A stretch of DNA of 64,000 bases from contig OU612075.1 in the NCBI GenBank assembly GCA_914767715.1, positions 3,226,001 through 3,290,000 of the forward strand, written 5' to 3'. The notes beneath the pieces are model-generated. The model had not been told where the DNA came from, did no database searches, and worked only from the letters and a program-made list of their open reading frames with translations. Positions 1 through 64,000 of this stretch are shown here, piece after piece. The position numbers and the translations under genes were made by a program. The stretch comes from Membranipora membranacea (taxonomy: Eukaryota; Bryozoa; Gymnolaemata; Cheilostomatida; Membraniporidae). Every line of letters starts with the position of its first letter. The first letter of the stretch is position 1.

Positions 1-2089
1 CATTTTGGTTGATATTGTATTGGGTTCTCCTATATAGCATTCCTTTTCTGCACCTAAGATGTTGTATTTTTGGAATTTTCAGTCACTTGATATATGAGTA
101 TTTTTGGTTGACTTTTTGCGATTGAAAGTCACACATTCATATTTTCTTATATCAACTTAATGGTTACTATTTACCCTAAATTAACGCTAAGGAATGTAGA
201 ATTCTGTTTCCTGGCAAACTCCTCGGCTGATTATATTGTATCCGATTTTCATTTTTGGTGCAGATTGCAGAAGAGCCAGGAATGGCATAACAGGAGGCAC
301 AATATCACTGCACACAATCTTTCTCTTTTTGACAGTATTCTATTCCTGAAGTGCCAAGTTCCTCCTCCGTTTTTACATAAGGCATTATTATGTTAAGATA
401 ACAGTGGAGGGAGTTATCTTTCTTTATCCTAAATGTACTTTTTGCTGATTGGTTGTTTATTTTTTGCACCTGTTTATATTCTAGTCACATGATCAATGGT
501 ATTTTGTTATGAATAGATTAAATAAAAAGTTAAAAAATATCTCCTGGTGACAAGTAGACAAGTTGGTTCCCTCTGTGGTGGCGGAGTGATCTTCCAAAAG
601 TCCGGTATAGAGGCCCCGCTGAAAACTGTTAAATGTGCCTACAGAAAAATTCCAACATGGTTGGTAATGACATAATATTCTCTCAATCACAACACAAGAA
701 CCACATCATATTTTCTGAATTATGAAGTGATGAGTGTCATCAAAAAGCTCATGAACCTGACCAAGCATGAGAAAGAGGAGACAACGATATTCTATAATCG
801 ATCGTATTTGAAGATAAGAGTAAATAAAGACACCCACAATGTTTATCAGGGCAAACCTAGCAAAGCCTAGCCTTTCCTTTTTGCTACATAGCAAGGCTAC
901 TTACCCATTGGCTAAATAGGGATACCCTAGGTGATAGAGAGCTAAAGGCAATAATTATATAAGATATTAGCCTTATAGTTGTCTTCTCTTGTTCAGTGTT
1001 GAGACAACTCCAGTAAGCTGACTTTTTTCTCATATAATAATTGCAAATATTTTACAACTTCTATGAAAATACACCTTAGCATGCATGCCACCATGAGTGG
1101 ACCAAGAGATTTCTGATATTGAAGATTCTATTGTACAGTAACAAACTCAGGATTATTTAGGATTAACCTTACTCTGAGATCAACCCACTGTTAATTATTT
1201 GGATAAAAGGGTTAATATTTGATTCTGATATTTGAAAACTCAAGATGTATATGTACCTGTCGATTGACTGAAGGGCAAAAAGCTAGAACAGGTTCTCTGT
1301 TTTTTATGGAGATGATTTGATGCTTTAATTTAGATCATAAACGAGACAGATATGCTTCTGACTGCTGTGTAATTGCTGCTTTTATACCTGGAACTGGTAA
1401 ACAGGGATCTCTTAATACTTTTAAACAAGACAAAACAGAAATTCATCGCTAAGGTCGCTCTCAGTTTTGAAGCAGGTTGATGCGTTCCTTACAGAGCCCA
1501 GTAGTAAGTAGACTGCAGTGGGATGGTAACCCACGACCTCACGACCTCTGAAACAAACAAACAAGTATCTTTTCATCAGCTGTTGGCGTTCACAGACCAT
1601 TAATTTGGAAAAAATATAAAAACTTGGTACTCTTTTCTGTCATAAACGCTGTAGCCTTATGCCTTTTTTATTTGGTCGGATCGGATCGGATGTTTTACAT
1701 ACAGGAAAAAATGAATGTAGGGAAAAATAGAGATGTGAACCATCTCATGCCATTCTACTGAGACATGGGATATAATAAATAAATTTTGGCATTGATTGAG
1801 AAACGAATATAAATGTCGTTGCCAACAGTCAAATTTACCCAATATTTCAATAAGCTGTAAATACCTTCTGGTGCATGGATGGATCACAGCATATTGAAAC
1901 CTCGACGGCTTGTGACATTCATCAGAGAGATAAGGATACTGGATGTGTAACATAAAGAGGTGGTTATTATCTGACAAATCAAACATGGACAGCACAAAGT
2001 TTATATACAGCGGGATGTTTATAATAAAAACTGTCTGATATAGGGCCATATACAGTGTTAGAGGTGGAAAATATGAGGTAGGGTGATGC
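1..2089. other. No recognisable gene; AT-rich intergenic DNA
   Basis: Open frames here are short, overlap on both strands and resemble no family I know. A weak match to the body of the tRNA-derived SINE seen near 33.3 kb lies around 1497-1545 (the pattern 'agtagact..cag.ggga....aacccacgacc'), so an old SINE fragment is possible. Nothing else can be supported. Confidence 0.5.
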
Positions 2090-2144
2090 CAACCAGGCCA
2101 GGGGGCCGCCCATGTCCCGGCAGAGTTCGGGGGCAGAGCCACGG

Positions 2145-2220
2145 CCGCCAGAGCCCCGGCAAACAAGAACCCGTCCGCCAGAGCCCCGGCCAACAAGAGC
2201 CCCGGCCGCCAGAGCCCTGT
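2145..2220. repeat. GC-rich ~30-bp tandem repeat
   Basis: The motif CCGCCAGAGCCCC starts at 2145, 2175 and 2206, giving 30-31-bp units. A related GC-rich lead-in runs from about 2097. Base composition is far from the AT-rich surroundings. A minus-strand open frame crosses it, but its alanine-rich translation simply mirrors the repeat. Confidence 0.7.
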
Positions 2221-2291
2221 GGTGATTACAAATGAAAATGCATATTTTTAGCCATATTTTAGAAAACTCATATTGATGTACTCACCTGCCG

Positions 2292-2438
2292 GTGGTAACC
2301 TAGACCAAGGAGTTAAAGACAACTCCTTGCCTAGACTAAGTTTGGTCCATTTGCCTGCATTCCAGTTGCTCCCTTCCACTGGATCAGGAGCATTCTCTGA
2401 ACGCAGGCAAATGGACCAAACTTGGTCTAGCGGTAACC
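2292..2438. repeat. Nested hairpin, MITE-like
   Basis: A perfect 21-bp inverted repeat (2338-2358 with 2403-2423, core TTTGGTCCATTTGCCTGC) surrounds a 44-nt loop. An outer pair (ggtaacctagaccaag at 2292-2307, against cttggtctag.ggtaacc at 2421-2438) and a small hairpin around caaggagtt/aactccttg lie around it. The same core inverted repeat recurs at 20306-20424 inside a TNF-gene intron, so this is a dispersed non-autonomous element. Confidence 0.7.
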
Positions 2439-3290
2439 TGGTATGCTGATCTGATCATTACTTGGAATCACATTTGGTGATATGACATACCTATATGATT
2501 TGATGTCATTTTGACATTTATCAATCATTATAACAGGTTGGATACTGTCCACTAAATGATAGATTGTGTAAATGGATGTCATTGCCAAAAATCACATAAC
2601 CAAATCACAGAGTAAGGATATTTAGAGGGGACACTTCAATGATCGTCATAGTCCCTGCGGTTTTTGATCCAATGGGGGAAAATCATCAATCCGGTCAACT
2701 GCCAATTTCAAGATTTATACAAGTTACAATGTGAATTTTTGATGCAGACATAGGCCCACCTTTGATAGGTCATAGTTCATTCTGTATTTATCCTAAAGAC
2801 TGATTTCAAACTTTTTTGAAATGTCCAACCCTCACGTCATACACCATATTGCATATTGCTGTCAATTTTTGCTAGGATACATAGGCTATGAGTAATCCAG
2901 GTTTTTAAAATGAGTTTTGTCATATAGAGTTACATGTGACATTTGATAGACGGCTGGTCATCAAAATAAGGAAATGTTCGTGTACTGACCCAAGCCGCTT
3001 GTAAATCTATAAATGATATAACTCATTTTAAACCCCCCCCCCCTACACAACTCATAGCCTATGTATCCTAGCAAAAAGTGATCACAATATGGTGTATAGC
3101 TTGAAGGTTGGACATGAAGGTACAACGAAACTCAAACACAAAATCGATGAATTAGAACACCTCACCTTTTTTGATTGCGGTATGTCTACTTCCTACAATG
3201 TCATTTATAGTACTATTTAGCTTGAAATTTTTTGTTTTGTTTGCTATTTTCTTACAAACCCATAATGTTACCTCAGTATAATGTTACCTC
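2439..3290. other. No recognisable gene
   Basis: No coding signal. There is a run of C near 3033. About 45 bases at 3239-3285 (gtttgctattttcttac...) recur at 29551-29597, just before block B, so this is repeated flank sequence. Confidence 0.5.
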
Positions 3291-3597
3291 GTCTTGGTCA
3301 ATCCTTGCCAGCTCAGCGTACTTCTGTAGTGGAGAGGGGTATGTTGGCAACTGACAAAACCCACCTTATCCTTAAACAATCTTGCCAGCAAATTCAAATG
3401 AGCCATGAGAAGAAATAGAAAAAGAAACCCATACTGGCTGGACGACGCCCAGGATAAAAAGGTCCAAAATAAAATTAAACTGAAATTTGCATCATGGAAC
3501 ATCAGAACAATGCTGGATCGGCAGAATGCAGATAGACCTGAACAAAGAAGTGCAATAATATCATTGGAACTTTCAAAGTACGACATCGACATAGCTG

Positions 3598-4635
3598 TGT
3601 CGCATATTCGACCCACTTGGGGCCGAATACCCGAGCAGAACAGACACCACTATTTTATTCATTTTGCTCATGTTTATTTTGTATGGAGTTAACTTCTTCC
3701 TGTTGAGGAAGAAGGCAACTCCATATAAAAAGTGTTTTGTTTACCTTATCAAATTTATCCACAACATTGTTCTTTAGAATTTTGTTACAAGTAGGTATTA
3801 ATTCAATTTACTCATGACTCATAGTTGAGATGCCTTTTCGACATTAACATCAATTTTTATTCTTGAATAATAAACTAAGTTAGATACCAGAAAAGCAATC
3901 TATATCATACCAGAAAAACATGCTCCAAGGGCTCTCCAACCAGAACTGACCTGCCTTGATGTTCCCCCGGTTTTTATATGCACCGGGGTTCATCACTGTG
4001 GGTGAGCATGGCCAAAAAACCGGAGGTTGCATTTACCCATCCTCTTGAAAAACGGCGATTGGATTAAGATTTTTTGTCTGATAAAAAGGTTTAATTATAC
4101 ACATTATTTATAATGATAGCGATTGAACCCTCCAAAAAGCGGAGATTGGGTTTAGATTTTTTGTCTGATAAAAAGGTTTAATTATACACATTATTTATAT
4201 GATAGCGATTGAACCCTCCAAAAAAGCGGAGATTGGAATTTAGTTTTTGTCTGATAAAAAGGTTTAATTATACACATTATTTATATGCTTGCGATTGAAC
4301 CTCCCAAAAAGGCGGAGATTGGATGTCTTATAGCTGACAGTAATTTAATTACGCCTAATACATAACAGATTTCATCAAAAGATAAAACTGAGATTGGTCT
4401 CTGATTTGAAGTGGTTGACGCTGTCTGGTATCACTTGCTCCCATCTTCTTGGTTTTATTCTCTCTCTCCGAAATCTCCTGAGCTGTGAGAACTTGAGATC
4501 TCACAGCTTCTGCCCTCCCTTTTTATTGACTCTCCTGAGTCATCCGAGAAAGCTGTGAGGTTATCTCACAGCTTCTGCTGCTCCTTTTCCTGACTCTCCT
4601 GAGTCCTTCAAAGGAAGCTGTGAAGTTATCTCACA
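3598..4635. mobile_element. 1.04-kb TG...CA insert, possible solo LTR
   Basis: The retrotransposon frame is broken exactly between AGCTG at 3593-3597 and GCTG at 4636-4639. The intervening 1,038 bases begin TGTCGC and end CTCACA, with GCTG directly repeated on both sides (4-bp target duplication). These features fit a solo LTR, though no internal region is present to prove it. Inside are a hairpin at about 3685-3722 (cttcttcct/aggaagaag), an 87-bp tandem array and an inverted agctgtgag/ctcacagct series. Confidence 0.6.
4046..4325. repeat. ~87-bp tandem repeat, 3+ units
   Basis: The block GTCTGATAAAAAGGTTTAAT recurs at 4076, 4163 and 4249 (spacing 87 and 86). Each is followed by tacacattatttat, a gcgattgaacc segment and a gcggagattgg segment. 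It lies wholly inside the 3598-4635 insert. Confidence 0.85.
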
Positions 4636-4640
4636 GCTGC
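4470..4640. repeat. Tandem inverted agctgtgag/ctcacagct hairpins
   Basis: Three successive units of agctgtgag or agctgtgaag followed by ttatctcacagct or gatctcacagct, separated by gactctcctgagtc, form alternating stems at the right end of the 3598-4635 insert. Confidence 0.65.
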
Positions 4641-5680
4641 CCTGAGTGAGGTCAGATTCTCGGGAACTGGACACATCAGAGAGGAAACAGGTTATTCCAT
4701 ATACTGGAGTGGCAAGGCGGCAGATGAACGCAGTGGATCCGGAGTGGCCCTGGCCATTAGGACTGAACTCGTGTCTAATCTGATAGAGGAACCAAAGGCA
4801 GTTAGTGACAGAATGATGACCCTCAGAGTCCCTTTGTTTGATGATAGATGGTGCACCGTGATAGCTGTCTATGCTCCGACGATGACAAACAGTCCAGAAA
4901 ACATCAATCAATTTTACCATGAGCTGAACAAGTCTCTAAGATCAGTCCCTGTACCTGACAAGATCATCCTTCTGGGAGATTTTAACGCCAGGGTAGGCCA
5001 GGACCATACCACTTGGCCTGGCGTGATAGGAAAGTTTGGCTGTGGGAAGCTCAACACGAACGGGGAACTCCTTCTCTTAACGTGCACTGAACATCAACTC
5101 AGCATCACAAACACCTTCTTCCAGCATAAATCAGCCCACAAATACTCATGGATGCATCCGAAAAGCAAGCATTGGCACCTCATCGACTTTGTCATCACAC
5201 GTCAACGTGATTTGCCAGACATTCTGGATACAAGGGTGATGAGAGGAGCAAACTGTAGTACTGACCACATCATGATAAGATCCACGGCAAACCTGAAGGT
5301 GAGAAGGAAAATGAGGAAGAGGAGGACGCTCCGTCCAAAGCTTAATGTGACCCGACTTAAGTCGTTACAAGTACAGCAAGATCTAGAATTGGCCCTCACC
5401 GAGCAGTTTGCTGGCCCAAATCCTGATGGTGTGGAAGCTAAATAGGAAATATTCAAGGATACTGTGTGTGATACATCCATGGAACACTTGGGGACTGTCA
5501 ACAGCAACCATGAAGACTGGTTCGATGAGAATAATGCAGAGCTGCAGCAACTCATCGAAACCCGGAATCAGGCCAGGACTAGTATGCTATACAGAAACAC
5601 CCGATCTACGAAAGCCAAATATAGAACGGCTAGCAGGAAGCTCACTGCAAGATGTAGAGAATTGAAGAATGATTGGTGGC

Positions 5681-5900
5681 TGTAAGAACTGCTAATTGTG
5701 ATGGCAATGAATAGTCTGTTTATTCTTCTGATAATAAATGATGATCTCTAACCAAGAAATCTAAACATGTTCAAGATGGTTGACAATAATAATTGGTATC
5801 AAGTTGGGCTGCTGTAATAAGCCACAATAGGGAGTAGACAACTCCAAAATAGTAATGTATAAGTTAGGGAGTAAACAACTCCAAAGTAGTAGTCACTACA
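5681..5900 (-). repeat. 3' LTR of the Ty3/gypsy element
   Basis: 220 bp; read on the minus strand it starts TGTAGTGACT and ends AGTTCTTACA. It matches the LTR at 10427-10646 except for one position (aaaatagta here, aaagtagta there). The purine-rich stretch just inside it (minus-strand aaaagcgga next to 5901) is the likely polypurine tract. Confidence 0.95.
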
Positions 5901-6079
5901 TCCGCTTTTATGTCAATTACTTTGACGTTGAGCACCAGGTTCATGGTGGCGGCAACTAAGAATGTTTTGTGTCTCTGTATGTAATTATACTTGTTGTATA
6001 CTGGAGATATCTGTGTAACATGATTTCTCATGGTGACTGACTCCACAGTTTCTCATGCTTCTTTTGAAACATCCAGTCA

Positions 6080-9000
6080 CTAGGTGTGGTACTCGGTCAC
6101 GAAACCATCATATTTAGCTGGCCGATTCTTAGCTCGTACAGATTTACGAGGAGTAGGCACATTTGGTTGTGATGAGCTGGGCATATTGGCTGCCTGAGGT
6201 ATATCTTCGATCTCGACAAGTGCCGGTGGTACTGTAGGCGGCGTCACTTGAACTGGTCTATCTGTTACCGTCTCAGTATCGTTCTCTGACCTTGGTATTA
6301 TCGGTATCATCTGTGATGGGCGGGTGGCTACTAAGGCTCCCTGCGTTTCAGAATCCACGTCCGCATCTACAACAGGTTTCTCAGAGCAGTAATACGGTCT
6401 AACATGGCTTATGTTACGCTTATACAGCCGGCCTGCCCTGGATTTTACAGTGATCTGAGAGCCTTTTATGTCCATTACCACAAATGGATCTGGGTGGAAC
6501 AGTGTCTGACATTTAGATGGACTATCTCTCTTAACCAAAACAAAACTGCCTATCTCTAGCTGGTGATTATTGCCACTACCAGTTTCCAACTTCTCGTTAC
6601 GGGTGGCTATCATCTTATGTTTCATCTCACTATCTCTATCTCTAGCTTCAACGTCATCAAAACTATTAGGCAGACTTGGCAAGTTAGTCCTAAGCACACG
6701 CCCAAATAACATCTCTGCTGGGCTTTTGCCAGTAATGGAATGTGGTGTATTACGATATGTAAACAGCCATGTCATGAGGGCACTCTCATAGTCTACCCTA
6801 TTGTTGTGTGCAATCTGAATACGCTTCATTATGAATCTGTTTTGTCTCTCCACTTGACCATTGGCCTCAGGCCACCTAGGGGTTGTCAGACACTGTTCGA
6901 TACCATACCCGGAGCAAAACTCACCATACTCATGAGAGATAAACTGTGGCCCGTTGTCACTCTTCATGCTGAGTGGATACCCATGCGTAAAAAATACTGA
7001 TTTCAGCCAAGAAATAACATCACTAGCTTTTGTGACTGTCATGAACTTTACTTCGTTCCACCTACTATAATAGTCTGTTAAGACTAGAACTGACTTACCG
7101 TTAGACAGGGGACCCAAAAAATCTAAGGCAAGATCTTCCCATGGTCCATTGGGAAGTTCTGTCACCCTTACTGGCTGCCTATCTAGTGGCTTACTGGTCA
7201 ACTGACAATCGTGACAGTGTTTAACATACTTGTCTACATCAGAGTCGATTCCGGGCCACCAGACTCTTGTTCGTAGATATCTCTTGGTGCCTCCCATCCC
7301 ACTATGACCCTCGTGAGCTATCTCAAGCATCTTCTGTCTGAGCTCTTGAGGTACTACTATCCTACCTCCCCTCAAAACTAACTCCCCTATGACACATAAC
7401 TCATTTTTAATGGCCCTATATACAGCTGGTATATCAACATTGTCGAATGAATTCGCTCTTATAGCTTGTTTTAAGGCCTTAATCTCCTCATCCATATAAG
7501 AGACTTCCTCAATATAGCGGGGTGTGATTGCCGATGGCACATTGTCCTCCACAACACTACGTACATAGAGCTCAACATTTTCCCTTTCTACCAGGTGTTC
7601 AGTCGCCTTTTTCGAACATAGAAGCCTTGACAGGGGGTCAGCAATATTATCTGAGCTTTTTACGCGAACTATCTCAAAATCATATGACTGTAAACGAAGC
7701 TGCCACCTCTCTATACGAAGGGATGTCCTCTTGGTTTTGTTTCCATAAATGGACTCAAGAGGCTCACAATCAGAAACCACTTTGAACCGACAACCAAAGA
7801 GATAATGATGAAACCTCTCACATGCCCAGACAATACCTAGAGCTTCTTTTTCTGTCTGCATGTATCTTTTCTCGACATCAGACAATGCTCTACTTCCATA
7901 GCTAACCACTTTGGGCTCGCCATTTTGAATCTGTACCAGTATTGCGCCTAGCCCCACAGGACTGGCATCTGTGTACAGCAGAGTCTCACAACTAGTATCG
8001 AAGTGAGTCAAAGTATCATGATTACATAAATCAGCCTTTAGCTGATTGAAAGCCACAATCTCCTTATCTGACAAACATATAGCCTCTCGGGAATTTTTAC
8101 CCGCTGACAACCTCCTCAACACATCAGTTGTGTGAGAGTAATGTGGAATAAACTTAGACATATAACTAGTCAAACCGAGGAAACTCTTCAACTCACCAAC
8201 TGTCTTAGGAACAGCAGCATCTTTGACTGCCTTGACTTTGCAACCATGGGGATCAATACCCTTGTAACTAAGGAGATGTCCGAGAAACTCTAACTGCTGA
8301 ACCCCAATCTCACACTTCTTTTTATTCAGAGTCATGTTAGCCTGCTCTAGACGACTGAACACCTCACCCAGCCTATGATCGTGCTCTTCCCTTGTTTTGG
8401 CATGGACAATGATATCATCGGCAAGATTTGCTACACCCGGCAGGCCTTGGATAATTTTGGCGACCTCCTTCTGGTATATTTCTGGAGCCGCATTTATCCC
8501 AAACATGAGTCTCTTATATCTATATAGGCCTAAATGAGTACTGAAAGTTGTGATATCCCTGGACTCAGGGTGAAGAACAAATTGGTGGAACCCCATGCGC
8601 ATGTCCAGCTTCGAAAAGTACTGAGCCCCATTCATGTCATATAGCATCTCGTCTACGGTGGGGACTGGGTGTTGGTGCCTAACTATAGCCTCATTGGCTC
8701 TCCTCATATCAATGCATAACCTAATCTTACCGGATTCCTTCTTTGGAATGATCACTGCTGGACTTACCCATGATGACCCTGAATGACCTTCGACTTTCTC
8801 TATTATATCATGTGCGATAAGCTCATCTAAGTGAGCGGCTAGTTTATCTCTCAACAACAGTGGCACTCTTCGGAATGGCTGAGCAACAGGCGCTATATCA
8901 TCTCTAATTGTCAGCTTTATCTCATTCTTAGACTTACCCAATACCTCTGAGAACAGCCTTGGATATCTAGCTTCATAATCATCTAAGCCTACTCTATTTA

Positions 9001-10294
9001 TAATCCTGATTACACCTAGTTGTTTACCTGTTTCATTTCCCAACAAAGATTCACCTTTATTAGGAATAACAGTAAATGCGACATCTTCTAAAACAGCAGT
9101 GTTGTTATGCAGCTGTAAATCACACCATACCCTACCTACTGGCTGAATAGGCTCTTTGGCTGTGTACGGGAGAATCTTTGGTCCTCCACTGATGAACCGT
9201 TTGATAATAAACTTACTTGCTCTCAAACGTTCATAGGTATCCCGTGACATCACATTGCACTCTGACCCTGAGTCTATTATAAACCTCGCTGATACACCAC
9301 CGACATAGACATTAACTCTGTCTAGAGAGTTACTATTACACACTAAAGGTACATGGTAAGAATTGAATACAAATTCTGGGCTCTCAGAATTATTGTTCAC
9401 TGTTTCAGGGCTGGCTTGCTGGTGATCCCCCACATTTACATTGTTGGCCCTTCTAGATCTGTAATATCCTGCATTCGCACCTTGGCCATTCTGTTTGGCC
9501 TTGTTTTGACAGCACCGAGCATAGTGATTCATTCCATCACACTTACGGCACTGTTTTCCATATGCCGGGCACTCACGAGGTTTGTGTGTGAGATTACAAC
9601 GGGGACATACATTAGCACCCTCAGTCTCTTGTGTGAAACTAGGTTTTCTGGCAGTGGATCCAGAGGCCACACGGTTTATTGCCGAGGCATTATTCATCTC
9701 CCGGGACCTTTGGACCACAGCTTCATGTGTTGCTGACCGTGTCAATAGTATTTGCAATGTAAGTGCATTTCCCTCTTCCAATAGCTTTTCCCTCAACTTA
9801 TCGGCTGTGCAACCTTCTACTATTTGATCACGGATTTGGTTATTCACAGCTTGGGCATCGCCATAATCACAATGGGTGGCCAATTTTCTGAGTCTAGCAC
9901 AGTATTGGGATATAGTTTCGGTTTCCTTCTGTATACATTGCCTAAACATGTGTCGCTGATAGGTGATGTTAGGAGCTATATGGAAATGGCCTTGTAGAAC
10001 AGCTACCATTTCAGTATATTGATCTCTCTGTGTTTGATCAAGTGTGCTATGAATTTCCCTTACTCTTGGGCCTGCATGATATAGTAATAAAGCTTTCCTC
10101 TGGGCTCTCATATTTGCATTATCTTCCCCTGCCAAATTGAACAGCCCTTTTGAATCAGCAAAAGCCTCAAATTCCTCAAGCCAAGCATCCCAATTGACTG
10201 ATACTGTGCTAGCATCCCCATCTGGTGTGAAATGACTTGGGCCTCTGGTATCCATTTGCCAGTTTGGATTGATACAGCAATAAATAGTAAACAA
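6080..10294 (-). CDS. Gag-Pol polyprotein, Ty3/gypsy
   Basis: A single 1,404-residue frame with no gag/pol shift. The N-terminal ~200 residues are capsid-like. Two CCHC-type zinc knuckles lie at about 230-262, and an aspartic protease with DSG at 341-343. The reverse transcriptase spans about 470-680, with LDMRMGFHQF at about 563 and the active site LADD at 624-627 in place of the usual YxDD. RNase H carries LLYTDAS at about 772, followed by ADPLSR. The integrase has an H2C2 finger (H994 to C1027/C1030) and D-D-E residues near 1058, 1113 and 1149. A C-terminal extension of about 200 residues is proline/serine rich. Overall it looks like the K02A2.6-like (Mag-related) animal lineage. The start may be internal at residue 14. 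It appears intact. Numerous long plus-strand frames across it are shadows. Confidence 0.95.
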   Translation of the reverse strand: MFTIYCCINPNWQMDTRGPSHFTPDGDASTVSVNWDAWLEEFEAFADSKGLFNLAGEDNANMRAQRKALLLYHAGPRVREIHSTLDQTQRDQYTEMVAVLQGHFHIAPNITYQRHMFRQCIQKETETISQYCARLRKLATHCDYGDAQAVNNQIRDQIVEGCTADKLREKLLEEGNALTLQILLTRSATHEAVVQRSREMNNASAINRVASGSTARKPSFTQETEGANVCPRCNLTHKPRECPAYGKQCRKCDGMNHYARCCQNKAKQNGQGANAGYYRSRRANNVNVGDHQQASPETVNNNSESPEFVFNSYHVPLVCNSNSLDRVNVYVGGVSARFIIDSGSECNVMSRDTYERLRASKFIIKRFISGGPKILPYTAKEPIQPVGRVWCDLQLHNNTAVLEDVAFTVIPNKGESLLGNETGKQLGVIRIINRVGLDDYEARYPRLFSEVLGKSKNEIKLTIRDDIAPVAQPFRRVPLLLRDKLAAHLDELIAHDIIEKVEGHSGSSWVSPAVIIPKKESGKIRLCIDMRRANEAIVRHQHPVPTVDEMLYDMNGAQYFSKLDMRMGFHQFVLHPESRDITTFSTHLGLYRYKRLMFGINAAPEIYQKEVAKIIQGLPGVANLADDIIVHAKTREEHDHRLGEVFSRLEQANMTLNKKKCEIGVQQLEFLGHLLSYKGIDPHGCKVKAVKDAAVPKTVGELKSFLGLTSYMSKFIPHYSHTTDVLRRLSAGKNSREAICLSDKEIVAFNQLKADLCNHDTLTHFDTSCETLLYTDASPVGLGAILVQIQNGEPKVVSYGSRALSDVEKRYMQTEKEALGIVWACERFHHYLFGCRFKVVSDCEPLESIYGNKTKRTSLRIERWQLRLQSYDFEIVRVKSSDNIADPLSRLLCSKKATEHLVERENVELYVRSVVEDNVPSAITPRYIEEVSYMDEEIKALKQAIRANSFDNVDIPAVYRAIKNELCVIGELVLRGGRIVVPQELRQKMLEIAHEGHSGMGGTKRYLRTRVWWPGIDSDVDKYVKHCHDCQLTSKPLDRQPVRVTELPNGPWEDLALDFLGPLSNGKSVLVLTDYYSRWNEVKFMTVTKASDVISWLKSVFFTHGYPLSMKSDNGPQFISHEYGEFCSGYGIEQCLTTPRWPEANGQVERQNRFIMKRIQIAHNNRVDYESALMTWLFTYRNTPHSITGKSPAEMLFGRVLRTNLPSLPNSFDDVEARDRDSEMKHKMIATRNEKLETGSGNNHQLEIGSFVLVKRDSPSKCQTLFHPDPFVVMDIKGSQITVKSRAGRLYKRNISHVRPYYCSEKPVVDADVDSETQGALVATRPSQMIPIIPRSENDTETVTDRPVQVTPPTVPPALVEIEDIPQAANMPSSSQPNVPTPRKSVRAKNRPAKYDGFVTEYHT

Positions 10295-10408
10295 TACTTA
10301 TCTTATTCTGTCTATTCCAGAGAGCTCACAGCTATTTCTTCACACAGAAAGTTTAGCAGCTTATCTTGTCAGATTCACTATTTGTGATATTTTTTTTTGA
10401 ACTCATAA

Positions 10409-10425
10409 TCCCATCCTCGTCGCCA
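10409..10425 (-). other. Primer-binding site
   Basis: On the minus strand TGGCGACGAGGATGGGA begins one base inside the right (5') LTR. The leading TGG matches the CCA end of a tRNA, as expected for minus-strand primer binding. I do not assign the tRNA. Confidence 0.75.
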
Positions 10426-10426
10426 T

Positions 10427-10646
10427 TGTAAGAACTGCTAATTGTGATGGCAATGAATAGTCTGTTTATTCTTCTGATAATAAATGATGATCTCTAACCA
10501 AGAAATCTAAACATGTTCAAGATGGTTGACAATAATAATTGGTATCAAGTTGGGCTGCTGTAATAAGCCACAATAGGGAGTAGACAACTCCAAAGTAGTA
10601 ATGTATAAGTTAGGGAGTAAACAACTCCAAAGTAGTAGTCACTACA
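10427..10646 (-). repeat. 5' LTR of the Ty3/gypsy element
   Basis: 220 bp, same termini and length as the LTR at 5681-5900, followed by the GTGGC target duplication. In the element's orientation this is the promoter-bearing copy. Confidence 0.95.
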
Positions 10647-11536
10647 GTGGCTGGCTAAGGCAGTGGAACTTCAAGTTTTTGCTGATACAAACGATATGAG
10701 AGGATTCTATCAGAGTATGAGGGCTGTCTGGGGGCCCACGTATCAGTCACCCGGACCAGTTACTAGCATGCAACCAGACAACGCTGCTCACAGAAAAGCA
10801 AGATCTTCTCAATAGATGGACAGAGCATTTCAGCAAGCTGCTAAATGAGGCTCCAGTAAAAACCTGAGACAAGCCCCTGTTCAAAACTGGATGGATAGAT
10901 GCCCGGAAATTGATGAGATCTCAAAGGCTATTGACATGGTTAGTGATGGTAAATCACCTGGTTCCGACGGGATTCATCCTGAAGTAATCAAGAGGGGAGG
11001 TCCAAAACTGCTATGTGCTCTTTGGGAGATCATTAAAGAAGCCTGGAACACAGCTACAGTTCCTCAAGATTGGAAGGATGCCCAACTTGTCACCATCTTT
11101 AAGAAGGGTGACCGACGACTATGCGGTAACTACAGAGGGATCTCTCTTCTATCCATTACTGGAAAGGTTTTCGCAAGGGTCCTACTCAACCGACTCTCGT
11201 CGTATGCTGAAGGCTTCTTACCCGAGGCACAGTGCGGGTTCCGGAGTGGAAGAGGTACGGCAGACATGATCTTCTCCTTGAAGCAACTCCAGGAGAAAAG
11301 CATTGAACAAAATATGCCATTGTACATGATCTTCGTCGATTTTACTAAAGCGTTTGACACCGTTGACCGGACTACTCTGTGGAAGATGCTCCTGAAGCTG
11401 GGATTTCCAGATCACTTTACTAATCTTATCAGCGCTTTACATACCGGCATGAAAGCCTCGGTTAAACGGAAGGGTGAGCTGTCAAGTCAATTTCAAGTAA
11501 ACAACGGCGTCAAACAAGGATGTGTACTGGCTCCCA
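10647..11536 (+). pseudogene. Non-LTR retrotransposon, reverse transcriptase half (truncated)
   Basis: This continues the element broken at 5680. The linker reads LAKAVELQ and GFYQSMRAV, then a frameshift near 10768 (the neighbouring frame gives LLNRWTEHFSKLL) and a stop. The main RT frame runs 10891-11536: SPGSDGIHPE, WKDAQLVTIFKKG, NYRGISLLS, CGFRSGRGT, FVDFTKAFDTVDR and NGVKQGCVLAPT. It ends there, before the catalytic (F/Y)xDD, exactly where block A begins. The 3' end was therefore lost in the rearrangement that placed block A, or block A replaced it. Confidence 0.9.
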
Positions 11537-11589
11537 CTCCCTCAATTGGCTTTTGAAAACATAGAAAGAAAGAAAGGCTCTTATTCTCT

Positions 11590-11784
11590 ATGATATATAA
11601 TATGATTGGCAACTCTCCAATTTTGGGAGCCAATGAAAACAGTGCACTTCAGATGCATGCCTCTCATTTTGCAAGTGTGGAATATTGTGTGAGCACGGAA
11701 ATGAAGGAAGAAGTGGAGAGGGCATCGGAGAATAACAGTCCAAATCAGGAAAGGAAACATTCCATCACCATTTCACCTATGTAA
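11590..11784 (+). other. 64-codon upstream frame shared with block B
   Basis: A 64-codon frame 130 bases upstream of the TNF start recurs at 30927-31121 with one residue changed. The surrounding DNA is equally similar, so conservation gives no evidence of coding. It is most likely promoter or 5' untranslated sequence with an upstream frame. Confidence 0.3.
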
Positions 11785-11913
11785 AAGAAATCGAAGGAAC
11801 TCTCAGTAAAGTTGAAACGCCCTCCTAAAACAAGAGGATCGTGCCATTCAGTCAAAAGGTAGCCATTTATTCACAGTAGTAGGACAACTGTAATAAGTAG
11901 TCAATGCTTCATA

Positions 11914-14900
11914 ATGGATTGCCAACAGTTTGGTTCACAAGTCACCTTGATCAGCCAACCATCAGAACCGTACAAAGTCACTGTGTCAAGCAGGAATGAC
12001 AGTAAGGCTGAAAACTCTGAGAGCAATGGCAGAAAAGATATACGCATCACGCTAAGACTGTGTTATGATACAGTGGTTTCACTTCTGCTGATCTCAATCA
12101 TCACCATTGCAACGATCTATATAAGTCACCTACAAAACCATGTCCAGAGAGTCGACAACAGAGCTGAAGATCTTGCAGCAAGAGTTATAAGCTTGGAGAA
12201 CTTTATCGACAGCCTGGACATCAACAGTATTGTGAGTGTTCTTTAAAACATCTATCAGTTCTACATCGGTTAAGGGAACCCAGGTAATTTGTTAAGGCCT
12301 GCGCCAGCAAGGAAGCTTGTGCAAAACACAACACCGACGTCTCTGATTCTCCATACAACAATTTGCTGTCGACTGTTTCCCCTTTAGTGTATCCCTGCCT
12401 AATGGTCATAACGCACAGCAGTTGCATCCTCAGCGGTTTACACAACGTCACCATTGTTAACATATATGCTTATCAGCAGCCTCAGCTGATCCTCAGAGGT
12501 TTGATCAGCGGTTGCAACCTCAGAGTGCAGAGCGGTTTGCACGACATCACATAACTAACATATAAGCCTCAGCTGATCCTCAGAGGATTGATGTGTATAT
12601 AAATACTCATTGAGGGTCCGCTGAGGTTGCAACCTCTGCCAGTGTGTTTAGTCTATTAAGCGTTTCATACCCAAGAATTGTTGGACAATTCTGTACAATT
12701 CTAGAATTGTTCGAAACTGACCCATATATCATTACCCAACCAGCAACCATTATTGTGTAACTAACCCTGCCTGCTAAATAAATAACATTCATTATTACTA
12801 TTGTATAGTTATAGTATCAGCCTTTACAGTTTTAGTCAATATTATATAATTAGATTGACAATGTATTCAATTAGTTTGTATTTAGATGACCAGGCAAGAT
12901 CTCTTATAATGAATAGATTTTGCTGTGCAAGGTAGCATCAAGTCTATAACGCGGGAGGCACAGGTTTAAATCCCCGCCGGGGCAAATCTTTTCTTTTCGT
13001 CATGATGGAAATCGAAAGCATTCCATTCAAATTGTCCGCTCACAATTTTTGTAAGCACAGAAAACTCTTAGTAATGAGTATGATGACCCGACAAAATACT
13101 TATGTTCAACTCTTCTGTGTTGTACCATACCCTAAGTTATATTTTGTGCAATATGTTAATATTGGCAGCAACTGCATAAATAGAATACATCCGCTAAACT
13201 ATGCTAGCAGAATTATCAGAAGAATTTGCTACTTATAAAAATGTACAACATCGCTCACCAGTTGAGCGAGGAATTACTTTGTATCAATTGTCCTACATGC
13301 CTAAGTGGAGAGAAGTGATATGTGAATGAGGCCATATTTTCCACAGAACCACTGACTACTGAAAATATGCTGACTGATGCTAAAAAAACTCAAACTTGGT
13401 GTCACAGCAAGAAGTATGAGTACTGATTATTGGCATAGTCTCAACTACGCTCCTTGTGATTATTGAGAGTGAATGGCTCTCAGCTATTTCTATTTGTTAG
13501 CCAAAGATGCTCTGAGCATGGAGTTGGCTCTGAATGTTATGGTATGTGGGCTGAGGGAGACAAAGGTAAATCAACTATTGTAAGCCTGGTATATATTCAT
13601 TACCTGTCTACAAAGGAGCTCTTGATGTTATACTATATCACCCTCAACCATCTCAGTTATATGGTGTACAGGAAGCAATTTTGGCATTTTTCTCTCTCAC
13701 TCTTGAATGGTAGTTCCCTAGTATGTGTTGGCACTAGTACAGATAGTATTAAAATGTTAGACTAAGACTAGTGGCAACACCGGTTAAAGTAATAAACCTT
13801 TCAATCTAATGTAGAGTGTTGAGTTTGATAGACATAATACAGCCCAGCCGGCAAGGTTTAGCTCTATAGAGGTTGCCAATGGGCAGCTTTATTGTTGGCC
13901 AATATCCTCTGACATCACCTGTCTTTGATGGGTAAGCCAGAGGGAGCCAGATATCCCCATTTCCCAGCAACAGATATAATTGGTTGTAGATGCTCTACTT
14001 TTATACTCTATTTTCTTGCCATCGGCGGTTGCAGAAATAACTTTTCTGGACTGACAACACATATCCAACACTCAAATATTAATGTATTTACCATCTATTA
14101 GTATGGCTCCAGGATGAGAACAGTTTACTCCCCATTGTTTTCGACAGGGCTCTCAACCACTCAGGTTTAGCCCGAGTTACTCAGATTTTTGGGTTCAACT
14201 CAGGCTTCTCAGGGGATTTTAGAATGTAGGCTAAAAACTCAGATTTTGCTCGTTGGCAGAGATGAATAATATATAAACAATGTTAAATGTTGCCTTACAA
14301 TAATTTATGCCATATTATTAATGAATGATCAGGTATTAGATTCTAGTTGTGATAAGCTATGTAAATAATACTGCACTGCCTAAACTAATAATACCAAAGA
14401 TTATAAATACTCTCACTGCACTGCCTATTCAAGTCATTTATGTGAAATTGATATGTCTAAATTCCAATTTGCATTTGAGAATGCTTTTGAAATTTACTTG
14501 TAACGAACTTGACATGATTGAATGAATCTAGTCTCTAATTTGAATACACTAATAATAATAAATTTTATTTATGAAACGCTTAATACAATTGTTTAAAAAC
14601 AATGATTTCTAAGCGTTATAGAATATCGACACATTACACCCGCACCCCAACTGAGATGAATAATAAAGATAATATCAAACTTTTGCATCAGAATAATGTG
14701 TGGTATTTGCTGTGGGTATTTTATTTCATTTGTGATAAGCTATGCTCTTATTGAACTGCCAATCCCAGTGATTTGCGATAGATTATTATGTCTAAATAGA
14801 AGTTGGAATTTTAGATATGTTAAAAAAGTGATTTTGCAGGTGAACCGGATAAATCCAGGCAATGATTTTCATAGCATCACATTACATTAATTATGCCTTT

Positions 14901-17900
14901 CTACCCTGGCGCCTCGATTCGTCCGCCTTTAAATCAATATTTCTACAAACATCAATTTTTAACATCATGGGGATACATTTTCGCCTGTGGCGACGGCCTT
15001 GGTTAGTCCATATGAATTGGTTCAGCTGGATCAAATCTAAAATTGTTTACGATTTTATGTTTACAAGAAATGCTCTAGGTTTTTATTGATTTGATCGATA
15101 TTAAGATTATATGGTTGATTTATTTGTTATATTTATTTATTTTCTAAAATAACCCAGAAGGCCTGTGGGAGAGGGAGTAAGCGGTACTGGCTGAGTGGGG
15201 TCTGTAGAGTGCTTCTGCCTTGCTAAGAGCATTTAGCATTTGGTATTTAGATACCTAGCAAGAATCTGTAACTTTGAAACTGAAATTTAATAAAAGAATT
15301 TGATCAAATTTATCAATTGCGGGAATATGTCACTTTATGGTGTGATAATAGACCAGTAAATTAAAAAAGCTGTTAAGAACAGTTGGGATCAGGGCAGGAT
15401 ATTTATCTCAACTGGCTTCAACTATTGGGTGTAATTTGATGCCTGTCAGTAGAATTTTGAATCAAAAGTATTTGCTTTCTTGTACAATATAGTGAAGTGG
15501 GAGAAAAGTGCTGCTACTATTGCAACGTTCTATCATACAACATTGAAAACTGAAATCTGAGGGCTGGCAGGGGTAGGGTGGTGTAGCTAATAAGCACACA
15601 ACTGTCGAAGTTCATGAGGTTTTGTAGGTGATTTTGGGTGATAAAGAATGGTGTTTGAAAAGCTGCACTACTCTTGAATTGGTACAAGGCCCAGAAATGC
15701 ATAAAGCCCTAGCATTATAATCTTATGCACCCTTTGTTGTCCGTGACCAGCTGCTGTCGCTTCATTCACATCGCATATTGTGTCGCTATTCCCTGCTATT
15801 GAGGTGACACAGATGCCTGTCATATATGTTCGTGATTACATGAAAGCTGTTTTAAAATTACAGAACATCCAAAATATGATGGAAATTTTTATTTGATTGT
15901 GATTCCCTGTTGTAATTTATATTCTTATTCTGTATCAGGAACACCGATATACAGTGCAAATTGCACACATAGCATCCTTTGCATGGATTTGAAAGCAAAT
16001 CTGGCTATGTACTCCCAAATTACTATCTGACAAACAGATTAGTCTAGGATTGCTTTCAGAACAATGTGACTAGCTCATAATCCAAAGACATGAATGATAC
16101 GTTTGATTTTAAACTGGTGCCAACATCACATTCCTATCAACATTATCCCTTATTATATAGGCAATAACATGATGAAATATTTGATTTTATTGTGATTCCC
16201 TGTTGTTATTTATATTCTAATGGTGTTTCTGTATGGGAACACTGATACACAACGCAGAATTCAAACATAACAAACATTGCACGGATTTGTAGGCAAGCCT
16301 AACTAAGTCTTGATCAAAAAAGGATGATTCAAATCATATGTCTTATCACTTGCCACATCCCGAAGCATGGGCGGCGAAATTTTAGTGCCTTATCGGCGAG
16401 GCTCTCTGTTTCCAGGCAGGTCGAAGCACATCTAGGGTCCAACCAATGCACGAAACGCACGGAATGAATTCTATAGCAATTTGGGAATATAACTCTTAAA
16501 AACAAAGCCTTGTTCATCACGAACAAAATCTGTAGTGTTATTAGTAGCAAAGTTTTCTGATAATTCTGCTAGCATAGTTTAGCTGATGTATTCTATTTAT
16601 GCAGTTGCTGCCAATATTAACAGATTGCACAAAATATAACGTAGGGTATGGTACAACACAGAAGAGTTGAACCTAAGTATTTTGTCGGGTCATCATACTC
16701 ATTACTAAGAGTTTTCTGTGCTTACAAAAATTGTGAGCGGATAATTTGAATGGAATGCTTTCGATTTCCATCATGACGAAAAGAAAAGATTTGCCCCGGC
16801 GGGGATTTGAACCTGGGCCTCCCGCGACTTGATGCTACCTTGCACAGCAATACCTATTCATTACAGGAGATCTTGCCTGGTCATCTAAATACAAACTCGT
16901 TGAATACAATGTCAATCTAATTGTATAATATTGACTAGAACTGTAAAGGCTTATACTATAACTACGCAATAGCAATAATGAATGTAATTTATTTAGCAGG
17001 CTGGGTTAGTTACACAATAATGGTTGCTGGTTGGGTAATGATATATGGGTCAGTTTCAAACAATTCTAGAATTGTACAGAATTGTCCAACAATTCTTGGG
17101 TATGAAACGCAGTGCGCCAGCTCATTGAAGTGCATCCATCACTTTGATGCAGTATAGTCTTGGAACTAGTTGACAAAGGTGACCCCAGTGTTCCTTCTAT
17201 GGTATGTGATATCACACCCAGTGGCCAACATACGAAAGGAATCTAAAGGAACTAAGATTGTGTGATGAAATACAAGCTGCAGTGCCAGCCATAAAATTTG
17301 AAGCTTACAGAGGGGAGCGGATTGACAGTTGGCAGATTCAAAATATTCTGGCAATGTTTTACTGTTGTGCAAACTAGATTTGCCAATAGATTGTCATGCG
17401 TTCAACGAATAGATAAGGGAAAATTTGCTCTTGCAAGGACCCTGGATATTATTTATCCGGGCATGGGCGTATATTACCACCCACGACTCACGACAAGTTG
17501 TGGGTTCAATTAGAATTAGAAAAAAATTAATTAAAGTTTTTTTTTTTGAAAAAAATTATTTTTTTTAACTTTTTCTTTTTGGATTTTCAGTTTTAGTTTT
17601 AGTTTTAGTTTTTTATGCTCTTTCCATATAAAACACCCATTTCTGGGTATAAATTGGATTTAATGGGTGAAAAACCATAAAAATGTCAAATATTGCGAAT
17701 AAGTTTGCGAAATTTTCGCGCGCGAGTTGTGTCTGGGGTGAAAAGTGGTGGGTCAGATTTTTCGGAATATTCGCCCATGAATCCGGGAAATCCCCTACAT
17801 TCATAGCCATACGTCACAGCTTTTGACTTGAACGATTATTTATTACCCTTTTCAACTGTCAAGTGTTTTGGCATATATAATAATACACTTTATTTCCTTA

Positions 17901-20900
17901 TGACTGAGTAGGCTTTAATCACAGCCTGTTATGACTGATAGTATGTGTTTACTACAATCTTGCACGCCTGCAACCTCAGACATTCCACTTGTAGGTTTCA
18001 TAGAATCGTATCTATGATTAAGATTAGATATAAAGGTTATCGCATACAGGTAGAGTGTTAGTATGCATAAAGACGTTTACAATTTTAATCTGTCCCAAAG
18101 TTCAGTGTAAGGCAAAAGTTCAAAACACACACACACATCTGAAATTAGTTGAACTTATGTAATATACTATGTTGTTGTTGTCTTTCATTAGCCTTGTTCA
18201 CGTGGCCATGTGTTTTGGTTGTGTTGGTTTCGGTTCCCAAAATCAAAAAAATCAAAACCGTGGCCACATGACAAGGCTAGTCTACCATGCTTTTGGTCAC
18301 ATCCTGGATTTTGGCCCAGGTAGTGATACTGATACTGCTATGGTATTGTAGATAAGCACAGAGAAGGGTGATAAGGAGAATGAACAGTACCGAAGGAAAA
18401 GAGAGGTGTCTCATGAAAACAACATCCTAGATAGGACCAGGGAACACAGTGGAGAAGTGGTGAAACGATCTATATATACATATCGAGATATAGACCCAAA
18501 TGAGTCAGGACACAAACGAGAAGAACACCATGGTAAACAATATGTCAATGTATCAATGCCATTAGTCTTAGCCCCCCCCCCCAAACAGCTTTCGCCCCTG
18601 CCTGACGGCCCCCTGATGCTAAAATGTTAAAGGCCTACACACTACACTAGATTATTTTCATTACACCACGACCATTCCTCCTTTTTTGAAAGTAATGCAA
18701 TATCATTATTGACAATAACGATAAACATTGGTGCTCAAAAGGGATGCATGTGCACGTTATGCTAGGAAATTCAGAAAGTTCTTCTCTTCCTAATATATTT
18801 CTGGCTTGCATTGATGTCTAATCTATCTTAGTCTGAGCCCCCCAGAATTTTGCCCCTCGCCCGACAGTCCCCCGGCGAGGGAAAGCCTGAGAACAATGCA
18901 GGATCTTGATGGAGTTCTCTGCTCTTGAGTGTTATAAGTTAATCAAGGGGAGCACTAAAGCTGCAATATCTATTGATTTCTATTCATGCCACCTACTATA
19001 TTGCTCCAGGTATGAGAGTTTTTCAGTCAGACTCTGGGAAAAGTAGCCTCATGTTTGGGCAATACCCATGAGCAGAGATATTCACTGCCAAGTAGTGAAG
19101 AAAATGTCAGCCAGAATTTCTTTCATTTTGAATAAGGGCGGTCATTCACGACATTGACAAAAGGTCATACAATGTGTATTATTGGACCCTAGGCTATATG
19201 AAGTAATATTAATGAAGAAGTAATGAGAGGAAAAATCCAAGCAAATCCTGCAAAGTGCGTAGACTAAATCTATCTAAGAACTTTATGAAACTAACAATTC
19301 AATATGTGTACCTTTTGTAGGTATTGGTGCATCGAATATTGCGTATATATCTGCTGATATCGAGAAAATAAACAGAGAGCTACAACTCTCAAATACAGGT
19401 GAGCTCTATCTATACTATATAAACATAATCCATTCAATGTTTAGATTGTTGAAATATCTCATAGCTCAATGAAAGGTGGGTGGGGTAGCCTGAGCAGGCA
19501 GTGGAGTGGGTGGGGCAGGCTAGGGCGTGGGAAATAGTATGAACGTTCCAAAAATCTATTGGTGTCTTTTTTCTAGAATATTAACCATAACAAACGGATT
19601 GAGGGTCCAGAGAAAGCAAGATATAGTCAAGTTTAGCAATAAATTTTCCAGCAGGACAATCCGTTGCGTTGAGTTTCCCGTGATTGCCCTTACACTACTC
19701 TACTTGTTAGTGTTTCACATTGAATTAAAATGTTGTGTGTTTCCAGGTTTTACCCGACGACATCGCTCGAGGTCAGGGTGTGTGAGGCTGTTTGAGAAGG
19801 ATGACGGGCAGCGCCTCTGTACGGCATCCCCGTCACGACCTTATGACCTTTTTATGACAAGCAGTAAGAATGATATTATAATGTTTACTATTTTGTGTGT
19901 CTAAAAGTAATTCAGGAAGAAAATGTCAGACTGACGGATTTTGATACAGCAGTTGAATTTTAAATCACTGTCATTGAAGTCAATTCGGCAGCTAGATGTG
20001 CTAGTCTATAATGGTATTTGATTGCCAAAATTTGAAAACATATATTCACTTTTTTATGCATACAGTCTCCCATTAGACTTTGTCTAATACATAAGCTGTA
20101 CAAGTTATTTTCTACTTTTGATCGAAACTTCTAGCTCTATTATAATACCAAGTTCATCTTTGATTTACAGTAAAAAATGTTCCTATGATCATCAGAAAAG
20201 TCTTTCGTTTTATGAAGAGTTTTGTGTTGATATAGTTTATTTAGATCCCTTGAGGATCAATTTTGAGAACTGATTGTGTATCTTGACTTACAGAGTCAAC
20301 ATTCTGTCAAAGTTTGGTCCATTTGCCTGCATTCAGAGCTGCTCCCCCTCCCCTGGTTACACCGCTGCGACGTGACCAGTGGAGGGGAGAAATGGAATGC
20401 AGGCAAATGGATCAAACTTGACCTAGTACCACTCTGACATAGTATCACCATCTTCTGTAGTGGCCAATCGCAGATTCCCTTACATGACCAAAGCTCCCTG
20501 GATGAGATCTGATAATAAATTTGAATATCACGAGAATGGAGAGCTGACTGTGAAGGAATCCGGCATATATATTGTACATTCAAATGTGAGTGAGTTACTA
20601 AGTTACTAATCTCAAGAATGGCTCCGCAATAGGTAAGGTCAGGCTTAGATGTAGTCCAAGTGCTCAGATGGCTCCATTGCGAGTTAGTGGTTGATAATGT
20701 AATGCCGCTAACTCGCAATGGGGCCGTTTTAGAACTTAGACTTGCTGAGATGGGATTTCATGCAGAGTTTTTTGGCTATACTGACTCTGGATATGACATA
20801 ACAGACTGATAGTCAGTTGTTAAATAAACCTTGGCCAAGTAGATATCTTTACCTAGAAGGACTCAGGTCCAAATCAGATGCTGTGAAAGAAGAGAGTGAA

Positions 20901-23900
20901 GGATGATGACCTATGCGTTTATTCGGCAGATCCACTTCACGGACAAAAGCGATGAGCCAGACTACGGAGTATATTACAAGCGAAACAAAACTCGTACAGT
21001 CGGAGAGAGTAGAGACAACTCTGAGGGTACAGAGCTTGAGAGGGTGCTCATCAGTATGTGTCGGGTGTCTGCTACAGATAAGGAAGGATCTGGGGTATTC
21101 CCCTGTCCAACATGGCAGGTATGTTATATATGGTGTATTCCCCTGTCCGACATGGCAGGTATGTTATCTGGTTCATTTCCTGCCCAACATGGCAGGTATG
21201 TCATATCTGGTATATTCCCCTGTCCGACATGGCAGGTAAGTCATATCTGGTGTATTCCCCTGTCCAACATGGCAGGTATGTCATATCTGGTATATTCCCC
21301 TGTCCGACATGGCAGGTATGTTATATCTGGTATATTCCCCTGTCCGACATGGCAGGTAAGTCATATCTGGTGTATGCCCCTGTCCAACATGGCAGGTATG
21401 TCATATCTGGTATATTCCCCTGTCCAACATGGCAGGTATGTTATATCTGGTTTATTTCCTGTGAAACATGGCAGGTATGTATATGTTTGTTGTTACCTCA
21501 GGATCCATTAATGCTGTCATAAAAGGGATGCTAATCACTATCCAGCAGATATTATAGTGACATACCAATTTGTGATGTACCTTAATGTTTGATTTAGCCA
21601 AAGATTGAACTTCTCAAGAGGTATTGACATGGTTGGATTGAGTGCTATTATTTTTCCTCTTTTTCCGCTTTAATCCATCAAATTGCACAGTCTTCCCATT
21701 ATGCAATGCTTTGGACTTCCCAGATAAATAAAGTCAAATTTTTTCTCCCTGATACCAAGTACCATGTAATTTTTTAATTTTTATTTTGTTGGGAGTTGTT
21801 TTCTCACAGAGTAAAATAGAATGACTCATAAAATGTTTTCTACATCCCACTTATAAAATAAAAAGGTATGGTAGAAAGTTCATCCATTCTCCCTGGTTGA
21901 ACATTCATGAACCTTGATTACAAACAGAAACAGATGCACAAGAACAACCATCTGAGGGCCCTGAGCGTGTTTATTGAGTTATTGAATCTTAGTTTGATCA
22001 ATGGAAACAAAAACCTGTGCTCCTAGACAATACTGTGTGCCATGAGAATGTTTTGTCTTTTATATAATATATATCTGGCTGACCATGTTAGATTTATTTA
22101 TCAATATGGATAATAAGTAGGCTATGGCTACAGCAGATCTTCTCAGCTCTTTATTATTTTATTCATTGACCCTCCTCTATACCACTGAATAGATAGTATA
22201 GGCAGCCCACTGTATGTATAGGTAGAATAGATAGATACTGCTTAACTTGCTGGCTAGATAGGCAAAAGCAGGTTGAACTTTTAGAGGTAGGATAATAGTA
22301 TTTGGGTACCCAGGCATAGTTGACCTGCAATTTTTTAAAATTGATTTCATTACTAAACAAGCAAATCACGATATCTCAAAAAATTTCATCTGCTGGTCCC
22401 TTACCCTGTCTTGACAAGCTTTGTCGGAGGGGTTCCCCTCTCCTTCCAGCAATGCTTGTCAAGAAAGGCCACTGTTTGCCATGGTCTTGCAGGATGTGGC
22501 ACTTTGAAGACTTCTCTTTCAGAGAGTATACAATAACAAATTCAATAAAAAATTTAAGAGGTTAACGGTTCCCATAATGCATATTTATGGAATTACCAAA
22601 GTATATTGAGGCCAATTATAATTTGACTTGAATTTTTTAGGGAAACCCATTTATAATATAACCATGGCCATTAACAATAAGCCGCTGGGTCACAAAGCAA
22701 TATTAAATTCTGTAAATTTCCAACTGCACTATCACGGGTTCTGGAAAACGCGGAAAGGCGGAAAATCAGTTTCATCGCGGAAAGGCGTTTTCCGCGTTTT
22801 CGAAAATGCGGAAAATCGTTTATCACCTTGAATTTGTTGATGATGTTAAAAAAAACTACTGGAAAGACATTGAGACATCACCACTGTATCATATGAGGGT
22901 TTTTGGTAAAAATCAATTGATAAAAATAATTTTTTTGGAAAATGCGGAAAATATTTTTTTCCTCAAAAATATTGATCTCAATGCATAGAAATTGAACTTT
23001 AACCCATTAAGATATCATCCCCATCTTTTAACGGCCTGAATTTCAGGTTTTTTCATTTTTGGGAAATGCGGAAAATCGTTTTCCGCGTTTTCGAAAATGC
23101 GGAAAATCGTTTTTCACCTAGAATTTCATGATGATGCTAAAAAAAACTACTGGAAAGACATTGAGACATCACCACTGTATCATATGAGTGTTTCTGGTAG
23201 AAATCAATTGAAAAAAATATTTTCTTTGGAAAATGCAGAAAATATTTTTTTCCTCAAAAATTGATCTCAAAGCATAGAAAATGAACTGTAACCCATTAAG
23301 ATATCCTCCCCATCTTTTAGCGGTCTGAATTTCAGGTTTTTTCATTTTTGGAAAATGCGGAAAATCGTTTTCACCTTGAATTTGCTGATGATGCTAAAAA
23401 AAACTACTGGAAAGACATTGAGACACCACCACAGTTAAAGTTCATTTTCTATGCATTGAGATCAATTTTTGAGGAAAAAAATATTTTCCGCATTTCCAAA
23501 AAAATTATTTTTATCAATTGATTTTTACCAAAAACACTCATATGAAACAGTGGTGATGTCTCAATGTCTTTCCAGTAGTTGTTTTTAGCATCATCAACAA
23601 ATTCAAGGTGAAAAACTATTTTCCACGTTTTCTAAAAATGAAAAAACCTGAAATTCAGGCCGTTAAAAGATGGGGATGATATCTTAATGGGTTACAGTTC
23701 ATTTTCTATGCATTGAGATCAATTTTTGAGGAAAAAAATATTTTCCGCATTTCCAAAAAAATTATTTTTATCAATTGATTTTTACCAAAAACACTCATAT
23801 GAAACAGTGGTGATGTCTCAATGTCTTTCCGGTAGTTGTTCTTAGCATCATCAACAAATTCAAGGTGAAAAACGAATTTCCACGTTTTCTAAAAATGAAA

Positions 23901-25471
23901 AAACCTGAAATACAGGCCGTTAAAAGATGGGGATGATATCTTAATGTGTTACAGTTCATTTTCTATGCATCGAGATCAATTTTTGAGGAAAAAAATATTT
24001 TCCGCATTTTCCAAAAAAATTATTTTTATCAATTGATTTTTACCAAAAACACTCATATGAAACAGTGGTGATGTCTCAATGTCTTTCCAGTAGTTGTTTT
24101 TAGCATCATCAACAAATTCAAGGTGTAAAACGATTTTCCGCATTTTCGAAAACGCGGAAAACGCTTTTCCACGATGAAACTGATTTTCCGCCTTTCCGCG
24201 TTTTCCAGAACCCGGCACTATCATTGACCCACTGTCAAGGTCTTTTGTCCAGGATTTGAGTTTACAAACTGCATAATTCTAGTGATATGAATACAATTGC
24301 CAGTTACGCAATGCAAGCGGTAATATCGCATCCTATTGTATGCTAATGGCTCCTATGGTATCCTGTTGAGGTTTTATTATCATACCATAAAACCATAAAG
24401 TTGCATCTTGGGAATGATGTAAAAATTCCTTATTCAGTAGATAAAGGGTAAGTCATAAAGAGATAAAGGGATTCATGCATAAATGATTTAACATTTATGG
24501 TATTTCAAGTAGTGTAAAAGCCTCTTAACAACTTTAAGCGTAGCCTATATTAAACATGACAGCATATTTCAAGCTTGACATGTATGCAGATATTTGCCTT
24601 ACTTGTGCTATATCTTGATTAGCACCCATTATATGACAGCATTAATGGATTCTGAGGTAACAATAAACGACCCTAGAAAGTGAAAAAATGATTCAAATAA
24701 CCTGAAAAATACACAACAATTATGCATGGCACAATATATAATGTTGATATTCAACTCCCCACCGTGTTTTGCAGTTTGTATGCTCCTTTCTACTTCTCGC
24801 AACATATCATCATCACCAATTTGCATCAAATGAGATGACAACTTCGTATTTTTATTGAGTTGCGACATTTGCGACGTTAGTGGGTTCGAGCTATTGCGAC
24901 GTTTAAAAAATTGCAACGTTTGTGGGTTTGCAACGTTTTAAAAACCCTTCGTTGCGACGTTTTTTGGATTGCGACGTTTTTTGGATTGCGACGTTTTTTG
25001 GATTGCGACGTTTTTTGGATTGCGACGTTAGTAGAACGCTAGATTGCGACGTTTTGACGTTTGCGACATTTGTGGGTTCAACAGGCACTTTGTCATTAAT
25101 CAAACAGTATGTTTTGTTAATCAGACAGTACACTTGAAAGGCTGTAGGTAACAGGTCGGCTAGTTCCATTCTGACTGCTATGTAAATATATATTCAAAGT
25201 TGCCTCGATCTATTATAACTCTATTTTCTGTTATCTTGACTTGTCCTGTGTTGAGTGGCGCAGCAATGTGTACTCACCAGCCCAACAATTAATTGTGTGG
25301 AGATAACTTCTGTTTACCGCATACAGCATACAATGTTTTTTGTTGTAGCTGATCCCGCTGAAAGCTAGAGATCGGATATATATGAGAATATCAGGATATA
25401 AGTGGTTCAAATTTGAGAAGGAGACATTCCACTTGGCTCTGATAAGACTGCACGACTGGCCTGGGTTATAA
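11914..25471 (+). CDS. TNF-superfamily ligand, copy A (EDA-like)
   Basis: Seven exons, 376 residues, all GT-AG and in phase: 11914-12231, 18352-18532, 19321-19398, 19747-19863, 20461-20585, 20930-21118, 25349-25471. It encodes a type II membrane protein: a 52-residue cytoplasmic tail, a transmembrane segment at about 53-71 (VVSLLLISIITIATIYI), a short coil, then a stalk with a furin site RRKR (120-123). The TNF homology domain spans about 205-372. Support for it includes NGELTVKESGIYIVHSN (strands B'-C), two cysteines flanking the EF loop (CRVSA...FPCPTW), PLKARDRIYMRI and the terminal TFHLALIRL. PLKAR and the cysteine spacing recall ectodysplasin. The product would be a shed trimeric cytokine; receptor unknown. 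The exon 6 donor lies in a 40-bp minisatellite. A poly(A) signal is at 26022. Intron 1 is 6.1 kb and full of inserts. Confidence 0.88.
12661..17109. mobile_element. 4.4-kb element with ~555-bp inverted terminal repeats
   Basis: The left arm (12661 to about 13223) and right arm (about 16555-17109) are inverted copies beginning CGTTTCATACCCAAGAATTG. Block B lacks the whole segment (its sequence runs from ...attaag straight to cagctcattg), so it inserted in intron 1 of copy A. Each arm contains a tRNA-like stretch with a B-box (GGTTCAAATCC on the minus strand near 16800-16815; GGTTTAAATCC near 12963). The 3.3-kb interior has no recognisable transposase. It holds a diverged SINE body (about 16340-16445) and a roughly 110-bp block repeated at about 15895 and 16190. 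No clear target duplication was seen. Confidence 0.85.
17462..17779. mobile_element. 318-bp non-autonomous TIR element
   Basis: Ends are CATGGGCGTATATTAC on the left and, inverted, CATGGGCGAATATTCC on the right, flanked by tATCCGGG / aATCCGGG. Block B has the single uninterrupted site (taatccgggaaatcc). An imperfect 8-bp duplication suggests a hAT-type MITE. The interior is A/T-run rich and non-coding. Confidence 0.75.
18189..18279. repeat. Hairpin repeat (shared with block B)
   Basis: Inverted arms tagccttgt..cgtggcca and tggccac.tgacaaggcta face each other across about 50 bases. An equivalent hairpin is at 33029-33119 in block B, so it predates the duplication. It lies just upstream of the stalk exon. 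Confidence 0.7.
20306..20424. repeat. Hairpin MITE, same family as 2.3 kb
   Basis: Arms gtcaaagtttggtccattt... (20306-20333) and the inverted ...aaatggatcaaacttgac (20398-20424). The core matches the hairpin at 2338-2423. Block B lacks it at the equivalent point of intron 4 (attctgttggtaccactctg), so it inserted after the duplication. Confidence 0.8.
20669..20726. repeat. Intron hairpin conserved in both TNF copies
   Basis: ctccattgcgagttagtgg and ccgctaactcgcaatggggc form a 19-20-bp imperfect stem, 85 bases after the exon 5 donor. The block B equivalent is 35221-35274, with one arm base changed (ccactaactcgc). Confidence 0.75.
21095..21476 (+). repeat. 40-bp minisatellite carrying a splice donor, 10 units (copy A)
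   Basis: CATGGCAGGT recurs at 21111, 21151, 21188, 21228, 21268, 21308, 21348, 21388, 21428 and 21467 (the last with one base missing). Spacing is 40 except 37 once and 39 once. The first unit is the 3' end of TNF exon 6 (FPCPTWQ) plus its donor CAG|GTATGT. Every unit repeats that donor, and units 4 and 7 have the stronger GTAAGT. The exon 6 frame stays open across the whole array to 21511. Units 1, 4 and 7 are in the same phase. Confidence 0.95.
22410..22463. repeat. Hairpin, cttgacaagc type
   Basis: CTTGACAAGC at 22410-22419 and its inverse GCTTGTCAAG at 22454-22463 enclose a C/T- and G-rich loop. Related cttgacaagctttgtt hairpins occur near 47971 and 48699. Confidence 0.6.
22735..24214. 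mobile_element. 1.48-kb foldback element (giant palindrome)
   Basis: Starts CGGGTTCTGGAAAACGCGG and ends with its inverse, flanked by a perfect 9-bp target duplication GCACTATCA (22726-22734 and 24215-24223). Inside, a module containing ACTGGAAAGACATTGAGACA appears three times in direct orientation (about 22857, 23150, 23405). It appears three times inverted (about 23560, 23815, 24073), so the element folds on a centre near 23.43 kb. It has no coding capacity. It is inserted in intron 6 of TNF copy A and absent from block B. Confidence 0.9.
24862..25070. repeat. 17-bp ttgcgacg tandem array
   Basis: Perfect 17-bp units (TTGCGACGTTTTTTGGA) start at 24952, 24969, 24986 and 25003, with a partial at 25020. 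Looser ttgcgacg or ttgcaacg copies lie on both sides. It is part of the A-specific expansion of intron 6. The open minus-strand translation merely mirrors the repeat. Confidence 0.8.
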
Positions 25472-26021
25472 CAAGGATCGTGACAGGAGAGGCTGTTACT
25501 CCATGGTTATAGCAGTAAATATATTATATCATTTTAGTGCATATTCACAGTAAAAAACATTATATTTTTGTACACTTATATTTTTCACATGATTCAACAT
25601 ATATTTGTGGAACTAAGGCTGAAGTGAAAAGCAGTGTTAGGTTTCGATGGTTTAATTTTTCGATCACCAAATACCAAAGTCATATAATAATGTAATCATG
25701 TGAAATTTTATACGCACTTCAATCTTTTGTTGATGAAAATTGAAACATGCTCTGAAATTTGAGTTACTCTATTTTCACTCGCGGTATTATTTTCATTCCA
25801 TTTATATAAATTGATATCTTTTTCTAATCTTACAGGTAATATTATGATGAGTTTTAGTTATCCGATAGAGATTATCGATGAAGATTGTGATTTCTATAGC
25901 ATGAAGCCAGAGGCAATGGAATTTTTCACTGCTGTTGACTTGAGACGGAGGCTAAGCCGTTGTCGGAAAACTTAAAATTAATATACTTTCTTTTCTTTTA
26001 CTTATTTATCAATTATAACTC

Positions 26022-26027
26022 AATAAA
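26022..26027 (+). other. Poly(A) signal, TNF copy A
   Basis: AATAAA in ctcaataaactgctgcc, about 550 bases after the stop. The same context is kept at 37112-37117 in block B (taataaactgctgtc). Confidence 0.5.
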
Positions 26028-26500
26028 CTGCTGCCAATATCCTTTTTATATTTCCTCATAAAATTGAATTATCACGAAGTACACGTTGTGATAATCACTA
26101 GGGACCTGAGAAATTTACAAAAGACGGTCCAAAACACAATGTATTTATTGACGAGGCTTTAAATATTATATGGTGACCAAAGCAACTATGATGTTTGTCG
26201 GTTGAGATTACACCAGATCATGCGTCTCTTTTGAAAGAGGGAACAACTCCCAAATGAACGCGAGTCCAAATAAGATATTTCTTTGCCAACCCCCCCCCCC
26301 CCCCTATCCCTCCAAGTTCACATAACTGTAGGATATAATACTGAAGATTGCTGTTTCACATCTACCCAATATCAGCCTGCCTATGTTTCATTGTTTATTT
26401 CTTTTTAGGCCAGGCTTACATGCCTATGTCTAATTTCTAACTCCATCGAACTGCAAACTGACACAAACGGTAATTTGTTGGCCTGAGGATCCAAAACACA

Positions 26501-26573
26501 TGACCCCGATGGGACTCGAACCCACAATCTTCTGATTCGAAGTCAGACGCCTTATCCATTAGGCCACAAGGCC
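26501..26573 (-). tRNA. tRNA-Arg(TCG)
   Basis: 73 nt on the minus strand: GGCCTTGTGGCCTAATGGAT start, D-arm, then anticodon stem TCTGA/TCAGA with loop CTTCGAA (anticodon TCG). The T-arm contains GGTTCGAGTCC. The acceptor stem closes with G-T wobbles and discriminator A. No intron. Copy of 37692-37764. Confidence 0.93.
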
Positions 26574-28639
26574 AGGTCTCTTGCTGTGAAAAAGTGACAT
26601 ATAATGGCTACTAAAAAACCACAATTATTTACATGGCATAATAATATATCAGGGCCAGTCAATGTAAAGCGATCACCCAGCCATATCAAATTCAAATGGG
26701 GTTAGCATCTCTATGTAAATCCTATTTCAAAAATCTCCTTAGAAAGTGGTGAAAATGCATCAGCTTTGACTCAAAGTTGCACAGCCGCAGAGATTTCAAA
26801 TTACCCGCCCCACATTTTACTGGTTCTAATTGGTCGATTTTGAAATAAGATTGACAGATTTATATAGTGCCTAGAATTTTTTTCAAGTGCCTAGTTACGG
26901 TTGCTGTCATTAATTGGCAATTATATGCTATTAAAATCCTACAATCAAGTTTACATGAGATGGGATAAAATAGCTATAGGGGCTTTATCCAAGGGCACTG
27001 TTGAATACAGTATTTTTCATTGATGTTGCAGACAAGCGGCCACAAATAAACACTATTCTTATCGATCATTTAGGAAGTTTGTGAGGGTTGTAATGACCAA
27101 AACTCTATGTATCTCATCTAAGAGATTAGTATGATAAAATATAAAGGATTTGAGTAAACACGAGTATGATGATGTCATGTATTTGTGTATATTGTGAACA
27201 AAACAATATATATACTTTTTTTGTCAGCAACAATTCATTATTACTAATGTTTTTCATAAGGTGACATAAATAAACAATCACTTCATTTATAATTGGTGGT
27301 CCTGAAAAAGGTCAATGGGTTTAGGGCTAGTCGTTTTGGTTGTCGCACATTGTCGTCCATGTATACCGAGATTGGCTACTTTTTTGGGAGTATACCAATT
27401 AGCCGCAACAATTTTTATGCAACCTTTTTTTTGACTTGTCTTTTCCATGAATGTTACATGTAGTGGAGAATTCCCATCTGCTGCAATAAAGCAACAACTA
27501 GAAATTTCCTGAATTTCAGATGCGACCATAATGAATATATTGTACACCAAAATTTTGAACAATGCGAGAAAGTGCGTTTCAACTTTTCTCTGTGGTGAGA
27601 GTGCAAGTGGCCAAACAAAGTGACCTTTTCCGCAAAACTCACAATCGACTGGAGGTTTGGCTATGGCCGGATTATCACACACTTTCACACCACAGTCGAC
27701 ATGATTTCCCTTCGGATGTTCACTTTACCACGCACATCCTCCGTCTTTTGCATTATCTTTATCTGCCCATAGGCCTCTAATGCAACACATACCATTAAAA
27801 ATTTGTACCGCAAAATTTTCCGTAACAAGTTTTTTCTAGAGGAAGGTAATGCAGCAGCATCTCTCTAATTCACTTTCATTTCTGCAAGATTATTTTTATT
27901 ATCATTGTGTCAAAGATTATTACAATTATACCTCTACAATAGTAAGAATTAGTTTACACTATTTATTGTACAGGACCGTAGTTCTAGGTGAGGCAGAAAG
28001 GCGCTTATTATTATTAATATTAATCCCCGTGCACCCCCTCTGTCTCGTTCCACTTTGACCACAAAAATGCTTTGCCTTTGTTATAACCTGCGGTAGTCCA
28101 TTGTCAACAACTACCATTGTCTGATGATAACTGTGGTGTATCCTGTCTGGCTTGTCTAATTTGATTCTGTGGAGAACTCCCCATTCCCCAACCAATCAAG
28201 ACTTGTAAAAAACAGTCATAGGCTATTGCAGTAGGCATGAATAATCGCAATGGATTACACGCCTTGCTCATTTTTTTAAAGCCCACAATGTCATCCTTTC
28301 AATATTCCTTATATATCATCATTTCGATCATGGAATACATCAGAGCTGACATTTTATCCGCTATTGTTTACTCTAAAATAATGTTTTGGCTGCTAACTCA
28401 TTTGATGTTGATGTCAAACCCTGCCAATATAAACATATATTTGAGAGAGAGGTTTTAGAAATTTCTCCTACAACTCCCAACGCAATTTCATTTGATACTC
28501 ATTCACCAAAGGTCAAAATACTTATTCACAATATTGTAGTGGGAATTATCAATGATTATGAGTTAGTACAGATACTGCTGGAAATTCCTAAACTAAGTAC
28601 TCTCATTCTTATGGGTTCTCACATACAACTGTAGTAATA
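26574..28639. other. 3' flank of block A with a ~1.4-kb A-specific insert
   Basis: The first ~70 bases and the sequence from about 28060 match the flanks after the other tRNA-Arg copies (37.8 kb and 54.8 kb). The 26640-28060 segment is absent from those copies. It contains a 133-codon minus-strand frame (27287-27688) with no family resemblance that I can see, and no clear element ends. Confidence 0.5.
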
Positions 28640-28876
28640 GGTAAATTCGCGCCCTTGGTATTTATATTAAATAATCATTAATTATAATCATTTTCATGGG
28701 GGAATCCAACTGAATCCAAGTTGTCTCCCTATTACCAATACTGACATGAAACTTAGAATTATCTCCTCATTGGTAATAGGGAGACTTGAATTCAAGTTGG
28801 ATTCAGTTGGATTTCCCCATGAAAATTATTATAATTAATGATTATTTAATATAGTTACCAAGGGCGCGAATTTACC
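28640..28876. mobile_element. 237-bp palindromic MITE, TA-flanked
   Basis: Arms of about 100 bp begin GGTAAATTCGCGCCCTTGGT and end with the inverse, including ataatcattaattataat and tccaactgaatcc stretches. The element is bounded by TA on both sides (28638-28639 and 28877-28878), the signature of Tc1/mariner-type target duplication. No coding capacity. Confidence 0.85.
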
Positions 28877-30872
28877 TAATGAAGTATAACAATTTAAATT
28901 AGAAACATGAGTTGACATTGATTATGATGGCAGTTTATCCACCTCGTGCCATCAGGAAGGCAATCAAACCCCCTTTAGAAAAACCTCATAAGCGGGATCG
29001 AGCGCCGGCAGAGAGAGGAAGAACTCTACTTACATCAACGGTTTGGAGTTATGCGTTCCTTTAAACTGTCAGGATAGCTCTAAAATTTCAGGAAGCTTTG
29101 ATAAATCTTTTGTAGGTATTTACTTCTATGAAAGGAAGGGAGCGGGGGGGGGGGGAGGGTAAGCAAAAGGATTATCCGCTTAAAATCGCCAAAATTCTAA
29201 CAGTGATCGGTGAGTGGACAATAGCAATAAAATATGTTGTAATATGTTGTAATGATTACTTATATCATTATTCAGCAGCGACAAGACAACCACACGACAA
29301 ATGGTTTATGATGTATTAATCCATTCCAATTGCCTTTACGTGTATGAGTGCGTTTTTTTAGGGACACCTGTCTGGCACAGCTGTTAGGGAAACTGAGTCT
29401 TGACTGGTCGTATAAAGGGTGAAAGAGGAACAGTAAAAAAAAACCCTATGCCTTTTCCCTATTGCGTACTTTTCCTACACGAAATAAAGTTGGCATGGAC
29501 AAGCAATAATAAATAAAATGTTTCCCATACATTAAGTTCTGTGTCCTCGTTTGTTTGCTATTTTCTTACAAACCCATAATGTTACCTCAGTATATGGACC
29601 CCGGGCACCCAATAACTAAGGTCAAGGTGAAAGTTATTTGAAATCCCAGGCAAACCGCTTAAAGAATCTTAAATTTTTGTACAGCTATCACCTTACAAAA
29701 CACTATGTTTTACTTAAAACAGATTTACTTAATTGTCCCAAGCCCATAGGGGGGTAAGAAGCCTCTGCGTAATTGTCTAATGACTGACTGACCACATTTA
29801 GGAGCATGGAAATCATGTGGAAAAGCTCGGAAGATAGCTAAAAGGTAGATTGTCTTAGCTCCAAAGCACCCTCGGATGTATTAATTTTGTTTTTCATCAT
29901 AACTTCTTGTATTCATGTATAACCACAAAGAATAATGAAATTGCATTGCACAACTATTAATGATCATTCTTAATGGGTCAGATCATCTAAACTGAAGCAT
30001 ACCATGATGTTCTGGCTGCCACTATGATGGCCCCACTGTACCAGGGGATGGTGGTGGTAACTCATTAACATAATGATTGAGTGTATAAAGCATCTTTTTC
30101 ATGAAATACCTGATAGGCCCATGTTGCCTTTAACTATCTATAACAAGAAAAAAAAAGGCAAAGAATTTTCACTCAGCCTCAACAAATCATTGTGTATTCG
30201 TATTGTCATGATATTGAATGGATATCTGCAGCGGTCATACTTGACAAGCTAGGTAATGGTTTGTTTTTTGCACTGTCCTAGATATCGATAATCAGGAAAT
30301 CTCCTGGATTGATAGCTGTAAGGCACAGCTTTTGACATGATTATTGATCATTGATTGTGCTTTTCAGCTGTCACAAATAATTATTTTGGATTATTGATCC
30401 CTGGCAATTAAAATATTGAGCTTAATTCAATTACAACGTGCTTGCACCTGAAAATTCATATTTCTCATGTTGCGTTATTATTTTGAGTCAATAAATTTCT
30501 GTTTGTATCATTATTGGTTACTCTCGATTTGAGCGTTAAAAGAGGAAGAGGTGCTTCCTATATTAAATTTTGGTTGCTCTCAAGTCTCAATGATAGCTTA
30601 TATAAAAGAAAAATAAGACAGTGAAACCTGCCATGTAAGCGTGCTTTCAGTACAATACGCTTACGGCCGATTATGAAATTCTTCAGTCTGTGGGTATCCT
30701 TTAATATTTAGACATGGATGTAGATGTTGTGGATCCAATGGATATTCTCCGGAAAGCTTTGTTACGCTTCACGTCATTTTATGAAAATGGAGTGGTTCTG
30801 TTGCAGCAATTTCCACACGTACTATCTGTCAAAACCACACACATTTGCGCTGATGATCCACACATAGCGCTT
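28877..30872. other. Inter-block flank, no gene
   Basis: 28.9-29.6 kb is a diverged copy of the flank found at 38.5-39.5 kb and 55.5-56.1 kb (gagttatgc.ttcct..aaactgtcaggata; acaagacaacc.cacga). 29551-29597 repeats the bases at 3239-3285. 29.6-30.87 kb shows nothing recognisable. Confidence 0.5.
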
Positions 30873-31250
30873 ACTCCCTCAATTGGCTTTTGAAAACATA
30901 GAAAGAAAGAAAGGCTCTTATTCTCTATGATATATAATATAATTGGCAACTCTCCAATTTTGGGAGCCAATGAAAACAGTGCACTTCAGATGCATGCCTC
31001 TCATTTTGCAAGTGTGGAATATTGTGTGAGCACGGAAATGAAGGAAGAAGTGGAGAGGGCATCGGAGAATAACAGTCCAAATCAGGAAAGGAAACATTCC
31101 ATCACCATTTCACCTATGTAAAAGAAATCGGAGGAACTCTCAGTAAAGTTGAAACTCCCTCCTAAAACAAGAGGATCGTGCCATTCAGTCAAAAGGTAGC
31201 CATTTATTCACAGTAGTAGGACAACTTTAATAAGTAGTCAATGCTTCATA

Positions 31251-34200
31251 ATGGATTGCCAACAGTTTGGTTCACAAGTCACCTTGATCAGCCAACCATC
31301 AGAACCATACAAAGTCACTGTGTCCAGCAGGAATGACAGTAAGGCTGAAAACTCTGAGAGCAAAGGCAGAAAAGATATACGCATCACGCTAAGACTGTGT
31401 TATGATACAGTGGTTTCACTTCTGCTGATCTCAATCATCACCATTGCAACAATCTATATAAGTCACCTACAAAACCATGTCCAGAGAGTCGACAACAGAG
31501 CTGAAGATCTTGCAGCAAGAGTTATAAGCTTGGAGAACTTTATCGACAGCCTGGACATCAACAGTATTGTGAGTGTTCTTTAAAACATCTATCAGTTCGA
31601 CATCGGTTAAGGGAACCCGGGTTTTTTGTTAAGGCCTGTGCCAGCAAGGAAGTTTGTGCAAAACACAACACCGACGTCTTTGATTCTCCATACAACAATT
31701 TGCTGTCAACTGTTTCCCCTTTAGCGTATCCCTGCCTAATGGTCATAACGCACAGCAGTTGCATCCTCAGCGGTTTACACAACGTCACCATTGTTAACAT
31801 ATGCTTGTCAGCAGCCTCAGCTGATCCTCAGAGGTTTGATCAGCGGTTGCAACCTCAGAGTGCAGAGCGGTTTGCACGACGTCACATTACTAACATATGA
31901 GCACTGATTTATAATACAATAATATAATAATCATAATAATAATAATAATAATTATAATATTATAAATCAGTGCATATAAGCCTCAGCTGATCCTCAGAGG
32001 ATTGATGTGTATATAAATACTCATTGAGGATACGCTGAGGTTGCAACCTCTGCAAGTGTGTTTAGACCATTAAGCAGCTCATTGAAGTGCATCCATCACT
32101 TTGATGCAGTATGGTCTTGGAACTAGTTGACAAAGGTGACCCCAGTGTTCCTTCTATGGTATGTGATATCACACCCAGTGGCCAACATATGAAAGGAGTC
32201 TAAAGGAACTAAGATTGTGTGATGAATTTACAAGCTGCAGATCAAAACCATAAAATTTGAAGCTTCTCGGCCTATTGGCTAAGATCAAAGTGTCACTGCC
32301 AATGGCCGATTAGTGCCGGTTCAGTTTTGGCAGCTCGCTGCACACTTATGATTAGGAGGTCCTCTATGGCCTCACCTCTAGGATGCATTCTAGTTTTCTA
32401 GGATGTATCACATACTCAGTATGAGGACTAGGGCACCTTGTGTCCCTCTTTAGGGGCCAGCCCAATCTTCTGTTTCTTAGCAAACACAAATTTGAAGCTT
32501 ACAGAGGGGAGCAGATTGGCAGTTGGCAGATTCAAACTAGATTTGCCAATAGATTGTCATGCGTTCAACGAATAGATAAGGGAAAACTTGCTCTTGCAAG
32601 GACCCTGGATATTACTAATCCGGGAAATCCCCTACATTCATAGCCATACGGCACAGCTTTTGACATGAACGATTATTGATTACCCTTTTCAACTGTCAAG
32701 TGTTTTGGCACATATAATAATACACTTTATTTCTTATTATTATATGTGTAAGTAGGTTTTAATCACAGCTTGTTACGTCTGATAGTGTGTGTGTGTTTAC
32801 TACAATCTTGCACGCCTGCAACCCTAGACATTCCACTTGTAGTTTTCATGGAACCATATCTATGATTAAGATTAGATATAAAGGTTAACGCATACAGGTA
32901 GAGTGTTAGTAAGCATAAAAAATTTGAAATTTAATCTGTCCCAAAGTTCAGTGTAAGGCAAAAGTTCAAAACACACACACATCTGAAATTAGTTGAACTT
33001 ATGTAATATACTTGTTGTTGTCTTTCATTAGCCTTGTTCACGCGGCCATGTGTTTTGGTTGTGTTGGTTTTGGTTCCCAAAATCAAAAAAATCAAAACCG
33101 TGGCCACATGACAAGGCTAGTCTGGTTGATTAAAAAAATGGTTGATTAAAATCAGATGACATATCACACGCCACATCCCGAAGCATGGGCGGCGAAATAC
33201 TAGTTGCCTTAGGGGCTAGGCTGCAATATCTGCGCCCATTTGCTCTCAGTTTGCAGGCAGGTCGGAGCACACCTGGGGGTCCAACCAAACCCCAGCAGTC
33301 AGTAGACTTCAGCGGGATTCGAACCCACGACCTTCAACATTTGCATGCTGAAGGGACGGCGCTCTAACCAACTGAGTCTACCATGCTTTTGGTCACAGAT
33401 CCTGGATTCTGGCCCAGGTAGTGATACTGATATGGTATTGTAGATAAACACAGAGAAGGGTGATAAGGAGAGTGAACAGTACCGAAGTAAAAGAAAGCTT
33501 TCTCATGAAAACAACATCCTAGATAGGACCAGAGAACACAGTGGAGAAGTGGTGAAACGATCTATACGAGATATAGACCCAAATGAGTCAGAACACGAAG
33601 AAGAAGAACACCATGGTAAACAATATGTCAATGTATCAATGCCATTAGTCTTAGCCCCGCCCCCCCTCCGCCCCCCCCAAACTCTCGCCCCCGCCTGACG
33701 GCCCCCTGATGCTAAAATGTTTAAGGCATATACACTACACTAGATTATTTTCATTACACCACGACCATTCCTCCTTTTTTGAAAGTAATGCATTATCATT
33801 ATTGACAATAACGATGAACATTGGTGCTCAAAAGGGATGCATGTGCACGTTATGCTAGGAAATTCCGAAAGTTCTTCTTTTCCTAATAATTTTTCTGGCT
33901 TGCATTGATATCTAAGATCTATCTAGATCTATCTAAGAACTTTATGAAACTAACAATTCAATATGTGTACTTTTTGTAGGTATTGGTGAATCGAATATTG
34001 CGTATATATCTGCTGATATCGAGAAAATAAACAGAGAGCTACACCTCTCAAATACAGGTGAGCTCTATCTATACTATATAAACATAATCCATTTAATGTT
34101 TAGATCATTGAAATATCCCATTGCTCAATGAAAGGTGGATGGGGTAGCCTGAGCAGGCAGTGGAGTGGGTGGGGCAGGCTAGGGCGTGGAAATAGTATAA

Positions 34201-36609
34201 GCGCTCCAAAAATCTATTGGTGTCTTTTTTCTAAAGTTATTAACCATAATAAACGGATTGAGTGTCCAGAGAAAGCAAGATGTGGTCAAGTTTAGCAATA
34301 ACTTTTCCAGCAGGACAATCCGTTGCGTTGAGTTGCCCGTGATTGCCCTTTACACTCTACTTGTTAGTGTTTCACATTAAATTAAAATGTTGTGTAATTT
34401 CAGGTTTTACCCGACGACATCACCCGAGATCAGAGTGTGGGAGGCTGTTTGAGAAGAAGGACGGGCAGCATCTCTGTACACCATCCCCGTCACGACCTTA
34501 TGACCTTTATATGACAAGCAGTAAGAATGATATAATTATGTTGACTATTTAGTGTCAAAAAGAAATACCGGAAAAAAATGTCGGATTTTGATACAGCAGT
34601 TGAATTTTAGATATCTGCCCATAGACTTAATATACTTAATATATTAAGTCTATACATCTGCCATTCAAGTCGATTTGGCAGCTAGATAGCTAGCTAATGG
34701 CCAAGTAATAATGAAATTGAATTGCCAAAATTTTGAACAAAACATTCACTATTTCATGCATACTGTCTCCCATTTGGCTTTGTCTGATGCATACGCTGCA
34801 TAAGTTGTCTTCTACTTGGTCAAAACTTCTAGCTTTCGTATTACCAAGTTCAGCTTTTATTTGCCATAAAAATGTTCCTATTTTATGGAAAGTTTTGGGC
34901 GGCATATTTTATTTTTATCCCTCCAGAATCAATTTTGAGAACATGAATTTGACTCTTAGAGTTGACATTCTGTTGGTACCACTCTGATGAAATATCACCA
35001 TTTTCTGTAGGGGCCAATCACAGATTCCCTTACATGACAAAGGCTCCCTGGATGAGATCTGATAATAAATTTGAATATCACGAGAATGGAGAGCTGACTG
35101 TGAAGGAGTCCGGCATATATATTGTACATTCAAATGTGAGTGAGTTACTAAGTTACTAATCTCAAGAATGGCTCCGCAATAGGTAAGGTCAGGCTTAGAT
35201 GTAGTCCAAGTGCTCAGATGGCTCCATTGCGAGTTAGTGGTTGATAATGTAATGCCACTAACTCGCAATGGGGCCGTTTTAGCACTTAGACTTGCTGAGA
35301 TTGGATTTCATGCAGAGTTTTTTGGCTATACTGGCTCTGGATATGACATAACAGACTGATAGTCAGTTGTTAAATAAACCTTGGCCAAGTAGATATCTTT
35401 ACCTAGAAGGACTCAGGTCCAAATCAGATGCTGTGAAAGAAGAGAGGGAAGGATGATGACCTATGCGTTTATTCGGCAGATCCACTTCACAGACAAAAGC
35501 GATGAGCCAGACTACGGAGTATATTACAAGCGAAACAAAACTCGTACTAACGGGGAGAGTGGATACAACTCTGAGGGTACAGAGCTAGAGAGGGTGCTCA
35601 TCAGTAGGTGTCAGGTGTCTGCTACAGCTAAGGAAGGATCTGGGGTATTCCCCTGTCCAACATGGCAGGTATGTTATATCTGGGGTAATTCCCTGTCCGA
35701 CATGGCAGGTATGTTATATCTAGTGTATTCCCCTGTCCAACATGGCAGGTATGTTATATCTAGTGTATTCCCCTGTCCAACATGACAGGTAAGTTATATC
35801 TGGTGTATTCCTCTGTCCACCATGGCAGGTATGTTAAATCTGGTGTATTCCCCTGTCAAACATGGCAGGTATGTTAAATCTGGTGTATTCCCCTGTCCAA
35901 CATGGCAGGTATGTTATAAGGGGCACTTTGTCATTTCCTGTCTGTACTTATGATAGCAAATGAGACAGTGATTACAATCGGATAAAAAGTGAAGTAAAAA
36001 TTAGAGCCGGCACATATTGCTCTGTTTCACATTAATCAAGCAGTACACTGAAAGTGAAAAGGCTGCAGGTTACAGTTCAGACTGGTTGCATAGTGCCCAC
36101 TATATAAAATTTGGATTCATCATAGTCTATTTTTATTACTACCCAATTTCCAGTTTTCTAGATGCGTTCTGTGTTAGTGACCAATCAATTTTCACTCACA
36201 CAACAACAATTTATGTGGAGATAAATCCTGATTTCTGATTATTTATATTGAGATACTTTCTTATGCTATAACAGAAATAAATCAAATTTTAACTCAAACC
36301 TTACCAACTCATCCTGTGTATTCACAATCTACTTTCCAAAACCTGAAATTATTATAGGACAGCAGGTGAGGGGTTACCAAGCCAAGCCGTGTCCACGCTA
36401 ACCGCTAACAATAATAAGATGCTGATCAAGCATAACCTTCCCGGGCAAGTACCTGTATTCAGGATTCAATGTTGTTATTTTTGTAGTTGATCCCGCTGAA
36501 AGCTGAAGATCGGATATATATGAGAATTTCAGGATATAATTGGTTCAAAATTGAGAAGGAGACCTTCCACTTGGCTCTGATAAGACTGAACGACTGGCCC
36601 GGGTTATAA
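31251..36609 (+). CDS. TNF-superfamily ligand, copy B (EDA-like)
   Basis: Seven exons, 373 residues, all in phase: 31251-31568, 33444-33615, 33980-34057, 34404-34520, 35011-35135, 35480-35668, 36487-36609. Same architecture as copy A: cytoplasmic tail, one transmembrane segment, coil, stalk with the furin-type site RSKR (exon 2) and a C-terminal TNF domain ending TFHLALIRL. Differences from A include a stalk three residues shorter (SIRDID against SIYTYRDID), GESN for GASN, and AEDRIYMRI for ARDRIYMRI in the last exon. Exon 6 ends in a seven-unit donor minisatellite. The poly(A) signal is at 37112. No frame lesions, so it is probably functional. Confidence 0.88.
31901..31973. repeat. 73-bp AT hairpin insert
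   Basis: gcactgatttataat... and the inverse ...ttataaatcagtgc enclose an (ATA)n loop, with atat on both sides. Copy A reads straight through (aacatataagcc), so this is a block-B-specific MITE. Confidence 0.7.
32266..32487 (+). mobile_element. U2 snRNA-headed SINE-like insert
   Basis: The insert opens with CTTCTCGGCCTATTGGCTAAGATC (starting within the target duplication). This matches the highly conserved first ~30 nt of U2 snRNA with one substitution and one extra A, then diverges into an unrelated body. A perfect 13-bp duplication AAATTTGAAGCTT flanks it (32253-32265 and 32488-32500), and copy A has the single empty site. Retroposition of a U2-derived short element is the simplest reading. 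The rest of U2 (branch-pairing and Sm regions) is missing, so it is not a functional U2 gene. Confidence 0.8.
33029..33119. repeat. Hairpin repeat (copy of 18189-18279)
   Basis: Same tagccttgt.../...acaaggcta inverted arms as in block A, one arm base changed (cgcggcca). Confidence 0.7.
33124..33374 (-). mobile_element. tRNA-derived SINE
   Basis: Read on the minus strand the head is tRNA-like: an A-box (AGTTGGTTAGAGCGC), an anticodon-type stem, then a B-box (GGGTTCGAATCCC). A non-tRNA body follows (gctggggtttggttgg ... gccgcccatgcttcggga) with a short tail of gattaaa repeats. AGTCT is duplicated at both sides and copy A has the empty site. Body fragments recur near 16350-16445. Confidence 0.85.
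35221..35274. repeat. Intron hairpin (copy of 20669-20726)
   Basis: gctccattgcgagttagtgg pairs with ccactaactcgcaatggggc. Position relative to the exon 5 donor is the same as in copy A. Confidence 0.75.
35645..35910 (+). repeat. 40-bp splice-donor minisatellite, 7 units (copy B)
   Basis: catggcaggt starts at 35661, 35701, 35741, 35781 (catgacaggt), 35821, 35861 and 35901, spaced exactly 40. The first unit is the true end of exon 6. Unit 4 has GTAAGT after CAG. But its G-to-A change turns the in-frame TGG into TGA, so the exon 6 frame closes at 35785, just before that donor. Units 2 and 3 are out of phase. Confidence 0.95.
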
Positions 36610-37691
36610 CAAGGCGCAACAGGAGCATTGTAAATATATTATATCCTTTCACTGCATATTCACAGTCAAAAACATTATATTTTTGTACTATTATATTTTT
36701 TGACATGATTTGTGGAACTATTTATAAGGCTGAAGTTAAAAGCAGTGTAAGGTTTCGATGGTTTAATGTTTCGATCATCAAATACCAAAGTCATATAATA
36801 TTGTAACCAGGTAAAATTTCATACGCATTTTAATCTTCTGTTGATGAAAATTGAAACATGCTCTGAAATTTGAGTTCCTCTATTTTTACTCGCAGTATTA
36901 TTTTCATTCCATTTATATAAATTTATATAAACTGATCTCTCTTTTTCAATCCTATAGGTGATGGGTTTTGGTATTCCGATATAGATTATCGATGAAGATT
37001 TTGATTTCTATAGAATGAACCAAAGGCAATGGAATTTATTTGTCATAGCTGTTAACTTGAGGCAGAAAACTTAAAACCGATATATAAACTTTTCTTTTAG
37101 TTACCAATTATAATAAACTGCTGTCTATATCTCTCTTGAATTTCCTCATAGAATGACCATCACGCACACGTTATAATATTCACTTATTACAAAAATACAT
37201 CAACTCAACCTTATAAAAATTGAGGTACAAATTCATCTATTCTGCTCATCACTTGCGACCTCAGAAATTTACTAAAGAAGGTCTAACAGACAATGTATTT
37301 ATTGGCAAGGCAACAGTATAATATGGTAAGTGAAGTAACTGTCAAGTAGAGTAGATGTCATGTAACTCTGATGTGTCTTATCTGCCTGATATGTGTTGGT
37401 TTAGTTGGATCGGAGTAATGCACTTATTGTTTTAAAGAGGAGACAACTTCCAAGTATACGCAAGTTCAGATATTTACTTCATTGCCATTGTCAAGCCCCT
37501 CCCTCTCCCTCCAAAAGTTAACATGAATGTAACATAATAAAGAATACTTTTTCACAGCTACCCAACATCAGCCTGTCTCTTGTGTCATTGTTTTTTACTT
37601 CATAGGCCAGGTGTTTGTATAATTTGTAACTCTATCGACCTGTAAACTGCTGGTGCAAATGAGGTTATTTAGCCTCAGGATCTAAAATACG
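36610..37691. other. 3' untranslated and flank of TNF copy B
   Basis: Aligns with 25472-26500 of block A. Poly(A) signal AATAAA at 37112-37117. A short frame present in A around 25853-25975 is closed by an early stop here. No other gene. Confidence 0.6.
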
Positions 37692-37764
37692 TGACCCCGA
37701 TGGGACTCGAACCCACAATCTTCTGATTCGAAGTCAGACGCCTTATCCATTAGGCCACGAGGCC
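37692..37764 (-). tRNA. tRNA-Arg(TCG)
   Basis: 73 nt, minus strand, identical to the 26501 copy except that the acceptor stem reads GGCCTCG, which pairs better with CGGGGTC. Anticodon loop CTTCGAA gives TCG. B-box GGTTCGAGTCC is present. Confidence 0.94.
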
Positions 37765-39819
37765 GGGTCTCTTGCTGGGAAGTGGGAAGTGACATATAAT
37801 AATTACTAAAAAAATTCACATTCCACAAAACCACAAACCACAAAATCCCTTGCCTTTGTTATAACTGCAGTATTCCACTGTTGGCAACTACCATTTTTCT
37901 GATGATTGTGGCATATCTCATCTAGCTTGCCTTGGTTTGAACCTGCAGAGAGCTCCCTAGTCCCTAACCATCAAAACTTTAAAAAAAGGCACAAGCCAAC
38001 GGGCAGGCATGAATTATTGTAAATGGTATAGACTCCTTGTTCTATCCTGACTCAATTTGTTAAAGCACACAAAATGTCATCATATTATATTCCATTTTTC
38101 TGATCATGGAAACAGAAATGATGGATTATCGCTATTGATTACTCTAAGTCTATTGCATATAAGATATGTCTGGGAAACCATTTGATATTAATATCAAACT
38201 CTGCCAATACAAACACATATTTTGGGGACAGTTAATGATCTCATCAGTTTAGGAGATTTCCCCTCCAGCTGCAGGAACAACAAATAAATCAGGCCCCCTA
38301 CGCAATATCATTTGATACTCAATCACCCAAGGTCCAAATAATTGTTAACAATAATAGTGTAATGGGCATTTTACACATTGCTGGAAATTCATACAAACTA
38401 GTATTCTCGTCCGGGTCGTCACATTCAATTGTGCTAGGTAAAACTCTAGATATATATATGAGTTGACATCATCATGATTGCCATATTTGACAGCTCATTT
38501 ACCTCATGGAAAGTCCTCTTAGCCTATTTGGATACTATCTCATTAGCAGTATTTTATGCCAACAGAGAGAGAGTAGGAACTAAACTTCTATCAACAGTTC
38601 GGAGTTATGCCTTCCTGCAAACTGTCAGGATAACTAAACAAATAAACCTGGTAATTTCAATTATTCTGCTATTTGTTTACTCATGTAAGAGGAAGAGGGG
38701 GATTTCTGATATGCAGATAACGAACGTTGCTGCCTTTCCATAACAAACAGAGTGTATTGATTTTTTCTATTGCAGAGGAGGGGAGGAAACCAGTATCAAA
38801 AATATCACTGCCCTCTTGAGACTCATCTCCTCCTTCGTCACAAAGGAGCAAATAAAAAGCTAGTAATCTTACAACAGCTGGTTTAAAAATTAAAGACAAT
38901 TTCAATGTTTCAGAGTCGTAGAGTAGTACTAGATTGGCTCACACTATATGCACTCAACATGTAGGACCTTCGCGAGGGGGGGCCTGCAGCTCAGGAGAGG
39001 GATGGTGGACGGGGGAGTGTGACTGGGGTGTAGCAATACCAAATGAAATCCTACAGCTTGAAACATGACCGTATTTTAACTCATACTTCATGGCAGCGAC
39101 AACCGTAGGAGAGTCTATGATGCATTTATCAGCGCCATGTGTTACACAACACCCGTTTGACACATCTGAAAGGGGTAACAAGTGTCATGTGTCATACAAA
39201 ATGGATATAAAGGATAAAGGAACTTTTCCCTACTATGTACTTTTCATACACCAGATAATTGGTCAGTTGGCACGGACTAGCAAATATAAAAAAACGGGTC
39301 TCATATATATACTTTTATTGGCAGCCAAAGTTTTGCACACTGTGACCTTCCTTGTTTATGATATAGGGATGAGGATCAACGAGTGGCCTTATCGTTGCCT
39401 TCACTATAAATTAATTTAGTCCGAGAGTCTAGACAGAGTTCCTTGTGCTTTATCAAAGATGAATGTTTTTTTTTTTGACATTTCGTTGAATAGGAAACCG
39501 ATGGGGTTCTCTTACTGTTTGTCTGTAAGTAATGTGCATTCATGAATCATGCGTCCTGGCAAATACCCGATCAAGAAAAAAACCTACCAGGGGAAAAAAC
39601 CCTTTTTTGTTATCTTTATTTGACCAATAAACTAGTTTAGTTCATTGATTTGAGTCATTTGATTGACCTTATAGTCAAGAACAGGTGGAAGGGAGGTTAC
39701 ATTATCAGGGACGTAGAGCAAGAAGCAATCTCACATGCATGCACTTGTACCTGCAGCTTTGGATAATTGTGATACAGTCTCTCTGCTGTGTTCAGCTTGA
39801 ATCACCTGTAATTATTGAG
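37765..39819. other. Flank repeat, intact form
   Basis: This ~2-kb stretch between tRNA-Arg and the next TNF-type exon is the least interrupted of three copies (others near 28.0-29.6 kb and 54.8-56.6 kb). It holds no convincing gene. CCTGCAGCTTTGG at 39750-39762 is the uninterrupted version of the site into which the 7.2-kb element at 56619 inserted. Confidence 0.65.
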
Positions 39820-40128
39820 ATGAGTCAACAGTGGAGTTCAGAAGAACACCTTGTAGGATATGATGAGTATCAGGAGAAACACAAAGTGTATGATCAAGAA
39901 GGTGACAGCAATAACTCAACAAAACCTGGGCAAGACTTTTGGTACATAGCTAGAGTATGCTTTCACCTGATGATGGCTCTGCTGCTGGTCTCAATGATCA
40001 TAATAACCACTATTTACATCAGCCATCTGCAGACACATGTTCAAGATCTAGATGCAAGACAGAAAATCTTGGAGAGATATTTCAAAGATAATGGACTCCT
40101 GTTAATTGTAAGTAGTATATACATTTGA
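39820..40128 (+). CDS. TNF-type first exon, membrane stub C
   Basis: MSQQWSSEEHL start. It has a ~43-residue acidic cytoplasmic tail, a transmembrane segment at about 44-67 (VCFHLMMALLLVSM then IIITTIYI) and SHLQTHVQ, which parallels SHLQNHVQ in the full TNF ligands, then a short coil. A good donor (ATT|GTAAGT at 40108) ends 96 codons in phase 0, exactly as in TNF exon 1. Reading through instead stops six codons later at 40128. No stalk or TNF-domain exon is recognisable downstream. It is either an orphan or alternative first exon, or a ~102-residue type II membrane peptide. Confidence 0.7.
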   Translation: MSQQWSSEEHLVGYDEYQEKHKVYDQEGDSNNSTKPGQDFWYIARVCFHLMMALLLVSMIIITTIYISHLQTHVQDLDARQKILERYFKDNGLLLIVSSIYI

Positions 40129-41186
40129 TTTGGTTCTTTCCATATTGGTTCGCTGGGTTTTCTCGGCTTCTGGGATTTCCTCGGCAACAGGTTACCAGTA
40201 GTTTTAGAGCGCCTTTGTAAAGAAGGCTGTGAATTTGGACATTCTCCAACATGAAGAACTTGTTGATTCATGTCCAATTGCACTGATATTACTGACACCA
40301 TTTCTGAGGCAAATAAATTAATTTCTCTTTTCCTGTAAATGTTTGAGGATTAACAATATTGCCCCTTCTTTTCTTGTGACTGAAGGACATCTTGTGGCCA
40401 ATTTTAGGCAAATCGAAGTTGTACAATATTTCCCTCTTTGTCTGTCCTTTCAAGGTTGTAAGTTAAACTTAGTGGTAATTGGCCAACATTTCTCCCTCTC
40501 CTAGCAATAAAGAGCCGAATCTATCACAAGACCTGCTTCAATTCTACGAGGTAAAAGTTATTTAAGAGGACCACCAAGTGGAGATTGGAGATAAAGACAG
40601 AACCACATACTACGCAAAAGTAGCCCATATCCAAAGGAAACTCTCACGATATGGGATATACATGCCTGCTTTCACAAGATTCTATACAAAGTTTTATAAC
40701 GCATCTCAGTTCCAGCTGCTATTTAGGCTGACAGTTTTGCGGAAGTAGTTTTTTTATATATTCCCTCCTTCCTTATGTTTGAAAAAACCAGGTTTGTTGA
40801 TGGAGATAACCGTATCATATTCATATTCATATTCATATTCATATTCATAAATAAATATTAACAGAGCAAGATATTTATTACTAGTCCATATGCAGTAAGT
40901 TTTATACAAATTTATAAATTGCACAAATTTTGAAGAGCCTACAGTGAGACGACTTTGTGTTTTGGTTAGTTCCAACTAACCCGACTGTCCTGCATGTCAG
41001 ATTCAGGCTATAATATACATACACAGTCTATCATCTAAACAGTTGAGTTGGAAAGTAAGGATAACAATGATAACAATGATAACAATGATAACAGATTTGC
41101 GCCAAAATAAACAAAAGTTTGGCATTATTCCAGAAATGCAGGGCATTCCTAGATAGTAAATCATCTCGTAACTTTTATTTCCATTC
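40129..41186. other. No gene; microsatellites
   Basis: Nothing resembling the stalk or TNF exons. Contains a 6-bp repeat (catatt) at 40816-40848 and a 9-bp repeat (aacaatgat) at about 41063-41092. Confidence 0.6.
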
Positions 41187-41755
41187 CAGTATGTCTTTTG
41201 TCATATGATATATGGCATCCGCATATATGGCAACCTATCACCACAATATATTCTTGAAAGAATATACTTGCTCCAAAAGAGAGCTTTCCGCCTAATAGCA
41301 AATGTCAACCACATACCATATCATCTAATACATACAAGAGATTTACATATACTCTTGGTCTGATTCCTTTTCCTCTCCTTGCTGGTCATTTCACCTGTAT
41401 TTTTGGTTTTCAAATTTTGCATTTGATTGCACCTGACTTTCTTTTGGAAGGCTTTATTCCAGCTAGCTCTGAAACCTTTTTTAGAGACAAATACCTATTA
41501 CATTATCACACTGATCAATTAAGACAAAAAATCACTACAACTTTTAACTCTTTACCAATTCAGATACGCTCAGCAACCAAACTTACTCATTTTAAACAAC
41601 AGCTATCAAAGCACTTTATATCCTATTAATTCTTGTTACTTGAGTATTTTTTCTTTTTCTCTCTGCTTAAGTTTTTTCTTTTTTGTTCTGTCACTGCATA
41701 AAAAACATTCCTAAATATGATGTAGAATGACAATAAAAGTATATATATATATAAG
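41187..41755 (+). pseudogene. 3' end of a non-LTR retrotransposon
   Basis: One frame reads YGIRIYGNLSP and LLQKRAFRLIANV. After a break (stop near 41360) the next reads FFRDKYLLHYH and NSLPIQIRSATKLTHFKQQL. This order (LQKRAIR then NSLP..IR.....FK..L) is typical of the RT C-terminal tail of CR1/L2/RTE-type elements. It ends at an (AT)n tail near 41737-41755. 5'-truncated and dead; distinct from the element at 3.4-11.5 kb. Confidence 0.75.
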
Positions 41756-42603
41756 CAAGCCTGTGGTAAGCAATAATTATATTTACATTGTACATAAATC
41801 GGCGAGAAAATAACCTGCTAGGGGATCCTGCAGTATGTAAACCGAACATAGTCAGAACAGTAGGCATGGTAAGATGGAGGCATAACTGAATTGTTTGATG
41901 GTTATGGATAAAGATGTATTAAAGTTAGATTTTATGTGTCCCGTGATACAGTTGCTCCTGTGTGTACCGAGGAGACCACCGGTAGGTAGGGTTATGAGAA
42001 GTTTTGGAGTCCAGATAAGAAAGCATAGAGAGAATGAGAGTGATAGAGAAAAAAGAAAGATACTGACTTCTTTGTGTTGTAGCCCAATAAACAAGTGATG
42101 AGAATGAGCGGGCTCTGTGGATTTAACACAGATGAATTGAAGTCAAGTCTGCCAATGACAAAGCCAGGAGAGAAGCCACAACACCAGTACATGCCATATG
42201 CCATAGTTTGTACATAGAGAAGATAACTCAATTAAAAAGTAGTAACCAATTCATAATGATATAGACAAGGCCGCTCATATTTGGCCTCGAACACAAGCCC
42301 AAAAAACCAAGACATCAGAATGGAATAGGAAATCAATGGTTCAATAAAGAATCTTTTGTTGATGCTTTGTATACACACGATCAATGCTAGAATCTTTGAA
42401 TTTCAAAGCCTAATCAAAGCTTTTAAAAAAGTCATGCCTATGCAACCCGCTGACAAAGCATGAAAGCACACAGGTACCAACTGTATAAACAGAACTCATA
42501 GTAACTAAGGACAAACTTGCTATGTACTGTGAGGTCTGAACCACACAAGCCAACCAGGAGTACGACGTAAGTCACATCGATCACCTCATTCTCGACCTTG
42601 ATC
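41756..42603. other. No recognisable gene
   Basis: Small overlapping frames only. This is upstream sequence of stub D. Confidence 0.5.
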
Positions 42604-42879
42604 ATGAGTCAAGATTGGAGTTCACGAGAATACCTTGTTGGATTAGATGAATACCCGCAAAAGACACTTGTAAGAGACATTGAGAAGAATGACTCAAAAC
42701 AGAAAGAACTGTGTGCAATATTGAGAGTATGCTTTCATGTAATGATGGCTCTTCTGTTAGTCTCTATGATCATAATAACAACCATCTACATCAGTCATCT
42801 GCAGACACATGTACAAGAACTGGATACAAGGGAGAAAACTCTAGAGAAAACAATGATGTCTCTGAGCAGAAAAAACTAA
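42604..42879 (+). CDS. TNF-type first exon, membrane stub D
   Basis: 91 residues from ATG 42604 (MSQDWSSREYL) to TAA. Shorter tail than stub C, the same VCFHVMMALLLVSM transmembrane core, IYISHLQTHVQELD, then a 20-residue charged coil ending in its own stop. No splice donor lies at the position used by the full ligands, so it would act alone as a type II membrane peptide, or be a remnant. Confidence 0.65.
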   Translation: MSQDWSSREYLVGLDEYPQKTLVRDIEKNDSKQKELCAILRVCFHVMMALLLVSMIIITTIYISHLQTHVQELDTREKTLEKTMMSLSRKN

Positions 42880-44252
42880 TCTGTGGACACCAGATTAAAA
42901 ACTGAATGCCAGGCAGAAATAACCTGAAGGGTATAGTATTTATGCACCGACTCCTGTGTTTAAAGTATTGTGTGGAGCTGCGTTCGGATTCGCTGTTTGT
43001 TCAGTTACCTAGCATGATGAAATGGGACAGTGTTTGAGTGGGCTGCCAATTATCACAGATCGCATTCAAAATCAACTTCAAAAAGAGAACAATGAAAGAG
43101 ACTTGTTACTAATATTTGTCCACCCTGGAATTAAAACTATCATATCCAATAGCACATCACAGTTTAGCCTGCGTTTCCTTGTATGGTTTGTTTGTTATAC
43201 TTTTTCTACTATATACTATACTATCTCATTTCAAATTGACATATTTTCCATGCAGTGCTCAAAAATCAGAAATAAAAGAAAAAAATTATTTAATATAGAA
43301 AGTTGCATGTTGTCATGTTGTTGAACGGATGAAAATTGATGATTTAAACTGATCGTCATTAGTATGTACCACACTACAATCCATATGTTTTTGTTTATTA
43401 GTATATGTTGAATCAGTATATGTAGTTTGAGGCAAATGATGGCACAAAAAATAAGGAAAGCTTAACAAATGGTATCATAAAATAAACTTATCGACACAAT
43501 GAGATTTCACAGCGACACTGGCAGAAACTTCATCACCACATACCATTCTATTTTACAGAAGTCAGACTCAAACTCTAGTGGCGCGATTGTTTCACTACTC
43601 TCAGTTTTACCATTTCTATGCTAACATCTCATATTAAAAAAATAACCATGCCATGCCATGCCATAACCACTTGTCTTTAAACGGCAAACAAGCATGCATA
43701 GAATTGCATGATCGTACCATAGAATTAAAGAGTATATTATATTTCTTTGGGATATTTTATTATTCGTAAAATAATCTAATCAAACCATCAAATTGTGATC
43801 CCAATAAGGGAGTTTGATCGAGGAGTAAAAGACTTTTTGGTTTAATCATTATTGCTCTTTCGATATTGGAGGGACAGAATCATTCAGGCTCGTTATGTTC
43901 TCCTGTCTAAAGATGAGGCAACTCCTAGACTTGCTAGCGCAGCGCTCTACTCGGTTACCAATTCTGTATGCTAATTTTTCTAGTCATCCCAAGCAAAACA
44001 AATCCCAGCTGTATGCAATATTGATTTGTCAGAATGAATCTAATTAGCATCAGCATCATAGTGAGTTATGGAAAAGCTATTTATATGAATTTGGAGTGTA
44101 TCCAACATAATTACTTCATCCAAGCACAATGCAATGTGGGAAGATTCTACCGACGCAAATGCAATAGATATTTTAGCTGCTGGTTTTTGTAGTGTAGCAG
44201 ATCTAACAGAGTGAGCTCGGATATATTGCAGTACAAACCTCTAGCTGTGGAT
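42880..44252. other. No recognisable gene
   Basis: AT-rich, with a short ccatg microsatellite near 43650. No TNF-domain exon and no element ends seen. Confidence 0.5.
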
Positions 44253-44552
44253 ATGAATGAAGAGTGGGGATCACAAGTACAACTTACAGTAATGGATGAC
44301 TATCCAGAGAAGGGCAAGACAATCGACAGCGACACTGTGAGCGTTAACTCTACAGAGGGTCCGAGAGACTTTTGGTACGTAGCTAGAGTATGCTTTCATC
44401 TGATGATGGCTCTACTGTTGGTCTCTATGATCATTATAACAACCATCTACATCAGCCATCTGCAGACACATGTACAGGAACTGGACGCTAGGCAGAGAAT
44501 CCTGGAGAAAGCTCTGAGGGACATTCTACAAAAGAAGTTTGAGTTACAATGA
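44253..44552 (+). CDS. TNF-type first exon, membrane stub E
   Basis: 99 residues from ATG 44253 (MNEEWGSQVQL) to TGA. The cytoplasmic tail carries DDYPEKG, shared with stub F and nearly with stubs D and G. The transmembrane core is VCFHLMMALLLVSM and then IYISHLQTHVQELDARQ. The coil (ILEKALRDILQKKF) extends a little further than in D and ends at a stop, with no donor in phase. An in-frame GTG upstream at 44211 is unlikely to be the start. Confidence 0.65.
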   Translation: MNEEWGSQVQLTVMDDYPEKGKTIDSDTVSVNSTEGPRDFWYVARVCFHLMMALLLVSMIIITTIYISHLQTHVQELDARQRILEKALRDILQKKFELQ

Positions 44553-46920
44553 AATGTGGCAGACATTTAACTATATAGTGTTGTCACAGCATTTACAATT
44601 TTACAAAAATCAACATTCTGAATCAATCAAAACTTACCAAAGCTGGCCGTGACTGATGACATCTGGATGACTATTCAGCTCAGAGCTACCCGTATGGTTC
44701 ATCCTGACAACAGCTACCCTAGGCTTTTGTGTGAACTTTGTTAATGTAAGTCAATTGTCTACAGAGAATTAGTTTTATATTTAGTTTATTTATATGAATT
44801 TTAAATGATTATTTGAGATATTTTTACCTCTTGTTACATAATACAGACTTCTCTCATGCCAGTGTTTTATGGTTCTGTCTACTGCAGTTCTATAAATTGC
44901 CTGGTGTTCTCAAATTTCCAAAATGAACTGTAATCTAAACAGCAAATAGCGACTTCTCTTTTCGAGGTTTTGAGTAAAACTACCAAAAGAAGTGACTTGA
45001 AGACCGGTAGACAGAATGACGCTAAGACAATCTATTGACGCTAAGACTGATCTATTTGTGCATCATTAAACGTCCATCAACATAAAGATGTGGATTTTGA
45101 GGAGCTAATATTGAGGTATACATTATAAAGACGGCCATTGAGAAAAATTAAAGTGTAATAAAAACACCCTTAAGCCGAAGGGCTGTGGGACAGGGGGTGG
45201 CAAGAGTCAGACTACCTAATGCCCTGAGGACAGCATATCCATAACTATAATGGCCATCAAGTGAAGTGCCTGATGCTTACATAAAGTGTATATATATGTA
45301 AATATATATACATAAATATATATATATATACACATGGATTATTTCCTTGACAGGTGTATGAAATAAATGATCAAGGAATTTGAATCATTTCTTTGATCTA
45401 TAGCTGCACAATGTGTGGCCAGGTATAGTTATTTGATAAAAAATCAACAATGCGAATAATACATCAAAGAGTCACTATCTGATACTAAGAATACCCTACA
45501 ATTAAAGTGTATAGACATATGAAAGGATACGATTGGCTTGTCCTCGCAAGAGAAAACCTCAAAAACTAATAGACTTTGCCAGCTACACATTGCACGGCTT
45601 ACATACGTTTTTTTATTCCAATATTTGGGGGGGGGGGAAAGATCTTAAGTTTTGTGAGAAAAGTCAATAAGACAATTTACACATAATTAAATCACCTCCA
45701 ATTGTTTTGAAATCTACCTGCAAATCTGACACTAGGTTTAATAAATTTCGGTTTAGTAAGAATCCAATCCATTTGTATAAGTGCACATTACCCTTGGACT
45801 TGTGGATTACCATTATCAACACAAATGATTGCATAAAAAACTGTGATAAGTTGACTCAACATTCTTGGCAAAGAGCCTAGACCTTAGTAATTATTGTATC
45901 ATTGTAAGGCATTTGTTGGGCAGATCAAAGGGTTTATTAGTCACCATATAGATAAAACACAACATTCTTGGATGCGGGACAACTCGTTTCTTGACAACTC
46001 GGTTGATAGAGTCATCAAGCTTAGTCCCCTACCTACCAAACACTTGTGAAGACTCCGCTCTAGGAAAACCCCACACAAAAACCCTTTTCAACAGATCATT
46101 GTCTTTTTGCAAGCCGATCACACTGAGAGCGCTATTGACTATAAAATTGTCATGTAGATTTGTGATAGATCAAAAATTAACTGTATGGTTCTGTGCTGAA
46201 AGGATAGCTTGCTGAGCTAAGCTGCTCGTGATAACAGAAATGAATCGCAAGAGGGGTTCTTTGTTTCTTTGTAGACTTGTCCATATGTCAGACTTAGTTC
46301 GATAAAAGATACAAACCTACACAGTCTGACTACTATTGTACCATGAACAGTACATCCAATTAGCTATGTTTTCCAGTGAGTCATACATTACGCCATTGAT
46401 TTTTTTCTATGCAAGAAGAAGGCAGCTGTGTGAAAAGTATGATATTCGCTACACGATATATCTGGCTATATACACATACACATAATTCACAGTCGGCTCA
46501 ACCTTTCAGCTAATTGAATAGTCATTGGATATGTGTTAGCATCGGTCTGTGTCGCTGGCTGGTGTTTTGTATTACAATCATGTTTTTTGATATGCTGTCT
46601 GAACACTGAAAATAGATGATTGAAAAATAACCCACTCAATTTAAGTCGAGTCACATCAAAGCATGATCACTAACACATCACTGCCTTTGATGTTATGCAT
46701 TACAAAAAACTTATTATAGAAGCACCCGCCGCCGGTCCACCAGTATAGAATGGGAATGACCCGACTGCGGGCAAATTGAATCCAACTCATTCTAATCAGG
46801 GAGGGTAGAATGTTCTAATCACGGCAAGGAGGCTGATCAAGTCAGGAGTTGTGTTTGGTTGGCTGATAAGAAGATAACTCCCAACACAACCTAATTTTCT
46901 AATCCGGTAATACAGTAAAG

Positions 46921-46948
46921 CAGGGAGGGTGGGATCCCACCCTCCCTG
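46921..46948. repeat. 28-bp perfect palindrome
   Basis: CAGGGAGGGTGGGA is followed directly by its exact inverse, with no loop (centre GATC). A related cagggaggg half-site lies at about 46799, and an imperfect aggagttgtgttt.../...aacacaacct stem lies between them. Confidence 0.85.
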
Positions 46949-47970
46949 AGTAAAGCAAGCCTCTGAATTGATATCTTTGAGCGAGAGCCAAAGTTGTGCG
47001 GTAGATAAATAATTTAAAGATAAAGAGGATTTGAATGGGTTGTTTTCACAATTTAGGTGTGAATTGTTTGTTTTAACACAGGGAACTAGCGATGGATAAT
47101 TTATAGCAGCTACAATACAGGTTCAATTGATGCCAATACAAAAATACCAATCTTCAGTTAGTTATCAGTTATTGTCGGTGAGTGGCTCTGAATATTCCAG
47201 CCACTCAGGTTGTTAATGCAGTCGCAACTGCAGTATGGGATGAGTGCGGGTTTTGAAGTTATATGGAGTGGAGAATGACGGATGAACGTTTAGATCTTTA
47301 TTGGTGTATTGGCATCGTAAAACTGTAATCAAGATTGTGCTTATAAAGTCTTTGGTCTTAGAGACAATCGGTGACATCAATTGGAAGAAAAGTAAACATG
47401 AAATGTAAATGCAAATTACATCAATAACATAAGGCAAATTACATCAAAACATACAGACCAAAAAGACTTTATATTTACCTCAGTGCTCCTTATGGATATT
47501 TATAGCAATCACTAGCTAGCCCCCAGACCAGATCCAGGATTGGGGCGCCAATAAATCCCCGCACTGACCCGCAGTCACACAGGTTCAATTTATATACTTA
47601 TCAATCACATGGGTCATGCACAAAAATAGTTACTCAACAGAGAACAAAAAGTAGTGACCATGTGTGACAACATGTAATTGATCCCTATTTGTTAGAATAC
47701 CAACTGCACACTGTGGTATTATGTAACATAATATATGCAAAGTTTTATAAATTAAAGAATATCACAGAAAAAACAGTGACGAACAAACAGGAACAACCTC
47801 TCAATCACATTAGGGGCCTTCAAAACACAGTCCCAAACAAATTCTCCTTGATTGGTGGGCTAACATTAGGACTTGGTGTATAACACAGACAGCTAGCTAG
47901 CTAGAGTGAGTTGGATACCTCTCCAGAGCTGCTCCTTATTTTTTGTTATGCATCTGAACATTACAGGAGA

Positions 47971-48023
47971 GCTTTGTTCGGTGGGGGGAGGGGGAAACAA
48001 AGTTCCCCCCCACCGAACAAAGC
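47971..48023. repeat. Hairpin with 18-bp perfect arms
   Basis: GCTTTGTTCGGTGGGGGG (47971-47988) and its inverse (48006-48023). Same cttgacaagctttg theme as 22410 and 48699. Confidence 0.8.
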
Positions 48024-48370
48024 TTGTTAAGACAGGCTAAGGATTTTCAAACATATACTTTTGCTCATGACATGTTTCTTGTTATGCTCAAAGCGATCAA
48101 CTCACAACTATATTATATCAACTCACAGTTATAATAGATTGATGGATGTAATAACAGTATGTAGATAGGCTAGGCCGCTCTGGTCCACTTGTTCTGGGAA
48201 TTCCCCCTCAGAAGGTCTCATAAATTCAAATTCAGCCAATCATGTATGTGCCCATGTTATTGACTACATTTTATAGATTATTTTAGATGCAACAACCTTC
48301 AGTCAAAGTCTAGTTAGAGCTGTACTGCTGAAGTTTAATGTTTCACATCGCCGGAATCACAGCAGGATAA

Positions 48371-48655
48371 ATGGATATGGGTTCTGAGTGGGGATCACAA
48401 GTACACCTTACAGGATTGGATGACTATCCAGAGAAGGGAAATAATATCGACAGCAACACTGTAAGAGTGAACTCTACAGAGGGAAAGAGAGACTTTTGGT
48501 ACATAGCTAGAGTATGCTTTCATCGGATGATGGCTCTTCTGTTGGTCTCTATGATCATTATAACCACCATCTACATCAGCCATCTGCAGACACATGTACA
48601 GGAACTGGACGCAAGACAGAAAGTCGTAGAGAAAATTCTGAAAGATCTGCTCTAG
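48371..48655 (+). CDS. TNF-type first exon, membrane stub F
   Basis: 94 residues, MDMGSEWGSQVHL to TAG 48653-48655. The tail again contains DDYPEKG. Transmembrane core VCFHRMMALLLVSM, then IYISHLQTHVQELDARQK and a short coil. A consensus donor (AAC|GTAAGT at about 48671) lies just after the stop, as if an ancestral exon of TNF-exon-1 type had acquired a premature stop. No TNF domain downstream. Confidence 0.65.
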   Translation: MDMGSEWGSQVHLTGLDDYPEKGNNIDSNTVRVNSTEGKRDFWYIARVCFHRMMALLLVSMIIITTIYISHLQTHVQELDARQKVVEKILKDLL

Positions 48656-48698
48656 GTCATCACTAAAAACGTAAGTCCCAAGCTTGGCCTAGCCAGAC

Positions 48699-48771
48699 TT
48701 GACAAGCTTTGTTGATGAGATGTGGGTGGGTGGGTGGGGGAGAAATATTCCCATCAACAAAACTTGCTAAG
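48699..48771. repeat. Hairpin with (gggt)n loop
   Basis: caagctttgttgatg pairs with catcaacaaaacttg across a loop rich in GGGT. Confidence 0.65.
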
Positions 48772-49309
48772 GCGGGATACCCTCTACCCATTATATATAC
48801 CATGCTCCTTTACAGAACTGGATTTTATTTATAACAAAGCTCAGTATAGGAAATCTGGCATAATTTCTGGAAACCACTTTGTTTGTGTTACATTTGGCAA
48901 ACAAGTATTTTGATAGTTCAGGTCCACAAATGGCTCCAATCGAGATTTAATGGCATTCTTTATGTGAAGCTTGATTGAGCCCTTAGAATAAGTACAATTT
49001 TGGCATAGAAAGATTTTTGTGGCAGATAAGAGTTCAACTTATGCTACATGCAACAAAAATCTTGCATCATCCGTGTCACAATACTTCTTTGTTATAATTT
49101 AATTTTCTGCATGTTCATATTATTTTAGGCATTTACGGCGACTAGAGGCGGTAACAGTGCACTGCAAAACATCACTGGTTTAATCCCGCGATTCACAGAC
49201 AGCTTTCCAATAAATATTCACTGTTGTTTATATTGTATAAAACTCAATTCCATATTGTTATTGAGTTCCAATAGAAGCTAGAAATTAAATTAAGTTTTTA
49301 CTATCGTAG

Positions 49310-52300
49310 GTGAATGACTACTTCATGGGGCCGTTCTGCCTCTGGCGCCCCAGGAGGTTGTGGAATGTGACATTTTCATGTTCAATCTGTGATGGAACTA
49401 TGACCTTCAAAGGATGGTGGAAAAACCCCCGTAAAGTCCATTCGCTCACTGGCATATATTTTGTATGCTCAGAATATTTAGGTAAGTCATAGTCATAGAG
49501 TCTGAAAGTTATCTTACCATATAGTAAATCATATATACTATATACTTTTTATACTGTATACTTCTTGCACTATGCATAATAATGGATATATATATAATCA
49601 TTCTCTGATATTTCAAGGGGTTTCTAAAATGTGTTACCGTTGCAATTGCCCTGACAAAGTAAGCGCTTTACATAGGAACACACCATCTTATCATTGTATG
49701 TACCTTATTGTAGAGTGTAACAAGTGCTCAAAGTGTCTGCCTGCTTTTTCACCGTTGATGCTCCAACAGCTTGATGATGGGTTGAGGAGGCAGTTCCCAG
49801 CTATCCTGACATATCAGTCTGGACTGGACAGGAAAGTCCTCAACATTATGAAGAGCAGAACACTGGGCAACTCCACATCAGCAGCCATGAATTTAGTGCT
49901 GGAAAACCATACAGAATACTATCTTGAGAGAGTTGGGCTGTACTTGACACATTGCAAAGTGAGTGATCTTCTCTTCTCTCTAAGTACTCTGTAATGTTTG
50001 CCTGGTGGCTATGTTTACATCAAATAATGATGTACTTAAATATTATGAGTATAGAGTGATATACACAAATTTCCACTTTACGCCTTAAATAGCTTAATGA
50101 TTTTTTTCTTAGCTTTACAAGAGCACCCTTCTAGCGGTAGAAGAGCAGACTGAACACGGTCATATCAGTTTTCAACCAGTTCCAGAAATGCATGGTGTCA
50201 GCAAGCATGTATGGGGATTATCAGTACTCATGATAGATGCGGGATCCCGTCTCGGTACCAGCAAAGCTGTGGTCACGAGTACCTTTGGGTCTGTGCTCAA
50301 ACTGGACTCAACGAAGAAAGTATGTCAACTTGTGAGATTAATGTGATGTGTTAATTATTGAACCAGCATATTATATTGATAGTATCAATTTGAAACCCCA
50401 TTTAATTTTTTTTTGGTTCTGTCAAACCATCCTAAACATGACTGAACAATTTATGAGATCTATGTCTGTGCTAAAGTGATATGTTGTTATCCTTTTTTTC
50501 GATGGTTTATAGATTACTCATAAGTTAGCTGGACATGCTAGAGGTTCTGCTGCATGGTGTACAAGTGTGTCAAATGAACACGGTTTGATCCTAAACTGTG
50601 TCCTCACAGAGAGTGAAGGCAGGGCCCTCAAACCGATGGCACAAGGGATAGTCAAAAGGTTTGTACAGTAGCATGTTTTATGCGTATTGACTATGTATTC
50701 TTCAGGCGATTGACAATTTTACATATAACTTACCTACCATGCATATATCAATGTACTAATTTTGGGTTTTGTCAGCTGTCAGCAACAGCAAAATGTGTAA
50801 GTAAATTTATTATATGCAAGTGATCCAGTTGTGAAAGTGCCATCTAGCTCAAAGCTCGAGTTTATTTGCATTTTTTATTCCAGGTATTCAGATGCTGGCA
50901 TTCCTCCACCAACATTGTTGTACGTGGATAGGAATTGTTGCACGAAAGCAGGTTATGACACGGTCACTAGGCAGCTGTTTTCTCCATGGGATATAACTGT
51001 TAGGCTCGATATATTCCATTTCATCAGAAGGATGGCAGCTGCAGCAGTAGAACAGCACCCATGGTATGCCATTTACCTCGGACGACTCTCTACTGCTATC
51101 TTTGAATGGGACAAGACTGATCTGGATCTACTGAGAAGAGGCAAGAGAGGGCAACTGGCCCAGAAGAAACTGGAGCTATCAGCAAAACAGGTAAGATCAG
51201 CAGAATTGACATTAGTTTTTTCTGTTATCGCTAGTAAAGATTAGTGCATTTGGATTGTGTACCCATTGCGTTGGGAGTCTAGCTAAATGACTGGTCTTTT
51301 GCCTTTATTATCAGATTGATGAGCAGCTGACTAAGCGAGAACTACATCAGCATTGCAGGAGGAGGGTACGTTCGACAGAGCAGATAAGGAAGTTTATAAC
51401 TGATCTTATTGAGAGCCTCCGTAATGTTATGGACTCCATCCGTACACGCCTGCTTAAACCGAAGGTTGATGATATCTGGCTGGAGCAGCAGCAGCACCTT
51501 CAATGTCTCCAATACAGAGAGATCGGAACGCTCAATAAGGGTGGTATAGTGCTACCAGTATATCGATGTGCTAGAGGAAGCTCTTCATTAGAGTCGTTCC
51601 ATCTACATCTGGCTCGGTTTATACCTGGTAAGTTTTGTCACTCCCTGCTTGTGAAATTATTTACCTCTATACAATTCTTATTGGAGTTATATTCACCCTG
51701 TTTTTTCACCGAAATCCCCTTATTTATATGTCTTCGATTATTTGTTTATAAATCATCAACAGAGCTCTTCTACTTCACTGTAGCCTACATTTTACTTGAA
51801 ATGTTATGTATCACTTATTCAAAATTTGTTGCTAAAAATTGACATCTAAGGAACATCAGCTAGTGCATAGCACTTCCAGATGTACCTGCTAGAAGGTCTA
51901 TCTAGATGGAATCAGGACCGTATTAACCAGCAGAGCCAATCACAGACAAAGAGATGCTACAATATTACTCTTATGACGAGTATCAAAGATTTGTCTAAAG
52001 CGATTTAAGGAGAGCCAGTAATCAGCCCACCTAGAATGTCAGCTTATACTGGTATGTTTGAAACCTGAACAAATATGATAGTCACAGTACCAATAGTAAT
52101 GATGAGTAAACAAGGAAATTGATAAGTTTATAATTTAATTTTTTTATTTGGAGTTGTGTACACAAATGCTTTGAAAGCACTCATCTCTCGATTTTCCCTG
52201 GTAACCATGTTTGTCATCATTTATAGATGAACTGATAGAGTATGAATACCTAACAATGCAAACCATAAATCTGCCATCAGAGGATATGGTAGAGACTGAA

Positions 52301-53856
52301 GTAACGGAGCTTGAGGTTGATGAAGGCTTTGATGAGGACCTCATCTCTGACTTCCCACTGAGAGAGGTAAGCAAACCTTCTCATCGTTCTGTTTATGACT
52401 TATTCTGATGCGCCATATTATGCTGATCATGTTTTCATCTTATTTTAAAAAAGACTGTTGAACAATGGTAGAGATAGCATTACCATGTTTAGAGAGGGAG
52501 GGGGGGTATGATGTTAAATGATGCTGGCTTTTAAACATCAAGAAAATAACAACCACCTGCTCTGACCCTGATCTATTTCTTACAATAATATTTTTCTATT
52601 TTTAGAAAACAGATGCACAGGGTGTGCCAGGATATGAAGTCATTGACAAAGTTGCTGAGCTCCTGATCAATGTGGCTGAGACAGATTTTACTGATACACA
52701 AGTTAGGATGATTTTGGCGTGTAATAACAGACTACACGAATCTGATATACACAAATTCCACCAACTTAAGAAAACTGACTCAATTCTAGTGGGAGTGTCC
52801 CGTAGGGCAACAGCTGCCTCAAGTACTGTCGAGCAGACCAAGAGGTTAGACATATCTTTTGTCCGATGCAGGATCGTCAAGTGAAATAAAGTCACTTATG
52901 CCTACTTTGTAACCTTACACTTATCTTTGCTTATTAGGCAGATGCAGATTGTCCCATAACAAAGAAGCAGGGAAAGATCATGTTAATATGGTGCTAGTGT
53001 TGATGACTTTGTAATTCTTATTACAGGATGTTTACACGGAGAGGTGTCCAGGCCCTGAACCCTGGCTGCTGCTGTCTAACCGAAGCTTTATTCACCAAGC
53101 TATGCCAACCAACCATGCTACTCCACCCTGCACCGTTACAAATAGCCAAGAGGAAATTCTCAAGCCGCTTCCAGCTGGTAAACAACAAGTACAGGCTAAT
53201 ACGTAATTGCTACTATAACAGTCAGTTGCTGTCTGACTCTTTACTGTGCCTGCCGCCAACCAATCTTGCTCTCATAAATACTTGGTAAGAACTAGCATGC
53301 TGTTTCAGTAGGGATATTATGCACTAGAAACTTGAGTCCTCACACTGATGCTACAACCTATAGAGGAGGTCGTATAAACAATCACTCAAATTTTCAAATC
53401 ATAAATAATCAGCAAGAGTGATTTACCTAGTTTAATCAGCTTACCTCCCTTGGTATATCATATATTTATAATATTTATAAGAGATCCTTTACAAATATTT
53501 GCAGGCATGACCAGACAACTAGGAAACTTGAGTTACAGAGCCTGGGGCATGGTATTGTAAAGGCACCACGCCTCATCATAGCGACCGAGCCTCTACCAAC
53601 AGTAGCCACACCTCTGCCGCCTACTGAACCAAAAAACCCATTACCGGTAACTTTACCAGCTATAGCCGGGCTAGGAAAGCTCTCGCTACCACAAAGCAGA
53701 TCCACAATCTATAAGAGTAAGAGAGCAGAGGCTGCTGGTAAGCCAACAGGCCAAAGAAAACAGTTCTTATGCTCGCGACGCCAGTTACCTAAGACAAAAG
53801 CTACTGGGCATCGCCAACATGCTATCGTAAAAGGCAAGACATTCTGCCCTAAATAA
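49310..53856 (+). pseudogene. Transposon-type protein, DUF6729-like, two nonsense codons
   Basis: Eleven exons join in phase: 49310-49481, 49714-49958, 50113-50319, 50513-50658, 50884-51190, 51315-51627, 51851-52051, 52227-52366, 52606-52844, 53027-53284, 53505-53856. The product has an N-terminal cysteine pair region, then RRQFPAILTY, STFGSVLKLDSTKK, LLYVDRNCC, VRLDIFHFIRRMAA and PVYRCARGSSSLESFHLHL. These blocks match a family widespread in fish and cnidarian genomes that I recall as DUF6729. It is probably a domesticated or mobile DDE/RNase-H-fold enzyme; that function is inference. Exon 7 carries TAG at 51868-51870 (where the family has a sense codon in TSASA.HFQ) and TAA at 52006-52008. 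All other exons and splice sites are intact. Exon 7 is 201 nt and frame-neutral. The 5' end is missing or unrecognised. Confidence 0.8.
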
Positions 53857-54597
53857 GATGGAAGCTATGATGTGTGGGCTTCTATAGTTAAATCTAGGAA
53901 GCGTGATTAACTCCTTATGCTTCCTTCATTTTATCACAATCAGTATTGCTCTCAATATCAATTTTATGTGCCTTTTTCTAGAATTTCTTGATGCGTGACC
54001 ACAATAACTGTTATTCTGATCCAAATTCAGTTTCGTTTACTTCTAGGGAAAATAAGTTGTTTTTTTAACTTTCCGTTCATAGATCACATCACTTATTTTT
54101 ATATCAAAAATTTTGTATGCCTGAATCTCATCCTTACCTATTTACACCTGTATTTCAAGAATAGTCTGCCAAATATAGTTTTATATTTACGCTGAACTAA
54201 TGTAAGCTGATTCACCCGACTAAGCCAGCAGTTGCATAGAACATTTCGTTCTTAATTTCAAAGACTAAGCTGTACCTTCAACAAATGTCATCGGTCCATA
54301 ATTATCCTGTCAGATCATGATATGACTTATTCCACTGAACTTTAATGTCTCGAAGATAAATTAGACTGTTAAGAAGCTGTTAATGATCCTGATCATACCT
54401 ATTCACATCTACACCAGAGAGGTTCACACCAAAACCCTCAAAAAATATGCGAAACAGATATGGAAGAGTTCTCTCCCCATACAATATGCGAAGACAACTC
54501 AATATTGAATTCGTAGAAAGCTTAGCAGAAAACCAAATCCTGAGTTCTGGTAGATAAATGCTTGTAAAATGATGGGAATTTAGCAGACTAGCAATTA
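53857..54597. other. No recognisable gene
   Basis: 3' flank of the DUF6729-like gene. No good poly(A) context near the stop and nothing else recognised. Confidence 0.5.
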
Positions 54598-54711
54598 TTT
54601 TTCTCTCTTTTTCGTTTTTTCCTTTTTTTTCTTCCCTTCCCTTCTTTTCTTTTTTCTTCTCCTATTTCCTCCTTTTTTTCCTTTTTTCCTTTTCCCCTTT
54701 TCCCCCTCCCA
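54598..54711 (+). repeat. ~110-nt polypyrimidine tract
   Basis: Almost pure C/T on the plus strand, with single interruptions at about 54614 and 54664. It ends 30 bases before the tRNA fragment, at the junction with the flank repeat. Confidence 0.85.
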
Positions 54712-54740
54712 CCGAGAACATTATCCCCCTGCTTTGAGCC

Positions 54741-54769
54741 CGACGCCTTATCCATTAGGCCACGAGGCC
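54741..54769 (-). pseudogene. 5' half of tRNA-Arg(TCG)
   Basis: Minus strand reads GGCCTCGTGGCCTAATGGAT then aaggcgtcg and stops matching before the anticodon. The downstream flank matches that of the two full tRNA-Arg copies, so this is the breakpoint of a third copy of the same segment. Confidence 0.85.
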
Positions 54770-56614
54770 AGGTCTCTTGCCAGGAAAAAATGACATGATA
54801 TAATTACTATAACAACCACAATTATTTACATGCCATAAAATAACTAAACGACAAAAAGGCTTTGCCTTTGTTTTTACTGCAGTAATATAATCTATTGTTG
54901 ACAACTATCATTGTCTGATAACTGTGGCATATCTTGTCTGGTTTGCCTAGTTTGATCCACGCGGAAAACTCCACAGTCCCGACCAATCAAAACTTGTAAA
55001 AAACCGGGCATAGGCTAACGCGGCAGTCATGAATCATCGCAAAAGATTAATTAATAGATCTATCCAAGGAGTTATAATCCTCGATAAACCGGTTGCTAAA
55101 TCTTCAAAGCCCACAATATCATCATTCTGATCATGGAATACATCAGAGCTGATGGATTATCCACTATTGTTTACTGTACTAATGTTATGGCTGCGTAAAT
55201 CATTTGACATTAGTATCGAACCCTGCCAATATGAATATATTTTGGGGATAGTTAATGATCTCATCAGTTTTGGAGATTTCTCCTCAAATTGCCAGAACAA
55301 CAAATGAATCCCTCCCACCCTACCCGATGTCATTTGATACTCATTCACTCAAGGTGAAAATAATTATTTACAATATTGTAGCGGAGATCGAACACATGCT
55401 GCCTGATATTAACACGAACTAGTATGCTCATCCGAATTGGTTGTCACATACAATTGTAGTTAACAAAATATGAGAAACTCTTAAAAGATATATGTGTTGA
55501 CATTGACAATGATTGCCAAATTTTGCAGTTTATTTACCAAAAGACGGAGAAGGAAGTAGACTAACATCAAAAATTTAGAGTTATGCATTCCTGCAAACTG
55601 TCAGGATAACTCCAATTTCTTCTGGAAACTAATAAATCTCTTATAAGTTATTACCATAAACATATAAATACTTATTTATATGTTTATGGTAATTACATTT
55701 GAGAGAGGAAGAGAGGGAGGAATAAAGCAAAGGGATGATCCATTCTCATGCTTTATTTCAGCCAATTTCTTTTTTACAGTGATCAGCATGTTAGAGAATG
55801 GAAATAGAATAATATGTGGTAATGATTACTTACCATTATGTAGCAGCAACAAGACAACCTCACGATCAGTTTAAGGTGTAACCAAGTGCCTTTATGTGAA
55901 TAAGTTTATTGTTTTTTTAGGGCAAACCTGTCTGACACAACTGAAAGGGAAACGAGAGTCATGCACAGCTGGCTATAAAGGAAAAAAGAAAATAAAAACT
56001 GCCCGTTGCCTTTCCCCTTTTGCCTTTTCCAGATAAATCTTCAGCAGGCACGGCCTATCAATAATAATTGAATAAAATTCCCGTACTTTGGTTTTGTGAC
56101 CTTCCTTGTTTATGATAAGGATGAGGATTGGATGAGTGGCCTTATCGTTGCCCCTCAGTCTTCACTGTAAATGAACAAAGTCCAAGGTTGAAATTAGTTC
56201 CTTGTGCTACATCTAAGATAAATGTACTTTTTGTCAATATTTTATTGAATATGGAACAGATGGGCTTCTGTTTGTTTCAGGTATCAAAATACATATACAG
56301 ACCTTTGATTGTTATTAAAACCAGAGATCGGTGATGGAAAGAGTAAGGATATTCTTACTCTGTGATAGTAAACCGCAAACTTATAATTAATCAATCTACA
56401 ACAGACTGTTAAACTGATATTAATTTATTTATGAACTATTTAAACAGCAACAGCCTAAAGCCTGGCAAAATTCCAATCAGGAAAGAACTACCAGGGGAAT
56501 ACCCTTTTATTTGCAAGTGGGACACGCTATTATCAGGCGTTTTTAGTGAACAGGTGAACAGGGAAGCTGGATTACTAGTGTCGGACAGGGAGAACAAACT
56601 CATATCAATTAGTG
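54770..56614. other. Third copy of the tRNA-Arg flank repeat
   Basis: Alignable to 37765-39750 (tcttgccaggaaaaaatgacat..., aaactgtcaggataactcc, gaactaccaggggaatac). No gene. Contains a 42-bp palindrome at 55651-55692 and ends at the 7.2-kb element. Confidence 0.65.
55651..55692. repeat. 42-bp near-perfect palindrome
   Basis: TTACCATAAACATATAAATA and its inverse meet across two to four central bases. Confidence 0.8.
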
Positions 56615-56982
56615 CCTGCTACCGTTGACGAAAGCGGCCACACTTTTCAACAGGAAACCGGATGTTATCATTTTGTTTTTCTTAGCCTTATTCTCCAAAA
56701 TATATTAGTAACCAGAACCGGATATTTGGTGTTTGTATTTTCTTTTGTCAAATTATTTCTTTTCTTCTGGAATTTCCAGTCTGTTTCATTTCCATTTACA
56801 ATCTAAACAATTCCATTTCTTTTTCCATTCAAGTTTAGGGTTTTCAGTTTGAACGGATATTGTTTATTTATTGCAGGGAAAATCATTGAGCAATGTGTAA
56901 ACTACATGTTGGTGTATCTGCTCACTTAATGTAAAGCTTCTCAATTGAGTGGTCTTTTAAGAAATTTCTCTCTAGTCTAGAG

Positions 56983-60422
<3,440 letters not shown>

Positions 60423-60505
60423 AACCGTTTATGTTCCGTTGATATGCCATTAACGATTTCCTTAAAACTCCCTATTATACATACTGCACGTTACCAGTCA
60501 ATAAA

Positions 60506-61600
60506 ATGTACATAGTAAACTTAACAGATTTACATATTGTGTTGTTATCTACTCTTTTGTTGGGAGCAGATCACTCCAACTGTCTACAGGTTTTTGATGG
60601 AAATGGTTAGTGAAGATAGAGACCGACCGCTTGACATTTGTGTGAATTGGACAATGTTAGGTGGAAGTCACATTGACTACCAAAGAGGCTATGCTAAGGA
60701 GAAGGAATTGATAAACTATAGATACTTGATATGACTAAGTAATACATAGAACAGCTCCAGCGCTTATTTGGACAGAAACGATAACTAGCTCAATCGGTTT
60801 ACATAGAGTAGAAATTTATTCATTCTTTAGTGTGTATATTTATAAAAAAAGGAATGTTATCACAAATTGAAACGCGCAAGTTCCAGCTGATGCACATTAT
60901 GTTTATAGTTAAAGCATATAACAGCAGAGTCCGAACCAAGCAGGTAGGATATTTTGGCAGACCTCTTATTAAGTTGTTTTTATTTACTAGATGTCAATAC
61001 ATAACACCTATATCTGTACATGGACAGGATAACTACTGGAATGATGAATGTTGATTGTTGTTTCTGCCGGTCTGTAATGTCTGCAATAGTCTTACGTGTC
61101 ACAATGCACATGTCGGACAAGTCTTTGAGATAATGGGGAGCAGCGGATGATATTCAGCTTATCCTTCGACAAATTCCACTCTCTCTCTTTATCTATCATC
61201 ATTTTTCTCGGCATATCTAAGACACCAAAAAACACGATGAAGAACGCGTATGGTCGACTTTTTGACAAAATAGGGTAAAATTTAGTTGACAAAGCATTGT
61301 AATTGCCCAGTTTGATCATAAAATTATGCAGATAAAATATCATGGCACGTCTGTCTTCATATCCATCACAAGTTTGTACTCAAGAAATATTTGCTTTGGT
61401 GTCAAGCAGTAAATAAAATGATTTCGCCGACCTAAAGTGAGTATACATAGAAAATGAGGTTATGCACCGCTCTGCAGAAATGATCTAAGCAAAATAAGGG
61501 TATTTCTTCCCCTGCACTATGAACTTTGGTGTGATATATACTTTTTTTTGGTAAAGCCTCACCCAGGGATTGATCAAATGAGAGCTTGCACAACAAGTAA
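60506..61600. other. Interior of the 7.2-kb element, no gene recognised
   Basis: Short frames on both strands without family resemblance. Possibly further exons of the minus-strand integrase gene, but I cannot identify them. Confidence 0.5.
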
Positions 61601-61606
61601 TAATGA

Positions 61607-61855
61607 TCAATCTATTTTGATGTTTGAGACACAAATGCGGTGGCTTGTGCCGTTGAAGTTTATTTGCAATCGCTCACAATTATAGTGAGACAGAACAGTT
61701 ACCATCCACTTTGCTACTGTTTCCATCTTCTTGTCCTGCAGTACTGTGATGGCCATTATTTTGCGACTAAACGTGTCGATGATGCCATATATATAGAGAC
61801 CATAAGGTTGAGCGAGATACTCATGTCCATTCACTGACCAAATGTAGTTTGGGCC
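61607..61855 (-). pseudogene. Integrase core exon (rve-like), probably inactive
   Basis: A minus-strand exon preceded by a TATAG acceptor. It reads GPNYIWSVNGHEYL, then YGIIDTFSRKIM and TVLQDKKMETVAKW, before drifting to a stop at 61607. It matches the integrase-like family whose usual motif is WxxDGHxKL...GxIDGFSR. The first catalytic Asp is Asn here (VNGH), and no downstream part with the third acidic residue is recognisable. It may be the remnant of the element's own recombinase. Confidence 0.7.
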
Positions 61856-61865
61856 CTATAAACAG

Positions 61866-63736
61866 AAAATTAACGAAAACTGAAGTTTCAACATGCATAC
61901 AACTATGTGCTCAAACTTTGCCAGGTTCGTGGTGGTGGTGGTATTCTATTGTCAATAATTTCCCAATGTGATTGGGATGTGGTTGAATGAAATGCCATAT
62001 TAACTTTTTATTTGGCAAACATTAGGTGCCAAACCTATGATCAACCATCAGTAAAACTGAAATGCACTGAGTCAAACGTATGATCAACCATCAGTAAACT
62101 GAAATGCACCGTAAACAGATTTAGATTTCAAACAAAAGCTTTTGCGACTTTAGTACAGGAGCAGCAGCATCAGCAGCGAACCTTTTGTCATCCTCGTGGT
62201 TGATGCTTCTGACGCCACAGTGACAATGAAATAAAATGCCTTCAGATTGAGAGTAGAATGTGATACAGACGCCCTATGAGGATGAAGAGTCACATTCAAA
62301 TAAACGGTGGAGAGATGCGGAACATGTCATAACTTACAAAAGTTTGTAATTGTGTTTAGGATGTCCAAAACTCATTCATTGCAACCTATATCAGGTCTCT
62401 TCACTTCTATGGTAAGAATCATATTGCATAGGTGATGTGAGTTGCAGTATCTTTAGGTACAATAGGCTATTTACCAATATTCCATTTTGTCATAATTATG
62501 TACAAACGCACTGTGAATGAGTTTGAATCGACAATACATTACCTGTATGAAGAAGAATGATCACACAAGCAATTTCTGTTCCCTTTGCCAAGATATTTGC
62601 ATTCCTGATATCTGTTTCAGCTTTCAAAGAAGGTCATTCCATCTAGCAGAGTCTGAGACATGCCTGTCGACAAAGTGTAACACATGTCATGAAAACTTGG
62701 AAAACGATCTACAAGGATTTTGTCATCGAGTAGTCATGTTTAGAGTGGAGGATTCTGTCATTGAGTAGTCATGTTTAGAGTGAAATGAAATCACGGAGAA
62801 TGGCAAAGACAGAAACCATAACTGTAAACATTTTATCACGCATTCAGAACCTTGCCAAGCTACCTCGCTGTTCATAAAGAAATTGCTGTTGTGCAGAGCT
62901 TCCTGGGCCAACAAAAAAGCCTACACTTAAAGTTGGCCTTCCATCAAATATCTTATTAGGATTAGGACCTGCATGTCACCTTCAAATTCATTACATGTAT
63001 CAACACCATGTACAGTCAGTCATCTTTTGTCAACAAGGATATATATGGAGCTGCAATCATCATGATGTAAAATTGTAAAACTTGAGCATGATGTGGAATG
63101 GATATGAAGCCTCCCAGTAGCTAGTCTAGTGGCTGCCATGAATGATGCATGCATGCCAATGAATGAATGTTTTGCGGGGAAGGGATAGGGTTGTGCTTCC
63201 AAATGCGAAGTAGTAGCTTGTAGGTACTAGTAGTGCAGATAACCTAGCAGAACAAGTACCAAGTTCAAAAAAGAGCCAGTCACTCAGTCAACAACAATGG
63301 TTACACCTACACAGTTAGAGCATGGTTAGAGTTACACATACATAACAATAAGTTACAACACTCACTCCACTGGCTAGCTATTGAGTTGTAATTGATTGTA
63401 AGTAATAGCAAAAAGAAACACCTACCTAACAGTGATTGAAGAATAGCAGTTTACTTGTTGTTCAATAATCATAGTTTGTTATATCAATTTACAGGAACAA
63501 AGTGATATGGATGATGATAAAAACACACCATTTTTCCAAATCTTTACAGGAATAAAAAAAAACCTATCCTTCCTATTTGGCTGAATTAAACAGTATCCGG
63601 TAAAGGTAAAGATCTAAACTCAGAATTAAAATAAAATAAAATTGTTTGAAATTTCTTTTATTTAAGATTTACAAGACATCCGGTTCCGCTTAGCAATAAT
63701 ATATTTTTGAAGAAAAAGGAAAATTTGGCCAAAACA
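61866..63736. other. Right interior of the 7.2-kb element
   Basis: A 61-codon Cys-containing plus-strand frame near 62517 and a minus-strand HCHCGVRS stretch near 62225 could be fragments of element genes, but nothing firm. A short duplicated phrase (atgatcaaccatcagtaaa) occurs at about 62035 and 62080. Confidence 0.45.
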
Positions 63737-63854
63737 AACATCCGGTTTCCTGTTGAAAAGTGTGGCCGCTTTCGTCAACGGTAGCCTGCAGCTTTGACTA
63801 ATTGGGATAAAGTTGTTTTGCTTAGTCCAGCTTTTATCACCTGTAATTATTGAG

Positions 63855-64000
63855 ATGAGTCAACAGTGGAGTTCTAGAGAACACCTCGTGGGATTTGACG
63901 ATTATCCAGAGAAAAACAAAGTATACGATACAGAAGGTGACAGCAATAACTCAACAAAACCTGGGAAAGACTTTTGGTACATAGCTAGAGTATGCTTTCA
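63855..64000 (+). CDS. TNF-type first exon, membrane stub G (cut by window end)
   Basis: ATG 63855, MSQQWSSREHL. The tail contains DDYPEKN and the same GDSNNSTKPG segment as stub C, running into DFWYIARVCF at the window edge. Closest to stub C, with matching upstream sequence (tcacctgtaattattgag). Whether a TNF domain follows lies outside the window. Confidence 0.7.
   Translation, partial: MSQQWSSREHLVGFDDYPEKNKVYDTEGDSNNSTKPGKDFWYIARVCF

Follow-up and report, generated by a model that had tools for sequence, protein, structure and literature searches.

In a 64,000-nucleotide stretch of the Membranipora membranacea genome (contig OU612075.1; hereafter the window), the splice donor at the end of exon 6 of a TNF-ligand gene has become a 40-bp minisatellite, as the original prediction had proposed, and both paralogues of the gene in the window have such an array at the same exon 6/intron 6 junction. 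This confirmed the locus as another example of a known arrangement, the donor-spanning minisatellite, in a different gene and common to two paralogues. By analogy with the repeats of human F7 intron 7, we consider it probable that this is an F7-type array in which the most upstream donor (donor 1) is dominant and the other donors are normally silent or serve at most as backup.

The window contains two copies (A and B) of a seven-exon TNF-ligand gene, both on the plus strand, according to exon models that we inferred from the sequence. The exons of copy A join in compatible phases through GT donors and AG acceptors, which gives a 376-residue protein. Copy B (31251 to 36609) is built in the same way and its reading frame is open too; the smallest of the introns modelled in A and B measures 344 bases. 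The modelled exons are as follows.

11914..12231, + strand: copy A exon 1, an ORF with donor GTGAGT, in phase with exon 2; N-terminus
18352..18532, + strand: copy A exon 2, with RRKR inside, a furin-like motif by eye
19321..19398, + strand: copy A exon 3
19747..19863, + strand: copy A exon 4
20461..20585, + strand: copy A exon 5, where the TNF homology domain begins (Pfam TNF match)
20930..21118, + strand: copy A exon 6 up to donor 1, which aligns with human TRAIL (E 0.012)
25349..25471, + strand: copy A exon 7, beginning LIPLKAR, with its stop at 25469-25471
31251..31568, + strand: copy B exon 1
33444..33615, + strand: copy B exon 2
33980..34057, + strand: copy B exon 3
34404..34520, + strand: copy B exon 4
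35011..35135, + strand: copy B exon 5
35480..35668, + strand: copy B exon 6 up to donor 1
36487..36609, + strand: copy B exon 7

The joined copy A protein matched the Pfam TNF family (PF00229) over residues 250-362 of 376 (E 2.8e-6; 27.7 bits, with a gathering cut-off of 23). The frame of unspliced exon 6 plus the array, taken alone, was below the cut-off of every Pfam family. The copy A domain therefore passes the cut-off for the TNF ligand superfamily (TRAIL, APRIL, BAFF), yet the similarity is weak, as the top PDB matches were a BAFF/APRIL fusion (E 1.1e-4) and TRAIL (E 0.012). A hydrophobic segment in copy A exon 1, identified by eye, is a candidate type II membrane anchor.

Both arrays were delimited with TRF.

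21088..21484, + strand: copy A donor minisatellite, period 40, 10.1 copies; unit 1 straddles exon 6/intron 6
35638..35918, + strand: copy B donor minisatellite, period 40, 7.0 copies

Ten CAG|GT donors had been predicted for copy A and all ten were located (21119, 21159, 21196, 21236, 21276, 21316, 21356, 21396, 21436 and 21475), separated by steps of 40, 37, six times 40, and 39. Copy B has seven donors (35669 to 35909) with every step equal to 40. Under our own exon model, unit 1 of copy A (21088-21127, donor at 21119) crosses the exon/intron boundary. The repeated unit was originally thought to comprise the 24 terminal coding bases of the exon; it instead consists of 31 exonic and 9 intronic bases, with the exonic similarity starting at 21088 (ATCTGG). 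A CAG|GTGTCT in copy B exon 6 (35615) is not an array unit and was left out of the 17 donors considered below. A 25-base core of the unit, allowing up to 3 mismatches, occurs 16 times in the window (0 expected), always inside the two arrays, and is present in 16/17 units, with A10 being too diverged. We rejected the possibility that the unit is a piece of a mobile element, as there were 0 copies outside the arrays within the window at up to 3 mismatches. No unusual RNA fold was found for the copy A array (21060-21500; z -0.57, its stability being reached or exceeded by 24 of 100 shuffled sequences). Array-free paralogues were sought in the window by tblastn with each exon, which gave none, and with a model derived from both gene copies against window ORFs of at least 25 aa, which gave none among the matches listed, although a strongly diverged domain could escape such a search.

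The units themselves hold a partial record of how the arrays arose. Unit 1 is identical in copies A and B, the CCGAC variant occurs in unit 2 of both copies as well as in A4, A6 and A7, and an A at one further column is found in A10 and B6 alone. Because these unit variants are common to both paralogues, an array of several units probably predates the gene duplication. Within copy A, a 120-bp block occurs twice (A4-A6 and A7-A9) with 2/120 bases differing; both differences change an amino acid in the exon 6 frame (I to M and R to Q), and A4 and A7 are identical 40-mers. This block repeat, together with the difference between 10 and 7 units, supports the alternative raised in the original prediction, that the array is a hotspot. 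Divergence between the gene copies is uneven: exons 6 and 7 differ by 6-7% (11/189 and 9/123 positions), introns 3 and 4 at 24/345 and 86/437 positions, and intron 5 is nearly identical (5/344; 20586-20929 in A, 35136-35479 in B). Such patchy divergence suggests gene conversion. Over 373 codons, dN was 0.041 and dS 0.084 (0.039 and 0.133 for exons 5-7), and since dN is below dS, both canonical proteins seem to be under constraint.

All 17 donors are intact, with CAG|GT present in 17/17 units; the sequence is CAG|GTATGT in 14/17 and CAG|GTAAGT in 3/17 (A4, A7 and B4). These three match U1 perfectly (-11.6 kcal/mol) and are all in phase with donor 1, which pairs at -7.8 kcal/mol. Five other copy A donors gave -5.0, -5.3, -11.1, -4.5 and -5.0 kcal/mol. 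Donor 1 is thus not weak by U1 pairing, as four of those five score from -4.5 to -5.3. We aligned the units and, column by column, scored each distinct derived state as one change: the nine donor columns, out of 41, hold 1 of the at least 24 changes inferred in this way (P 0.02), which hints that the downstream donors may be kept. However, 4/41 nine-column windows are equally quiet, including the donor window, and a permutation test over 14-column windows gave p 0.077. We therefore rejected donor conservation as proof of function and regard it as suggestive only. Intact donors would be equally expected if the array were young or if it had been homogenised from unit 1.

As originally predicted, splicing of copy A from donor 1, 4 or 7 would keep the frame and add 0, 39 or 79 residues, respectively, and the exon 6 portion of each product ends with PCPTWQ. 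The other seven donors of copy A, donor 10 included, lead to stops no more than 7 residues past the junction. Donors 1, 4 and 7 of copy B are in phase as well, and a stop codon within its array intervenes.

21236..21241, + strand: copy A donor 4, GTAAGT, in phase, +39 residues
21356..21361, + strand: copy A donor 7, GTAAGT, in phase, +79 residues
35783..35785, + strand: in-frame TGA in copy B unit 4, replacing the TGG (tryptophan) codon of other units

All downstream donors of copy B (6/6) yield truncated products, donors 2 and 3 because they are out of frame and donors 4 to 7 because of the TGA. A complete domain is encoded through donor 1 in both copies, and through 2/9 downstream donors in copy A and 0/6 in copy B.

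Exon 6 of copy A had been described as open throughout, and its frame is indeed open from 20900 to the stop at 21509-21511, so that retention of the array would extend the protein to that stop; in copy B, the frame is open to the TGA at 35783. To interpret this openness, we used simulated arrays. When these were built from this exon tail, GT and 7 random window bases, 46% were open in all three frames, compared with 8% of arrays built from random 40-mers of the window. Openness is therefore likely simply because the exon tail is itself repeated. Array A contains 3 stops, all in one frame, while array B contains 7 spread over all three frames. We consequently rejected frame selection as a line of evidence, with 46% of comparable arrays being open and array B stopped in every frame; the open coding frame of copy A requires no selection.

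We also considered where an insert would sit in the ligand. In the alignment with TRAIL (E 0.012), the exon 6/7 junction falls at QGG|LFELKKNDRI, which we take to be the start of strand F in TNF ligands. The two cysteines of exon 6 are 15 residues apart, a spacing that recalls the E-F disulphide of APRIL/BAFF/EDA and not the TNF-alpha pair. The original prediction placed the insert within the loop bounded by these cysteines, but four residues separate the second cysteine from the junction, so that the insert would lie outside the loop bounded by the two cysteines of unit 1. As all in-phase forms end with FPCPTWQ, the last copy of this motif could in principle take over the pairing and remake the disulphide. 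The 39-residue insert contains 3 cysteines and 2 charged residues and is hydrophobic (GRAVY 0.51), whereas the exon that would host it has a GRAVY of -0.94 and 20/63 residues charged; this contrast argues against a tolerated surface loop.

The anatomy of the arrays has a close counterpart in intron 7 of human F7. Its 37-bp repeats all contain a 5' splice site, of which normally only the most upstream is used (PMC6627357). That article also reports that a +5 mutation leads to exon skipping and to use of downstream cryptic sites (PMC6627357, citing Borensztajn et al. 2006), and the title of a work cited there places the mechanism in mammals. Here too, the first repeat element straddles the exon/intron boundary and the downstream units carry donors like the authentic one. 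The differences are that this is another gene with a 40-bp unit, that two paralogues carry the array and repeat number can be compared between them (10 versus 7 units), that three downstream donors have the perfect consensus, and that a reading frame runs across the whole of array A. In a literature search whose coverage left most subscription journals outside, we recognised no donor-spanning repeats other than those of F7, and a second case is possible; neither the available portion of PMC3778950 nor PMC9311317 mentions such repeats. The VNTR of TERT intron 6, with 38-bp repeats whose number affects splicing (PMC3948165), is a further parallel; the array described here differs in that it includes the donor and lacks an unusual fold.

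Given the close likeness to the human F7 repeat, a quiet spare-part repeat seems likelier than a switch of protein length. In our reconstruction, a tandem duplication over the exon 6/intron 6 boundary (31 exonic and 9 intronic bases) would have seeded the 40-bp minisatellite, probably before the gene was duplicated, and array length would then have changed independently in the gene copies to reach 10 units in A and 7 in B. Splicing would most likely take place at donor 1, the most upstream, as in F7, with the remaining donors normally being silent pseudo-sites or, at most, a backup when donor 1 is damaged. The likeness is one of anatomy, and by analogy donor 1 should dominate here. Counting against this, the F7 mechanism was described in mammals, and the perfect U1 match of A4, A7 and B4 means that these donors could outcompete donor 1. 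In F7, by the account of Borensztajn and colleagues, the downstream sites are reportedly identical and sites of raised U1 complementarity are said not to compete.

Several other explanations were weighed against this one. The array might be a neutral intronic VNTR, with donor 1 used exclusively, no backup role, and downstream donors that are intact through youth or homogenisation. The paralogues do differ in copy number and in unit variants, a three-unit duplication is visible, and the significance of donor conservation is weak, which speaks for a neutral array. However, 17/17 donors are intact, and the F7 downstream sites come into use once the first is damaged (PMC6627357), so we consider strict neutrality unlikely. 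The CAG of each unit might also act as a 3' splice site, making the array one of juxtaposed acceptors and donors in which extensions leave as GT...CAG mini-introns, so that any first choice of donor would end in the canonical mRNA; the sites would then be recursive sites or newborn tandem-AGGT introns. Tandem duplication of an AGGT-containing segment is a described route of intron gain (the Rogers model, ATP2A1 and potato RdRp), and the same source describes multiple tandem 24-bp AGGT repeats in the fission yeast genes SPOG_01682 and SOCG_00815, where an intron extends over four or two of the duplicates, and a duplicated segment spanning an intron-exon boundary in potato RdRp (PMC4974935). Our locus likewise has a tandem segment containing AG|GT, but its AGGT coincides with the donor side of a boundary between exon and intron that already exists. 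In copy A, the 20 bases in front of each of the nine downstream CAGs are 55-65% pyrimidine, within the range of the acceptors of both gene models (n=12; 45-65%), yet they are poorer in T (0.25-0.40 compared with 0.35-0.60), and excision of a single unit would need a 40-base intron where the shortest modelled intron has 344 bases. We think such mini-introns quite improbable.

One reading offered in the original prediction was a built-in device for length variation. In such a device, choice among donors 1, 4 and 7 would place 0, 39 or 79 extra residues before strand F and so alter receptor binding or stability. Part of its basis held, as A4, A7 and B4 are all in phase with donor 1 and the 17 donors are intact. 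In copy A, moreover, donors 1, 4 and 7 share the end PCPTWQ, donors 4 and 7 are the two with a perfect U1 consensus, and phase is kept by the 37 step (the sole odd one besides the last, of 39) and by the 120-bp higher-order repeat. Set against this, the identity of A4 and A7 within the block repeat reduces the in-phase strong donors to at most two independent events, neither of the two differences between the 120-bp blocks is silent, an all-frame opening arises in nearly half of comparable simulated arrays, and F7 normally uses its first donor. Copy B, where every downstream donor truncates the product, and the composition of the insert, which is hydrophobic with three cysteines and little charge, make such a device in copy A less likely, and we find it very doubtful. 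Still less probable, and in our view highly so, is a division of roles in which the in-phase consensus donor of unit 4 is used in both copies, with A producing ligands that grow by steps of 39-40 residues through a fast-mutating minisatellite and B producing a ligand cut before strand F (a decoy or null form).

Under the favoured F7-type reading, with donor 1 used alone despite nine more donors within 360 bases, two of them better matched to U1, the locus would serve as a natural experiment on 5'-to-3' donor choice outside F7, in an unrelated gene whose second copy provides a replicate. If other donors are used, a TNF ligand would owe variation in its length to a minisatellite. In both cases, the locus allows joint measurement of repeat number, splicing and the form of the protein.

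Some neighbouring features were also recorded. Four more copies of the hydrophobic first exon of the TNF gene (38-43% identical) lie at 39826-40071, 42610-42888, 44259-44492 and 48386-48616. No TNF domain beyond copies A and B was recognised in the window, either by tblastn or with the A+B model among the matches listed, and the four first-exon ORFs have no Pfam match; they could be orphans, alternative starts, or genes with a diverged or distant domain. Intron 6 of copy A includes a 257-bp tandem repeat (23434-24152, 2.8 copies), for which self-comparison of the window gave no match in copy B; intron 6 of that copy is far shorter. Upstream of the TNF genes, an LTR retroelement (5681-10646) has 220-bp direct repeats that are 99.5% identical and a 1405-aa open frame on the minus strand (6083-10297), in which the RT, RNase H and integrase domains were above the cut-off and gag and protease below it. 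It is located between the endonuclease ORF (4624-5442) and the RT ORF (10849-11553) of a LINE-like element and is apparently a recent insertion into that element. Downstream, the ORF at 49506-49991 matches Pfam DUF6729 (E 4.3e-22), and an exon at 57880-58209 encodes an AAA ATPase (E 5.3e-15) that is katanin-like by eye.
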